This document shows positions 1-40,227 of a DNA stretch of 40,227 nucleotides, one piece after another. The stretch covers positions 1 to 40,227 of the forward strand of contig PLED01000002.1 in NCBI GenBank assembly GCA_003136355.1, read 5' to 3'. A program made the position numbers and the translations under genes. Source of the stretch: Vulcanimicrobiota bacterium. Its GTDB lineage: Bacteria > Vulcanimicrobiota > Vulcanimicrobiia > Vulcanimicrobiales > Vulcanimicrobiaceae. Within the stretch, counting starts at the first letter, position 1, and each line of letters begins with the position of its first letter. Below the pieces are notes generated by a model. That model was given only the letters and a program-made list of their open reading frames with translations, made no database searches and was not told where the DNA came from.

Positions 1-221
1 CTGCCCGCACGAACTGCCCGATCCGAGACCATAAGCACACCGCTGTTATAGAATCGGATTCCGCTTCCTGAAGACGAGGTTTTCACGGATCCCAGAACGA
101 GCCAACCTTGGAAAACGCAATTTATAACCGTGCCGGCGTAGCAGATAGAATCGCTAACATCAGCCGATTACGAAAGCGTCAGATTTGAGACGGGCGGGTC
201 GCCAGTCTGGAGATGAATTAA

Positions 222-545
222 ATGGCAAGAAAGCAGAAACCACCTCCAGATCTCGTTTCGAAGGCCGACAGGGCGCTTAAGACAGGCATAGCCAGCAAAC
301 AGACCATAAAGCGACTGGCCGCGATCGTTCTTGATGACCAGGAGTACGATCCAAGGCCGCATCGCGCGAAGAAGGCGACTGGGAGTAAAAAGCACCAGGA
401 GGCGAGACTACCGAGCGCCCACCCCGAACAGACCATGTGGCGTCGGTGCCGTCTCTTAGGGAAAGCACTCCAACGCGGCGCGATCTTGCGCGACGGCAGG
501 CTGGCGAAAAGCGCTTGCCGGCGTGCCGTTAATGCGATAGGTTAG
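222..545 (+). CDS. hypothetical small basic protein (107 aa)
   Basis: I do not recognise this protein. It is short and strongly basic, and its first 55 or so residues look like a normal coding sequence with Lys/Ala/Asp-rich helices. The second half is Arg/Ala/Gly-rich and less convincing, so the gene may be extended by a frameshift or may be a remnant. The ATG follows an A/T-rich stretch without a strong Shine-Dalgarno. It ends just before the HExxH gene, in a different frame. The 221 bases upstream, back to the window edge, show no gene I can support. Confidence 0.4.
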   Translation: MARKQKPPPDLVSKADRALKTGIASKQTIKRLAAIVLDDQEYDPRPHRAKKATGSKKHQEARLPSAHPEQTMWRRCRLLGKALQRGAILRDGRLAKSACRRAVNAIG

Positions 546-552
546 ACTGACT

Positions 553-1110
553 TTGTTCCCACAGCGCCGCATCCCCGTTAAAACGGTCCTGCTGCATGAA
601 TTCGCGCATGGCCTAATTGCGTACCGGCGTGGACTACAAGTTAACTGCATCGTGCTATGTGAATTAGGTTTTGCTCACGATGGAACGCGACGAGAATACG
701 TAAGCAAAGACGGTAATGCTACTGAGATTGGCAATCTGCGGCTGCCTGACGGCACCTATGATCCTAATAAATTCCATTCAATTCGTGACATTGCCACGGC
801 AGGCATTGCCGCAGAATTGCTAGCTCAAAACGGTGGTTTGGATCGTGCAGCATTCTTTAAAGAACTTGATCATGCGGATAACAGCGATGACCGTCGGATG
901 CTTGTAGCGGCAATGCCCCAGGGCCTTGATGCAGACGTAGTCTGGGCTGCGGCATCCAGGATCGGTTCGGAACTAAAGCCCTCCATGCTATCAATACTTG
1001 CCGAGGCTGAACGGCTCGCGAGAAGCCACTCAGAAATCGGATCGCGGCTGATTGAACTAGGAGCCGCCGAGGTGCAGTCAAACCTAAAGATGATCAATAG
1101 TCTGCTCTAG
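553..1110 (+). CDS. HExxH metalloprotease-like protein (M41-like)
   Basis: A 185-aa protein with the zinc-protease motif HEFAHG at residues 15-20, followed by a segment near residue 83 (TAGIAAELL) and an Asp/Asn-rich DHADNSDD stretch. This order resembles the peptidase half of FtsH-like M41 enzymes, in which two His come from HExxH and an acidic ligand lies further on. There is no AAA domain, so at best it is a stand-alone zinc-protease fold. The only usable start is TTG at 553 (an in-frame stop lies at 538-540), which puts the motif very near the N terminus; a truncated 5' end is possible. The family call is by motif only. Confidence 0.55.
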   Translation: MFPQRRIPVKTVLLHEFAHGLIAYRRGLQVNCIVLCELGFAHDGTRREYVSKDGNATEIGNLRLPDGTYDPNKFHSIRDIATAGIAAELLAQNGGLDRAAFFKELDHADNSDDRRMLVAAMPQGLDADVVWAAASRIGSELKPSMLSILAEAERLARSHSEIGSRLIELGAAEVQSNLKMINSLL

Positions 1111-1252
1111 AGCAACTCAAAAAACAAACCGTGCAAAGCAGCATCGTTCCGTTATAAATTAGAACCTTATCCTTGAGGTAGTCGCGTCCCAACAGAACAT
1201 TGATTCCCTGATTGATCAGTCCAGCGCCGGCCACAATCAGCGAGGGTTGGCG
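1094..1252 (-). pseudogene. relic of a retropepsin-like aspartic protease, C-terminal end
   Basis: The reverse strand encodes a segment containing INQGINVLLGRDYLKDKVLI followed by YNG. This matches the usual C-terminal signature of small retroviral-type aspartic proteases of bacteria (a GRD motif, a hydrophobic strand, then Y-N/D-G). The frame is closed by a stop immediately upstream (1253-1255), and further pieces upstream lie in other frames. No start or catalytic DTG motif is visible. The fragment overlaps the 3' end of the HExxH gene on the opposite strand. I read it as a decayed gene. Confidence 0.45.
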
Positions 1253-1361
1253 CTAAATGGAACGCCGGCGCTTTACGAAGAACGTCCCCCTGCGTGGTTT
1301 AGGAATGTACCGTTATATTTATTCCGGTTGGCAGATCATCCAGGGAGATCTTCCGCAGAAA

Positions 1362-1469
1362 TTAGCCGTAGGCTTCACAGTACGTATCGAAATCTGAGTA
1401 CAGATATGTGAAGGCTGCCAATACTCCAATTGCGGCCTCGATCTTTGCGCGCACTAACGTTTCATGCAT
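1362..1469 (-). CDS. possible 35-aa peptide coupled to the upstream membrane gene
   Basis: An ATG overlaps the TGA of the 208-aa membrane protein in a TGATG arrangement and opens a 35-codon frame with a hydrophobic centre (IGVLAAFTYLY) and an acidic, Cys-containing tail. Stop/start overlap is the rule among gene pairs here, so coupling is plausible. The peptide is very short and could be chance. Confidence 0.25.
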   Translation of the reverse strand: MHETLVRAKIEAAIGVLAAFTYLYSDFDTYCEAYG

Positions 1470-2095
1470 CAGCGCCGAGTACCATCAACGTCATCGGGTG
1501 CCGTACCTTCCGTAACACTTGGAGGCGTCTCTGCGTCGCGATTTTGCGTGCTCAGTTTGCGTACAGTCCGCAAAAACTCACGGAACGCGTGCACGGATTG
1601 AAATAACGACTCTTCAATATATTCCTCGCCTTCTCGCCCTAGGTAACTCGAGAGCAACTGGTAGCCAATGAAGGCCGCCGCAAGCGATACGCCGGCCGAG
1701 ACCGCAGCGGTCGGAAACATCGCGACGATAACGGAGAGAAAAACGGAAACCACTAGCCACCGCGCTCCGGCAATGAGGTCGTTATAGAATGCGGACGATG
1801 CCTCAGGTAGGTTGGCGACTCGATACCGGGCACTGGCCTTATACATAAGCCACTGGAACAATGCGGAGATGGCGTTCAAAATCGCGTAGACTACCGCAGC
1901 CGGTCGCAGGGCCTGCGGAAAGCAGAGGAACAGAATCGGCACGAATATCCCAAACCCGAGCAAGCGCAAACCCGATCCGACGTCCACGTCGCGCTTGTGC
2001 GGCCGTACCTGCCGAGCGATCAACCCGCCGGTCCACAAGATCGCGCTGAGGCTGGCTATTGCAATGAGGACGCTCTCAGAAACGATGCCGCTCAC
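1469..2095 (-). CDS. multi-pass membrane protein of unknown function (208 aa)
   Basis: Hydrophobic segments at about residues 4-26, 44-63, 65-85, 112-130 and 133-150 predict four or five membrane passes. A soluble, charged C-terminal tail of about 55 residues follows (EGEEYIEESLFQSVHAFREF and beyond) and is probably cytoplasmic. The ATG overlaps the TGA of the 406-aa gene upstream by four bases, so the two are almost certainly co-translated and probably interact. No family is recognised. In defence islands such a protein can be the membrane partner of a soluble sensor or effector, but that is inference from context. Confidence 0.7.
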   Translation of the reverse strand: MSGIVSESVLIAIASLSAILWTGGLIARQVRPHKRDVDVGSGLRLLGFGIFVPILFLCFPQALRPAAVVYAILNAISALFQWLMYKASARYRVANLPEASSAFYNDLIAGARWLVVSVFLSVIVAMFPTAAVSAGVSLAAAFIGYQLLSSYLGREGEEYIEESLFQSVHAFREFLRTVRKLSTQNRDAETPPSVTEGTAPDDVDGTRR

Positions 2096-3312
2096 GGCTC
2101 TAACGGCACTGATCTAACGGTCACTTCGGCTCGGCGCCTTGTTCCGGCTTTGGCCGAGTCGTTCAAAGAGAGAGCACTAGTCTGAACCTCACGATACGGA
2201 ATTTTCCGAAAGCCGTGGGCCTCCAACAGGCTGGCCATGAGGGCATGGCATTCCTCCAAGCTCCTGCAGCCCCGTTCGTCAACGAGCAACTGAAAAGGCT
2301 CCGGAAGACGCAACACCAACGCGTAGATTTCTTCGATGCGGTCAGAAAGATCGAGGAGATCGCGATAGAACCGCGCTGACCCGACATCTATTGCCGAAAG
2401 AGCCTCCAACTGCGAGTTCCAGGCCTTGAGGCGCGCATCCGCCTCCTTAAAGGGAGCCGCCCTTTCAAGAGAGAGCGCTAGAACAGCCTCCTCTTCGATG
2501 ATCGTACGGAACTGCATCGGCGAGCCGAGCTTCCCTTTGGCAATCGGCACGCTGACGGTGTGATCATCATCGGTGAATTGAAACGCCACTATGCCCTCGG
2601 TGTCTGACGTAACAGTCTTGATAACGTGATAGGCAAGCAACCCTACACCGATGACCAGCAGTCCGACGGCGGCCGTAGCCGCAGCGTCTGCCTGCGCCGG
2701 AGCGATCGCGGTAACAGGAGTCGCGGTGGCGACTTCCTTCGCCGCTTCTTGCAGGCGCCCGATGAAAACTTCGATATCCCCATCGCCGAGCAGAATGAAC
2801 AGATTGAAGATATCTTCTTTCAACGGATCGTTCACGCCCACGGCGCGCAGTATCTCCGCCGACAGGCGCCCCGCCGGGGTCTTCGGGCCGCCTGCTCTCC
2901 ATTCGGGGCCATGCGCAAAGGCATTGCGCGACGCCCACAAGACCCGTGAAAAACGCTCTGCACCGGAGAAAAGATGTCCCGACTTCACGTCGCGTCGATT
3001 CTCAAGTGGGATGCCGAGCAGATCGAGGTGCGCATCGAAGAGAGTCCACGCGATCTGCAATACCGCGCCGGCACAATTGTCGCGGATCGAGCGCGAGATC
3101 TCGTTCCGCATCGCCCTGGCAGCCGCGACGAGTAACCCGAAAGCGGCTTTGTTCCAATCGCCCTCACTCGCGACCAGGGCAAGCTCCTTATCTCTTGCCG
3201 AAAATGCTTCTTGAGCAAGCGCTGACATGGCGTGGCGCGCCTTGGTCAAGTTCCACAAGAACGTTCCATACGCGAATGAGCCGGCAGAGTTGGAGGGATG
3301 CTCTTCTCTCAA
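2092..3312 (-). CDS. membrane-anchored protein with HEPN-like RNxxxH motif (406 aa)
   Basis: The N-terminal 145 residues are helical and end in RNAFAHG (Arg129 to His134), the R-X4-H pattern of HEPN domains, many of which are ribonucleases in toxin-antitoxin and phage-defence systems. One membrane segment follows at about residues 211-231. The remaining 170 residues are soluble, mixed alpha/beta and end in a charged tail. The protein overlaps its membrane partner by four bases at the 3' end. The motif is visible, but HEPN assignment from a single motif is weak because RNxxAH also occurs in non-catalytic helical bundles. Confidence 0.65.
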   Translation of the reverse strand: MREEHPSNSAGSFAYGTFLWNLTKARHAMSALAQEAFSARDKELALVASEGDWNKAAFGLLVAAARAMRNEISRSIRDNCAGAVLQIAWTLFDAHLDLLGIPLENRRDVKSGHLFSGAERFSRVLWASRNAFAHGPEWRAGGPKTPAGRLSAEILRAVGVNDPLKEDIFNLFILLGDGDIEVFIGRLQEAAKEVATATPVTAIAPAQADAAATAAVGLLVIGVGLLAYHVIKTVTSDTEGIVAFQFTDDDHTVSVPIAKGKLGSPMQFRTIIEEEAVLALSLERAAPFKEADARLKAWNSQLEALSAIDVGSARFYRDLLDLSDRIEEIYALVLRLPEPFQLLVDERGCRSLEECHALMASLLEAHGFRKIPYREVQTSALSLNDSAKAGTRRRAEVTVRSVPLEP

Positions 3313-3383
3313 AGAATTCTAACTCGCACGCACGACAGGTGGTGCGCACCTGGCTTGTTACCTGCTTTTTCGGCGATTGCCCG

Positions 3384-3446
3384 GAGTTGAAAGATTCGCG
3401 AGCAGATTTTCGTCTGCTGCTGCTTCCAATCGCTCTTGCAACAGGG
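3384..3446 (+). repeat. decayed copy of the 5' end of the 137-aa membrane gene (12774-12835)
   Basis: This stretch matches the reverse strand of 12774-12835 over about 62 bases, from GAGTTGAAAGATTCG to CAACAGGG, with a few substitutions and one inserted base. In the other copy the sequence encodes the N-terminal membrane segment of a protein. Here the insertion breaks the frame and no start or continuation is present. It is therefore a gene fragment left by duplication or recombination. Confidence 0.7.
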
Positions 3447-3470
3447 TCATGTTGATGGGGAAACCCGCAC

Positions 3471-3659
3471 TTACTCCATGAGGATGACGACCGCGCCCAC
3501 CAGGATGATGATCAGAACAATAATACCAATAATGAAGGTCGGCAAGTCTTTTCCGCCGCCAGCCTTTGACTTGTAGGTTTGACTGAAGACCCAAACTTGC
3601 AAGACCGCGGCTACTGCGAGCAATCCGGCCTCGAACAGGTGACTTGTGGGAACTTTCAT
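3471..3659 (-). CDS. small membrane protein (62 aa)
   Basis: Starting at ATG 3657-3659, the protein has a hydrophobic N-terminal helix (about residues 9-24), a short basic Gly/Lys loop, and a second very hydrophobic helix running to the C terminus. This hairpin topology suits a small inner-membrane peptide. An upstream ATG in frame would add 29 polar residues that look non-coding. The Shine-Dalgarno is weak. No family is recognised. Confidence 0.55.
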   Translation of the reverse strand: MKVPTSHLFEAGLLAVAAVLQVWVFSQTYKSKAGGGKDLPTFIIGIIVLIIILVGAVVILME

Positions 3660-4093
3660 ACAATCCCGACCTTTGGAACGATGGCTTGCGCGAGCATTCT
3701 CATAAGAGTTAACCCTAGTCACTTTCTGCGAGTCGCGCGGAAGCAAGACGCAGTCCGCTACGATGTCTTAACGACGGGGCTGTTCCGCTGATGGGATGTT
3801 ATGGCCTTTTTGAGCTATATATCACTGATTCTTCGCCCCGACCAAGAAGCTTACGTGATCTCAGTAATCGGCCGCCGAGCCAAATCTGCGTCACCAAGGC
3901 TGGGAGCGGATTCTGTTCCACAAATGCCTTCGCTCATAGCCGCGGCTCGCGGCGGAAATAGCACCGCGGGCCGCCGCAGACAAAGGGGCGAGCAAGGCAT
4001 AGCTGCAATTGGCTAGGCCCCGAGGCCTCGGTTTTTGCGCTTCTGCTCGCCGAGCGACCAGAGCAAAATGAAAGGTGAATAAGGCCGCCAGGA
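3660..4093. other. intergenic stretch with a 12-base palindrome followed by T5
   Basis: No convincing gene is seen in these 434 bases; a 71-codon plus-strand frame at 3801 lacks a ribosome-binding site and looks accidental. The one distinct element is the perfect palindrome CCGAGGCCTCGG at 4020-4031 followed by TTTTT. As RNA it could form a short terminator-like stem in the plus direction, ending any transcript that arrives before the 335-aa gene. The promoter of the 4094-8241 gene run should also lie here, but no clear -35/-10 pair stands out. Confidence 0.35.
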
Positions 4094-5101
4094 ATGTCTA
4101 TAACCCACATACACAGTTTTCTCGTGTCGCCCGGAAAGTCTGACGAAACACACTCAAAAGTTCCCGGAGCCACCGTCGGAATTGGCGAGGTTCCGATTCT
4201 GACGAAACTCTACAGAGACGTGCATGAAGAATGCAACATCGACATCGTCTTCGAGCCCACCGATGGCCGACAGGAGAACGCACGCCGCGACCTATTTTTG
4301 AAATACGCCGAGGCGCCAACGCTGGACCGAGGCTCCGCGATTGCGGGCGAACTGGAGGCCGTCACAACACACCGGTCCGGCATGGGGCTCCTCTTTCTCA
4401 TTGCCGGCGATGATAAGCGCAAGCGCCTCATCATGGCACGCTTCCCCGCCGATCAGGGCGTCGTCGCCGACCTCCTTGGTAAAGGAAAGATCAACATCGA
4501 ATTTCTGGAGCGCGTCTTCATGAAGAGCGCAAAGGCATACAAGTGCGTCGTCTACGGCGGACCGCTGACCGAAGGATCATTCTGGAAAGGCAAAGCTGTG
4601 GACAAGCAAATCGAAGGTCCTCGCGAGCTCTCCAACTACTGGATCGGGGACTTTCTGAAGTCCGTCTTCGCAACGAACGCAAAAGTGGGAACGAAGCGGC
4701 TCGCCCTGGCCCTCAGAAAAGCTCTACACGATGCAACCGATCTCGAAACGAAATCCCAACTGTTATCGACGGCCACATTATTGCGAGGCCGAGATGGAAC
4801 TGTCGTGTCGCCGGATCGCATCGCTCCGGAACTCCACCTGTCGGATCAAGCCAGCAACCTATTTAGAGCGAGCTTCCAGCGCCCCGAGCTTTTTTCCGAA
4901 TCCTTCCACTTCGACGTCGAAGAGTTCGACAAATTTGTGCCATACCGGTCCCTGGAATTGGATAACGGAGCGGTGCTGATCGCGGAGGATGAGCGGTTCG
5001 ATGAAATTTTCTCGAGGGAGGCGCTTCCTGATAGACCGGACGCATCTCGCTTTACGACGACAGGGCGAATCGTCAATGAAAACCTGCGACGAACAAAATG
5101 A
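4094..5101 (+). CDS. unknown 335-aa partner of a small alarmone synthetase
   Basis: I do not recognise a confident family. The protein is soluble, with no signal or membrane segment, and looks like a mixed alpha/beta N-terminal half followed by a helical C-terminal half. The block around residues 175-215 (NYWIGDFLKSVF, then a basic KRLALALRKAL helix) and the ending (LELDNGAVLIAEDERF, then GRIVNENLR) recall the layout of NdpA/YejK-type nucleoid-associated proteins, but this is only an impression. The stop overlaps the start of the RelA/SpoT-type synthetase by four bases, so the pair is co-translated. The position makes it a candidate antitoxin, sensor or regulator of that enzyme. Confidence 0.75.
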   Translation: MSITHIHSFLVSPGKSDETHSKVPGATVGIGEVPILTKLYRDVHEECNIDIVFEPTDGRQENARRDLFLKYAEAPTLDRGSAIAGELEAVTTHRSGMGLLFLIAGDDKRKRLIMARFPADQGVVADLLGKGKINIEFLERVFMKSAKAYKCVVYGGPLTEGSFWKGKAVDKQIEGPRELSNYWIGDFLKSVFATNAKVGTKRLALALRKALHDATDLETKSQLLSTATLLRGRDGTVVSPDRIAPELHLSDQASNLFRASFQRPELFSESFHFDVEEFDKFVPYRSLELDNGAVLIAEDERFDEIFSREALPDRPDASRFTTTGRIVNENLRRTK

Positions 5102-5709
5102 ACACCGAACTTCTAGCGGATTATGCGCGCCGATACGAATCAATCCTCAGGCCGATCGCCGAGCAGCTCGAAAGGTTCATCGTCGACCAGATGCAAGGCG
5201 AGTCGCGAATCGATCGCATAACCGCGCGTGCCAAAGATCCTGAACGCTTCATAAACAAAGCTTCAGCCGTCGGTGAGCAGGGGAAACCCCGCTATGAGAT
5301 GCCTCTTGTCCAAATTCAAGATCAGATCGCCGCTCGGATCGTTGTCCTGTACATTGACGACGTCAAACGGATTCAAAAGAGGATACTCGACTATTTCGTA
5401 CCCATCGAAGTGCGGACGATCGTCCCCGACTCTCATTGGGAATTCGGCTATTTCGGACAACACTACATCCTAACGTTGCCGCACGACGTCATTCCGCCGG
5501 CGATTGCTGTCGATGACGCCCCCTCGTTCTTCGAACTTCAGATCAAGACGCTGTTCCAGCATGCTTGGTCGGAAGCCAACCACGATCTCGGATACAAACC
5601 AACGCATTCGCTGAGCATTGAACAACAGCGGCTACTGGCCTATACATCGGCGCAAGCTTGGGGCGCCGACCGTGTATTCCAAGAACTCGTAACGGCAGAG
5701 CAGAATTAG
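5098..5709 (+). CDS. small alarmone synthetase, RelA/SpoT nucleotidyltransferase domain only
   Basis: At 203 aa this is a single-domain synthetase, with no HD hydrolase or regulatory domains. Key features are present: the basic RITARAKDPERFINK segment (residues 40-54), DQIAARI (75-81) at the position of the (p)ppGpp-synthetase D-hxGxR strand, a GYFGQHY G-loop tyrosine motif (117-123), and FELQIKTLFQHAWSEANHDL (145-164) holding the catalytic Glu146. The family transfers pyrophosphate from ATP to GDP/GTP or, in toxSAS toxins, to other acceptors such as tRNA. Its ATG overlaps the stop of the 335-aa gene. An isolated synthetase in a two-gene unit next to defence genes suggests a toxSAS-like growth-arrest effector; the acceptor cannot be told from sequence. 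Confidence 0.85.
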   Translation: MNTELLADYARRYESILRPIAEQLERFIVDQMQGESRIDRITARAKDPERFINKASAVGEQGKPRYEMPLVQIQDQIAARIVVLYIDDVKRIQKRILDYFVPIEVRTIVPDSHWEFGYFGQHYILTLPHDVIPPAIAVDDAPSFFELQIKTLFQHAWSEANHDLGYKPTHSLSIEQQRLLAYTSAQAWGADRVFQELVTAEQN

Positions 5710-5812
5710 GCGATCTTTAGTAGCCCTAGCTCCGACGCGTACACTGCTAACTGAATTGACGTCGGCAACAATTGAAGCATGCGCGTGAACGGTAAGGTCC
5801 GGTCCGAGTAAA

Positions 5813-7429
5813 GTGCAGGAAGTGAGGTTCTATCTGGATGCCGAGCCTAGGCGTTTTCCTATAATGCCTCCGGACGCGGGCGATGCATTCATTTTTCATC
5901 TGCAGGGCGATAAATGGAACGACTACGGATATGTTACGCTGTTTCACGCGACCCTATTTAAGGAAGGGCAGGAATACTCGCTCGGCGCCATTCGCATTCT
6001 AGTTGACGAGCAATCGTCCACGGCTGACGCGCTAAGGAACTTTACAGGATACGCAATCGCCGACTTCTTTGTCCGTACGAGCCAGCTTTTCGTATCACTC
6101 GGAAACAGCCTTAACTACTACCGGGCTCTCAAGAGCAACCTTCGTCCGCACCTCCGCGAATCTATCCTTCAAACAATGCACGATGCTGCCTATTTGCAAA
6201 TCCGGACTCCTCATAGTGCTTCGCTAGAGTTGCGGAACACAGAAGGCTTTAGGAAATCGTTGCTCCGCTCGCTTTCTGAGAAGCAGGCTTTTGAGGAGGC
6301 GGCACAAGTGATTTTCGGGCGCAAGAGGCGGCGAAATCGCAGTTTCGACATTAGCTACGACCTCCGCGGCGAACAGCCGCGTCAATCGCTCAACTTTGAC
6401 TTTTCCCCCTCGAGGAACTATCCGGCAAACATAAATCTCCTCATAGGTTCGAACGGAACCGGCAAAACCCAGGCACTAAAGTCCATAGTTGCCGCGATGA
6501 TTGATCGCGGCTTTTTATCTGAAAAGGAACAGCTTGCAGTTAGTGACCTAAATCCTCGAGTCACTTCTACAGGCGGTTTCAGCCATATCGTCGCTGTATC
6601 ATATACGCCTTTTGAAGACTTCCCGACGGCGCGGTCGTCCGTAGGCCTAGCGTCCGAACAATATCAGTATTGCGGCTTTCGTACCTTTGAAAACATTCGC
6701 GGTGAAAGCATACTTCAGGCGGCGCCGTCGCAGCTCGCCGAATTGCATAGATTGGATCAACAGTCCGTCATAAAAGGCGAGACGTCGCGTTTCGAAACAT
6801 TCATCTCCGCAATGAAAGACGGCTTGGATTTTGACGAATTATGGCTAACTATAGGTTCGTGGACGAGCGAGATTCTATGGAGCAAACGGGAACCGATCAT
6901 GCCTTCCCACATCGAATTCAGCGGCGAGAGCGCACTGACGTTTGCCCGAAAAGGTCAGGCCGTAAAACTTAGCGCTGGCCAGACAATTTTTGTGGGTTTA
7001 TTGTTGTCTATCTTGCGATACATCAAACAGAACGCCTTGCTCTTAGTAGACGAGCCAGAACTATATCTTCATGCAAATTTAGAGGTACAATTAATTACTA
7101 TTCTTCGCACGCTACTCCAGCGTTACAACGCGTTTGCCATAATAGCTACGCATTCGCCCATAATGGCGCGCGAAGTGCCACGACAACGAACGTGGATTCT
7201 AAGGCGCTCATCGGACGGTGCGATCAACGCCTATAGACCGCCATTTCAAACCTTCGGAGCTGACCTTACGCGAATCATAAACTATGTTTTTGACGATTTA
7301 TTGCTGACGCACCCATACGTGGCCTGGCTCCAAGAACGCCTGGTAGCCATCGGTTCGGTAGAAAACATTATCGATGACGACATGTCAATGGAGCTGAAGG
7401 TCCTACTGCGTTCCCTTAGGCGCGATTGA
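5813..7429 (+). CDS. AAA/ABC-type ATPase, PtuA-like (Septu-type defence)
   Basis: The 538-aa protein has Walker A GSNGTGKT (residues 212-219), an ABC-type signature LSAGQ (386-390), Walker B LLLVDEPE (409-416) with catalytic Glu414, and an H-loop ATHSP (445-449). This is the arrangement of SMC-like AAA15/21 ATPases in defence systems. About 200 residues of unrecognised sequence precede the ATPase. An HNH nuclease gene follows after two bases, the composition of Septu (PtuA plus PtuB). The start is probably GTG 5813; GTG 5822 is an alternative, and an in-frame stop lies at 5786-5788. The gap of about 100 bases after the alarmone synthetase leaves room for its own promoter, though a single operon is possible. 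Confidence 0.85.
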   Translation: MQEVRFYLDAEPRRFPIMPPDAGDAFIFHLQGDKWNDYGYVTLFHATLFKEGQEYSLGAIRILVDEQSSTADALRNFTGYAIADFFVRTSQLFVSLGNSLNYYRALKSNLRPHLRESILQTMHDAAYLQIRTPHSASLELRNTEGFRKSLLRSLSEKQAFEEAAQVIFGRKRRRNRSFDISYDLRGEQPRQSLNFDFSPSRNYPANINLLIGSNGTGKTQALKSIVAAMIDRGFLSEKEQLAVSDLNPRVTSTGGFSHIVAVSYTPFEDFPTARSSVGLASEQYQYCGFRTFENIRGESILQAAPSQLAELHRLDQQSVIKGETSRFETFISAMKDGLDFDELWLTIGSWTSEILWSKREPIMPSHIEFSGESALTFARKGQAVKLSAGQTIFVGLLLSILRYIKQNALLLVDEPELYLHANLEVQLITILRTLLQRYNAFAIIATHSPIMAREVPRQRTWILRRSSDGAINAYRPPFQTFGADLTRIINYVFDDLLLTHPYVAWLQERLVAIGSVENIIDDDMSMELKVLLRSLRRD

Positions 7430-7431
7430 AA

Positions 7432-8241
7432 ATGCGTTATCTTCAACTTGTAAACCACGATGATGCGAAGATGTACCGACACGTCGCATTCGCTACGGCG
7501 TTCACCTCCTATCGCAAGAACGAGGCGGCCGTGATCGCTAGATTCGCGGAATTTCAGGCGAGAATCGGCATGTTGCATTCTCTCGCAAAGGCCGGCCCGC
7601 CGTTGAACAAAGTCCAAGACAAGCTCCGAAACCTTTACGACTGTTCGATTCGAGAGGTGCTAGAGTTTAAAAACGCCATACGCCATCAGTTTGGCCCGGG
7701 ATGCCCATACTGTGGCGAAAATTGCACAACACCCGACATCGATCACTATCTGCCTAGGATTTCATATGCGGAATATAGCCTGTACTCGTGGAATCTTGTT
7801 CCATCCTGCACACAATGCAATCGAATCTTTTCAAGCAGTGTCGCAAAAGGCGCCGACTTTCTTTATCCTTTCGGCGACAAGTTCCTTAAGCAACGAGTAC
7901 TTGCCGTTCAATTCCAATGGATCGGCCAGGCCGAGTTCACGATCAACTTGAAAGGCCGCTCCAACCTTGGCCCGGCCGAACGCACAAGAATAGACCATCA
8001 CATCTCAATGTTGCGATTGTCTGAGCGGTTCGCCAATTACGCAATTTCGGAAATACTGAGTTTTCGAAGATTGGCACTGAAATCGGGTGACCTTGTGAAT
8101 TATCTAGGGCTGGAAGCAGCTAGACACATATCGGTACGTGGACCCAATAGCTGGCCATCGCTACTCTGTGACGCTTTGGCGTCAAACCAGGCCATGATCG
8201 CATGGCTAACACGCCAAGCTGAAGCGAGCGAGAATCCTTAA
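7432..8241 (+). CDS. HNH endonuclease, PtuB-like (Septu-type defence)
   Basis: A 269-aa protein with a central HNH/beta-beta-alpha metal nuclease motif: CPYC (residues 91-94), DIDHYLP (103-109) with the general-base His105, NLVPSC (121-126) and CTQCN (126-130). The two CxxC pairs form the usual structural zinc site. The flanks are helical and probably bind the ATPase. I chose ATG 7432, two bases after the ATPase stop, over an in-frame TTG at 7426 that overlaps it. In known Septu systems the ATPase restrains the nuclease until phage infection; here that is inferred from gene order and motifs. Confidence 0.85.
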   Translation: MRYLQLVNHDDAKMYRHVAFATAFTSYRKNEAAVIARFAEFQARIGMLHSLAKAGPPLNKVQDKLRNLYDCSIREVLEFKNAIRHQFGPGCPYCGENCTTPDIDHYLPRISYAEYSLYSWNLVPSCTQCNRIFSSSVAKGADFLYPFGDKFLKQRVLAVQFQWIGQAEFTINLKGRSNLGPAERTRIDHHISMLRLSERFANYAISEILSFRRLALKSGDLVNYLGLEAARHISVRGPNSWPSLLCDALASNQAMIAWLTRQAEASENP

Positions 8242-8691
8242 GAGCGTCATCTTCGCGCTGTAGCGACGCGCAAGACCTCTCTCATGGCATGGAGAAGTCC
8301 GCACGCCGTCGCACGGTCACCGTTACGGCGGCGAGGGTAATGCGCGCCGCTGCGGCTTTACGCAATTTATCGGGCTTGGATTTGAACCTCGAAATCTAAT
8401 GAATACGTTTTCATGCGGCGTTATGCTGCGAGCTTTGCACGAAGATTCAACGATGTCGAAGACTTCCAGCCGCACGAACCGTCCGCGACACTGAATCCGC
8501 CCAAGTGGCGCTTTCCACAGCCTCCCCACTATTCACAAGAGAGGACGCTCACCAAGGCCGGAGCCGCAAGACCACAGTTATCCTCAGGTTTGCTTCGATA
8601 ACTCACTGCCTATTCACAAGGTCCCGCACCCCTATATTAGTCAAGCGTATAGGCAATGTCGGCGCATTCAGGGCGCCAAAGTGAGTTTCAA
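8242..8691. other. gene-free stretch with four DnaA-box-like sites
   Basis: No supported gene is seen. Four near matches to the DnaA box TTATNCACA lie on the same strand within about 110 bases: CTTTCCACA (8511-8519, two mismatches), CTATTCACA (8529-8537), TTATCCTCA (8578-8586) and CTATTCACA (8610-8618), the last three with one mismatch each. The two CTATTCACA copies are followed by AG. A TATATT at about 8633 could be a -10 element for the small gene at 8692. No AT-rich unwinding region is evident, so an origin is not claimed. Confidence 0.35.
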
Positions 8692-8808
8692 ATGATGGAA
8701 ACCATCTATGTTCTGGGCGGCTTGGCCGCACTCATTAGCGCTTGGCTAGTCGTAGGCGAGAAAAGCCTCGCACTCTACACTAAATACCGCGAGACGTTCA
8801 AAAAGTGA
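8692..8808 (+). CDS. 38-aa single-pass membrane peptide coupled to the next gene
   Basis: A short frame with two consecutive Met codons encodes one hydrophobic helix (residues 5-21, IYVLGGLAALISAWLVV) followed by a basic, aromatic tail ending in KK. Its TGA overlaps the GTG of the 268-aa gene in a GTGA junction, strong evidence that both are translated and function together. Topology suggests a single inner-membrane anchor with a cytoplasmic tail that could recruit the partner. No known family. Confidence 0.6.
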   Translation: MMETIYVLGGLAALISAWLVVGEKSLALYTKYRETFKK

Positions 8809-9611
8809 ACCGCAAGAAAGGCGTCGATAGCCAGGAACGAGCGCATCGCTTTCTATCTCAACACTACGTGGATCTCGAGTCATTCGCAAGAGAAGATTTT
8901 CGACTAGCAACCGGCTGGACGAAATCGACCTTTGACACATACTGGACTAAGCAATTTGAATCACTCCTAGAGGGCGCGGACGCAAGTACGTACCGGGTTA
9001 AAGGAAGTTTTGGACGCTACCTGAGCTTCCGGGAGTTTCAAAAGCATGTGACACAAGTCAAAGACGCCCGGACCGATTACCAAAAAATTGAATACAACGA
9101 CGTGCTGACCTATGAGTTCTACTTGCCTCTCGCTCACGAAAAAGCACTGCGCAGCACGCTCGACTCTCTCTTCTACGAAAATGCAGTACTGCCACGGCTC
9201 CGGCGCATCGATCAGCAGTCGCTCGAGAAAGACTTTCCACAAACGCAGCTATTTGGGGAAGGCAGCGTTCTCGACCGGGCAAAAGCCTACGTCGACAAAA
9301 AATTTCGCGGGTACTCCATCTATCATGTGAATGGACGCTTTCGCGGGGCGGATCTAATGCCGCTGTCAGAGGCCTCAAAGATATCCGCACAGGGCGAGCA
9401 TTACTTAATAGATGAGACGACAGCCGTTGTGAGGTTCATATTCCCATGCCGAAGTCACGACGAAGCCCGACTGACAAGGTTTCTGTTTCAAGAGCTATTC
9501 GTGCGCAGCATCATCGAGCTTGTTAGTGGCGAAGATGAAATCTGGATAATTGAAACAGAGGGAGGTCAGCGCGCTCATGTCTGGAGCGAAGCAGATTCCG
9601 AGACGAACTAG
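8805..9611 (+). CDS. unknown 268-aa protein with a possible N-terminal HTH-like segment
   Basis: Not recognised. Residues 27-54 (FAREDFRLATGW, then STFDTYWTKQF) look like a helix-turn-helix or winged-helix element; the next 60 residues are aromatic-rich, and the C-terminal 120 are mixed alpha/beta with an acidic end. No catalytic motif, signal or membrane segment is seen. The GTG start overlaps the stop of the 38-aa membrane peptide by four bases, so membrane recruitment is plausible. Placement directly after a Septu-like pair and before a methyltransferase/PLD-like pair suggests a further accessory or defence module. Confidence 0.7.
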   Translation: MNRKKGVDSQERAHRFLSQHYVDLESFAREDFRLATGWTKSTFDTYWTKQFESLLEGADASTYRVKGSFGRYLSFREFQKHVTQVKDARTDYQKIEYNDVLTYEFYLPLAHEKALRSTLDSLFYENAVLPRLRRIDQQSLEKDFPQTQLFGEGSVLDRAKAYVDKKFRGYSIYHVNGRFRGADLMPLSEASKISAQGEHYLIDETTAVVRFIFPCRSHDEARLTRFLFQELFVRSIIELVSGEDEIWIIETEGGQRAHVWSEADSETN

Positions 9612-9677
9612 ACAAACAGAAGGACCGCGACACATAGGCCATCGCTCATGCCGCAGATATATTACGTGCGTCCGGCA

Positions 9678-10544
9678 TCAGGCGCTGCCAGATTGCCCGG
9701 CGTCAAAATGATGGCGGCCAAAACCCGGCACATTCCAGGTTTTTTTAAGCGACCTAGCATTTAACTCTGTTCCCGGTCTTTTTTCACGCGTAGTCGCCCC
9801 GAATAAGTAGCGGGGGGAAGTCCAAGCCAGATCGTAATTTGGGTCTCCTGTCTTTGGCGGCACTGGCTCGAACAGATGCACTTTCCCAAACCCGGCCTCT
9901 GCAAAAGCGTTAAGGTACATGGAGATTGGCCGGTGAACATGAGTGGAGCAAACACCTAGCTGCTGGTTCGTGATTTTGAAAGGTGCACGAATGATTATCT
10001 CTCGATCATATTCATACCAGGCAGCCTTGTCGTAACCTCGGTAGACTGGCCAGTGAACCGGGTGCGTGATGGAGAACACGAAGACGCCCCTCCCCAACAT
10101 GCTCTGAGAGATCGCCCGTAAACCCGATCCTAAGTCGACGATATCCATTAAGACCATGTTTGCGAAAGCCGCGCTGAAGATGGGATTTGGCTCAACAGCC
10201 CGCAGGTCTTCAACGGCCGAGTGAAGCGCTGAAGCGTTGCGTGACGCCATCAGAAACGAATGCGCATAAGAAACAGCCACTCCGCTTAAGTCAATGCCTA
10301 GAATACGGCCGCACTTAGCCGCCATTAGCTGAGTTAATTCCCCTGTGCCGCAGCCGATATCGAGGACATACCGCAGGTCGGCCCCGCTCATGAGTTCGGT
10401 AATCACCGGAACCATCAGGCTCCAAAAGCTCAGATCCTTATGCTGCCGTATCTGCTCTGCCCGGTGCGGCGAAAGAATATCCCATTCGCGCTCAATAGTT
10501 GAACGAGAAATGGTGGGAGCAGCGACAACTTCTAAGTCAGCCAT
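9678..10544 (-). CDS. class I SAM-dependent methyltransferase (288 aa)
   Basis: Motif I, VLDIGCGTGE, lies at about residues 60-69 and is followed by GIDLSGVAV, the acidic strand-2 residue that binds the ribose of S-adenosylmethionine. The later segments (VEDLRAVEP, VFSITHPVHW) fit a UbiE/small-molecule-type methyltransferase fold. The substrate cannot be predicted. It begins 12 bases after the stop of the membrane PLD-like gene and is probably co-transcribed with it. A basic C-terminal tail of about 30 residues is unlike most family members and could come from a late frameshift. Confidence 0.8.
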   Translation of the reverse strand: MADLEVVAAPTISRSTIEREWDILSPHRAEQIRQHKDLSFWSLMVPVITELMSGADLRYVLDIGCGTGELTQLMAAKCGRILGIDLSGVAVSYAHSFLMASRNASALHSAVEDLRAVEPNPIFSAAFANMVLMDIVDLGSGLRAISQSMLGRGVFVFSITHPVHWPVYRGYDKAAWYEYDREIIIRAPFKITNQQLGVCSTHVHRPISMYLNAFAEAGFGKVHLFEPVPPKTGDPNYDLAWTSPRYLFGATTREKRPGTELNARSLKKTWNVPGFGRHHFDAGQSGSA

Positions 10545-10556
10545 AAATCCGGCTAA

Positions 10557-11204
10557 TCAGTTGCGAGCGGCATAAGCCTCAAGAATTGCGACCAAATCCT
10601 CTGCCAACAAACAGGGCAGTTCGTCCCTCTGGTACTCGCGGATCGTGTGGAACCCGTTCTTTTGACGGCCTATTGCGACGAACTCGTCGGCTCTGCCCTG
10701 AAGGGCGATCGTAAAACGAGTCTTCGGCGTGATTGATAGGCCCGGATATGTGATGACTCGCACGCCGTTCTCTTCTAAGAACGCAGCTACGTCGTTTGCG
10801 CGAGGCACGATTATAGTCACTTCGCTTTCCTGAGCTTTTTCAACCAGTAGGTTCTTGATCGAATCAGAGCCTTTCACCCATGTCAGATCGTTGCTGACAA
10901 TAGCCACTCTGCCGCCATTGCGGAGAAGGTTAAACATGTACTCATTGATCCTAGAGTGCTCGCTTTGCCGCGCGTGCAATGTGGGACGCTCCGCCAGCGC
11001 TTCCGCGATATCCGCGCGCGCTGCTAAGATGGCAAGAACTGCGAGGAGGATGATTTCCAGAATTTGCAATTGGCTCGGCGCAGTATTTGAAGCCCTAGAA
11101 GCCCAAATCAGTTTGCCAGCGGATGCTGCGCCAATGACAATCACAAACAGTTGGCGCCCTAAACGCCAAATGAATTTACCATTTGTAGTCAGAAAAGTCG
11201 ACAT
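10557..11204 (-). CDS. membrane-anchored phospholipase-D-like domain protein without HKD motif
   Basis: Two membrane segments (about residues 15-34 and 46-64) precede a cytosolic domain with the strand pattern RVAIVSNDLTWVKG, then EVTIIVPRA, GVRVITYPG, TRFTIAL and AEDLVAILEAY. This resembles the single-lobe PLD-like domains that accompany small membrane proteins in accessory loci. The HxKxxxxD catalytic signature is absent, so it is likely non-enzymatic or binds a ligand. It is first in a two-gene unit with the methyltransferase. Its start lies 17 bases from the divergent TTG at 11222, leaving almost no intergenic space. Confidence 0.65.
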   Translation of the reverse strand: MSTFLTTNGKFIWRLGRQLFVIVIGAASAGKLIWASRASNTAPSQLQILEIILLAVLAILAARADIAEALAERPTLHARQSEHSRINEYMFNLLRNGGRVAIVSNDLTWVKGSDSIKNLLVEKAQESEVTIIVPRANDVAAFLEENGVRVITYPGLSITPKTRFTIALQGRADEFVAIGRQKNGFHTIREYQRDELPCLLAEDLVAILEAYAARN

Positions 11205-11221
11205 TCTGATTTCCGCATGAT

Positions 11222-11590
11222 TTGTTCGCGCCCCCTAGCCGACCTGAATGTGATCTAGGGCCAGCCTACGGCCCATCAACTCCAGCCTCCATCACATCGG
11301 CCGTAATACGTTGCACTGCCGATTGCCTTGTCGAAATCGCAGGTGCGCATTACGCCTTCTTTCCTGAGGGACGCGAACGGGACGATCTCGAGCAGAACCT
11401 CTTCCGCGATGCCGTCAGTTTAAAGTATTTTTATTCAGCACCTGCCCGTTGGCAGACATCAATAAATGCAGCAAGCTCGACGGGCCAGCCCTGCGACGCT
11501 CTTTCGAGCGCAGTGCTGACCGAAAAGAAAGACAATGGCAGGTCCAGCGGACTTAGCGCGAGCGACAATCTACCGAAGGTGATAAAATGA
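11222..11590 (+). CDS. doubtful hypothetical protein (122 aa)
   Basis: Not recognised. The middle part (VEIAGAHYAFFPEGRERDDL) looks protein-like, but the only start is TTG 17 bases from a divergent gene, with no ribosome-binding site. The best support is the 3' end: its TGA overlaps the ATG of the next small membrane gene by four bases. The true start may be an internal non-ATG codon, or this may be leader sequence. Confidence 0.35.
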   Translation: MFAPPSRPECDLGPAYGPSTPASITSAVIRCTADCLVEIAGAHYAFFPEGRERDDLEQNLFRDAVSLKYFYSAPARWQTSINAASSTGQPCDALSSAVLTEKKDNGRSSGLSASDNLPKVIK

Positions 11591-11802
11591 TCAGATCCGC
11601 ATGGTTCGCGTTCTTAGGTTTCTGCAAGCGTATCTACGACGAGCGCCTATTGCCACGAGCCAATGTTATTATTGTGCCGGCGACGGCCGCGAGCTCGGTG
11701 CTCCTCATTTTCTTCCCGTCAAAGGAAGTGGCGTGCTTCATCTTGAGCGGCTGCCTAGTTTTCGCGCTGCTCTGGTTTGCCGATCCGCGCGATCCCTTTT
11801 GA
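11587..11802 (+). CDS. small membrane protein (71 aa)
   Basis: Two hydrophobic helices (about residues 25-42 and 46-64) follow a short basic amphipathic N terminus (FCKRIYDERLLPR), which puts the N terminus in the cytoplasm, and the chain ends in the acidic DPRDPF. It is a typical small hairpin membrane protein of unknown role. The stop directly abuts the stop of the convergent gene on the other strand (TGATCA junction). Confidence 0.5.
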   Translation: MIRSAWFAFLGFCKRIYDERLLPRANVIIVPATAASSVLLIFFPSKEVACFILSGCLVFALLWFADPRDPF

Positions 11803-12405
11803 TCAAAGAGTGCCAGCGACTCCAGCGTGGCAATGGAGAACTGGGACAAGGACCGCGGAATGCGCGAGCATGGCAGCGATCGCGATTAGCGCGAAGAAAA
11901 TCGCCAGCGCGATGGAAGTCTTAGCAGCATCTCCGACCGCGCGCTCAAGTATGGGATGAGGGCCGCAATGCCGGCGCAGACTGGCAGATAGCAGCGCCAG
12001 CGAAAGAAAGAACAAAGTAAGCATGGTCCATGGCGCCGGAACAAAGGCCACTTGGAGTGGCTGAAACGCAAAGAAGAGCAGGATGAAGACCAAGGGTATC
12101 GCCATGGTGACCAGGTAGCCGTCGCTCTCAGCGCGCTGAGTTCTCTGAAAGAGCAGCACATCTCGCGTGTACATCATCCACGCCAGGATGCCAACACCTA
12201 TCTGTGCCAGAACTACATAGATTAGCCCGAGAGCTATATAGTCCGCAGGCTCGCACGTCCCAAAGACCGACCTCGCGTTTGACGCAGCGAGGGCTAACGC
12301 AGCTCCGAAAATGATGTTGGCCATGTCTAAAAACCGAAAGTGCAGGTCTCCAGAAAATTTCGGTGTCGCAGTCAGGGCGCGGCGCCACGAGAAAAGCAGA
12401 CTCAT
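11803..12405 (-). CDS. multi-pass membrane protein (200 aa), third gene of a membrane operon
   Basis: I chose ATG 12403-12405, preceded by AAAGAG seven bases upstream; an in-frame extension upstream would overlap the 137-aa gene and looks non-coding. The protein has five or so hydrophobic segments (FLDMANIIFGAALALAA onward) and a short basic central loop. No family is recognised. It follows the 137-aa gene by 32 bases and closes the operon 14840 to 11803. The operon context, a large soluble-plus-membrane protein with two small membrane partners, suggests one membrane complex. Confidence 0.65.
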   Translation of the reverse strand: MSLLFSWRRALTATPKFSGDLHFRFLDMANIIFGAALALAASNARSVFGTCEPADYIALGLIYVVLAQIGVGILAWMMYTRDVLLFQRTQRAESDGYLVTMAIPLVFILLFFAFQPLQVAFVPAPWTMLTLFFLSLALLSASLRRHCGPHPILERAVGDAAKTSIALAIFFALIAIAAMLAHSAVLVPVLHCHAGVAGTL

Positions 12406-12437
12406 CGATCGCTCTTTTAGTCTTGAATAGGCGCTTG

Positions 12438-12851
12438 TCACGTGCTTTTCTCGCGACTGCCCGGTCTCGGCGATGACGCCGGCAACGGGCTTGTCGGTTC
12501 CGCGTGTTCCCACCCCAAGAGCATCCTCACATACGAAGCACACACAACCGGCGTTTGACCACCCTGATTCTTTCGCTTTGGCAAGCTAGTTTTTTGGGAT
12601 CGCGTGGCCGGGAGACTGCTTGACCTGCGCACCTTTAGGGCGACGGGTCTTGGCTCATTCAGTTTATTTGCGGCGTCATAACAGGCGGCTTCCGAGAGAA
12701 ACTCGTTGCCTCGAAGCGTCCAAACTGTTTCGAGGCGTGGATGCAAAACGAAATAGATTAGCACTACTACCGCCCCTGTTGAAAGAGCGATTGGAAGCAG
12801 CAGCACCCAAAATCTGCTCGCGAATCTTTCAACTCGCGAGAAGCTTACCAT
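12438..12851 (-). CDS. single-pass membrane protein (137 aa)
   Basis: A basic N terminus (FSRVERFASRF) precedes one membrane helix (about residues 15-36) and then an exported or cytoplasmic Lys/Ser/Pro-rich domain of about 100 residues. The ATG has a good GGGAGG ribosome-binding site ten bases upstream and lies 21 bases after the 655-aa gene. The 5' end is duplicated as a decayed fragment at 3384-3446. Function unknown. Confidence 0.6.
   Translation of the reverse strand: MVSFSRVERFASRFWVLLLPIALSTGAVVVLIYFVLHPRLETVWTLRGNEFLSEAACYDAANKLNEPRPVALKVRRSSSLPATRSQKTSLPKRKNQGGQTPVVCASYVRMLLGWEHAEPTSPLPASSPRPGSREKST
12774..12835 (-). repeat. intact-frame copy of the 62-base dispersed repeat
   Basis: Encodes residues 6 to about 26 of the 137-aa membrane protein in an open frame. 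The second copy at 3384-3446 lies on the opposite strand, with one extra base and a few substitutions. The open frame here marks this as the parental or functional copy. Confidence 0.7.
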
Positions 12852-12872
12852 ACTAGCGATCCTCCCTGAACG

Positions 12873-14840
12873 TCATAGGTGCGCCCTTGTGTCCCTCCAC
12901 TCGCCAATCAAGGCGGGGGCATAGATGATCCACCTGCCAAGTTTCTTGCAGAGAAGCTTCATCTGGGACCAACCTGGTCGAACGATCACAAGCCCGACAG
13001 CAATGGACGAGAACGCCGCAATGATGATAAGCTTCCAATGCTCGTCGAACCTGAGCGCCATGAACGCTCCGAACAAGAAAGCGACAATCGCCCACTTCAG
13101 GTTTTCAGCGTGAATGTTGCTCACCGTGATCTCCAACTTTGTGAGCAGCATCTTGTATTGGTGATCGAGATCGAACGCGTGCTTCAGGTCGTTGAAGGCG
13201 TCCTGGTAGAAAGCGCCATTCGGCAGATCGAACAGATCCACGTCGTAGAAATTGTCGAATTCCTTCAGGTCGGCTTTGACCTCGGTTATGTCGCCGTCTT
13301 CCGAGATGACGGAATGGAACCGGCTCAAGAGGGCCTCTTGGCTCGTGACGAGGCTGCAGAGCAACACGTTCCGGGCGACGCTGTCGAGAACGTCCCGGCG
13401 CGTGTAATCTCCGTTTATCGAAAAGTCCCCGTTCTTCTCGTACCGACGTTCGTTAAATTCGCAGATTTGAGCCGCACTTAGGTTGTGAACGAGGATCTTT
13501 CTGCCGGGAGCCACCACCCCGACCATGTCGGACCTGACAGAGACCGAGCTTCGTCGGGGTAGGTACTTCTTCGTGAGTTTGCGGAGGTCGAGATCGGCAA
13601 ACTCTTGCTCGCACCGCAGGGACTGCTGGGCGCGCGACCACAACCCGCCCGGCTCCGCGGTGATCTGAAAACCGAGCGCGCAAACCCGGGCAATATAGTG
13701 TAAGAACTGCGTGCGCCAAGACCGGGCAGCATAATCCAAGAACTGCGTTCGCCAGCGCGACCGGGAACACGCAACCGTCGAAGGTTCGAGCGGCGCCGCA
13801 GGATCGCATAGAAATCTCTGAGGAATCTCGACATCGTCCAGCCCGATGACGAACACCGAGAACTGTGTCAAGGGAGGACGCGTGAGTCTGGCCCAATCAA
13901 TATTCAGGTGCCGTCCAAGGCCATGCGCTTGGCAAATCATGAAATCGTCCAGCCGCGTTCCCCGACCTGGACATTCTTTTTCGCAGGCTTCGAAGAGCGC
14001 GTCATCCAGGTCGAGAGACAGGTCGAATACTTGCCGAATCGCGGCGGCTTGGATCTCGTCTCCTGGGTCATAAACTGGAGATATGACAGCGGCGAGGACG
14101 ATGAACGGGCTGAAGAACGTATGATTGAAATCGTCGAGCGGCGGATAGGCCAGCTCCTTTAGGAGCGCATACAGTCGCAGCCGAACTTTCCCGGTGCGGA
14201 CCGGGCCCGCTTCTGCCGTCTCCTTAAACTCGTCTGCGCCCTTCTGATGTGCCGCGCAATCCCGCTCTTCCGTATCCTTCTGCTTTATCGTGTATTTCAG
14301 TTGTACGTTCGCGGCGCGTCCGATGTCGAACACATAGAGCTCGCGAGCGGCCTTGTCTCCGAATATGTCGAGATTCTTGGCATAGAGACGATAGAGCAGC
14401 TCGTCGAAGAACCCATGCGGTTTGAAATCGCGCCCTTCTTCCTCTTTGCGTTCCGTCGATATGCATTGAGCCGTCCACCGCACATCCTCTCGCGGAGGTT
14501 GCTGGCACAATTTATGTCCCTGCGGGCTGTTGGAGCTATAGCAACCATTTGCAGCCTTAACGCTGCGTTTCTTTCCGAGCGGAAGAAAGCGTTGATCGGA
14601 GTTTCTCAGCCGCGCCGTCTCCCGCTCCTCCGTCCTCGCGCGTGTCGACATGCATTCCAAATTGATCCAGCGTTGCGGGTCGTTGAATAACTCCTGATTC
14701 CGAATACTGTGATAGCGAGGTGGGCTCGAAGCTTTCCATGCTGGAGTGAAAACGTGAACAATGTGCATGTCCTTTATCGGACCTTCGATCGTCTCGGAAA
14801 ACCAGGAAACGACAGGATCCGCTTCACGCAAGCCGCTCAT
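12873..14840 (-). CDS. large unknown protein with two C-terminal membrane helices (655 aa)
   Basis: The first 140 or so residues are polar and low in order, with many Arg, Ser and Gln; the true start may be further in. A soluble region follows, including FNHTFFSPFIVLAAVISPVY near residue 240. The C terminus has a long helical stretch (DLKHAFDLDHQYKMLLTKLE) leading into two membrane helices (AIVAFLFGAFMALRF and LIIIAAFSSIAVGLVIV) and a basic tail. That ending has the topology of CorA-like proteins, but no GMN motif is present. A 12-residue in-frame duplication (WRTQFLDYAARS/WRTQFLHYIARV) lies near residue 370. First gene of the three-gene operon. Confidence 0.65.
   Translation of the reverse strand: MSGLREADPVVSWFSETIEGPIKDMHIVHVFTPAWKASSPPRYHSIRNQELFNDPQRWINLECMSTRARTEERETARLRNSDQRFLPLGKKRSVKAANGCYSSNSPQGHKLCQQPPREDVRWTAQCISTERKEEEGRDFKPHGFFDELLYRLYAKNLDIFGDKAARELYVFDIGRAANVQLKYTIKQKDTEERDCAAHQKGADEFKETAEAGPVRTGKVRLRLYALLKELAYPPLDDFNHTFFSPFIVLAAVISPVYDPGDEIQAAAIRQVFDLSLDLDDALFEACEKECPGRGTRLDDFMICQAHGLGRHLNIDWARLTRPPLTQFSVFVIGLDDVEIPQRFLCDPAAPLEPSTVACSRSRWRTQFLDYAARSWRTQFLHYIARVCALGFQITAEPGGLWSRAQQSLRCEQEFADLDLRKLTKKYLPRRSSVSVRSDMVGVVAPGRKILVHNLSAAQICEFNERRYEKNGDFSINGDYTRRDVLDSVARNVLLCSLVTSQEALLSRFHSVISEDGDITEVKADLKEFDNFYDVDLFDLPNGAFYQDAFNDLKHAFDLDHQYKMLLTKLEITVSNIHAENLKWAIVAFLFGAFMALRFDEHWKLIIIAAFSSIAVGLVIVRPGWSQMKLLCKKLGRWIIYAPALIGEWRDTRAHL
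13686..13757 (-). repeat. 36-base in-frame tandem duplication within the 655-aa gene
   Basis: Two adjacent units, 13686-13721 and 13722-13757, share the pattern CCGGGCA...AAGAACTGCGT.CGCCA with a period of exactly 36 bases, giving 12 extra residues without breaking the frame. The copies differ at about a quarter of positions, so the duplication is not very recent. Confidence 0.7.
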
Positions 14841-15108
14841 AGGTCGATTTTCCGGCTATCCTTGTGCAGCATCGTTGAGCTGCGACAGCTTTGGACGGAT
14901 CGGCGTAGATCTTCGGACTGCTAGCTCTAGCAAGTGCGATTGAGCGTGGTCGCTAAGCTGCGCATAGAGAGCTCAGTCTGGACAGAATGCCATAACGGGA
15001 TCACCATTTGAATTCGCCTTACTCGGCCCTCGCCCGTCATCTATTTCAAAGCATCAGCCGCCAACGCCAGCGTCAACTGAAACTTAGCGTTGCGTTCTTG
15101 AATCGAGT

Positions 15109-16509
15109 TCAACGTTTTCGCTGCGCCTCGATGACTAGTGCCGACACGCCAACGCGCACCGGAGAAAGAGCCTCTGGGGTCGAGGGTCTTCCGTTTATCA
15201 GTATTCCGTGCGGAACGAACGTTACCGAAACGCGCTCTTCTTTCAGACCAAACGAGGCCAAGACAGCGCGATCGATTGCGTAGGAAAACTTAGCCGGCTG
15301 GAAGTTGTGCGCGCCGGCCCGTATCCCAGTGCCGAACATCGCAAGGTTGCCGACGTAGAAGGGACTCTCCGGATTCGCCGGCGCATTGCTGGGCAGTCCT
15401 ACATACACTTCCCAGACGACTCCCGGCTGGCGGTCTGCCACGACGTCATCTAACTCCAGCAGCACGTTTTCCGTCTTGCTGGCCGCGGCCGCCGCCAAGC
15501 GCTGACGCATCGCCTTCGCTTCAAAAAGTGGGAACGAGACTCTGGACGACCCCAGAATCTCCGGCGGAATCGGCAGACGGATCCTCTCAAGCACGTAGTA
15601 GTAGTACGGAAACTGAATGAACCTTACGCAGTTTTGAACCACTTGCGGCGGTTCGCCCTCGTAGACATAGTTGAGCTGCTGCGCCGCTCGAAGGACGTCG
15701 CATCCCGTCATGTGCACAGTTGCGCCATTTTCGTCGAAGAACGTAAACTGAGTGTTCTTCCACGTGTTGTCGCTGAGCGGATCCATGCGCCCACCCATTT
15801 GCGCCAGCCACAGATTCCACAGCCGATCGATGTTGCAGTGATGCAAATAAAAGATCGGGTCCTGCCCGGCCGTTGGAACTGATCCCATCCAGCCGCCTAC
15901 GTCAACGTGCACGGCGCCGTGCGGAGTTCCCTCGAGCGAAGCGCTTGCGCTTGTGAACGCCGTGAAATTAAACGCGGTCGTGTAATTGACGTCGGATGCG
16001 GGAAGGGAGCCCGTGCCGTTGTTCATCGACGGATTACGGTTCGGAGTGTAGAGCTCACTCGTCGGATCTCGGAACATCGGCGGCAAGTGGCGCTCGTTGG
16101 ACGAGGTCCAATTCCAATACGGCAGCGCCCAGTTTGGGTTGTACGACATCTTGCGAATGATGCGCTCGAAGTAGTACAAGTACATCCGGTGCCACGACCA
16201 GAAGAAGTAATTGCCATGCTGACATGTGTTCCAAGCCGGGAGGTTCTGCATGCTCGTGGTGCCGTGGATCGCTGCCTGGTACGCCCAGCTTCGCGGATCC
16301 GTCGTCGGCAGCGCTCTCATCGCCGCAACCGCGTGGCGGTAGGAAACGATGATCGGATCCGTCGCGAGCAGGTTGCCGATATCGCGTCGCACATAAGGCG
16401 TCGCACCTAGAGCGATCCGGGCGTCGAGCAGCGATGAGCTGACGACCGCTGCCGAGGCGACCGAGCCGGCGGTCCGCAAAAAACCGCCACGAGTAGGTCT
16501 TAGGTTCAT
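15109..16509 (-). CDS. tyrosinase / polyphenol oxidase family copper enzyme
   Basis: Both type-3 copper sites are visible: CuA His82, His98 (in CQHGN) and His107 (in WSWHRMYLYYFERI); CuB His197 (in TPHGAVH), His201 and His223/224 (in DPIFYLHHCNIDRLW). Cys96 two residues before His98 could form the Cys-His thioether seen in this family. The C-terminal 150 residues resemble the plant-type polyphenol oxidase cap domain that shields the active site. I chose ATG 16507-16509, preceded by GGAGAG; the resulting N terminus (RPTRGGFLRTAGSVASAAVV) looks like a Tat signal with one Arg replaced. The enzyme oxidises phenols to quinones and is probably exported folded with copper. Confidence 0.92.
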   Translation of the reverse strand: MNLRPTRGGFLRTAGSVASAAVVSSSLLDARIALGATPYVRRDIGNLLATDPIIVSYRHAVAAMRALPTTDPRSWAYQAAIHGTTSMQNLPAWNTCQHGNYFFWSWHRMYLYYFERIIRKMSYNPNWALPYWNWTSSNERHLPPMFRDPTSELYTPNRNPSMNNGTGSLPASDVNYTTAFNFTAFTSASASLEGTPHGAVHVDVGGWMGSVPTAGQDPIFYLHHCNIDRLWNLWLAQMGGRMDPLSDNTWKNTQFTFFDENGATVHMTGCDVLRAAQQLNYVYEGEPPQVVQNCVRFIQFPYYYYVLERIRLPIPPEILGSSRVSFPLFEAKAMRQRLAAAAASKTENVLLELDDVVADRQPGVVWEVYVGLPSNAPANPESPFYVGNLAMFGTGIRAGAHNFQPAKFSYAIDRAVLASFGLKEERVSVTFVPHGILINGRPSTPEALSPVRVGVSALVIEAQRKR

Positions 16510-16629
16510 ATCGCACTCTCCATCACAGCGTTGGCGCCGGGGCACCGGGACGGATACCTCTTCGGGGCTTAAGCCAACAGTAAGTTATCCACAGAAAATC
16601 CACACCGGCCGCAACGCGAAACCATCCCG

Positions 16630-17391
16630 TTGAAGACGCCGACCTTCAGCAACGGGCCGGAATCAAAAGGTCCCGGACGCCTATTATATAGCTTAAATGA
16701 GCTAAAGTGTAGATCTACTCGGGATGAAGGCGCGAGCCTTGAATCAACCTCCCAGATTACCCGGACCCATTTACATGCGAGCTACGTCGAGGCCCATCGG
16801 CCTTGGCGCTGCGTGAGTACAGAATATGCTTTCGCCGGAGAGTACGAAGATGTCAGCTCTTCACTCTCCATCGACGTGTTATCCCAATTCGATTCAGTCT
16901 GTGCGCCTGCGGACATGCACAGACAGAATCTCGAAAACCTCAAAAAATTATCGATCGTCGAACGCTTCCAACTGATTTTTGGGATCTATGAGCCGCTGCG
17001 GTCCTGGTTAGATCATCCTAATAAACCTAACTGGCCATTGGAAGGAATTATTTCGATCGACACATTTCAGCGTCTCACGCAACGCCATCAGCAATATCAA
17101 CTCATACTCGAGTTCTCGCGGTGCATGCCGTTGTGGCAAGTACTCGAGCTGCGAATGGATGATGTTATCTCCGAGTACGACGTCTTCGGGTCCGCGGCTT
17201 GGTTCCGCGGCTGGTGCTTTCAGCGGACGCGGCCCATACCGTTTTCACTTCTCACGACGGCTCAGCACTATCTCGCGCGAGTGATGACGAAATATCCGGG
17301 ATACCTGTTTGAGACTGACGGCCGAAGAACGACGCTCGACGACCTTCGGCAAGCAATTTGCACAGCACGCAGCGAGACAACGACCACTTAG
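16630..17391 (+). CDS. hypothetical protein (253 aa)
   Basis: Not recognised. Codon use is plausible from about 16880 onward. The segment FQRLTQRHQQYQLILEFSRC, then LWQVLELRMDDV and later a basic region and YLFETDGRRTTLDDLRQAI, has the rhythm of a tyrosine-recombinase core, but no R-H-R-Y tetrad can be placed, so I do not call it an integrase. The TTG start is uncertain, and the first 80 residues may not be translated. A consensus DnaA box (TTATCCACA, 16585-16593) lies just upstream. Confidence 0.5.
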   Translation: MKTPTFSNGPESKGPGRLLYSLNELKCRSTRDEGASLESTSQITRTHLHASYVEAHRPWRCVSTEYAFAGEYEDVSSSLSIDVLSQFDSVCAPADMHRQNLENLKKLSIVERFQLIFGIYEPLRSWLDHPNKPNWPLEGIISIDTFQRLTQRHQQYQLILEFSRCMPLWQVLELRMDDVISEYDVFGSAAWFRGWCFQRTRPIPFSLLTTAQHYLARVMTKYPGYLFETDGRRTTLDDLRQAICTARSETTTT

Positions 17392-17407
17392 TAGAAAAAA
17401 AGACGGG

Positions 17408-18022
17408 CTATGCAAGCTTTACCAACTGCAACGTCAGAAAGATGCCGAACATGAGGAGCGCAAGGCTGGCGACTCCTGCGACCCCAAGCGCCAACGCAGC
17501 CGAGGTTGCTAGCCGATAGCGGCCTTGAAGCAGGCGCGATCTCCATTTAAGGCGACTCCTTGCAACGGAAAGATGCCATCCTACTGATAACAAGCGCACT
17601 TTCCATTCCGCCACGCTCATCTCGTCTGAAGCGAGGACGCGCTCGCCGAACGCATGCGCATCGAAGGCCACTCTCGCGAACAGGTCGCTGATGTTCGGAT
17701 CGTAGGATGCCGAAAACGAGGCCTCATCAAAAGCGGCCATTAGATTTGGAGGTATCGTCGAAATTGAGCGCGTCTGAATTTCGGCGGTCCCAGCCGCATC
17801 CGCCGTCGCATGCATTTCTCGCAGCTTGTTCAATAGGAAGTTCGTCCTTCTCAGCACCAACGAGCTAGCCGTCCACCCCGCACGCATTCGGTCGGCCGAA
17901 GCAATAAGCAAGATGGTTAGAACCGACGTCAGGACCGCGCCAATCGCCGCTGACGCCGCCACGGCAGCTCCGAAGATCGCATCGACGCCCGGGCGATGCT
18001 TCAAAATCTCATCCAGCGTCAA
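17408..18022 (-). CDS. membrane protein (204 aa), second of a coupled pair
   Basis: A TTG at 18020-18022 overlaps the TGA of the upstream 126-aa gene (TTGA junction), which I take as the start; a longer in-frame extension would overlap that gene. There is an early membrane helix (VDAIFGAAVAASAAIGAVLT, running on to ILLIA), a soluble central region of about 120 residues, and a C-terminal membrane helix (AALALGVAGVASLALLMFGI). The layout, two membrane helices bracketing a cytosolic helical domain, resembles SLATT-like or Pycsar-type membrane partners only in general terms. Function unknown. Confidence 0.6.
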   Translation of the reverse strand: MTLDEILKHRPGVDAIFGAAVAASAAIGAVLTSVLTILLIASADRMRAGWTASSLVLRRTNFLLNKLREMHATADAAGTAEIQTRSISTIPPNLMAAFDEASFSASYDPNISDLFARVAFDAHAFGERVLASDEMSVAEWKVRLLSVGWHLSVARSRLKWRSRLLQGRYRLATSAALALGVAGVASLALLMFGIFLTLQLVKLA

Positions 18023-18399
18023 GATGGAGCGTCCAGCGTAGGCAAGTTGTCCGCCTCGCCGCCACTCCGTGCGTCTGCCAGCAACGGGGCTAGGCACGAA
18101 ATACCCAAAGTAACAGTTGCCATAAGAGCAGCCCAATAGTACAGTTTTTCTCGCGGGGTCTCAGCGAGTGTCATGGCCGGCCAATTCTGTGACCCTACAT
18201 TCCAAATAATGAGGAAACCAGCGAGCTCCATAGCGGCAGCCCACCAGAACAGTCGCCAATAGTATTGGCGCTCACGGCGATCGATTTCGGCAAAACTCTT
18301 CGGCAGAGCGAGATCGCTCCAATCTGTCATGACGCGAATGCGAACCACCACCCTTCCGATGGCGATTCGCACACATATGAGAATCAAAAGTGTCAGCAT
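18019..18399 (-). CDS. small multi-pass membrane protein (126 aa), first of a coupled pair
   Basis: Hydrophobic segments lie at about residues 1-20, 48-66 and 88-108, with a polar, acidic C terminus. ATG 18399 is kept because a GAGG lies upstream and the first segment looks like a real helix; an in-frame ATG at 18330 would give a 103-residue version. It is coupled to the 204-aa membrane gene through a TTGA overlap. No family is recognised. Confidence 0.6.
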   Translation of the reverse strand: MLTLLILICVRIAIGRVVVRIRVMTDWSDLALPKSFAEIDRRERQYYWRLFWWAAAMELAGFLIIWNVGSQNWPAMTLAETPREKLYYWAALMATVTLGISCLAPLLADARSGGEADNLPTLDAPS

Positions 18400-18472
18400 C
18401 TTCGCGATGCTCGCCTCAAAAGGGACCCTACCGGAGCGTCGAGGCTACAGGACGGTCGAGGCCATCGCGTGG

Positions 18473-18478
18473 TATACT
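18473..18478 (+). promoter_or_regulatory. -10 box TATACT just before a start codon
   Basis: TATACT ends seven bases before ATG 18486. Transcription from it would begin at or within a base or two of the ATG, giving a leaderless mRNA. No good -35 is seen. Confidence 0.35.
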
Positions 18479-18485
18479 GGTAGAG

Positions 18486-18686
18486 ATGTTTAAGAAGACC
18501 GGGAAGGCCTCGAGCGCAACGGGTGGCAGTTCGACGGTGATCCAGCGCGAAAGATTTCCAGAGGTCGCCGATGGCGTGCCTACGCCCCAGCCAGGTGTGG
18601 GCGCGGGTGATTTGCAGCCGCGCGGGGCTGGATTGGTTCGACAGGCGAAGGAAGCATCGACAAAACTGCGCGACCTATTGTCCTAG
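18486..18686 (+). CDS. small soluble protein (66 aa)
   Basis: Starting at ATG 18486, the peptide is Gly/Pro/Ser-rich with basic patches and ends in an amphipathic helix (GLVRQAKEASTKLRDLLS). No signal or membrane segment. It converges on the reverse operon, ending four bases from that operon's last stop. The same frame extends upstream to 18390, but the TATACT element favours the shorter form. Function unknown. Confidence 0.4.
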   Translation: MFKKTGKASSATGGSSTVIQRERFPEVADGVPTPQPGVGAGDLQPRGAGLVRQAKEASTKLRDLLS

Positions 18687-18689
18687 CCT

Positions 18690-19511
18690 TCATTTTAAAA
18701 AGGGCAGACCAACGCGCGGATGTGTCATCACGTAGCCCACGAAGTTAGCTAACGCCGAAGCTACGATTTCCGCGTTCGCGTCAAATCGCTGTGGCTGCGC
18801 CCGATCGAACTCCGCAATCCCGACGACGCGGGCCCCAAAAATAATCGGCACGAACATGATCCCCTTATAGCGCGGCGCCCCTGGCGGCTGAGGGCTTCGA
18901 AAAGCATCAGGCGCGTCCGAATAATTCCCAACGCGCGCGTTACGAAATGCATCCCCGACGCTATCATCATCATCGACGGTCACTTCTACTTCGGCTAGCG
19001 AGGCCGCATTTGAGTCTGTCGTTAGTACGAATGACAAACTACCACTACTGACATCATACCACCACACGACCGCCCGCATTGATTCGTCGGTCGTGGGCAC
19101 GAGCCAGCGCGTACTCACCGCAATGGCATCCTGACAGGTCTGCAGTGCAAACGAATACGCGTCAGCCTGGGTGACAGTCGTGAGTTGAAACACCGCCTGA
19201 AGCCGGCTCTCGGCGCCGGTTAACGACCGCAACAAGCTCGCTAGGTCCGTTATGGCTTGGCGATAACTCTGTTCGATGGTCTGGCTAGCCTGAGCAATCT
19301 CTTCTTTAAAGTCGATCCCTCCGCCACCGGGAAAGCTGATGTTCTTGACAGCCGGAGCTAGCAGCGCGAGAACGGCAAACACAAGAAATCCCAGCGTCGT
19401 CGTGTCCGGCTGCCCCGGTTGGGTTGCTACGCGAATTGCCGCTGCCGAAAGTCCGAGGGCGAACCACAATGCTTGCGCCCAGCTCCAGAGCCAGCGCGGC
19501 ATACCAAACAC
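18690..19511 (-). CDS. membrane-anchored GAF-domain protein (273 aa)
   Basis: Two N-terminal membrane helices (about residues 7-27 and 38-56) are followed by a helical linker and a C-terminal domain whose strands (MRAVVWWYDVSSGSLSFVLT, then KGIMFVPIIFGARVVGIAEF) and closing helix fit a GAF small-ligand sensor. No kinase, cyclase or other output domain follows, so it probably signals through partners. It is last in the seven-gene reverse operon, 12 bases after the preceding gene. The start is GTG 19511 or ATG 19502. Confidence 0.75.
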   Translation of the reverse strand: MFGMPRWLWSWAQALWFALGLSAAAIRVATQPGQPDTTTLGFLVFAVLALLAPAVKNISFPGGGGIDFKEEIAQASQTIEQSYRQAITDLASLLRSLTGAESRLQAVFQLTTVTQADAYSFALQTCQDAIAVSTRWLVPTTDESMRAVVWWYDVSSGSLSFVLTTDSNAASLAEVEVTVDDDDSVGDAFRNARVGNYSDAPDAFRSPQPPGAPRYKGIMFVPIIFGARVVGIAEFDRAQPQRFDANAEIVASALANFVGYVMTHPRVGLPFLK

Positions 19512-19523
19512 GATCTTGTTTCC

Positions 19524-20348
19524 CTAGATGTCGCGCCCGGCGGCAGCGATAGTTTGCGAAGTGAAGCCATTACGATCGCACCAGCCCAAAAACAACCGCC
19601 CTAGGCCGGTAATGGCGATGCAAGCATTATCTGCAGACGTGCCTGAGCTGCGATCAATAAAACTAAATCGTTCCATATATTCGAGCCACGGTCGGAACGG
19701 GATAGAGGCGTCGTCCAAAAATACTCGCGCATCGGATGAAAGCAATGGGCGTTGCGCGAGTGCCTCGAGAAAAGCCGCCTGCGACCTTAGCATCGATTGA
19801 AACGCGTTTCGGAAGTAGGGTTCAAGAAAGGTTTTACTCTCCGCAATGGCTGTTTTTTCTGAGTCCGGCGCAGCCGCCGGTCCAGATGCAGTCATCTTCC
19901 GACGGTCGGAACACTCGAATCCGTATCGGCGATACGTGCGCATAATGATCTCCGCCGCCTCTGTAGCCTGTGTACGTTCCTCCGTCGAGACAGGGGTTTC
20001 CATGTTTGTTTTTAGGGCGCCGGAGGCTTCAGGATCTGGTGCGGTCGCCTGGGGATTGGGAGCCGGGATAAAGTCTCTTCCGATACCGCGACCGATCATG
20101 AGCACGATGAGAAGTGTCGCGGGCCATAACACGGCCTCTTTTCCGAACGATAGCCATGTCTGGACTAGAGAGAGGTCATATTGATCCTTCTGACTCAGCG
20201 GCGTAACCGACGGCGCAGATGGCTGCGCGGCGACGTTCTTATTCACTCCGGTTGGCCGCGGCGAAGGCGTTGAGGTCGTGGCAGAGGCGGCGCCAACGCA
20301 AAAAATCGAAACCAGCCACAGGGTCGTGACCAGACGCAAACTTCTCAT
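19524..20348 (-). CDS. signal-peptide and membrane protein of unknown function
   Basis: From ATG 20346-20348 the protein begins with a typical signal sequence (LRLVTTLWLVSIFCVGAASA), then a Ser/Pro/Thr-rich linker, a second membrane helix (ALWPATLLIVLMIGRGIGR region, about residues 77-95) and a soluble domain of about 180 residues. The order suggests a periplasmic N-terminal stub and a cytosolic C-terminal domain. An alternative start at 20378 would overlap the upstream gene. Sixth in the operon, ten bases after its neighbour. No family is recognised. Confidence 0.6.
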   Translation of the reverse strand: MRSLRLVTTLWLVSIFCVGAASATTSTPSPRPTGVNKNVAAQPSAPSVTPLSQKDQYDLSLVQTWLSFGKEAVLWPATLLIVLMIGRGIGRDFIPAPNPQATAPDPEASGALKTNMETPVSTEERTQATEAAEIIMRTYRRYGFECSDRRKMTASGPAAAPDSEKTAIAESKTFLEPYFRNAFQSMLRSQAAFLEALAQRPLLSSDARVFLDDASIPFRPWLEYMERFSFIDRSSGTSADNACIAITGLGRLFLGWCDRNGFTSQTIAAAGRDI

Positions 20349-20358
20349 GATCGAGTAC

Positions 20359-20766
20359 CTATGAACCCCAAATGGCATCGTGCAAATCGCCCAATGCCTT
20401 GGTTACATTTGACGGATTACCGGAACCTAAAGCAGTGACCAACCCAAGCATTCCGGCAGCGATCTTTAATGCCCGCGAAATCTGCGCCACCTCATTTTTG
20501 AGTGAATCCGCCTCCTTGTTCGCATCGGTAGTGATGGCCAGCAGCTGCCGAAAAGCCTCCGCGCTATCGGCAAATTGTGTCTTGGCGTCTGCAATTGAGA
20601 GGTTCATCCCAATGCTCGCGCATTTTTCTGCGGCCTTGCTCAAACCCTTATAAAGATCATCATCCGCGACATCGTTGTTGTTCAAGAAATCGTTAATCGT
20701 TGCGCCGAATTGCGTGTATTCCTTGGCGAGTGAGGTTATCTGAGATGGAGAAAGAGTGTCTGCCAT
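20359..20766 (-). CDS. small all-helical protein (135 aa)
   Basis: Starts at an ATG with GAGG seven bases upstream. The sequence is Ala/Asp/Lys-rich with heptad-like hydrophobic spacing and a single apolar stretch (ALKIAAGMLGLVTALGSG, residues 98-115). That pattern suits a helical bundle with a hydrophobic hairpin, as in small pore-forming or membrane-associating helical proteins, but this is speculative. Fifth in the operon, 13 bases after the lipoprotein gene. Confidence 0.6.
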   Translation of the reverse strand: MADTLSPSQITSLAKEYTQFGATINDFLNNNDVADDDLYKGLSKAAEKCASIGMNLSIADAKTQFADSAEAFRQLLAITTDANKEADSLKNEVAQISRALKIAAGMLGLVTALGSGNPSNVTKALGDLHDAIWGS

Positions 20767-20779
20767 GTACTGCCTCTAT

Positions 20780-21715
20780 CTAATGAAACGTCTTGTTTAA
20801 CACGATCAGGTTATCAATGATGGGACTAAGTGATTCTTTAGCGGTCGTAAACAGGTCCCACGCCGATTCCGGCTTGTCCGTCTCCTGCACGAGCGAAGCA
20901 TTGGTCTGAGCAATGCGCCGCACGGTGTCGGCGTACGCGCCGGCAGCGGCGATCCGCTGATTGACTGAACCGCGCCGCAAGACCCATTGGGCGCGCTCGT
21001 CCCGAATTTTCATCATATCTATAGGTTTTTGGCTGACGCGGTGACGGAGCGAGGTTTGGTAATCTCGGTCAATCTGCGTTCTGTCGTTGACGAGCACGTT
21101 CACGTAGTCAGTCTCCGCAAAGACCGCGAGCGACCCGGCCGCAGCCGAGAGGGGGGCGTTGGCCTCGTGGACGTACTTACGCAGGAGTGCGTCCTGTCGT
21201 CCCCTGATCAATAGCGAAGCGATTGAAGTCGCAAGGTCTGCGAATGGTTTTGCCTGCGCCTGCTTGATCGCACCGACGTCGCTCAGCCGCGAGGCAAGCG
21301 TGTCAAATCCGGATGGTTTTGTGTCGACGCCCGCGATGGCTGCCAGCGCCCGGACATAACCGGTAATGATGGAATTGCGCAACTTCCACTGCTGTGATAC
21401 GTCGGCAGCCTGTCCGCAATCCGGCAGGTGTGCAACGAGATCGTACGGGGAAGGGTTCGTTGCCGAGGGAGTGGGCTGCGTGACCGGCAGCGTGCGCAAG
21501 TCAGACGGCGCGCTGATTGCAAATTCACGATACTCAAGACATGTGTTCTCGAAATCGGCCGCTATAGCGTCAAAGGAGGCGCTGGCGGTGCTAACCGTCT
21601 TTGCATACTCCTGTATCGACTGAAGGCTCACCGCTCGCGTACAGCCGGTCAGCATGAGGCAAAACAGAGCCAAGATTACGATGCGAGGCGGGCCGTGGTA
21701 GTAACGGCCTATCAT
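20780..21715 (-). CDS. lipoprotein of unknown function (311 aa)
   Basis: The N terminus has a short hydrophobic core and a lipobox LTGC (Cys25), so it should be lipidated and membrane-attached outside the cytoplasm. The rest is helical, with long runs such as AIAADFENTCLEYREFAI and two further Cys that could pair. Its ATG overlaps the TGA of the lipase gene by four bases. No family is recognised; it may anchor or chaperone the neighbouring hydrolases. Confidence 0.7.
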   Translation of the reverse strand: MIGRYYHGPPRIVILALFCLMLTGCTRAVSLQSIQEYAKTVSTASASFDAIAADFENTCLEYREFAISAPSDLRTLPVTQPTPSATNPSPYDLVAHLPDCGQAADVSQQWKLRNSIITGYVRALAAIAGVDTKPSGFDTLASRLSDVGAIKQAQAKPFADLATSIASLLIRGRQDALLRKYVHEANAPLSAAAGSLAVFAETDYVNVLVNDRTQIDRDYQTSLRHRVSQKPIDMMKIRDERAQWVLRRGSVNQRIAAAGAYADTVRRIAQTNASLVQETDKPESAWDLFTTAKESLSPIIDNLIVLNKTFH

Positions 21716-22620
21716 GACCGAGCCAAAACCGAAAGCATTTCTCTATCCTGCCCTGCTGGAGCACAGCCGGGATCTAACTGCCAATCCGAATCGAGGAGCG
21801 AGAGATAGGTATTCATCGCATGGGCGCAACCCAACGACGATTTGGCGATCCCCGTTGAGTTGAATGCGTACACTGTGTCCACGTGAACGAACCCAAAGAT
21901 GTCCGGGGGAAGATTCGGCGCAATGTCAGGTTCGTTGACAATCCGCCATGAAGTTACGTCCAGTGCGCGAAAGTGATCGGAGAACGCCTGGTTCCCCACA
22001 CGCGGAGATGCGAACGTACAGAGCGCCGTCACATTCAGCTTCTTCTCGTATGCGTTTTGGGCAACGTAGAGCGTGCACAGGGCGGCCCCCAAACTGTGGC
22101 CGGTGACAGCCATTGATTGGGGCATATCCGCAGCCTTTGCCCCGACAAGCCGAGCTGTTCGTTTCTGGACAGCCTGAGCAACTTGCTCGGCAAACGTCCC
22201 CTGCATCGGCTGTGGCGATGTTAGCGCGGGCTCAAAAGCGTCCGGTTTCTGCACGACCGTTAGCGTCTCGTAAATTCGATTGAACCCGTCGGTGACGCGA
22301 CCCGCATCTGGGTCCGAGGTAAAAGGGACCGAAAAAATATCAGCGTCATCCCACCACTCGATCCACGTATCGGTTCCTCGTATGGCCAAGGTGAACTCGG
22401 ACGGCAGGCTGCGACGCTGCACAATGAACCCATAGAAATTGAGCTCCTGATTGCCCAGGAAGAAATCTTTCATTTGGATCCAGGCGAAGGCTTCGTAATC
22501 TTGGGGGAGCCCCCGCGGCTCGGGCGTTAGCGCGCTCTTGTCATATTCGAACGTCTCATAGACCGCGTTAATGAGCTGGCCGTATTGTAGGGCTCTTGCC
22601 TTGTCAAGTGCAGTGCCCAT
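21712..22620 (-). CDS. class 3 lipase (alpha/beta hydrolase)
   Basis: With ATG 22618-22620 (GAAAGG upstream) the protein is 302 aa. Class 3 lipase features are clear: IRGTD (80-84), nucleophile elbow GHSLG with Ser176, FASPRVGN (203-210), Asp232 in NEPDIAPNLP and His267 in CAHAMNTYL, a complete Ser-Asp-His triad. There is no signal peptide, unusual for a secreted lipase and shared with the neighbouring enzymes. It hydrolyses acylglycerols or phospholipid esters. It follows the phosphoesterase gene by about 50 bases and overlaps the lipoprotein gene. Confidence 0.92.
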   Translation of the reverse strand: MGTALDKARALQYGQLINAVYETFEYDKSALTPEPRGLPQDYEAFAWIQMKDFFLGNQELNFYGFIVQRRSLPSEFTLAIRGTDTWIEWWDDADIFSVPFTSDPDAGRVTDGFNRIYETLTVVQKPDAFEPALTSPQPMQGTFAEQVAQAVQKRTARLVGAKAADMPQSMAVTGHSLGAALCTLYVAQNAYEKKLNVTALCTFASPRVGNQAFSDHFRALDVTSWRIVNEPDIAPNLPPDIFGFVHVDTVYAFNSTGIAKSSLGCAHAMNTYLSLLDSDWQLDPGCAPAGQDREMLSVLARS

Positions 22621-22669
22621 TAGGAAAGCCTTTCGTAAGATCGCGCGACTCGTCGATCCCTGTGGTCGA

Positions 22670-24028
22670 TCATGACTGGCGCGCAGCGGCAAAGGCGCTG
22701 AGGTGAGCGCGAGCTTCGGCCGCGGCCTCGCCCTCGGTCGGAGGGGGTGGTGCTGCAACCAGCTCTCGCGCGGCTGGATTTAAGCTGCGCGCCAGCGCGA
22801 GCAGCGAGACCTGCAGATCGTTGGGCGGTTCGCTGTCCGATTGGAAGGACCGCGCGCGCAGCATTTCGGGTTGCGAGGCGCCCGGCAACGCCGCAGGGAC
22901 GTCGGTCCGCAGCGGACCGTTGTACAGATGCGAGACGGTGTTTGATTTGGCATCGCGCGCCGTCAAGAAGGCAGGCAGCCCGAAGATCTCCTTCGCTGTT
23001 GCGGCAAGGGAGGTATGATCGTAGACTAGCGAGTCGATGGTCGCCTTAGGCGTGTATGCTGAAACGACAATCGCCGGAACACGCACCCCATAGGATCTGA
23101 AGTCGAAGAATTCCGTCGAACCGTCCGGCGGGATGGACGGAACCGGCGCAAGCCGATGATCGAAAAAGCCGCCGTGCTCATCCCACAGCACGATCAGCAT
23201 GGTCTCCGGCCACTGGAGCGAGTTTCGAATGCCTTCGTAAACTGCTGCGATTAACGCATCGCCGCCCAAGACGCCGTGGATCGGATGCTGGTCATTCGCG
23301 CGCGAAGCGCCCTCATTGAAATACCGTGGTTCGATGAACGAAAACTGCGGCAGCAGTCCGCTGGCGCAGTCGCGCAAGAACGCCTGATCGAACAACTCGT
23401 AATCTCCGCGTAAGAAATATGGCCGCTGGTTCGCCAACGCCAAAGACTGCGGAAAGTCGTGGTAGTAGATGCGCCAGTTTATGTTTGCCGCTTCAAGATT
23501 TTGGTAGAGCGTGCGCATCGGATAATTACGCACGGCGTTGTCGACAAAACCGCCTGAAGTGGCGCAGTGCGCGAAGAAACGGTTGGGCCATGTTGGGCCT
23601 GGCATGGATGCGAACCATGCGTCGCACAGGGCGAACTCTTGCGCGAGCGCGTGCATCGCAGGAAGCTTTCCCGACGCGAAACATCGCATGACCGCTCCAC
23701 CCCTGCCGGCGCCTGCCACGGCATCGTAATCAGCGACGTAGCCCACGTTCGAGCCGACACTTGGCGTAGGAGCCGGATTTGCGCCGTGAATCTGCACGGC
23801 AACGTTTCCAAACTCGTGGCCCGGGCTCGGGTCTAGATCGGGCACGTAGGGTGCATCATCGGAGACCGGCACCGGTCGCGTCTTGCGCGTCAGTGGGTCG
23901 ACATAATTGCTCTCATTGCCGCGCACGCCGTCGATCGGATACTTGTCTGTGCGCAGATAGCCGACCAGATGATCAAAAGACCGGTTTTCGAGCATCAGCA
24001 CAACGATGTTCTTGATCGGCGTCGTCAT
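22670..24028 (-). CDS. phospholipase C / acid phosphatase-type phosphoesterase
   Basis: A 452-aa protein of the bacterial phosphoesterase family (PLC/AcpA). The N-terminal IKNIVVLMLENRSFDHLVGY carries the metal-binding Glu and the Asn expected at the active site; further signatures are ALCDAWFASMPGPTWPNRFF, HPIHGVLGG, and VLWDEHGGFFDH with the second metal cluster. The usual Tat signal is absent, so it may act inside the cell or leave by another route. The enzyme cleaves phosphodiesters or phosphomonoesters of lipids or nucleotides. Its ATG overlaps the stop of the flavin oxidase gene. Confidence 0.92.
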   Translation of the reverse strand: MTTPIKNIVVLMLENRSFDHLVGYLRTDKYPIDGVRGNESNYVDPLTRKTRPVPVSDDAPYVPDLDPSPGHEFGNVAVQIHGANPAPTPSVGSNVGYVADYDAVAGAGRGGAVMRCFASGKLPAMHALAQEFALCDAWFASMPGPTWPNRFFAHCATSGGFVDNAVRNYPMRTLYQNLEAANINWRIYYHDFPQSLALANQRPYFLRGDYELFDQAFLRDCASGLLPQFSFIEPRYFNEGASRANDQHPIHGVLGGDALIAAVYEGIRNSLQWPETMLIVLWDEHGGFFDHRLAPVPSIPPDGSTEFFDFRSYGVRVPAIVVSAYTPKATIDSLVYDHTSLAATAKEIFGLPAFLTARDAKSNTVSHLYNGPLRTDVPAALPGASQPEMLRARSFQSDSEPPNDLQVSLLALARSLNPAARELVAAPPPPTEGEAAAEARAHLSAFAAARQS

Positions 24029-25410
24029 TGAGTTGGAATGCTCTGCTGAAAAGAAAACACGTTGTCCGGATCGATCGCCTTCTTGACCGCGATCAAGCGA
24101 TCAAGATTCGGACCGTAGTACGCGTCGAGATAATCCGGCAAGAGGCTGTCGACGTAATTGGCGTAGGCGCCCGAGGCATAGGGCAGCATCGCCGTTCGCA
24201 CTCCCTCGATCCAGTCGACCGAGCGTTGCATGTCGGCCGGGTCGGTCCAATACGCGTCGTACTGAACGACGAACTTTGCGGCTCGGTGCGGCACTGCCGT
24301 CGCGTCGACAGCGATGCGCGAGGGAGCTCCACCTCCCGCCAGGAGCTGCACCATGCTCGGCTCGTTCGTCTCCCACGGCGTTTGTGGCGGTGAAGCTTCG
24401 AGTTGCTTCCGAAGCGCAGTGATCGCCTGGCCGGGAAACAGCTCGTGCGCGACTGCCGACGTGCTCTTGAAGGGCTGACGATCGTTATGCGGATGGATAA
24501 GCCATTTGGTGTTCACCGGATCGGCGCCGCCGAAGACCGCCGCGGCTGCGCTGTAGGGCATCGCTTGAATATTGATGCCGGTGGGCGGTGCCACGGAGAG
24601 CAAGGGCTGCAGCAGCGCCGAAAACTGCGAAAGATCCGATGGATTGTCGGGCGTCATCTGCCCGAAGAGGGTGATCACGCCATCGACCGCCAGGCGCAAA
24701 AACGTTGAAACATCGTCCGTAACGACCGGCGCCCAGCGCTGCCAAGCGTCGACGATCGAATCGAAAGCTTGCCATGGCCAGGTGATGTTGCAGATCGCAA
24801 CATATCCGATCGGGTGCAGCGCAACGTCGAACGAGGTCACGATGCCGAAGTTTCCGCCGCCTCCCCCTTGGCTAGCCCAGTGCAGATCCGCGTTCTCGCC
24901 CGCGTCGGCGTGAACCAGATCGCCTTTTGCATCCACCATCGTCACGCCGGTCAGACTGTCGCATGTCAGTCCGTACTTTCTCGAGGTCACGCCGAAACCG
25001 CCGCCCAACGCCAAACCAGCTATTCCGACACTCGCGCCGCTGGCTGCCGGCACCGTGAAGCCTACGTCGAATAGCTGTTGGTGCAAGTCCAGGCAGTACA
25101 CGCCTGCGCCGATTCGCCCGGTCATGTTAGAGCCATCGACGCAGATTGAGTCGATCTCGCTGACATCGACAATTAGGGCCCCGGGAAACAGCGAATATGC
25201 TTCGTAGCTGTGGCGCCCAGAGCGCGCGCGCAGCGGCACGTTATTTTCACGCGCCCATCGGACCGCGTTCTGCACGTCGAGCTCGCTTTGACAAAACACG
25301 ATGGCTCGCGGAATGAGCGCGTCGTAATCGACGCAGGATCGGAAGTTGCGGCGGGCTTCCTCCCAGCCGGGGCTGTGCGGATCGAGGACTCTCCCAGTTA
25401 GGCCGCTCAT
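24025..25410 (-). CDS. FAD-linked oxidase, berberine-bridge type, mono-covalent
   Basis: With ATG 25408-25410 (AGGTGG upstream) the protein is 461 aa. It has the PCMH FAD fold (RSGRHSYEAY with His67 as the expected FAD-linking residue; GIAGLALGGGFG; GGGGGNFGIVTSF) and a BBE C-terminal domain (YANYVDSLLPDYLDAYYGPN). The second FAD-linking Cys of bicovalent enzymes is replaced: the segment reads VPAASGASVG, with Gly at that place. Such oxidases use O2 as acceptor and release H2O2. First gene of the seven-gene operon; its promoter should lie in 25411-25771. Confidence 0.92.
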   Translation of the reverse strand: MSGLTGRVLDPHSPGWEEARRNFRSCVDYDALIPRAIVFCQSELDVQNAVRWARENNVPLRARSGRHSYEAYSLFPGALIVDVSEIDSICVDGSNMTGRIGAGVYCLDLHQQLFDVGFTVPAASGASVGIAGLALGGGFGVTSRKYGLTCDSLTGVTMVDAKGDLVHADAGENADLHWASQGGGGGNFGIVTSFDVALHPIGYVAICNITWPWQAFDSIVDAWQRWAPVVTDDVSTFLRLAVDGVITLFGQMTPDNPSDLSQFSALLQPLLSVAPPTGINIQAMPYSAAAAVFGGADPVNTKWLIHPHNDRQPFKSTSAVAHELFPGQAITALRKQLEASPPQTPWETNEPSMVQLLAGGGAPSRIAVDATAVPHRAAKFVVQYDAYWTDPADMQRSVDWIEGVRTAMLPYASGAYANYVDSLLPDYLDAYYGPNLDRLIAVKKAIDPDNVFSFQQSIPTQ

Positions 25411-25650
25411 GGGCGGGCCCACCTGATCACCGCCTGTCCGCAACGGAGTAGCGCCGATACGCCCACGGCGAGAGAACGAGAATAGGGACGCAAAAGAAGC
25501 ATGCCCCGACTCCTCATAAATGCCGGTCCAACCAGTCGAGCCAACGCTCAGAGTGCTCCGCTCGATGGCTTAGCTTGTTTTAGTCAGGTGCTCAGCCTCC
25601 CCTTCCTGCCTGCGCGGCGAAGCCGAGCCCGATTTGCCGCATAATTTCCC

Positions 25651-25681
25651 AGGCCGTTGCCATCCGCTCCAACGGCCTTTT
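25651..25681 (+). terminator. intrinsic terminator inside the leader of the cysteine protease
   Basis: AGGCCGTTG (25651-25659) pairs perfectly with CAACGGCCT (25670-25678) around a ten-base loop, followed by a short T run. It is oriented plus, yet no plus-strand gene exists upstream for over 6 kb; the nearest downstream start is the protease at 25772. It therefore looks like a leader terminator (attenuator) or the end of a small RNA. The rest of the 361-base divergent intergenic region must hold both promoters. A second stem, CCTGCC/GGCAGG at 25728-25745, lies closer to the gene. Confidence 0.55.
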
Positions 25682-25771
25682 CACGCGGCAGGATATGACC
25701 AAAATGGGCTAGTAGAAGCCTTGTCCACCTGCCCGACGAGGCAGGCAGCTCCAGCTCGGATCGAGGTTGGC

Positions 25772-26593
25772 ATGCCTGACACAGTAACCGGTTCGCGGCC
25801 GCACCAGCGGAGCGTCCAGCGCTTCGGATGGGTTCCGGATCTTCCCGATCACCGCGACCGCCTTTTTGCGGCCGCGCCGCCGATCATCGCGACGCTCCCG
25901 CCGAGCACAGACTTACGCGCCACGAATCCGCCGGTGTATGACCAGAAACAGCTCGGGAGCTGCACGGCCAATGCGATCGCAGCGCTCTTCGAGTTCGTCG
26001 CAATGAAAGAGCAGTTCGGGACGGTGGCTCCTTCAAGACTCTTCATCTACTACAACGAGCGCGAGATCGAGGGGACGGTAGAGTCCGATAGCGGGGCGCA
26101 ACTGCGCGACGGAGTAAAAACAGTCGCGAACCTGGGCGTTTGCAAAGAGGACGACTGGAAATATGACGAAGGCCAATTTACAAAGAAACCGCCAACCGCA
26201 TGTTATCAGAACGCGCTCAGCAGCAAGGCGACTGAGTACCTGCGCCTCACACCGGTACTTTCGCAACTGCAAGGGTGTCTCGCGCAAGGGTACCCGTTCG
26301 TCTTCGGCTTTACCGTGTATTCGAGCTTCATGTCGCAAGGCGTGGCAACGTCCGGCGAGGCACCGCTTCCTCAGCCTAACGATACAGTGGAAGGCGGCCA
26401 CGCTGTGATGGCCGTCGGATATGATAACGCGACTCAAAAATTCCTGATCCGCAATTCGTGGGGCACCGGCTGGGGACAGGCCGGCTACTTTACACTTCCC
26501 TACGCATACCTGACAACCGCAAATCTCTCGTCCGATTTTTGGACGATCCGACAAGTGCAATCTGCGGCACGCGCCCCCGCGCCGACTGTTTGA
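25772..26593 (+). CDS. papain-family (C1) cysteine protease
   Basis: ATG 25772 is preceded by GAGG eight bases upstream, giving 273 aa. The C1 active site is complete: Gln58 and Cys64 in QKQLGSCTANA, His210 in EGGHAVMAVGYD, and Asn228 in RNSWGTGWGQAGYF. The N-terminal RFGWVPDLPDHRD is typical of bacterial C1 proteases without a long propeptide. There is no signal peptide. It diverges from the lipase/phosphoesterase/oxidase operon and may share control with it. Confidence 0.93.
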   Translation: MPDTVTGSRPHQRSVQRFGWVPDLPDHRDRLFAAAPPIIATLPPSTDLRATNPPVYDQKQLGSCTANAIAALFEFVAMKEQFGTVAPSRLFIYYNEREIEGTVESDSGAQLRDGVKTVANLGVCKEDDWKYDEGQFTKKPPTACYQNALSSKATEYLRLTPVLSQLQGCLAQGYPFVFGFTVYSSFMSQGVATSGEAPLPQPNDTVEGGHAVMAVGYDNATQKFLIRNSWGTGWGQAGYFTLPYAYLTTANLSSDFWTIRQVQSAARAPAPTV

Positions 26594-26619
26594 GTCATCT
26601 TGATAATGAGGAGAATCTC

Positions 26620-26745
26620 ATGCAATTCATAGAGCGTTTCTTTGGGATTCCACCCGACGGCGGTTCGGGCGCACTCGAGCTTCTCTACTTCGCAGCACTA
26701 TTAGCGATCTGTCGCTGTAGGACGGTGCGGTGCCAAAGGAGGTAG
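26620..26745 (+). CDS. 41-aa membrane peptide downstream of the protease
   Basis: A GAGGAG ribosome-binding site sits eight bases before ATG 26620. The peptide has an amphipathic N terminus (FIERFFGIPPDGG), one hydrophobic segment (LELLYFAALLAI) and a Cys/Arg-rich end. The strong RBS and position 26 bases after the protease stop argue for translation. The abrupt Cys/Arg tail could mean a frameshifted, shortened membrane protein. Function unknown. Confidence 0.55.
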   Translation: MQFIERFFGIPPDGGSGALELLYFAALLAICRCRTVRCQRR

Positions 26746-26835
26746 CAAAAACAGCGGCAACACAGCCGATAGCAATATAAATCATCCAGAAAAGAATGCT
26801 GCTCAATGTATCTTGCGCTTTAGAACAGGCGTCTG

Positions 26836-28353
26836 CTAAGGCCGTAGCCCGCGTTTCACAGCCTCCGCAACCAGCGAGGCTCGAGTCGGCACACCGAACG
26901 ACTGCAGCATCCGTTTGATGTGATTCTGTATCGTGAATGGGCGAGTGCCGGTGATCTTCACGATCTGCTCCGTCGTTCTGCCTTCGACCAATAGATCCAG
27001 CACACGCCTTTGCGCCGGCGTCACGTGCGGCAACTCCGGATCGGCCATCTTGCGCAAACCGTCGCGCAGCCAGCTGCCGCCGTAGTTCTGCAGCTTCTGC
27101 CTCGCGCGCTCCAGCCAAGAATCATTGCGCGTCAACTCGAACATACGTAGCGCACAGCGGCCGGCTCGCCAATCGTAGCCGATCGCGTTGTACACGTCCC
27201 ACGCCTTGCGAAAAGCGGCCGACGCAGACTTGCGATTCCCCAGCTTCATTTGCACAACGCCGTTCGCGTACTCGGCGAGCGCGGAGAGCCGATCGTCGTA
27301 CCGCATATGCAGCTGCGGATTTATTGCGTCGCGCAGCTCGAAGAATTTCGCGAGATAGGATGAGGCGCGGCCGCTGTCGAGATCGACGTACAGCTCGGCG
27401 GCCAGAGGGAGGGCGGCGCGTTCCTCGTCGTCGGTCGTTCGCCATGAGACGCTCTCAAGGATCTCTTGCGCCTCAGCGAGCTCCGATCGCGACCAGAGTC
27501 CTTCGCCGACGCACTTGGCGAGATAGGCCCGGTCAAGGAGCGTCATCGCGCGCCATGGCGGCGACGGCGCGATCGCGCCGGCCATCTTCAAATACCGGAA
27601 CGCATTGAAATAGTCTCCCTCGAGTGCATGGCACCATGCCACGGCCTTGTACGTCTGGAACTGGTTGACGCGGAAATCCTCGGTCCACTCCTGCCGGTTC
27701 ACGCGCGCTTGCACAAAGCGCCGGATCTTCGGAGCGTCCAGCTCGCGCGCTCGCGTCGCCAATGTGTGCAGCGCCCAGACCTCGTCCTCGCGATGCTCTT
27801 CTTTGAGGCCGTCCATGAACTCGAGCAGATGCATCAGAACAAGGGCGCTGTCCAAGTATCGCTCCTGGTGCGTGAAGATTCCGCTCTCCAGCCAGTCCGC
27901 CCAGATGCGCGCGCGATCGCCCGGCGCGTTGCGAACCTCGCCCAGCAGGGCTCGCGCGTCTTCGGTACGCCGCTCTTCGAGGTAGCGGCGAGCGCGCCAA
28001 TAGGCTAACTCTCCGGTGCGGATAAGCTCGGTCCCATCCTCGGCCGCGCGCTCGAAATACTCGTCGGCTTCCGAGAACCGGTTGGAGCGCGAGTGCGCAA
28101 CGCCCAAGATCATGAGGCGCTCGGCATCCTGAGCTCGCGTGACGTTGCCGATGTCGTTTAGGAGCTTTATCGCATCCGCATAATCGCGCTTCTTAATGAA
28201 GACCCATGCGCGTAACAGGGCCGCATCGGCCGGCGCTGTTGCCGGCTGCAGGTCGAACAGGCTCGCAGCGTCAGAGAAGCGCCCTTCGTCCACGGCCTCA
28301 CGCATAAGCCTCATGATTACCGCCGGAGGTTGTCTTGATTGACTCTTGTTCAC
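26836..28353 (-). CDS. LuxR-family regulator with TPR-like sensor region (505 aa)
   Basis: The C-terminal 65 residues form a LuxR/GerE helix-turn-helix (LPHVTPAQRRVLDLLVEGRT, then TEQIVKITGTRPFTIQNHIK and the closing helix). The preceding 430 residues are helical repeats of TPR type (for example AERLMILGVAHSRSNRFSEA, DEYFERAAEDG). There is no receiver, PAS or ATPase domain, so the ligand or partner is unknown. The start is GTG 28353. It lies between two enzyme blocks, the reverse operon and the forward DyP cluster, and is the obvious candidate to control one or both. Confidence 0.85.
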   Translation of the reverse strand: MNKSQSRQPPAVIMRLMREAVDEGRFSDAASLFDLQPATAPADAALLRAWVFIKKRDYADAIKLLNDIGNVTRAQDAERLMILGVAHSRSNRFSEADEYFERAAEDGTELIRTGELAYWRARRYLEERRTEDARALLGEVRNAPGDRARIWADWLESGIFTHQERYLDSALVLMHLLEFMDGLKEEHREDEVWALHTLATRARELDAPKIRRFVQARVNRQEWTEDFRVNQFQTYKAVAWCHALEGDYFNAFRYLKMAGAIAPSPPWRAMTLLDRAYLAKCVGEGLWSRSELAEAQEILESVSWRTTDDEERAALPLAAELYVDLDSGRASSYLAKFFELRDAINPQLHMRYDDRLSALAEYANGVVQMKLGNRKSASAAFRKAWDVYNAIGYDWRAGRCALRMFELTRNDSWLERARQKLQNYGGSWLRDGLRKMADPELPHVTPAQRRVLDLLVEGRTTEQIVKITGTRPFTIQNHIKRMLQSFGVPTRASLVAEAVKRGLRP

Positions 28354-28365
28354 GTGGCCTAATTT

Positions 28366-28395
28366 GGGTAGCGGGCCACGAATGACCCGCTACCC
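28366..28395 (-). other. strong 10-bp stem-loop between lipoprotein and LuxR genes
   Basis: GGGTAGCGGG (28366-28375) and CCCGCTACCC (28386-28395) pair perfectly around a ten-base loop, just after the lipoprotein stop and 12 bases before the LuxR start. No T run follows on either strand. It may be an RNA-stabilising or attenuating stem, or an operator for the regulator. Confidence 0.55.
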
Positions 28396-28407
28396 GTTGG
28401 ACCTAGC

Positions 28408-28584
28408 CTATCTGGGCATTCCGCCGTCGCTGTCGCAGGTCGGACACGGCGGAGGGGTGTCGTCCATCCTCGTGATGCCGGGCGGCGGCGGGATTAGGCC
28501 CATCTGAGGTGAGCGCGGCGTGCAGGCCGCAAAGACCGCCAGCGCGGCTAACACGAACATGGCCTTTTTGAAGGCTGTAGACAT
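28408..28584 (-). CDS. small lipoprotein (58 aa)
   Basis: ATG 28582-28584 opens a 58-codon frame with a basic N terminus, hydrophobic core and lipobox-like FAAC (Cys21): residues 1-20 read MSTAFKKAMFVLAALAVFAA. The mature part is Pro-rich with a CPTC motif that could bind metal or a cofactor. AAGGA lies about 11 bases upstream of the start. It is 54 bases upstream of the LuxR-type regulator in the same direction, so the two may be co-transcribed; a small exported lipoprotein before a regulator could be a signal or immunity-like component. Function unknown. Confidence 0.65.
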   Translation of the reverse strand: MSTAFKKAMFVLAALAVFAACTPRSPQMGLIPPPPGITRMDDTPPPCPTCDSDGGMPR

Positions 28585-28603
28585 GATTTTTCCGTCCTTT
28601 TCA

Positions 28604-28655
28604 GCCCCCTGATGGGGGGCGTGCGAAGTAACCTAGCTCGGTTGAGCTAGTTACT
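28604..28655 (-). promoter_or_regulatory. two tandem stem-loops in the leader of the small lipoprotein
   Basis: Stem A is GCCCCC (28604-28609) with GGGGGC (28615-28620). Stem B spans 28627-28655: AGTAACCTAGCTC pairs with GAGCTAGTTACT around a GGTT loop with a single bulged C, about 12 base pairs. In the reverse direction B precedes A, and A precedes the ribosome-binding site. No T run follows, so a structured mRNA leader or protein-binding sites are more likely than a terminator. Confidence 0.5.
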
Positions 28656-28855
28656 CAAGAGTAGGACGGAATGGCCGGGAATGGCTAGATCGCACCCCGG
28701 CGCGGAACATGCGCCAGATCCGGCATCGGCGCGGCAGAGCGATGAATCGTTGGGCATAACTGCCTGTCACGGCCGGCCGCTGCGGTTCTGGGACAGAATC
28801 GGGCTCCGGGGATTTCCGGGAAGCGGGCTAGCTTATTCAGGTCATGCGGAGGTTA

Positions 28856-28941
28856 GCCGCAGCGCGGCAGAGGAAACCCATGCCGCAAGGGTGTCCGCGA
28901 TTCTTCACCGGGAATCGCCTCGCCGGCCGTTTTGGCCGGCG
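28856..28941 (+). promoter_or_regulatory. multi-hairpin leader in front of the DyP cluster
   Basis: Four consecutive stems can be drawn in 86 bases: GCCGC/GCGGC (28856-28868), ACCC/GGGT (28876-28892, enclosing CCGCAAGG with a GNRA-type loop), GCGATTC/GAATCGC (28897-28918) and CGCCGGCC/GGCCGGCG (28921-28941). The last ends 25 bases before ATG 28967. This is dense enough to suggest a structured 5' leader or riboregulator. I could not match it to a known riboswitch class. Confidence 0.4.
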
Positions 28942-28966
28942 CGCTCAACGCCCTGGGAGTCAATCC

Positions 28967-29458
28967 ATGAGCAGCGCCAGTTCTCTATCTTTATTGGTCC
29001 AACTAACAGGCAACCCGACGAGCGAGCAAACCCAGAAGCTTCGATCGCTCTTCACGCCGGCGAATTCAGGCCAGCCCAGCGCCGGAACCGACATCCTGCA
29101 CTACGCGTGGCTGACGATCATGCCGTCGTCGCTGGGCGGACCGTACGCGTTCCTCTCGACGGTCTACGACCTTGACTTCTACGACTACGTCAAGGTGCTC
29201 GTCACTGCCGATCCGGCGGCATTCGATTCGTTTCTGCCATTTCTGGTGGGCGGCTCCGAGTACGTCCCCGTTATGCAGCATCTCGACGCGTTCATCAACG
29301 TCTTCGTCAAGGGACACGACCTCGCGCAGAACCCGCAGGGCTCGCCCAACGGATTCGTCCCGGACAATCCGAAGAATCCGGGCAATCCGAAATTGTTCCA
29401 GGGCTACTTCTGGACCGTCGGCTACATTCTCAATCAGCTGGGACCCGGCCAACCTTGA
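28967..29458 (+). CDS. DyP-cluster companion protein (163 aa), possibly DyP-fold related
   Basis: ATG 28967 begins the credible sequence; an upstream in-frame extension covers the hairpin leader and is Arg-rich noise. No signal peptide. The core (ILHYAWLTIMP, then YAFLSTVYDLDFYDYVKVLV and FDSFLPFL) has the beta-alpha rhythm of the ferredoxin-like half-domains of DyP and related proteins, but no heme-binding His or GxxDG. It overlaps the peroxidase start in a TTGA junction, so an accessory subunit or substrate partner is likely. Family not established. Confidence 0.7.
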   Translation: MSSASSLSLLVQLTGNPTSEQTQKLRSLFTPANSGQPSAGTDILHYAWLTIMPSSLGGPYAFLSTVYDLDFYDYVKVLVTADPAAFDSFLPFLVGGSEYVPVMQHLDAFINVFVKGHDLAQNPQGSPNGFVPDNPKNPGNPKLFQGYFWTVGYILNQLGPGQP

Positions 29459-30936
29459 TCAGCTCAGGAGCTGCGACCACAACCTATCCGCTTCCAGTCG
29501 ATCTTTCTCAGGTGCAAGGCGTGGTGCTGCGCGGGTATCACATGAGGTTCGCGCGGTACTTTACCTTATCGGCGAAGGAGGGGGAGCGAGATGCCGCGCG
29601 CGGATTCGCAGGCAGCCTCGTGGACGGAAGCGCGGGCGTGCCACAGATTCAGACCGCTGTTTCCTGGGGCGCAAACAAGCCAAGCACCTGCCTCAACATC
29701 GGGTTCACTTCTGGCGGGTTGGTTAACATCGGCATGCCGAGCGAGCTCGTTGCCGCTTCGTTCAACACGTATGCGCACCGTCCGTTCTACAACGGCGCGG
29801 CGACCAACAATGTCTCGATCGGAGACGTCGGCCCCAACGATCCGCAGTACTGGCTGATCGACGATCGCAAGTTCGACGTCATGCTTGCACTGTGGGCGGA
29901 CACACTCGCCAACCTCAACGCGACCAGTGCCGTGCTGCGCAACATCTTCTCGGCCGGGTTTACAGAAACCGGAGCATTTGATTCTCAGGACCTCCCGGAC
30001 GGCCAGATCTATTTCGGCTACCGCGACGGCCTCGGGCAGCCCACTCTCATCGGAAACATCTCGCAGCAGCCCCCCGACGGCGATCAGACGCTGGTTGACA
30101 CCGGGGCATTCATCCTGGGAACCGGGACGACGCCATTCTTCAACGCCGATACCGTCAACGTTCCGCAACCCGCGCCGTTTGGGAACTTTGGGAGCTTTGG
30201 CGCATTCCGAATGCTCCAGCAACATGTTGATCACTTCGAGGCGTTTCTGGACGCGAATGCGCCGGCATTCGGACAGATGTACTCGATCGCAGATCTCGCC
30301 TACGCGCGCGAAGCGCTCAAGGCGACGATCATCGGCCGGTGGTCGAACGGCACGTCGCTCATGTACTGGCCTTTTTCGAAAGGCACGCCGCCGCCCAACC
30401 TCGACGATCAGACCATCAACGATTTCGGATATGCGAACGATCTTCACGGATACACGTGTCCATTCGGCTCGCACATCCGCCGCGGAAATCCAAGGGACAG
30501 CCAACCGGATCAAGACGCGTCGCTCCATCGCATCATGCGCCGGGCAATGCCGTACCAGAACCCGTACGATCCGAACGACCGCAACACGGGCGAGACCGGT
30601 CTGATCGGGTTCTTCATCAACTCATCACTCACCGACCAGTTCGAATTCCTTATGAGCCAGTGGATCGACAGCTACGGCTCGCTCTCGCAAGATCCCGCAG
30701 ACCCGGCCATCGGATACAACGTGCTGGCCTACGATCCGAGCAAACCCGGCGACGTGCCTCCCTATAACTTCACGCTAAGCGCGCCGAAGCCAATTCCGCC
30801 GCCGCGCACTGTGACGCTGCCTCTGACGATCGGCGCTCCGCCGTTCACGCAAACGCGCGGCAGCGCATATTGCTTTCTCCCCGGCATCTGCGGCATCGAA
30901 TGGATCGCCACAAAAGGCTGGATCAGGCAAGGATGA
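29455..30936 (+). CDS. DyP-type heme peroxidase
   Basis: A 493-aa protein with the hallmark GxxDG motif GYRDG (residues 188-192, catalytic Asp191), proximal heme His340 in CPFGSHIRRGNPRD, and the HRIMRRAMPY and GLIGFFINSS segments expected around the heme. DyP enzymes use H2O2 to oxidise dyes, phenolics or other substrates. No signal peptide is present. The start is TTG 29455, overlapping the stop of the companion gene; the stop overlaps the ATG of the flavin oxidase. The three genes form one translation-coupled unit in which the oxidase could supply peroxide. Confidence 0.93.
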   Translation: MISSGAATTTYPLPVDLSQVQGVVLRGYHMRFARYFTLSAKEGERDAARGFAGSLVDGSAGVPQIQTAVSWGANKPSTCLNIGFTSGGLVNIGMPSELVAASFNTYAHRPFYNGAATNNVSIGDVGPNDPQYWLIDDRKFDVMLALWADTLANLNATSAVLRNIFSAGFTETGAFDSQDLPDGQIYFGYRDGLGQPTLIGNISQQPPDGDQTLVDTGAFILGTGTTPFFNADTVNVPQPAPFGNFGSFGAFRMLQQHVDHFEAFLDANAPAFGQMYSIADLAYAREALKATIIGRWSNGTSLMYWPFSKGTPPPNLDDQTINDFGYANDLHGYTCPFGSHIRRGNPRDSQPDQDASLHRIMRRAMPYQNPYDPNDRNTGETGLIGFFINSSLTDQFEFLMSQWIDSYGSLSQDPADPAIGYNVLAYDPSKPGDVPPYNFTLSAPKPIPPPRTVTLPLTIGAPPFTQTRGSAYCFLPGICGIEWIATKGWIRQG

Positions 30937-32405
30937 GCGGGCCGGATTTTCCGGGAGCAACGGTCCTGTCCTCCGACTCTCGGTACGCGGCGCTGTGCAC
31001 CGGATTCAACCAACGCTTCTCCGGGACTCCAGCCTACGTGCAAGTCTGCGGAAGTCCGGGCCAAGTCGTCGACGCAGTGCAGTCCGCAATCCGGAACGGC
31101 CTGCGGCCGACCGTGCGCAGCGGTGGCCATTGCTACGAGGGATTCGTGACAGATGGAGCCGGCGCGATCATCGACCTCAGCCCGATGAACAGTGTCTATC
31201 AAGATCTGGGGATGGACGGCGCATTCTGCGTTGAGGCCGGCTGCACGCTATGGGACGTCTACACGCAGCTCTATCGCCAATACGGCCTCACGATTCCAGG
31301 CGGATCATGCTATTCAGTCGGCGCGGGCGGACACATCTGCGGTGGCGGATACGGGCTTCTATCGCGCAAATTTGGACTCGTCGTCGATTACCTGTGCGCC
31401 ATCGAAGTTGTCTGTGTCAGCGCGCAGGGAAACGCGTCGCTCATCTTGGCTTCGCCGAGCAGTCCGGATCCGGAGATTCAAGCGCTGTTCTGGGCGCACA
31501 CGGGCGGTGGCGGCGGAAACTTCGGTGTCGTGACGCGATACTGGTTTGCCCCCGATCTTCCGCAGGCGCCCGCAGTGGCAACCTTGAGCAGTGTCGCGTG
31601 GAACTGGAGCGGGTTTACGTTCGCGCAGTTCTCGCGCCTACTGCAGAACTTTGGAGCGTTCTTCGCTGAGCACAGCGCTCCGGACGATCCGTACCGTGAT
31701 CTTTTCTCGCTGCTGCATCTGACGAAGAACGCCGCCCCGCAGATTGTCATGGTGACGCAGTACGTGGGAAATGATCTCACGCTGCTCGACGATTTCCTCG
31801 CCGCCATCTCGAACGGCGTCGGAGCGCACGTGCCGCAAGCCGCGCCCGTTGGACACCATCTTCTGGTCGCTCAACAGGACGGCTATCGAACGATGCCGTG
31901 GCTGGAAGCAACGCAGACGCTCAACGGATCCGGCCCGAACCGGCGGGGCAAGTACAAGTCGGCCTACATGATCCAGCCGTTCCCAGACAACCAGATCGCG
32001 GCGATCTGGAACGCGTTGACAGACCCGACCTTTCAAAATGCCTCGGCGCTGCTGCAAGTCGACTCTTATGGCTGCGAGGTGAACGCGCGCGCTTCGTCGG
32101 ACACTGCGGTTCCGCAGCGATCGTCGATCATGAAGCTCCAGTATCAGGCATACTGGAATTCAGCTGGCGACGATGCGAGCAATCTCAATTGGATCCGCAC
32201 CTTCTACCAGAGCGTGTACGCTGATACCGGCGGCGAGCCGATTTCAAACAGCGTCACCGACGGCTGCTTCGTGAACTACTGTGACACGGATCTCGCGGAT
32301 TGGCCGTCACTCTATTACAAGGATAACTATGCGCGGCTGCTCGACGTAAAAACTTTCTGGGATCCGCGAAATATCTTCAACCATGCGCAATCGATCGGGT
32401 CATAG
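30933..32405 (+). CDS. FAD-linked oxidase, berberine-bridge type, probably bicovalent
   Basis: From ATG 30933 (ATGA overlap with the peroxidase stop) the protein is 490 aa. Both FAD-attachment residues of the BBE/GOOX group are present: His66 in RSGGHCYEG and Cys126 in IPGGSCYSVGAGGHICGGGY. The GGGGGNFGVVTRYW segment and the BBE domain (FVNYCDTDL, then YYKDNYARLLDVKTFWDPRN) complete the family pattern. Bicovalent flavin raises the redox potential and opens the active site for bulky sugars or phenolics. It reduces O2 to H2O2, a direct fit with the neighbouring DyP peroxidase. Confidence 0.93.
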   Translation: MSGPDFPGATVLSSDSRYAALCTGFNQRFSGTPAYVQVCGSPGQVVDAVQSAIRNGLRPTVRSGGHCYEGFVTDGAGAIIDLSPMNSVYQDLGMDGAFCVEAGCTLWDVYTQLYRQYGLTIPGGSCYSVGAGGHICGGGYGLLSRKFGLVVDYLCAIEVVCVSAQGNASLILASPSSPDPEIQALFWAHTGGGGGNFGVVTRYWFAPDLPQAPAVATLSSVAWNWSGFTFAQFSRLLQNFGAFFAEHSAPDDPYRDLFSLLHLTKNAAPQIVMVTQYVGNDLTLLDDFLAAISNGVGAHVPQAAPVGHHLLVAQQDGYRTMPWLEATQTLNGSGPNRRGKYKSAYMIQPFPDNQIAAIWNALTDPTFQNASALLQVDSYGCEVNARASSDTAVPQRSSIMKLQYQAYWNSAGDDASNLNWIRTFYQSVYADTGGEPISNSVTDGCFVNYCDTDLADWPSLYYKDNYARLLDVKTFWDPRNIFNHAQSIGS

Positions 32406-32421
32406 GAACAGCTAAACCCAC

Positions 32422-32439
32422 CCCGATGCTCTTATCGGG
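32422..32439 (+). terminator. stem-loop after the DyP/oxidase unit, no clear T run
   Basis: CCCGAT (32422-32427) and ATCGGG (32434-32439) pair around a six-base loop 17 bases after the oxidase stop. The lack of a T run makes an intrinsic terminator uncertain, but position supports a role in ending or protecting the transcript. Confidence 0.35.
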
Positions 32440-32705
32440 CGTGCAAACCATTCGTTGGGGCTAAGCGTGACAGGGCACATCAAGCGCGAAAAATGCGGTC
32501 GCATAAGCATTGCCTGGCGTACGCGAGGGTTACCTAGCGCGCGCAAACCCCGACCGATGCCGGAACTAGAAAACAGCCCCGGCTCAACAAAGGATAAAGT
32601 AGTGGCGGATAGATTGCCGTGATCTCGGCCCTCATCTATATGGGCCTAATGTCGGCTTCGAGGCAAGCCCGTGATCTGTCTCTGAGAGATCCCGAAGAGT
32701 TCGGT

Positions 32706-32873
32706 CTAATCTAAACGGACCCCAGATCCTTTAACACACGGATCGATCGCATCAGCCACGCCGCGTGCCCATTTCACCCACCGATCATCGCGATCAGATT
32801 GCGCAGCATCAACATACTCGCGAAGCCGCCTGACCTGCGCCCACGCGTCCGCTTCCTTAATGACTTCGGGCTG
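32706..32873 (-). pseudogene. C-terminal relic of an unidentified protein
   Basis: The reverse strand encodes 55 residues that look strongly protein-like, with EADAWAQVRRLREYVDAA, then RWVKWARGVADAIDP, before a natural stop. This helical ending (Trp-x2-x-x-x-Leu-Arg-x-Tyr-Val, later Trp-x-x-Trp-Ala-x-x-x-Ala-Asp-x-Ile-Asp-Pro) is a common C terminus of bacterial proteins of unknown function. A stop closes the frame immediately upstream and no continuation is found nearby, so the 5' part is lost or scrambled. Confidence 0.5.
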
Positions 32874-33514
32874 TTAATCTCTTTGGTACGAACTATTAAC
32901 GCGGATTGTACGATGGCTCCCTTCGGCCGACGAAGATAGCAAGATGAATAGACCCGCACCAGTGGAAGCTGCGCATCTGCCAACGCCTATGGGGATCATG
33001 CCGATACATAGCAGATTCGTCGAAGTGAGCTACGAGGTCCGGCGCATCTTCGTCGTGATAGGGGCCCCGACGGACGACGATGCACTCGATCGCGTTCTTG
33101 AAGCGCATCGCAGCGGATCGCGTGTAATGCGGCCGGCTCTCGGCGCGGAAACGGGGGTCTATATCGGCGCCGGAATTTCGCATGAAGCGAAAATGAGCCA
33201 ATGCATCATATCTGAGCGCGCGAGCTATCGAGGGATTCCGACCTCGGAGTCATGGTGACGGTGCCCGGCAAGCATCGCCCCGCCGATCCGCGTTATGCCG
33301 GCTTCGCGTACAACGACGCGTTGCACGCTGCAAGGACCGCGCGCACATCCATCGTCTATCCGCGAGCCGGAACAGTATAGCGGACGAACGACGGCGTAAC
33401 GCTACCTGAGGCCCAATTCTGGCGTTCGATTTAAAAACCTAATCCGCAAATGCAGTCGCCTTCGCTTACTTTATCCGCAAATGGCATCTCTTAAATAACT
33501 AATCCGACAGGTAC

Positions 33515-34786
33515 TTAAGGCGCATTCCAGGGGAGCGCGAGAACCGAATCGCCGTTTGTTACTAGCAGCGTTTGCCCAAGGATAACCGGTGGCGATGTAG
33601 AGAACGGGTTGCGAAATGACTGGGTATGCAGAACGTCGCCGCTGGCGCGTTCCACGCTGTAAAGAACACCAGCTGTGTCCCCGAATACAACACGCCCAAG
33701 CGTCACAATTGGACTCATCTTGACCGGTCCCGCGGTCGATACTCGCCACAGCGGCTTACCAGTAAGTTCATCAAAGGCGACGACGGCGTCAGCGTTTACA
33801 ATTGATTGATACAAGACGCCCGAGACCGCCGTCGCGGCGATCGCGTGTTCGCCAGAACCCACTAAGGTGTACGGGCCTGGTGGACTGGTATGTTTCCAAA
33901 GTGTCCTGCCCCTCACTTCGTCTATTGCCGCGATGACATCGATGCCGCCCTGTTCATAAGGCGTCTTTACTTCTTCGTCATTTCCGTCAACGAAGACGAT
34001 GCCGTTGTCAACTGCGGGAGATGCATCACAGCTGCCATTTGGATTGCTCCAAACGACGCGACCATCCCGGATGCGGATTGCAACGGTTTCACGAAAATGC
34101 GGCATATTGTGACAGATCCCAATGAAAGCCAGCCCATCAGCAATCGTCGCGGAAGCCATAGTGTCGATTCCTGCTAAGCGTCGCTTCCAAATCTGCCGTC
34201 CGCTGTACAAATCTAGCGAGTAACCATGCAGATCACCGTTGGCAAAGGCAACCTGCCTGCCGTCTATCCCAGGTGACGCCATATCCCCTCCAATCGTATG
34301 AAAGGACCACAAGCGTCTTCCGCTTCTTGTATCAAAGGCAATGATATTGTCTCCGGCCGGCTGACCCCATATTTGTGCGCTATCGTCGGACGCCAAAAAC
34401 CCATCGCGCCCGGAACCTACAATGACGATGTCATGTGCAACTACCGGGCTTGACATCGCCAGGTTGCCGGTTTGCGCCTTCCAACGTATCCTGCCCGTAT
34501 CGATATCAAGCGCGTATAAATGTTGGTCGAAACTGTCTACGTACACGGTTCTTCCCGCGACCGCAAGCCCTCCATTGATTCGACCGCCAATTTTTGTAAC
34601 CCACTGCGCATTGACGTTGGGTTCCGCAAACACGGCGTTGTGCGAAGGCGAATACTGGTACATTGGCCATGATCCGTTCGCTAGGATCATATATGGCGAC
34701 GCACTCGTTGGACTTTGCGCCGGGGAGCAGCCCGTTAGGCCGGCCGCGACCATGACAAAGGCGACTGTGCAAAGATGACGCTGCAT
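33515..34786 (-). CDS. PQQ-binding-like beta-propeller lipoprotein
   Basis: With ATG 34784-34786 the protein is 423 aa and starts with a lipoprotein signal ending in LTGC (Cys20). The rest is repeated propeller blades with the PQQ/quinoprotein rhythm: YALDIDTGRIRWK, IAFDTRSGRRLWSF, YSLDLYSGRQIWKR, IAAIDEVRGRTLWKH, VAFDELTGKPLWRV. Such proteins may be dehydrogenases or BamB-like scaffolds; no catalytic Asp or disulfide pair typical of quinoprotein dehydrogenases is evident, so a structural or binding role is as likely. Third of three exported proteins read leftward from 37180. Confidence 0.85.
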   Translation of the reverse strand: MQRHLCTVAFVMVAAGLTGCSPAQSPTSASPYMILANGSWPMYQYSPSHNAVFAEPNVNAQWVTKIGGRINGGLAVAGRTVYVDSFDQHLYALDIDTGRIRWKAQTGNLAMSSPVVAHDIVIVGSGRDGFLASDDSAQIWGQPAGDNIIAFDTRSGRRLWSFHTIGGDMASPGIDGRQVAFANGDLHGYSLDLYSGRQIWKRRLAGIDTMASATIADGLAFIGICHNMPHFRETVAIRIRDGRVVWSNPNGSCDASPAVDNGIVFVDGNDEEVKTPYEQGGIDVIAAIDEVRGRTLWKHTSPPGPYTLVGSGEHAIAATAVSGVLYQSIVNADAVVAFDELTGKPLWRVSTAGPVKMSPIVTLGRVVFGDTAGVLYSVERASGDVLHTQSFRNPFSTSPPVILGQTLLVTNGDSVLALPWNAP

Positions 34787-34869
34787 TATGGTCAGGCGTT
34801 TACTGAGTGGAAGGGCAATCGAAAGAAATCGAAAAGAAGCCGCCGGCATATTCGGCGGCGTCCCTCCCA

Positions 34870-35268
34870 TTATGGTACGGTGGCTTGTATCGTCGTGGTT
34901 TGAACCTGAGTGGACGAACCTCCGACACCACTTACTGTGATGTTGCAAACACCGCTCGTCGCCGCGGTGACTGTTGCGCTTTCAACCGCGCCATTCGTGC
35001 TTTCGTTCGAAAACGTTACGCAACTCCCCGAAGCGAACGCGTAAGGGGGCTGTGGACCGCCAGACTGCGCGGCGGCGGTTAACGTTGCGCTTTGTCCAAC
35101 GGATTGAAACGCGATCGGCGGTTGTTGTGTTCCCTGGACCCACGAAGCGGTCCACGAAAGCGTTGGCGCGAACGGCAGAATCGGATGGATCACGGATGTC
35201 GTCCCTCCGCCGCACGCGGTTAACAACACACAGCAGAGAATATGCATCACGACATTGTACGTTCGCAT
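34870..35268 (-). CDS. small Ig-like lipoprotein (132 aa)
   Basis: A signal sequence with lipobox LTAC (Cys19), followed by a Thr/Ser/Val/Gly-rich beta domain (SVGQSATLTAAAQSGGPQPP, then GVCNITVSGVGGSSTQVQTT) like bacterial Ig/YDG-type surface domains, with two Cys placed to form a disulfide. It starts four bases after the sedolisin stop; the alternative start is 35247. It likely sits on the cell surface beside the protease and propeller protein. Confidence 0.7.
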   Translation of the reverse strand: MRTYNVVMHILCCVLLTACGGGTTSVIHPILPFAPTLSWTASWVQGTQQPPIAFQSVGQSATLTAAAQSGGPQPPYAFASGSCVTFSNESTNGAVESATVTAATSGVCNITVSGVGGSSTQVQTTTIQATVP

Positions 35269-35272
35269 CTCG

Positions 35273-37180
35273 CTATTCTACCGAACTTAGCTCGAAGCCG
35301 TCGAGCGATCCTATCCCTGAGGCGGCATCGTAACCGCCGTTGGCTGCATAGCCGCTATTTCCAGAAATGATATCTTGAAAGATCGCTGGATGCCCGGCCG
35401 CGTAGGGACCATAGCCGTATTGACGCCAAAGGGAATAGAGGCGACCAACGACATTGCCTTTTCTCGCGTTTTGCCGCTGATCGATTTCGGCTTGAATGGC
35501 CGCAAATATCGGAGTTGCAAACGACGTGCCAGCAGCGCCCGCCTGCAATTGCCCATTAAAAACCATGGCTCCGCGATGGTAGATGTCGGCAGCAAACGAT
35601 ACATCCGGCACGCACTTCCACGTGGTGCCCGAACCACCGCACGCGCTGAGCTGCTCGGCAGTCTGGAAATGCGTCGACGCACCGCCACCCGTCCCGCAGA
35701 AATTTGGCGCGCACGGCGGATCGTCTGCGCTCGGGGCCGGCTGCCCCCATGCATACTGGAAACCTGGGCGATAGGCATTCGCCCCCGGAGCACCCTGATT
35801 ATTATTGTCGGCAAATGGTGAAGTGCCGCCGACGCCAACCACATAGGAGCTGGCGGCGGGTGCCATTACCGAGGAGCAACCGCTCAAACTAGACGGGCCG
35901 CCAGAGTCGCCACTTGCCGCTGCGACGGTAATGCCCTGGGCACTGGCCTGCGCCGCAGCGTTATCGACTCCGCTCGCCGCTTCGTACAGCGACGGCCACG
36001 GCTGCTTTTCGCAAAAAGCGAAACTGATTGAGAGAACAGCTACGACGTTTTGCTGTACCACCGTGTTCATCGCAGATGTAAAATTGTCAGGGGAAAGGCT
36101 CGGTGTGAGATAGAGGTACACGTTAGTCGCCGGCGCCAGCGCGCTGACGGTTTCCACATCAAGTGTGGCCTCGAATGCTGCTGATGGCGTACCTCCCGTA
36201 CCGACCCGGGACAGGGTGCCGGTTCTCTGAACGTTCATGTTCGAGTAGAATGCAGCCAAATCGCCGTCGCTTACGTCCGCCTCCCCCAAAATGCCGATCG
36301 GGTACTGTGCGCTGCCCGAACACCCGTGCTGCACGGGCATGTCGTAGTCGTACGCGTACGTGTACGGCGCGTATCCGGCGGGACCGTAGGTTGTATCATC
36401 AGTATAGCCGGCTGGCGGCGAGATCGCTTGTCCGGAACAACCAGGATATGGTGTAGGCGTCGGCACGGGCGGCGGCGATATGCTCCCAGTGGGAGTCGGC
36501 CGCGGAGTCGGCGTCGGACATCCGTCAGGCCCGCACACAACTTGCGCGATGGAATTCGAGGAAGGGATCGGCCAAGCGATCGTCGTGGTATCGAGTCCTA
36601 CTATTGAAACCACATTTTGCTGCAGGAAGTCCGGAGTGATTGGCATGCTTGTCGGCATGTGAGCGATTCGGCCGGTCTTTTCGTGGACGTCATGCAATTG
36701 TGTTTTAAATAGCGCCTCAACCTTGGCAGCTGGAGCATCGGCTTCAACTACAGACGCGCCAAAACGGTCGACATCGACCTGGAATCCTGCTTGCTGCAGG
36801 CCTTGTTTTATCGTGTCGCGGGTAGAGGAAAGCGCGCCAAACTGCTGATCAAACTGGGCAGGCGTTAAGAAACGCAGATAAGATGGCGAACCCGGTGTTG
36901 CCTGATCATGAATCAGCTTGTCAAGATCGGCCTGATTCCGATGAGCCAGCGAAATCAACAAATGAATTTGCTGATCGGGTGACGTCTCTCCAGCGTCCGT
37001 GAGGTGACGCTCTGAGAGAGTCTGGGCAAAAGTGGAAACCGCCGAAGAGGATTTTTGTAAAGGCGGTTGAGGAGGTAGCGCCCCCGGGGTGGCTTCCTTA
37101 TGGCCGCCGCAGCTGGCAACGAACAGAGCAACGACCAGCAACGAAAGAATTGGCCGCTGACGACCCGGTATTACGCGCAC
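35273..37180 (-). CDS. S53 sedolisin (kumamolisin-like) serine-carboxyl protease
   Basis: A 635-aa preproenzyme. Lipoprotein-like signal with ASC (Cys24), then a Pro-kumamolisin prodomain (about residues 60-200), a Pro/Thr linker (222-245) and the catalytic domain. The S53 residues are in place: Glu337 and Asp341 in AFEATLDVE, oxyanion Asp425 in ASGDSGG, nucleophile Ser553 in GTSFATP, and a C-terminal calcium site around FQDIISGNSGY and GYDAASGIGS. These enzymes work at low pH and high temperature. The start is GTG 37180 with GGAG upstream. The protease suggests an acidic niche. Confidence 0.94.
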   Translation of the reverse strand: MRVIPGRQRPILSLLVVALFVASCGGHKEATPGALPPQPPLQKSSSAVSTFAQTLSERHLTDAGETSPDQQIHLLISLAHRNQADLDKLIHDQATPGSPSYLRFLTPAQFDQQFGALSSTRDTIKQGLQQAGFQVDVDRFGASVVEADAPAAKVEALFKTQLHDVHEKTGRIAHMPTSMPITPDFLQQNVVSIVGLDTTTIAWPIPSSNSIAQVVCGPDGCPTPTPRPTPTGSISPPPVPTPTPYPGCSGQAISPPAGYTDDTTYGPAGYAPYTYAYDYDMPVQHGCSGSAQYPIGILGEADVSDGDLAAFYSNMNVQRTGTLSRVGTGGTPSAAFEATLDVETVSALAPATNVYLYLTPSLSPDNFTSAMNTVVQQNVVAVLSISFAFCEKQPWPSLYEAASGVDNAAAQASAQGITVAAASGDSGGPSSLSGCSSVMAPAASSYVVGVGGTSPFADNNNQGAPGANAYRPGFQYAWGQPAPSADDPPCAPNFCGTGGGASTHFQTAEQLSACGGSGTTWKCVPDVSFAADIYHRGAMVFNGQLQAGAAGTSFATPIFAAIQAEIDQRQNARKGNVVGRLYSLWRQYGYGPYAAGHPAIFQDIISGNSGYAANGGYDAASGIGSLDGFELSSVE

Positions 37181-37439
37181 GTGCCCACTCCGTTAATGAC
37201 GACGAATGAACTGGCAACGTTCCGTAGGGTCGCTTACGATCCTGCGGTCTGTAGACATAGCTTGGCTCTTTTCAGCTACGCGCCACACGACGTCAGCGGC
37301 TGGATAGTGCCGCCGAGTGGCTGGGGGCCTCGGGACGAACATCGAGGTTCAGGGGTGGGTGTGCCGCTAAGAAGCGCCTTACGTGCATCTAGGGCCCCGC
37401 GCCGGCCCAAGAACAGAAGAATGACGCGGAGCCCACAAA

Positions 37440-37562
37440 TCAAGGGCGCCAAAACAAAAAGGCGCGCGCATCGATGCGCAAAGCCAGACCCATCAGTCCC
37501 CTGCCCGCCAGCGCAACACCGATAATGAGGACGATACGGCCCGGGCGGCACGGGCTATTCAA
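37440..37562 (-). CDS. possible 40-aa membrane peptide
   Basis: A TTG at 37562 opens a 40-codon reverse-strand frame with a hydrophobic core (RIVLIIGVALAGRGLMGLAL) and a basic C terminus. It lies upstream of the sedolisin on the same strand, in an otherwise gene-free 489-base gap (37181-37669). The start is non-ATG and no strong RBS is seen, so this is tentative. Confidence 0.3.
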   Translation of the reverse strand: MNSPCRPGRIVLIIGVALAGRGLMGLALRIDARAFLFWRP

Positions 37563-37669
37563 CTTCGCGATACCCCCAACGCCGGTGCACCGTTTATGAA
37601 TAGCTCATTTTGGCTAGCCTGCAAATATCGGGCCCATGCGCGTGGGGGCCGCTCTTCTGGAGGAGCGCA

Positions 37670-37906
37670 ATGCAACGAAAGAATCTTCTGGCTGGCTTTG
37701 CCGTGCTAATCTTTGTGGCGCTCAACGCGGATATACTGAAGGCTGCACCATATTGCACGGGCACTTCTATGTCATGTAGAGCATACGCAGTGCAGCAGTA
37801 CATCCCGCCCGCGAACAGCGCGGACGTAATCTATGCGGTTTCGCAAAACGCCGAGGATCGGGCACCGGCGAAATCGAGAGTGCAGACGTTGCCCACACCC
37901 GGGTAA
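37670..37906 (+). CDS. small secreted protein (78 aa)
   Basis: A strong GGAGGAG ribosome-binding site precedes ATG 37670. The N terminus is a classical signal peptide (RKNLLAGFAVLIFVALNADI, cleavage likely after LKA); the mature peptide of about 53 residues has two Cys and no recognised domain. The RBS can pair with upstream GCTCTT in a short hairpin. A terminator follows at 37936. Confidence 0.65.
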   Translation: MQRKNLLAGFAVLIFVALNADILKAAPYCTGTSMSCRAYAVQQYIPPANSADVIYAVSQNAEDRAPAKSRVQTLPTPG

Positions 37907-37935
37907 ACGGGCAACTGTTTACCGCGACGACAGGG

Positions 37936-37964
37936 GCCCGCTATTTGGCGGGCTTCCTGCTTTT
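37936..37964 (+). terminator. intrinsic terminator after the small secreted protein
   Basis: GCCCGC (37936-37941) pairs with GCGGGC (37948-37953) around a six-base loop, followed by TTCCTGCTTTT. It lies 30 bases after the stop and just before the end of the convergent XRE gene. Confidence 0.6.
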
Positions 37965-37969
37965 CAGAA

Positions 37970-38185
37970 TCACTTGAAAAGGTCGCGCAGGCTCATCTTC
38001 AAGCCCTTGGCCAGCGCGGCGAGCGTCTTCAGCGTCAGATTGACCTCGCCGGCCTCGATCTTCTGCAGATGGCGCACGTCCAGGTCGGTCCGCCCGGCGA
38101 GGTCCTCCTGCGTCAGGTGCATATCGGTGCGCCGGCGCCGCAGATTGGACGCAACGGCCCTTTTCGCGCGCTCATAGAGTGCCAC
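37970..38185 (-). CDS. XRE-family transcriptional regulator (71 aa)
   Basis: A Cro/CI helix-turn-helix fills the protein: VASNLRRRRT, then LTQEDLAGRTDLDVRHLQKI, EAGEVNLTLKTLAALAKGLK and SLRDLF. It is a DNA-binding domain alone, as in phage-type and restriction-control repressors. I prefer the GTG start at 38183-38185: the in-frame ATG at 38221 would translate the first palindromic operator as protein. With the GTG start the operator abuts the start codon, consistent with autoregulation and a very short or absent leader. Confidence 0.85.
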   Translation of the reverse strand: MALYERAKRAVASNLRRRRTDMHLTQEDLAGRTDLDVRHLQKIEAGEVNLTLKTLAALAKGLKMSLRDLFK

Positions 38186-38261
38186 ACGCCAATTGTGGCG
38201 TCCACAGCCCCACATGCCCACGCCACATGAGGCGGGTCATGCAAGACGCCATGTATGGCGT
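38186..38261. promoter_or_regulatory. three palindromic operators between XRE gene and CAP lipoprotein
   Basis: Perfect sites ACGCCA-ATTG-TGGCGT (38186-38201) and ACGCCA-TGTA-TGGCGT (38246-38261) flank a degenerate one, ACGCCA-CATG-AGGCGG (38220-38235). Centres are 34 and 26 bases apart. All share six-base half-sites with a four-base spacer, the size expected for an XRE dimer. They cover the divergent promoter region of the regulator and the CAP-domain lipoprotein gene. Confidence 0.75.
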
Positions 38262-38326
38262 GACAGGGCGGCTCCCGCGGAGGCAGAAGCAATAACGGCC
38301 AACGCTGCCCAGGGTGGAGAGTCTCA

Positions 38327-39244
38327 ATGCTGCGAGCCGCTAGAAATCCGGCGCGATTCCGATTCATCGGGATCGTCTTTTTCGCTGTCCTCGCAGCCTG
38401 CGGATCCGGCGGCTCATCAGGTGGCGGAAGCGGCGGTACGCTGCCGGTCGTCCCGACAACGCCTACCCCGACATTCAGCGTGAGCGGCACGCTCACCGAT
38501 GGGACCAGTGCGCTGAGCGGCGCAACGGTCACGATCGGATCGCTTCCCGCGAGCACCTGCGCCGGCTGGGCCGGCTGCGGATCTCCGCTTGCGCCGACGC
38601 TCACAGCGACGACGGATTCCGGCGGTGCATTCACCGTAAGCAATCTCGTAAACGGCAGCTACATGCTGACGATCAGCAAAGATGCGAATCCGACAAGCGC
38701 GCAAACGTACGCGATCTTGCACCGGCAGATCCCCATCGCCGGCGCGAATCTCGCACTCGGCTCAGTGAAGATCGTCCAACTGTCTGCCGACGAGCGCGCC
38801 TGGATCGCGCAACTCAACTCCGACCGTGCCAACGTTTCCGTCCCGGCCACCGCGCCGATCGTCGTCGACGAGTACGCGCAGGAACAGGCGCGCCAATGGG
38901 CGATCGACGTCGACGCCGGCACCGCGCCCGCGACCGATCCGGGATTCGCCCCGTACGAAGCCGCCTACGGCGCCAAGCCCGGCTCGATGTATCCCGTTAC
39001 GCACGTCGGCGACATCAATACCACGTGGCAGGCCGCTTTAGACTCGTCGCCCACATCGTGGTACGCCGAGAAATCGAACTGCCCGGGCGGCAACTGGCAA
39101 ACGTGCCCGCAAGGCGGGACCACGCAGCACTACATCAACCTCTCGAACAGCGGCGACATCTGGATCGGGCTCGGCGAAGATCTCGCCGGCGTCTACCAGG
39201 GCGGCCCGTTCCACGCGTTCGACGGGATCATCGTCTACAAATAA
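38327..39244 (+). CDS. CAP/SCP-like lipoprotein with an N-terminal Ig-like domain
   Basis: A 305-aa lipoprotein (lipobox LAAC, Cys25) with a Gly/Ser-rich linker, a carboxypeptidase-regulatory-like beta domain (about residues 50-125: SVSGTLTDGTSALSGATVTI, FTVSNLVNGSYMLTISKD), and a C-terminal domain resembling CAP/PR-1 proteins: WIAQLNSDRANVSV, EYAQEQARQWAIDVD, WYAEKSNCPGG and TQHYINLSNSGDIWIGLGE. CAP proteins act outside the cell, often binding sterols or lipids. The three palindromes upstream put it under likely control of the XRE regulator. Confidence 0.8.
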   Translation: MLRAARNPARFRFIGIVFFAVLAACGSGGSSGGGSGGTLPVVPTTPTPTFSVSGTLTDGTSALSGATVTIGSLPASTCAGWAGCGSPLAPTLTATTDSGGAFTVSNLVNGSYMLTISKDANPTSAQTYAILHRQIPIAGANLALGSVKIVQLSADERAWIAQLNSDRANVSVPATAPIVVDEYAQEQARQWAIDVDAGTAPATDPGFAPYEAAYGAKPGSMYPVTHVGDINTTWQAALDSSPTSWYAEKSNCPGGNWQTCPQGGTTQHYINLSNSGDIWIGLGEDLAGVYQGGPFHAFDGIIVYK

Positions 39245-39316
39245 CCAGGCGTCAAAAGGCCCAAAACCCGATCGCTGATTCGTCTTGCACGCACTCATCT
39301 GTATAAGAAAGAAACG

Positions 39317-39787
39317 ATGAATCTCAAAACAGGTCGCATCTCGATGATCCTTACTGCAACCGCTTTGAGCGTCGCCGTATCGGCAAGCGCCGCACTCGCA
39401 CAGCAAGCTTTCCCGACCCAAATCATCCGCGTGCCGAATTCGCCAATCGCGCTGACGAGTTGCAAGGTTACGCTCAGCGGCGCCGAGCAGTTCTTCTCGA
39501 ATATCGTCAACCGGACGAATCATCAACTTCTCAACGCCCAGATCCAATACAAGGCCTACGATGTCGAACGCACGCCGATCGGCTCGACGAATATTCCCTA
39601 CAACGTCGATCCGCCCTTGGCCGGCGGCGACTCGAACCTCTACACGTCAAACTGGTGGATCAATCTAGCCGAGCCGCAGAGTGCGGTCTCCTACTTCACC
39701 TGCCGCGTGCTCTCGGCCACGTTCACCGGGCGAAAAACGTGGATCTACGGGCAGCGCTGGCGCGAGAAGCTCTCGCCGCTGCCGTGA
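39317..39787 (+). CDS. secreted protein of unknown function (156 aa)
   Basis: AAGAAAG precedes the ATG. A classical signal peptide (ISMILTATALSVAVSASAAL, cleavage after ALA) is followed by a beta-rich mature domain with two Cys (SCKVTLSGAEQFFSNIVN and FTCRVL) and a conserved-looking YTSNWWINL. No family is recognised. It follows the CAP lipoprotein by 72 bases and is probably co-regulated. Confidence 0.65.
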   Translation: MNLKTGRISMILTATALSVAVSASAALAQQAFPTQIIRVPNSPIALTSCKVTLSGAEQFFSNIVNRTNHQLLNAQIQYKAYDVERTPIGSTNIPYNVDPPLAGGDSNLYTSNWWINLAEPQSAVSYFTCRVLSATFTGRKTWIYGQRWREKLSPLP

Positions 39788-39865
39788 GCACGACGCGAAG
39801 ACCCGACTGCACCGAGCGAGTCGAGTCTTCGCCCGAGCTCATCTCACGAAAGCACGAACAAAATC

Positions 39866-40227
39866 ATGAAACGCAATCTCCTAATAGCCTTTGCATTTGC
39901 TCTTGCATGCTCCGCATGCTCACACTCCGGCTCCCAAAACGATGCAGCGATGTTGAACGCCGTCAATAAGTCACTGGCTGCGCATCCGATCTGCACGACC
40001 GACATGGTCGTAACTAAAGCGGGAAGCCAATGGATGCTCAAGTCGTACGGCGGAGATCCGGCGTGGTATCCCGACCGCGCGGCCGATGCATCGGGAGTGC
40101 CAAAATGGACGTTGGCACTCGAAAAGGCCGGTCTGTTGATTCGCGAATCGCGCGCCGGCCGTTTCAGGGCAGACCCGGGCTCGCACATGCTCGCGCTGGC
40201 GCCGCAGATTAAAAAGATCAGGCGCCC
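39866..40227 (+). CDS. lipoprotein, 3' end beyond the window
   Basis: ATG 39866 starts a lipoprotein (RNLLIAFAFALACSACSHSG, lipobox at the second Cys). The mature part (ICTTDMVVTKAG, WYPDRAADASGVPKWTLALE, KAGLLIRESRAGRF) continues past the window edge. No family is recognised from this part. It follows two other exported proteins in the same direction. Confidence 0.6.
   Translation, partial: MKRNLLIAFAFALACSACSHSGSQNDAAMLNAVNKSLAAHPICTTDMVVTKAGSQWMLKSYGGDPAWYPDRAADASGVPKWTLALEKAGLLIRESRAGRFRADPGSHMLALAPQIKKIRR

Follow-up and report, generated by a model that had tools for sequence, protein, structure and literature searches.

A winged-helix protein linked to D12-class restriction loci in Acidobacteriota, and its isolated copy behind a Septu-like gene pair in a Vulcanimicrobiota bacterium

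The described systems closest to the locus studied here include wHTH-bearing HEPN proteins, type II restriction-modification (R-M) systems and Septu-like gene pairs. The available part of PMC3710099 lists DUF3644 as a HEPN family, describes the EC042_2821 HEPN family as fused to a wHTH and a REase domain and located in R-M operons, and proposes a guard model for HEPN proteins in such operons; a winged-helix head of this sort was noted there on HEPN-REase proteins in 2013. In our literature search, DUF3644 was mentioned in no other paper, and no paper was found on the C-terminal domain of P0002, the 268-aa protein that is the subject of this report. The wHTH-DUF3644 and EC042_2821 proteins (PF12358, PF18740) are like P0002 in bearing a winged helix at the same N-terminal position, and the wHTH of the article is probably of the P0002 type. 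Two wHTH-DUF3644 proteins (L047 and L061) are located beside D12 MTases, a further likeness, whereas P0002 is devoid of HEPN (DUF3644) and REase-like domains and carries another conserved domain instead. With type II R-M systems composed of a D12 MTase and a PDDEXK_11 nuclease (PF02086, PF20472), P0002 is connected through its relatives in Acidobacteriota and through a related MTase-nuclease pair in its host; unlike in such systems, P0002 in the window (the whole stretch of 40,227 nucleotides analysed) is unlinked to either gene, and the host pair lacks a P0002-like gene. Septu-like PtuA/PtuB systems and the PADLOC candidate PDC-M01 are brought close by position, as P0002 comes immediately after a PDC-M01A/B pair, but P0002 itself is neither an ATPase nor an HNH protein. 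The features of the locus, in window coordinates, are as follows.

5813..7429, + strand: PDC-M01A / PtuA-like AAA ATPase (PDC-M01A 1.6e-99, PtuA1 5.2e-58)
7426..8241, + strand: PDC-M01B-like HNH protein (PDC-M01B 7.1e-28; HNH 0.0051, below cut-off)
8692..8808, + strand: 38-aa ORF with one predicted membrane span (coding score, hydropathy)
8805..9611, + strand: P0002, 268 aa, winged helix and unnamed C-terminal domain (family alignment, model)
8814..9056, + strand: N-terminal winged helix, residues about 4-84 (21 alignment rows from other loci, model)
9096..9560, + strand: C-terminal domain, residues about 98-252 (model, structure comparison)
9309..9344, + strand: conserved motif GYSIxHVxGRxR, residues 169-180 (family alignment)
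9402..9446, + strand: conserved motif, YLxxETTAxxRFIFP-like, residues 200-214 (family alignment)
9528..9554, + strand: conserved motif GExxIWxxE, residues 242-250 (family alignment)

A defence neighbourhood had been proposed from the letters of the window, and for the upstream side this is a fair description, with the PDC-M01A/B-like pair directly upstream and a RelA/SpoT-domain protein before it. The latter (5098-5709) is coupled to an unknown 335-aa protein (4094-5101), both on the + strand; the pair gave a weak match to the PADLOC candidate PDC-S33 and is possibly a second two-gene defence or toxin unit. No MTase, PDDEXK_11 nuclease or P0006-like gene (P0006 being a small soluble protein discussed below) was found in the window. 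No PDC-M01 pair was noticed at a second P0002-like locus, among loci that are few and of which some were scanned.

The P0002 frame is coding by its codon score, which is 0.145 per codon where the other two frames reach -0.05 and -0.16. Searches of Pfam, PADLOC, NCBIfam and PHROGs returned sub-threshold matches only, in agreement with the sequence-only reading, in which the protein was assigned to no known family; that reading had also named membership in a known housekeeping family as an outcome that would speak against it, and with no match to any such family this membership is rejected. Placement of the C-terminal half among the HEPN/DUF3644 proteins was rejected as well, with no DUF3644 match in P0002 or three relatives. 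The REase-like domain (PF18740) was likewise unmatched in these four proteins, and in a cousin, L022, it appeared below cut-off only.

The N terminus had been described as HTH-like, and the structure prediction run as a check bears this out with a confident winged helix (residues 11-80, pLDDT about 88-97), whose motifs are TGWxxSTxxTYxxK and a closing HVTQ. We had presumed a resemblance of this N terminus to the start of DUF3644 proteins. Such proteins occur in 9 of 149 genomes of the host's phylum; one of them (L010) matched the P0002 N terminus with an E value of 0.00093 in a small sequence set, and identity between the P0002 winged helix and DUF3644-type proteins is about 17-35% over about 80 residues.

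The model as a whole (pLDDT 73, pTM 0.50) was built from a 23-row alignment, 21 rows of which cover the N terminus only, and the C-terminal half reaches pLDDT values of about 52-81; a single-sequence model (pLDDT 48.7) was too weak and was kept out of the fold searches. The C-terminal half is modelled in the order strand-helix-strand-strand-helix-strand with helical insertions, a ferredoxin-like arrangement, and the domain is probably ferredoxin-like. This fold is tentative and gives no function, because no Foldseek E value fell below 0.001 and Z was at most 7.1, a common level. PII-like proteins and SAM lyases (6zm9, 9gad, SbtB) share the strand and helix order of P0002 and rank high in the structural lists, with IclR regulators also among the best neighbours, but all of these matches are insignificant. 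Kinship with phage SAM lyases was considered but not accepted, the high structural rank being insignificant and without sequence support; for the residues Y58/E69/E105 of Svi3-3, as given in the available part of PMC7877911, no placement on P0002 was found. A BFVD search was topped by uncharacterised small phage proteins only (best E 3e-3). Eleven residues, H174, R178, R180, E204, T205, T206, E243, W247, E250, H258 and W260, are common to four sequences, and the conserved C-terminal residues look like a working site as judged from the alignment.

Direct homology searches with P0002 recovered 0 relatives in plasmids (72,556 records), phages (50,697 records), IMG/VR and genome_contigs; among 103 genomes of the host's order and 149 of its phylum, they returned the P0002 gene alone, in one genome each time. 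Plasmids, phages and IMG/VR searched with P0002 relatives or P0006 gave no match either. A first DNA motif scan of IMG/VR produced 8 matches, all due to chance, while a different motif in genome_contigs, a collection of species genomes, produced 45 stretches, which were sorted by eye into 28 true winged-helix loci with an open frame and 17 chance matches. One of these stretches, L035 from Colwellia psychrerythraea ND2E, encodes a protein 40-44% identical to P0002 and related to it across almost the full sequence; it is cut at a contig end, and its first residues and upstream side are missing. A profile search around Colwellia found relatives in 2/395 genomes and the same 2/394, one of them a 40-aa remnant only. 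Further relatives were found in 2/297 genomes of the phylum of G157, a record labelled Acidobacteria, in 2/119 genomes of the order of G943 and in 4/129 of the order of G1085, with one already known in each of the two orders. Six Acidobacteriota genomes in total carry P0002 relatives, at about 40% identity. The P0002 family is both rare and patchy, having been found in these six genomes and one Colwellia, and as a remnant in a relative of Colwellia. On a Haematobacter plasmid, a candidate nuclease relative coincided with an annotated gene of the opposite strand and was dropped.

At each of the six Acidobacteriota loci, the P0002-like gene has a D12 adenine MTase as its neighbour. A complete PDDEXK_11 nuclease (P0008-like), the second component, occurs in L089, L100 and L101, whereas L092 and L099 retain a remnant of it and L088 has none. 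A third protein, small and soluble (P0006-like), is encoded in L088 and L089, and L092 has a remnant of it. The two P0006-like genes, which belong to no family and follow the P0002-like gene (L088:7598-7918, - strand; L089:8783-9139, + strand), encode proteins that are 53% identical to each other. Only L088 holds an intact P0002-like gene: the copy in L089 is frameshifted, that in L092 has stop codons, those in L100 and L101 are cut short, and the G1319 copy is split by contig ends. As the L100 and L101 copies are shortened while the MTase and nuclease stay open, the P0002-like gene is dispensable.

A single D12 MTase is encoded by the host of P0002, on another contig (C48), and a PDDEXK_11 nuclease gene follows immediately. 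The MTase shares 54% and the nuclease 42% identity with its Acidobacteriota counterpart, and the region (L104:6901-8934) also includes a divergent HNH protein. Within the genus, the host nuclease is carried by 6 of 7 genomes, at 94-100% identity, and P0002 by 1 of 7, so the MTase-nuclease pair does without P0002. Since a host-type nuclease occurs at E below 1e-10 in 8 of 149 genomes of the phylum (two outside the genus), the presence of P0002 and the nuclease in one genome could be a matter of chance, about 1 in 19.

The copies in the Colwellia group have other neighbours. No D12 MTase was seen beside the P0002-like gene at the two loci of this group, and no match to an MTase or a PDDEXK_11 nuclease was obtained in the 12 kb analysed at the Colwellia copy, which adjoins a type II-A retron on one side and the contig end on the other. 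Each of the two gammaproteobacterial copies points towards a type II-A retron that lies a few dozen bases beyond the end of the gene. The two retrons (L083:9256-11189 and L082:6096-8308) differ, with RTs 32% and NDTs 35% identical (the latter over part of the NDT), while the 3' ends of the two P0002-like genes share 84% DNA identity over 94 bases. Because dissimilar retrons converge on similar 3' ends, these data suggest that the end of the P0002-like gene is an insertion hot spot for defence cargo and not a shared ancestral unit.

The winged helix is common to a variety of defence proteins. Pfam analysis of 10 chosen winged-helix proteins revealed DUF3644 in 5, an AAA ATPase in L031, a protein kinase in L037 and, below cut-off, a nucleoside deoxyribosyltransferase in L045; two short solo winged-helix proteins had no firm match. 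In L031:5455-6951 (- strand), from a Bacteroidetes MAG, the winged helix forms the N terminus of a PtuA-like ATPase, and the same 8 kb also encode a D12 MTase. In L037:5855-6946 (- strand), from an Acidobacteria MAG, it is the N-terminal part of a Ser/Thr protein kinase, and a D12 MTase is again encoded nearby. Solo winged helices stand directly beside a D12 MTase in L042 (79 aa) and L052 (90 aa), and in the L042 region (L042:5016-6122, - strand) the solo gene is positioned between the MTase and a protein that by eye is RelE/ParE-like. In L053:1821-2578 (+ strand), a solo winged-helix gene is followed by a 135-aa protein that, again by eye, resembles a PD-(D/E)XK nuclease. The surrounding DNA encodes a D12 MTase at 6 of the 28 winged-helix loci and at 0 of the 17 chance-pattern loci, a linkage that is suggestive only; the 28/17 split was made by eye.

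The 38-aa ORF upstream of P0002 had been read as a membrane peptide fused to it by a GTGA overlap. The coordinates, the lengths and the overlap itself are correct, with GTGA at 8805-8808 holding both the GTG start of P0002 (8805) and the TGA stop of the small ORF (8806-8808); what they describe is two overlapping genes rather than a fused protein. The ORF, which from an alternative start (ATG 8656) would be 50 aa long, is probably coding because it stands out among the 136 window ORFs of 33-45 aa, all of which score below its codon log-odds of 0.220 per codon and only 1 of which equals its hydrophobicity over 19 residues; its shortness weakens the coding test. The peptide matched no curated family (Pfam, PADLOC, NCBIfam, PHROGs; sub-threshold matches only). 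From this strongly hydrophobic, overlapping ORF the sequence-only reading had derived a membrane-acting effector and sensor unit, and a short membrane ORF was to be expected ahead of every homologue. In L088, L089, L092, L100 and L101, the five relatives whose start can be read, no such ORF was found upstream, and in L089, L100 and L101 the nuclease gene stops directly before the P0002-like start or in contact with it. At the other winged-helix loci, 3 of 26 are preceded by hydrophobic ORFs, and these are marginal, of 22-32 aa with GTG or TTG starts; moreover, the peptide had no match in the plasmid records. The ties of the family are to genes of DNA methylation and restriction and not to membranes; a family-wide membrane unit is largely refuted, and we regard such a unit as very improbable.

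We give about even weight to the view that P0002 is a soluble accessory DNA-binding protein of a restriction-type (D12-class) defence, present here as a stray copy. The winged helix, judging by the model, would bind DNA, either at the control region of the system or at unmethylated target sites, and the C-terminal domain would be the working part, which may pair with or control the small PD-(D/E)XK nuclease or, alternatively, may become active on its own when the winged helix signals foreign DNA. The gene in the window would then be a stray, mobile copy behind the PtuA/HNH-like pair, with the usual MTase and nuclease not adjacent, and might still work with the unlinked MTase-nuclease pair of the host. 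It is possible, if distinctly less probable, that P0002 is instead a stand-alone abortive-infection effector, in which the winged helix serves as a generic head for sensing or for targeting DNA, the restriction genes are merely guarded, and the place that DUF3644 (a HEPN RNase), the PtuA ATPase or the kinase has in cousins is taken by the C-terminal domain as a new toxin or enzyme. The interchangeable C-terminal partners of one N-terminal domain, the strictly conserved polar residues H174, R178, R180, E204, E243, E250 and H258, the copies beside retrons and the PtuA/HNH pair without an MTase, and the guard model proposed for HEPN proteins of R-M operons in the available part of PMC3710099 are all consistent with this; however, no known catalytic fold or family was recognised in P0002, and the winged-helix-only proteins L042 and L052 adjoin D12 MTases without any effector domain. 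These solo genes beside R-M genes would also fit a control protein, and the succession of winged helix and probable ferredoxin-like domain, whose best, insignificant structural neighbours are IclR regulators and ligand binders of the PII-like and SAM-lyase types, recalls ligand-binding transcription regulators of the Lrp/AsnC or IclR style, which might control the neighbouring defence genes. That P0002 is such a regulator seems unlikely, as the structural matches stay below the level of kinship and no regulator family was matched by sequence.

More tentatively, several of these observations can be joined in a single reading, wHTH-X, an undescribed modular class in which one winged-helix head, distributed over many phyla, would bring exchangeable tails (HEPN-REase, PtuA ATPase, protein kinase, NDT-like or none) to D12 R-M loci and to other defence islands. 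The tail of P0002 would represent a new type, a PII-like ferredoxin domain with a conserved site rich in H, R and E, that may act as an effector or as a small-molecule sensor, and a membrane tether was perhaps gained through the 38-aa peptide in the P0002 lineage alone.

A short coupled membrane ORF from one genome is, on this evidence, a poor sign of a membrane-acting system. If the accessory role in restriction is true, P0002 would be a third gene of D12/PDDEXK_11 restriction systems, with a job that is directly testable, and if the modular reading holds, the winged-helix head would be a general plug that gives restriction loci extra, swappable functions.

What the first reader, a model, noticed from the sequence alone, without database searches (positions are those of the whole stretch)
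18690..25410. Seven-gene operon mixing oxidase, phosphoesterase, lipase, lipoprotein and a membrane GAF sensor
Seven genes are separated by -4 to about 50 bases. Three are hydrolytic or oxidative enzymes, all lacking signal peptides; the other four are exported or membrane-bound proteins of unknown function. This looks like a dedicated lipid-attack or delivery system in which enzymes may leave the cell by a non-classical route, not a metabolic pathway I know.
Basis: partly seen in the sequence, partly recalled or inferred. Interest (0 to 1): 0.6.

Follow-up and report, generated by a model that had tools for sequence, protein, structure and literature searches.

The report
Lipoprotein pair with swappable enzymes
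In a little-known group of soil bacteria, two small genes (an envelope lipoprotein and a short helical protein) stay together and keep joining operons with different membrane- or protein-destroying enzymes that carry no export signal, often among antivirus genes, which suggests an undescribed biological-conflict module whose function is still unproven.

Summary
The operon is real: seven minus-strand genes with gaps of -20 to +49 bases, and its three enzymes (BBE-type FAD oxidase, PF04185 phosphoesterase, class-3 lipase) have no signal peptide. It is not a fixed seven-gene system. The 284-aa gene has no relative in 149 genomes of the phylum (Ca. Eremiobacterota), the GAF protein occurs elsewhere unlinked, and the enzymes also cluster without the other genes. 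Conserved is the pair lipoprotein + 135-aa protein: seven pairs plus two partial loci in 8 of 149 genomes, 3-14 bp apart in six pairs, with correlated divergence (r 0.83, p 0.001). Partner enzymes differ each time: lipase/phosphoesterase/FAD oxidase; phosphoesterase/CHAT; patatin plus Septu genes; FAD oxidoreductase; subtilase plus alpha/beta hydrolase. A TPR-LuxR regulator lies within 6 kb in 5 of 6 testable loci. Septu, Pycsar and Tn7 genes are neighbours. No T6SS or contractile sheath and no fold match for the pair were found. Best reading: a mobile, effector-swapping conflict module with an unknown constant pair. Whether it defends against invaders or releases enzymes against others is undecided; the mechanism is inference.

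The parts
24025..25410 (-). Signal-less FAD-linked oxidase (FAD_binding_4 + BBE), exchangeable enzyme 1; ORF opens at 25443, likely start ATG 25410
   Evidence: PF01565 E 6e-28, PF08031 E 5e-16; BBE-phosphoesterase neighbours also in G096 (67% and 52% identity)
22670..24028 (-). Signal-less PF04185 phosphoesterase (phospholipase C / acid phosphatase superfamily), exchangeable enzyme 2
   Evidence: PF04185 E 1e-68; weak to PC-PLC TIGR03396, far below its cut-off; in a clade with signal-less relatives
21712..22620 (-). Signal-less class-3 lipase with GHSLG motif, exchangeable enzyme 3
   Evidence: PF01764 E 1.9e-22; start ATG 22620
20780..21715 (-). Core gene 1: lipoprotein, all-helical and elongated in the model, no named family
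   Evidence: lipobox in all 7 homologues with an N-terminus; relatives in 8 of 149 genomes; AF2 pLDDT 72.8, helix 152-228; no PDB or viral fold match
20359..20766 (-). Core gene 2: 135-aa helical protein, no signal peptide, no named family
   Evidence: homologue directly downstream of the lipoprotein in 7 loci; distances correlate with the lipoprotein's, p 0.001
19524..20378 (-). 284-aa signal-anchored membrane protein, orphan; membrane proteins in other copies are unrelated
   Evidence: no homologue in 149 genomes; segments 16-34 and 82-100
18690..19511 (-). 273-aa protein with N-terminal membrane segment and GAF domain
   Evidence: PF13185 E 8e-8; relatives in 15 other genomes, none beside the lipoprotein
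25634..26593 (+). Papain-family (C1) peptidase without signal peptide; neighbour of the same enzyme set in G129
   Evidence: PF00112 E 4e-15; papain-phosphoesterase-lipase in a row in L078
15109..16545 (-). Tyrosinase (possibly Tat-exported); also beside the enzyme set in G129
   Evidence: PF00264 E 7e-38; 61% identical copy in L078
26836..28353 (-). TPR-LuxR-type regulator linked to the lipoprotein gene, probable regulator of the island
   Evidence: GerE + TPR; within 6 kb of the lipoprotein in 5 of 6 testable loci, rough chance 6e-9

Best explanation
The operon is one copy of a mobile, effector-swapping conflict module of Eremiobacterota. Shown: a constant pair (lipobox lipoprotein + ~130-aa helical protein) sits in operons with different signal-less enzymes: lipase, phosphoesterase, patatin, alpha/beta hydrolase, subtilase, CHAT protease, FAD oxidases. 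It is patchily distributed and often lies among defence genes and near a TPR-LuxR regulator. Inferred: the regulator turns the unit on; the enzymes sit in the cytosol as effectors; the lipoprotein is anchored in the envelope and, with its small partner, restrains, senses for or positions them; when the envelope is breached by an invader, or the cell is lysed, the enzymes destroy membranes and proteins. I favour a role against invaders or neighbours over a metabolic role. The evidence does not decide between altruistic defence and release against others.
For: Pair conserved and co-inherited; Mantel r 0.83, p 0.0012; gaps 3-14 bp in six of seven pairs. Partners differ at each locus. PF04185 recruited twice from different branches. 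None of the enzyme families appears in 12 TPR-LuxR control loci. Patchy: 8 of 149 genomes; the operon is absent from congeners. Conflict context: patatin-PtuA-PtuB in the same gene run as the pair in this genome's contig C26; PycC Pycsar cyclase in the G118 locus; Tn7-like TnsA/TnsB/TniB in G082; PtuAB-like PDC-M01A/B in this window; close TPR-LuxR relatives beside DISARM and Mrr-like genes.
Against: Only seven pairs, mostly from draft MAGs. The window's own enzymes also cluster as tyrosinase-papain-phosphoesterase-lipase in G129 without the pair; that set looks like a degradative cocktail rather than abortive-infection effectors. BBE oxidase and tyrosinase are not usual defence effectors. No operon protein in the window hits PADLOC. 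G006 has the pair with no enzyme, and in G080 the hydrolase is divergent and broken. An envelope lipoprotein cannot touch cytosolic enzymes in an intact cell.
Confidence: 0.42

Rival explanations
1. Programmed release of a cytosolic enzyme cocktail. A subpopulation lyses, or leaks through the lipoprotein and its small helical partner acting like spanin and holin, and releases signal-less lipases, phosphoesterases, peptidases and oxidases onto neighbours, eukaryotes or peat litter, as in type 10 secretion.
For: Enzymes lack signals. Same kinds of signal-less enzymes cluster elsewhere: papain, phosphoesterase, lipase; phosphoesterase beside a GH25 lysozyme in G127 and G014. Precedent: Yersinia entomophaga exports a cocktail almost without signal sequences by T10SS lysis (PMC10847048).
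Against: The 135-aa family is barely hydrophobic (best 19-residue score 0.73-1.62). No PHROGs hit for the pair. No peptidoglycan hydrolase in any of the pair's operons. The lipoprotein is much longer than the outer-membrane spanins I know.
Confidence: 0.25
2. Effector-immunity set: the enzymes are antibacterial toxins delivered to siblings or neighbours, and the lipoprotein is the envelope-located immunity protein, as Tli lipoproteins neutralise Tle phospholipases.
For: Lipobox in all copies; several phospholipase-like enzymes; precedent Tle3/Tli3, an outer-membrane lipoprotein (PMC9860674).
Against: No T6SS VipB and no contractile sheath in 9 genomes. One lipoprotein family is paired with unrelated folds (S8, FAD oxidoreductase, patatin), whereas immunity is normally specific.
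Confidence: 0.13
3. Ordinary accessory operon: genes for lipid and phenolic degradation that happen to lie beside an unknown lipoprotein pair.
For: The set of seven is unique; the 284-aa and GAF genes are not conserved with it. The enzymes are found together without the pair.
Against: The pair recurs with signal-less enzymes in operon in 5 of 7 loci, from separate recruitments, and these enzymes are not in control loci.
Confidence: 0.2

Closest known systems
Effector-swapping defence systems (CBASS, Pycsar, Septu and related)
   Same: Constant part with exchangeable effectors, including patatin-like phospholipases and proteases; island location; patchy spread
   Different: No cyclase, NTPase or nucleotide sensor in the pair; the constant part is a lipoprotein and a small helical protein; oxidases among the partners
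T6SS Tle/Tli phospholipase effector-immunity pairs
   Same: Lipolytic enzyme without signal peptide beside an envelope lipoprotein
   Different: No T6SS found; one lipoprotein family with many unrelated enzyme folds; Tli3 is built of beta-sheets, this one is all-helical in the model
Type 10 secretion (holin/endolysin/spanin lysis cassettes)
   Same: Could explain signal-less enzymes acting outside; includes an outer-membrane lipoprotein
   Different: No endolysin, no clear holin, lipoprotein too long, no PHROGs similarity
NTP-dependent conflict systems of multicellular prokaryotes (eLife 2020, PMC7159879)
   Same: Peptidase and papain-like effectors exchanged around constant components
   Different: Those have NTPase cores and effector-associated domains; the text holds no lipase or patatin and no lipoprotein component

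Membership tests
PF04185 phosphoesterase | Score above Pfam cut-off over the full domain | tested here: met
   232.6 bits against 23, profile 1-356 of 356
Phosphocholine-specific phospholipase C (TIGR03396) | Score above the curated cut-off 580 | tested here: not met
   101 bits; substrate therefore not assigned
Lipase class 3 (PF01764) | Profile match and GxSxG motif | tested here: met
   80 bits against 22; GHSLG
FAD-linked oxidase, BBE type | FAD_binding_4 plus BBE domain | tested here: met
   97.7 and 58.9 bits
T6SS effector-immunity (Tle/Tli) | T6SS sheath VipB in the genome | tested here: not met
   PF05943 absent in 9 genomes, control positive in E. coli
T6SS effector-immunity (Tle/Tli) | Envelope lipoprotein partner | tested here: met
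   lipobox in the window copy and in the six other copies with an N-terminus
Extracellular contractile injection system cargo | Contractile sheath gene | tested here: not met
   PF04984 absent in 9 genomes
Type 10 secretion system | Holin with clear transmembrane segments | tested here: not met
   135-aa family maximum hydropathy 0.73-1.62; no PHROGs hit
Type 10 secretion system | Peptidoglycan hydrolase in the cassette | tested here: not met
   none in the window operon or the other pair operons
Alpha-pore-forming toxins (ClyA/AhlB/YaxAB fold) | Significant fold match | tested here: inconclusive
   E 0.18-0.55, TM below 0.3; designed helix bundles rank above them; model pLDDT 73
Septu | PtuA ATPase and PtuB HNH in the operon | tested here: not met
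   present in the same gene run as the C26 copy, not in the window operon; PDC-M01A/B lie about 10 kb away
Anti-phage defence system | Protection against phage | not testable with these tools
   needs a plating assay

The most novel reading that the evidence does not exclude
The lipoprotein + 130-aa pair is a new general-purpose envelope device (a gate, release or trigger unit) that many unrelated signal-less enzymes have been plugged into, i.e. a new constant core of a modular conflict or secretion system.
Probability: 0.17. Interest if true: 0.8.

Novelty: new variant of a known kind. Interest (0 to 1): 0.48.

Why it matters
A two-gene core with no named family that recruits membrane- and protein-destroying enzymes would add an unknown architecture to bacterial conflict systems, in a phylum whose biology is hardly studied. 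It also gives a concrete, small, testable unit: two genes plus one exchangeable enzyme.

Tried and rejected
Fixed seven-gene system: rejected, the 284-aa gene is an orphan and the GAF gene unlinked. T6SS or eCIS cargo: no VipB, no contractile sheath. Pore-forming toxin fold: only insignificant matches. Relatives of the lipoprotein in plasmids, IMG/VR, or one-genome-per-species contigs outside the phylum: none found. Profile search of the PDB with the 135-aa family gave only coiled-coil and helix-bundle look-alikes. The weak DUF5955 hit of the 135-aa protein (20.4 bits, cut-off 27.1) was not pursued. Promoter and terminator scans were at chance level. The TPR-LuxR regulator as a general marker of enzyme clusters: rejected, 12 other TPR-LuxR loci carry none of these enzymes. 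Searching genomes of other phyla with the profile was not possible with the tool.

Full report
Observation. The seven ORFs lie on the minus strand. Read from the likely starts of the lipase (ATG 22620) and the oxidase (25410), the gaps are -4, 49, -4, 13, -20 and 12 bases. Pfam confirms FAD_binding_4 + BBE, PF04185 phosphoesterase, Lipase_3 and GAF_2; the lipoprotein and the 284-aa protein match nothing, and the 135-aa protein has only sub-threshold hits. The enzymes start without a hydrophobic segment. The lipoprotein has a lipobox, the 284-aa protein a signal-like and a membrane segment, the GAF protein an N-terminal membrane segment. The 135-aa protein has neither, so one of the 'four exported proteins' is not shown to be exported.

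Where it comes from. The window is a 40-kb stretch of a 2.5-Mb draft genome. A congener's contig (G073 C5, length 313,740) has the same length as, and carries the same gene as, a record titled Candidatus Eremiobacterota, palsa_1523, so the phylum is Eremiobacterota (inference).

What is conserved. The first profile search finds lipoprotein relatives in 9 of 149 genomes of the phylum; one (G068) was marginal and dropped out in the final scan, which leaves 8 genomes at E below 0.001, one of them (G088) with only a remnant, plus weak hits I do not count. The 135-aa profile finds clear matches only where the lipoprotein is next door, including G118, which was not in the query alignment. There are seven pairs (two in this genome) plus two loci without a second gene: G082 at a contig end and the G088 remnant; in G031 the lipoprotein is cut by the contig end. 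Gaps within the pair are 3-14 bp in six of seven pairs. The seventh, on contig C26 of the same genome, has a lipoprotein whose reading frame is broken near its C-terminus. Pairwise distances of the two proteins correlate (r 0.83, exact Mantel p 6/5040). The 284-aa gene has no relative in the phylum. The GAF protein has relatives in 15 other genomes, none beside the lipoprotein, although in G118 one lies 27 kb away near a FAD oxidoreductase and an alpha/beta hydrolase of the kinds seen in other pair loci.

What changes. Partners of the pair: window, lipase + phosphoesterase + BBE oxidase upstream; G073, phosphoesterase, four-TM protein and a CHAT protein downstream (gaps up to 242 bp); C26, a signal-peptide protein, a TM + TIG protein, patatin, then SIR2-AAA (PtuA-like) and HNH (PtuB) with gaps of -32 to +2; G031, FAD oxidoreductase; G118, subtilase and alpha/beta hydrolase; G006, only a membrane protein; G080, no same-strand enzyme, but a frame-broken alpha/beta hydrolase diverges from it. 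The two phosphoesterases belong to different branches of the family, so the enzyme was probably recruited at least twice. None of the enzyme families appears in 12 control loci around other TPR-LuxR genes.

The enzyme set without the pair. In G129, a different family, tyrosinase, papain, phosphoesterase and lipase relatives (61, 56, 60, 44%) are neighbours without the pair. In G096 BBE oxidase and phosphoesterase are adjacent. In G127 and G014 a signal-less GH25 lysozyme lies beside the phosphoesterase. The window operon therefore looks like a joining of a travelling enzyme set with a travelling core pair.

Regulator and island. A TPR-LuxR regulator lies within 6 kb of the lipoprotein in five of six testable loci; a simple chance estimate is 6e-9, assuming independent loci. 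In the congener G074 the orthologous regulator, still close to the same S53 peptidase gene, sits beside a different cassette: FAD/ALO oxidase, an LRAT-like protein related to one in G073, and a TM + TIG protein related to the C26 one. Another copy in G074 lies among DISARM genes, and one in G075 beside an Mrr-like gene. Around the pair there are Septu genes (C26; a Septu-like PDC-M01 pair about 10 kb off in the window), a Pycsar cyclase (G118), Tn7-type transposition genes (G082) and an apparent RES-Xre toxin-antitoxin pair read by eye (G006).

Mechanism. Structure prediction gives an elongated all-helical lipoprotein (pLDDT 73) and a low-confidence five-helix 135-aa protein. Neither has a significant fold match. 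ClyA-type toxins appear among the insignificant hits, below designed helix bundles, so I give this no weight. T6SS and contractile sheaths are absent. Signal-less enzymes that change from copy to copy, patchy spread and defence neighbours point to conflict rather than metabolism. Two mechanisms remain open: cytosolic effectors unleashed on invasion, or a cocktail freed by lysis, for which Yersinia entomophaga is the precedent (PMC10847048). A lipoprotein immunity role as in Tle/Tli (PMC9860674) is less likely because one lipoprotein family meets many enzyme folds.

Limits. Few loci, draft genomes, a home-made ORF caller, no whole-genome control for operon neighbours, and no search of other phyla with the profile. 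Function is inferred throughout.

Noticed in passing
window 4094-8241 (+): Defence-like run: a RelA/SpoT-like protein (5098-5709, read by eye; PADLOC PDC-S33 E 5e-5), a PtuA-like ATPase (PDC-M01A, E 2e-99) and an HNH partner (PDC-M01B, E 7e-28).
   Followed up: partly
window 28844-32405 (+): Second oxidative cluster: 204-aa unknown, Dyp-type peroxidase-like protein (TIGR01413 below cut-off) and a second BBE-like oxidase.
   Followed up: no
L014 2843-11204 (own genome, contig C26): Second copy of the pair (lipoprotein frame broken) in one gene run with a signal-peptide protein, TM+TIG protein, patatin, SIR2-AAA (PtuA-like) and HNH (PtuB).
   Followed up: yes
L105 3352-13135 (G074): Partly syntenic site in a congener with a different cassette: ALO-type FAD oxidase, LRAT-like protein, TM+TIG protein, CAAX protease, DUF6338.
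   Followed up: partly
L106 (G074): TPR-LuxR regulator beside DISARM-like genes (DrmA, DrmB, methyltransferase) and a hydrolase-like 589-aa protein with membrane segments.
   Followed up: partly
L031 4422-5660 (G118): Pycsar cyclase (PycC E 2e-78) with a membrane-protein neighbour a few kb from the pair, and a serine resolvase close by.
   Followed up: no
L018 1400-4864 (G082): Tn7-like TnsA, TnsB and TniB genes directly beside the lipoprotein gene at a contig end.
   Followed up: no
L101 10324-14176 (Methylocella tundrae plasmid): One long gene annotated as a protease pro-enzyme domain protein contains a lipase region 47% identical to the window lipase, next to a patatin.
   Followed up: no
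L084 6366-9668 (G097): Phosphoesterase with a PUD1-like N-terminal domain (below cut-off), beside a protein that reads like a PI-phospholipase C.
   Followed up: no
genomes G079, G080, G025 and others: Large expansions of PF04185-like phosphoesterases (up to 97 first-look candidates in one genome).
   Followed up: no
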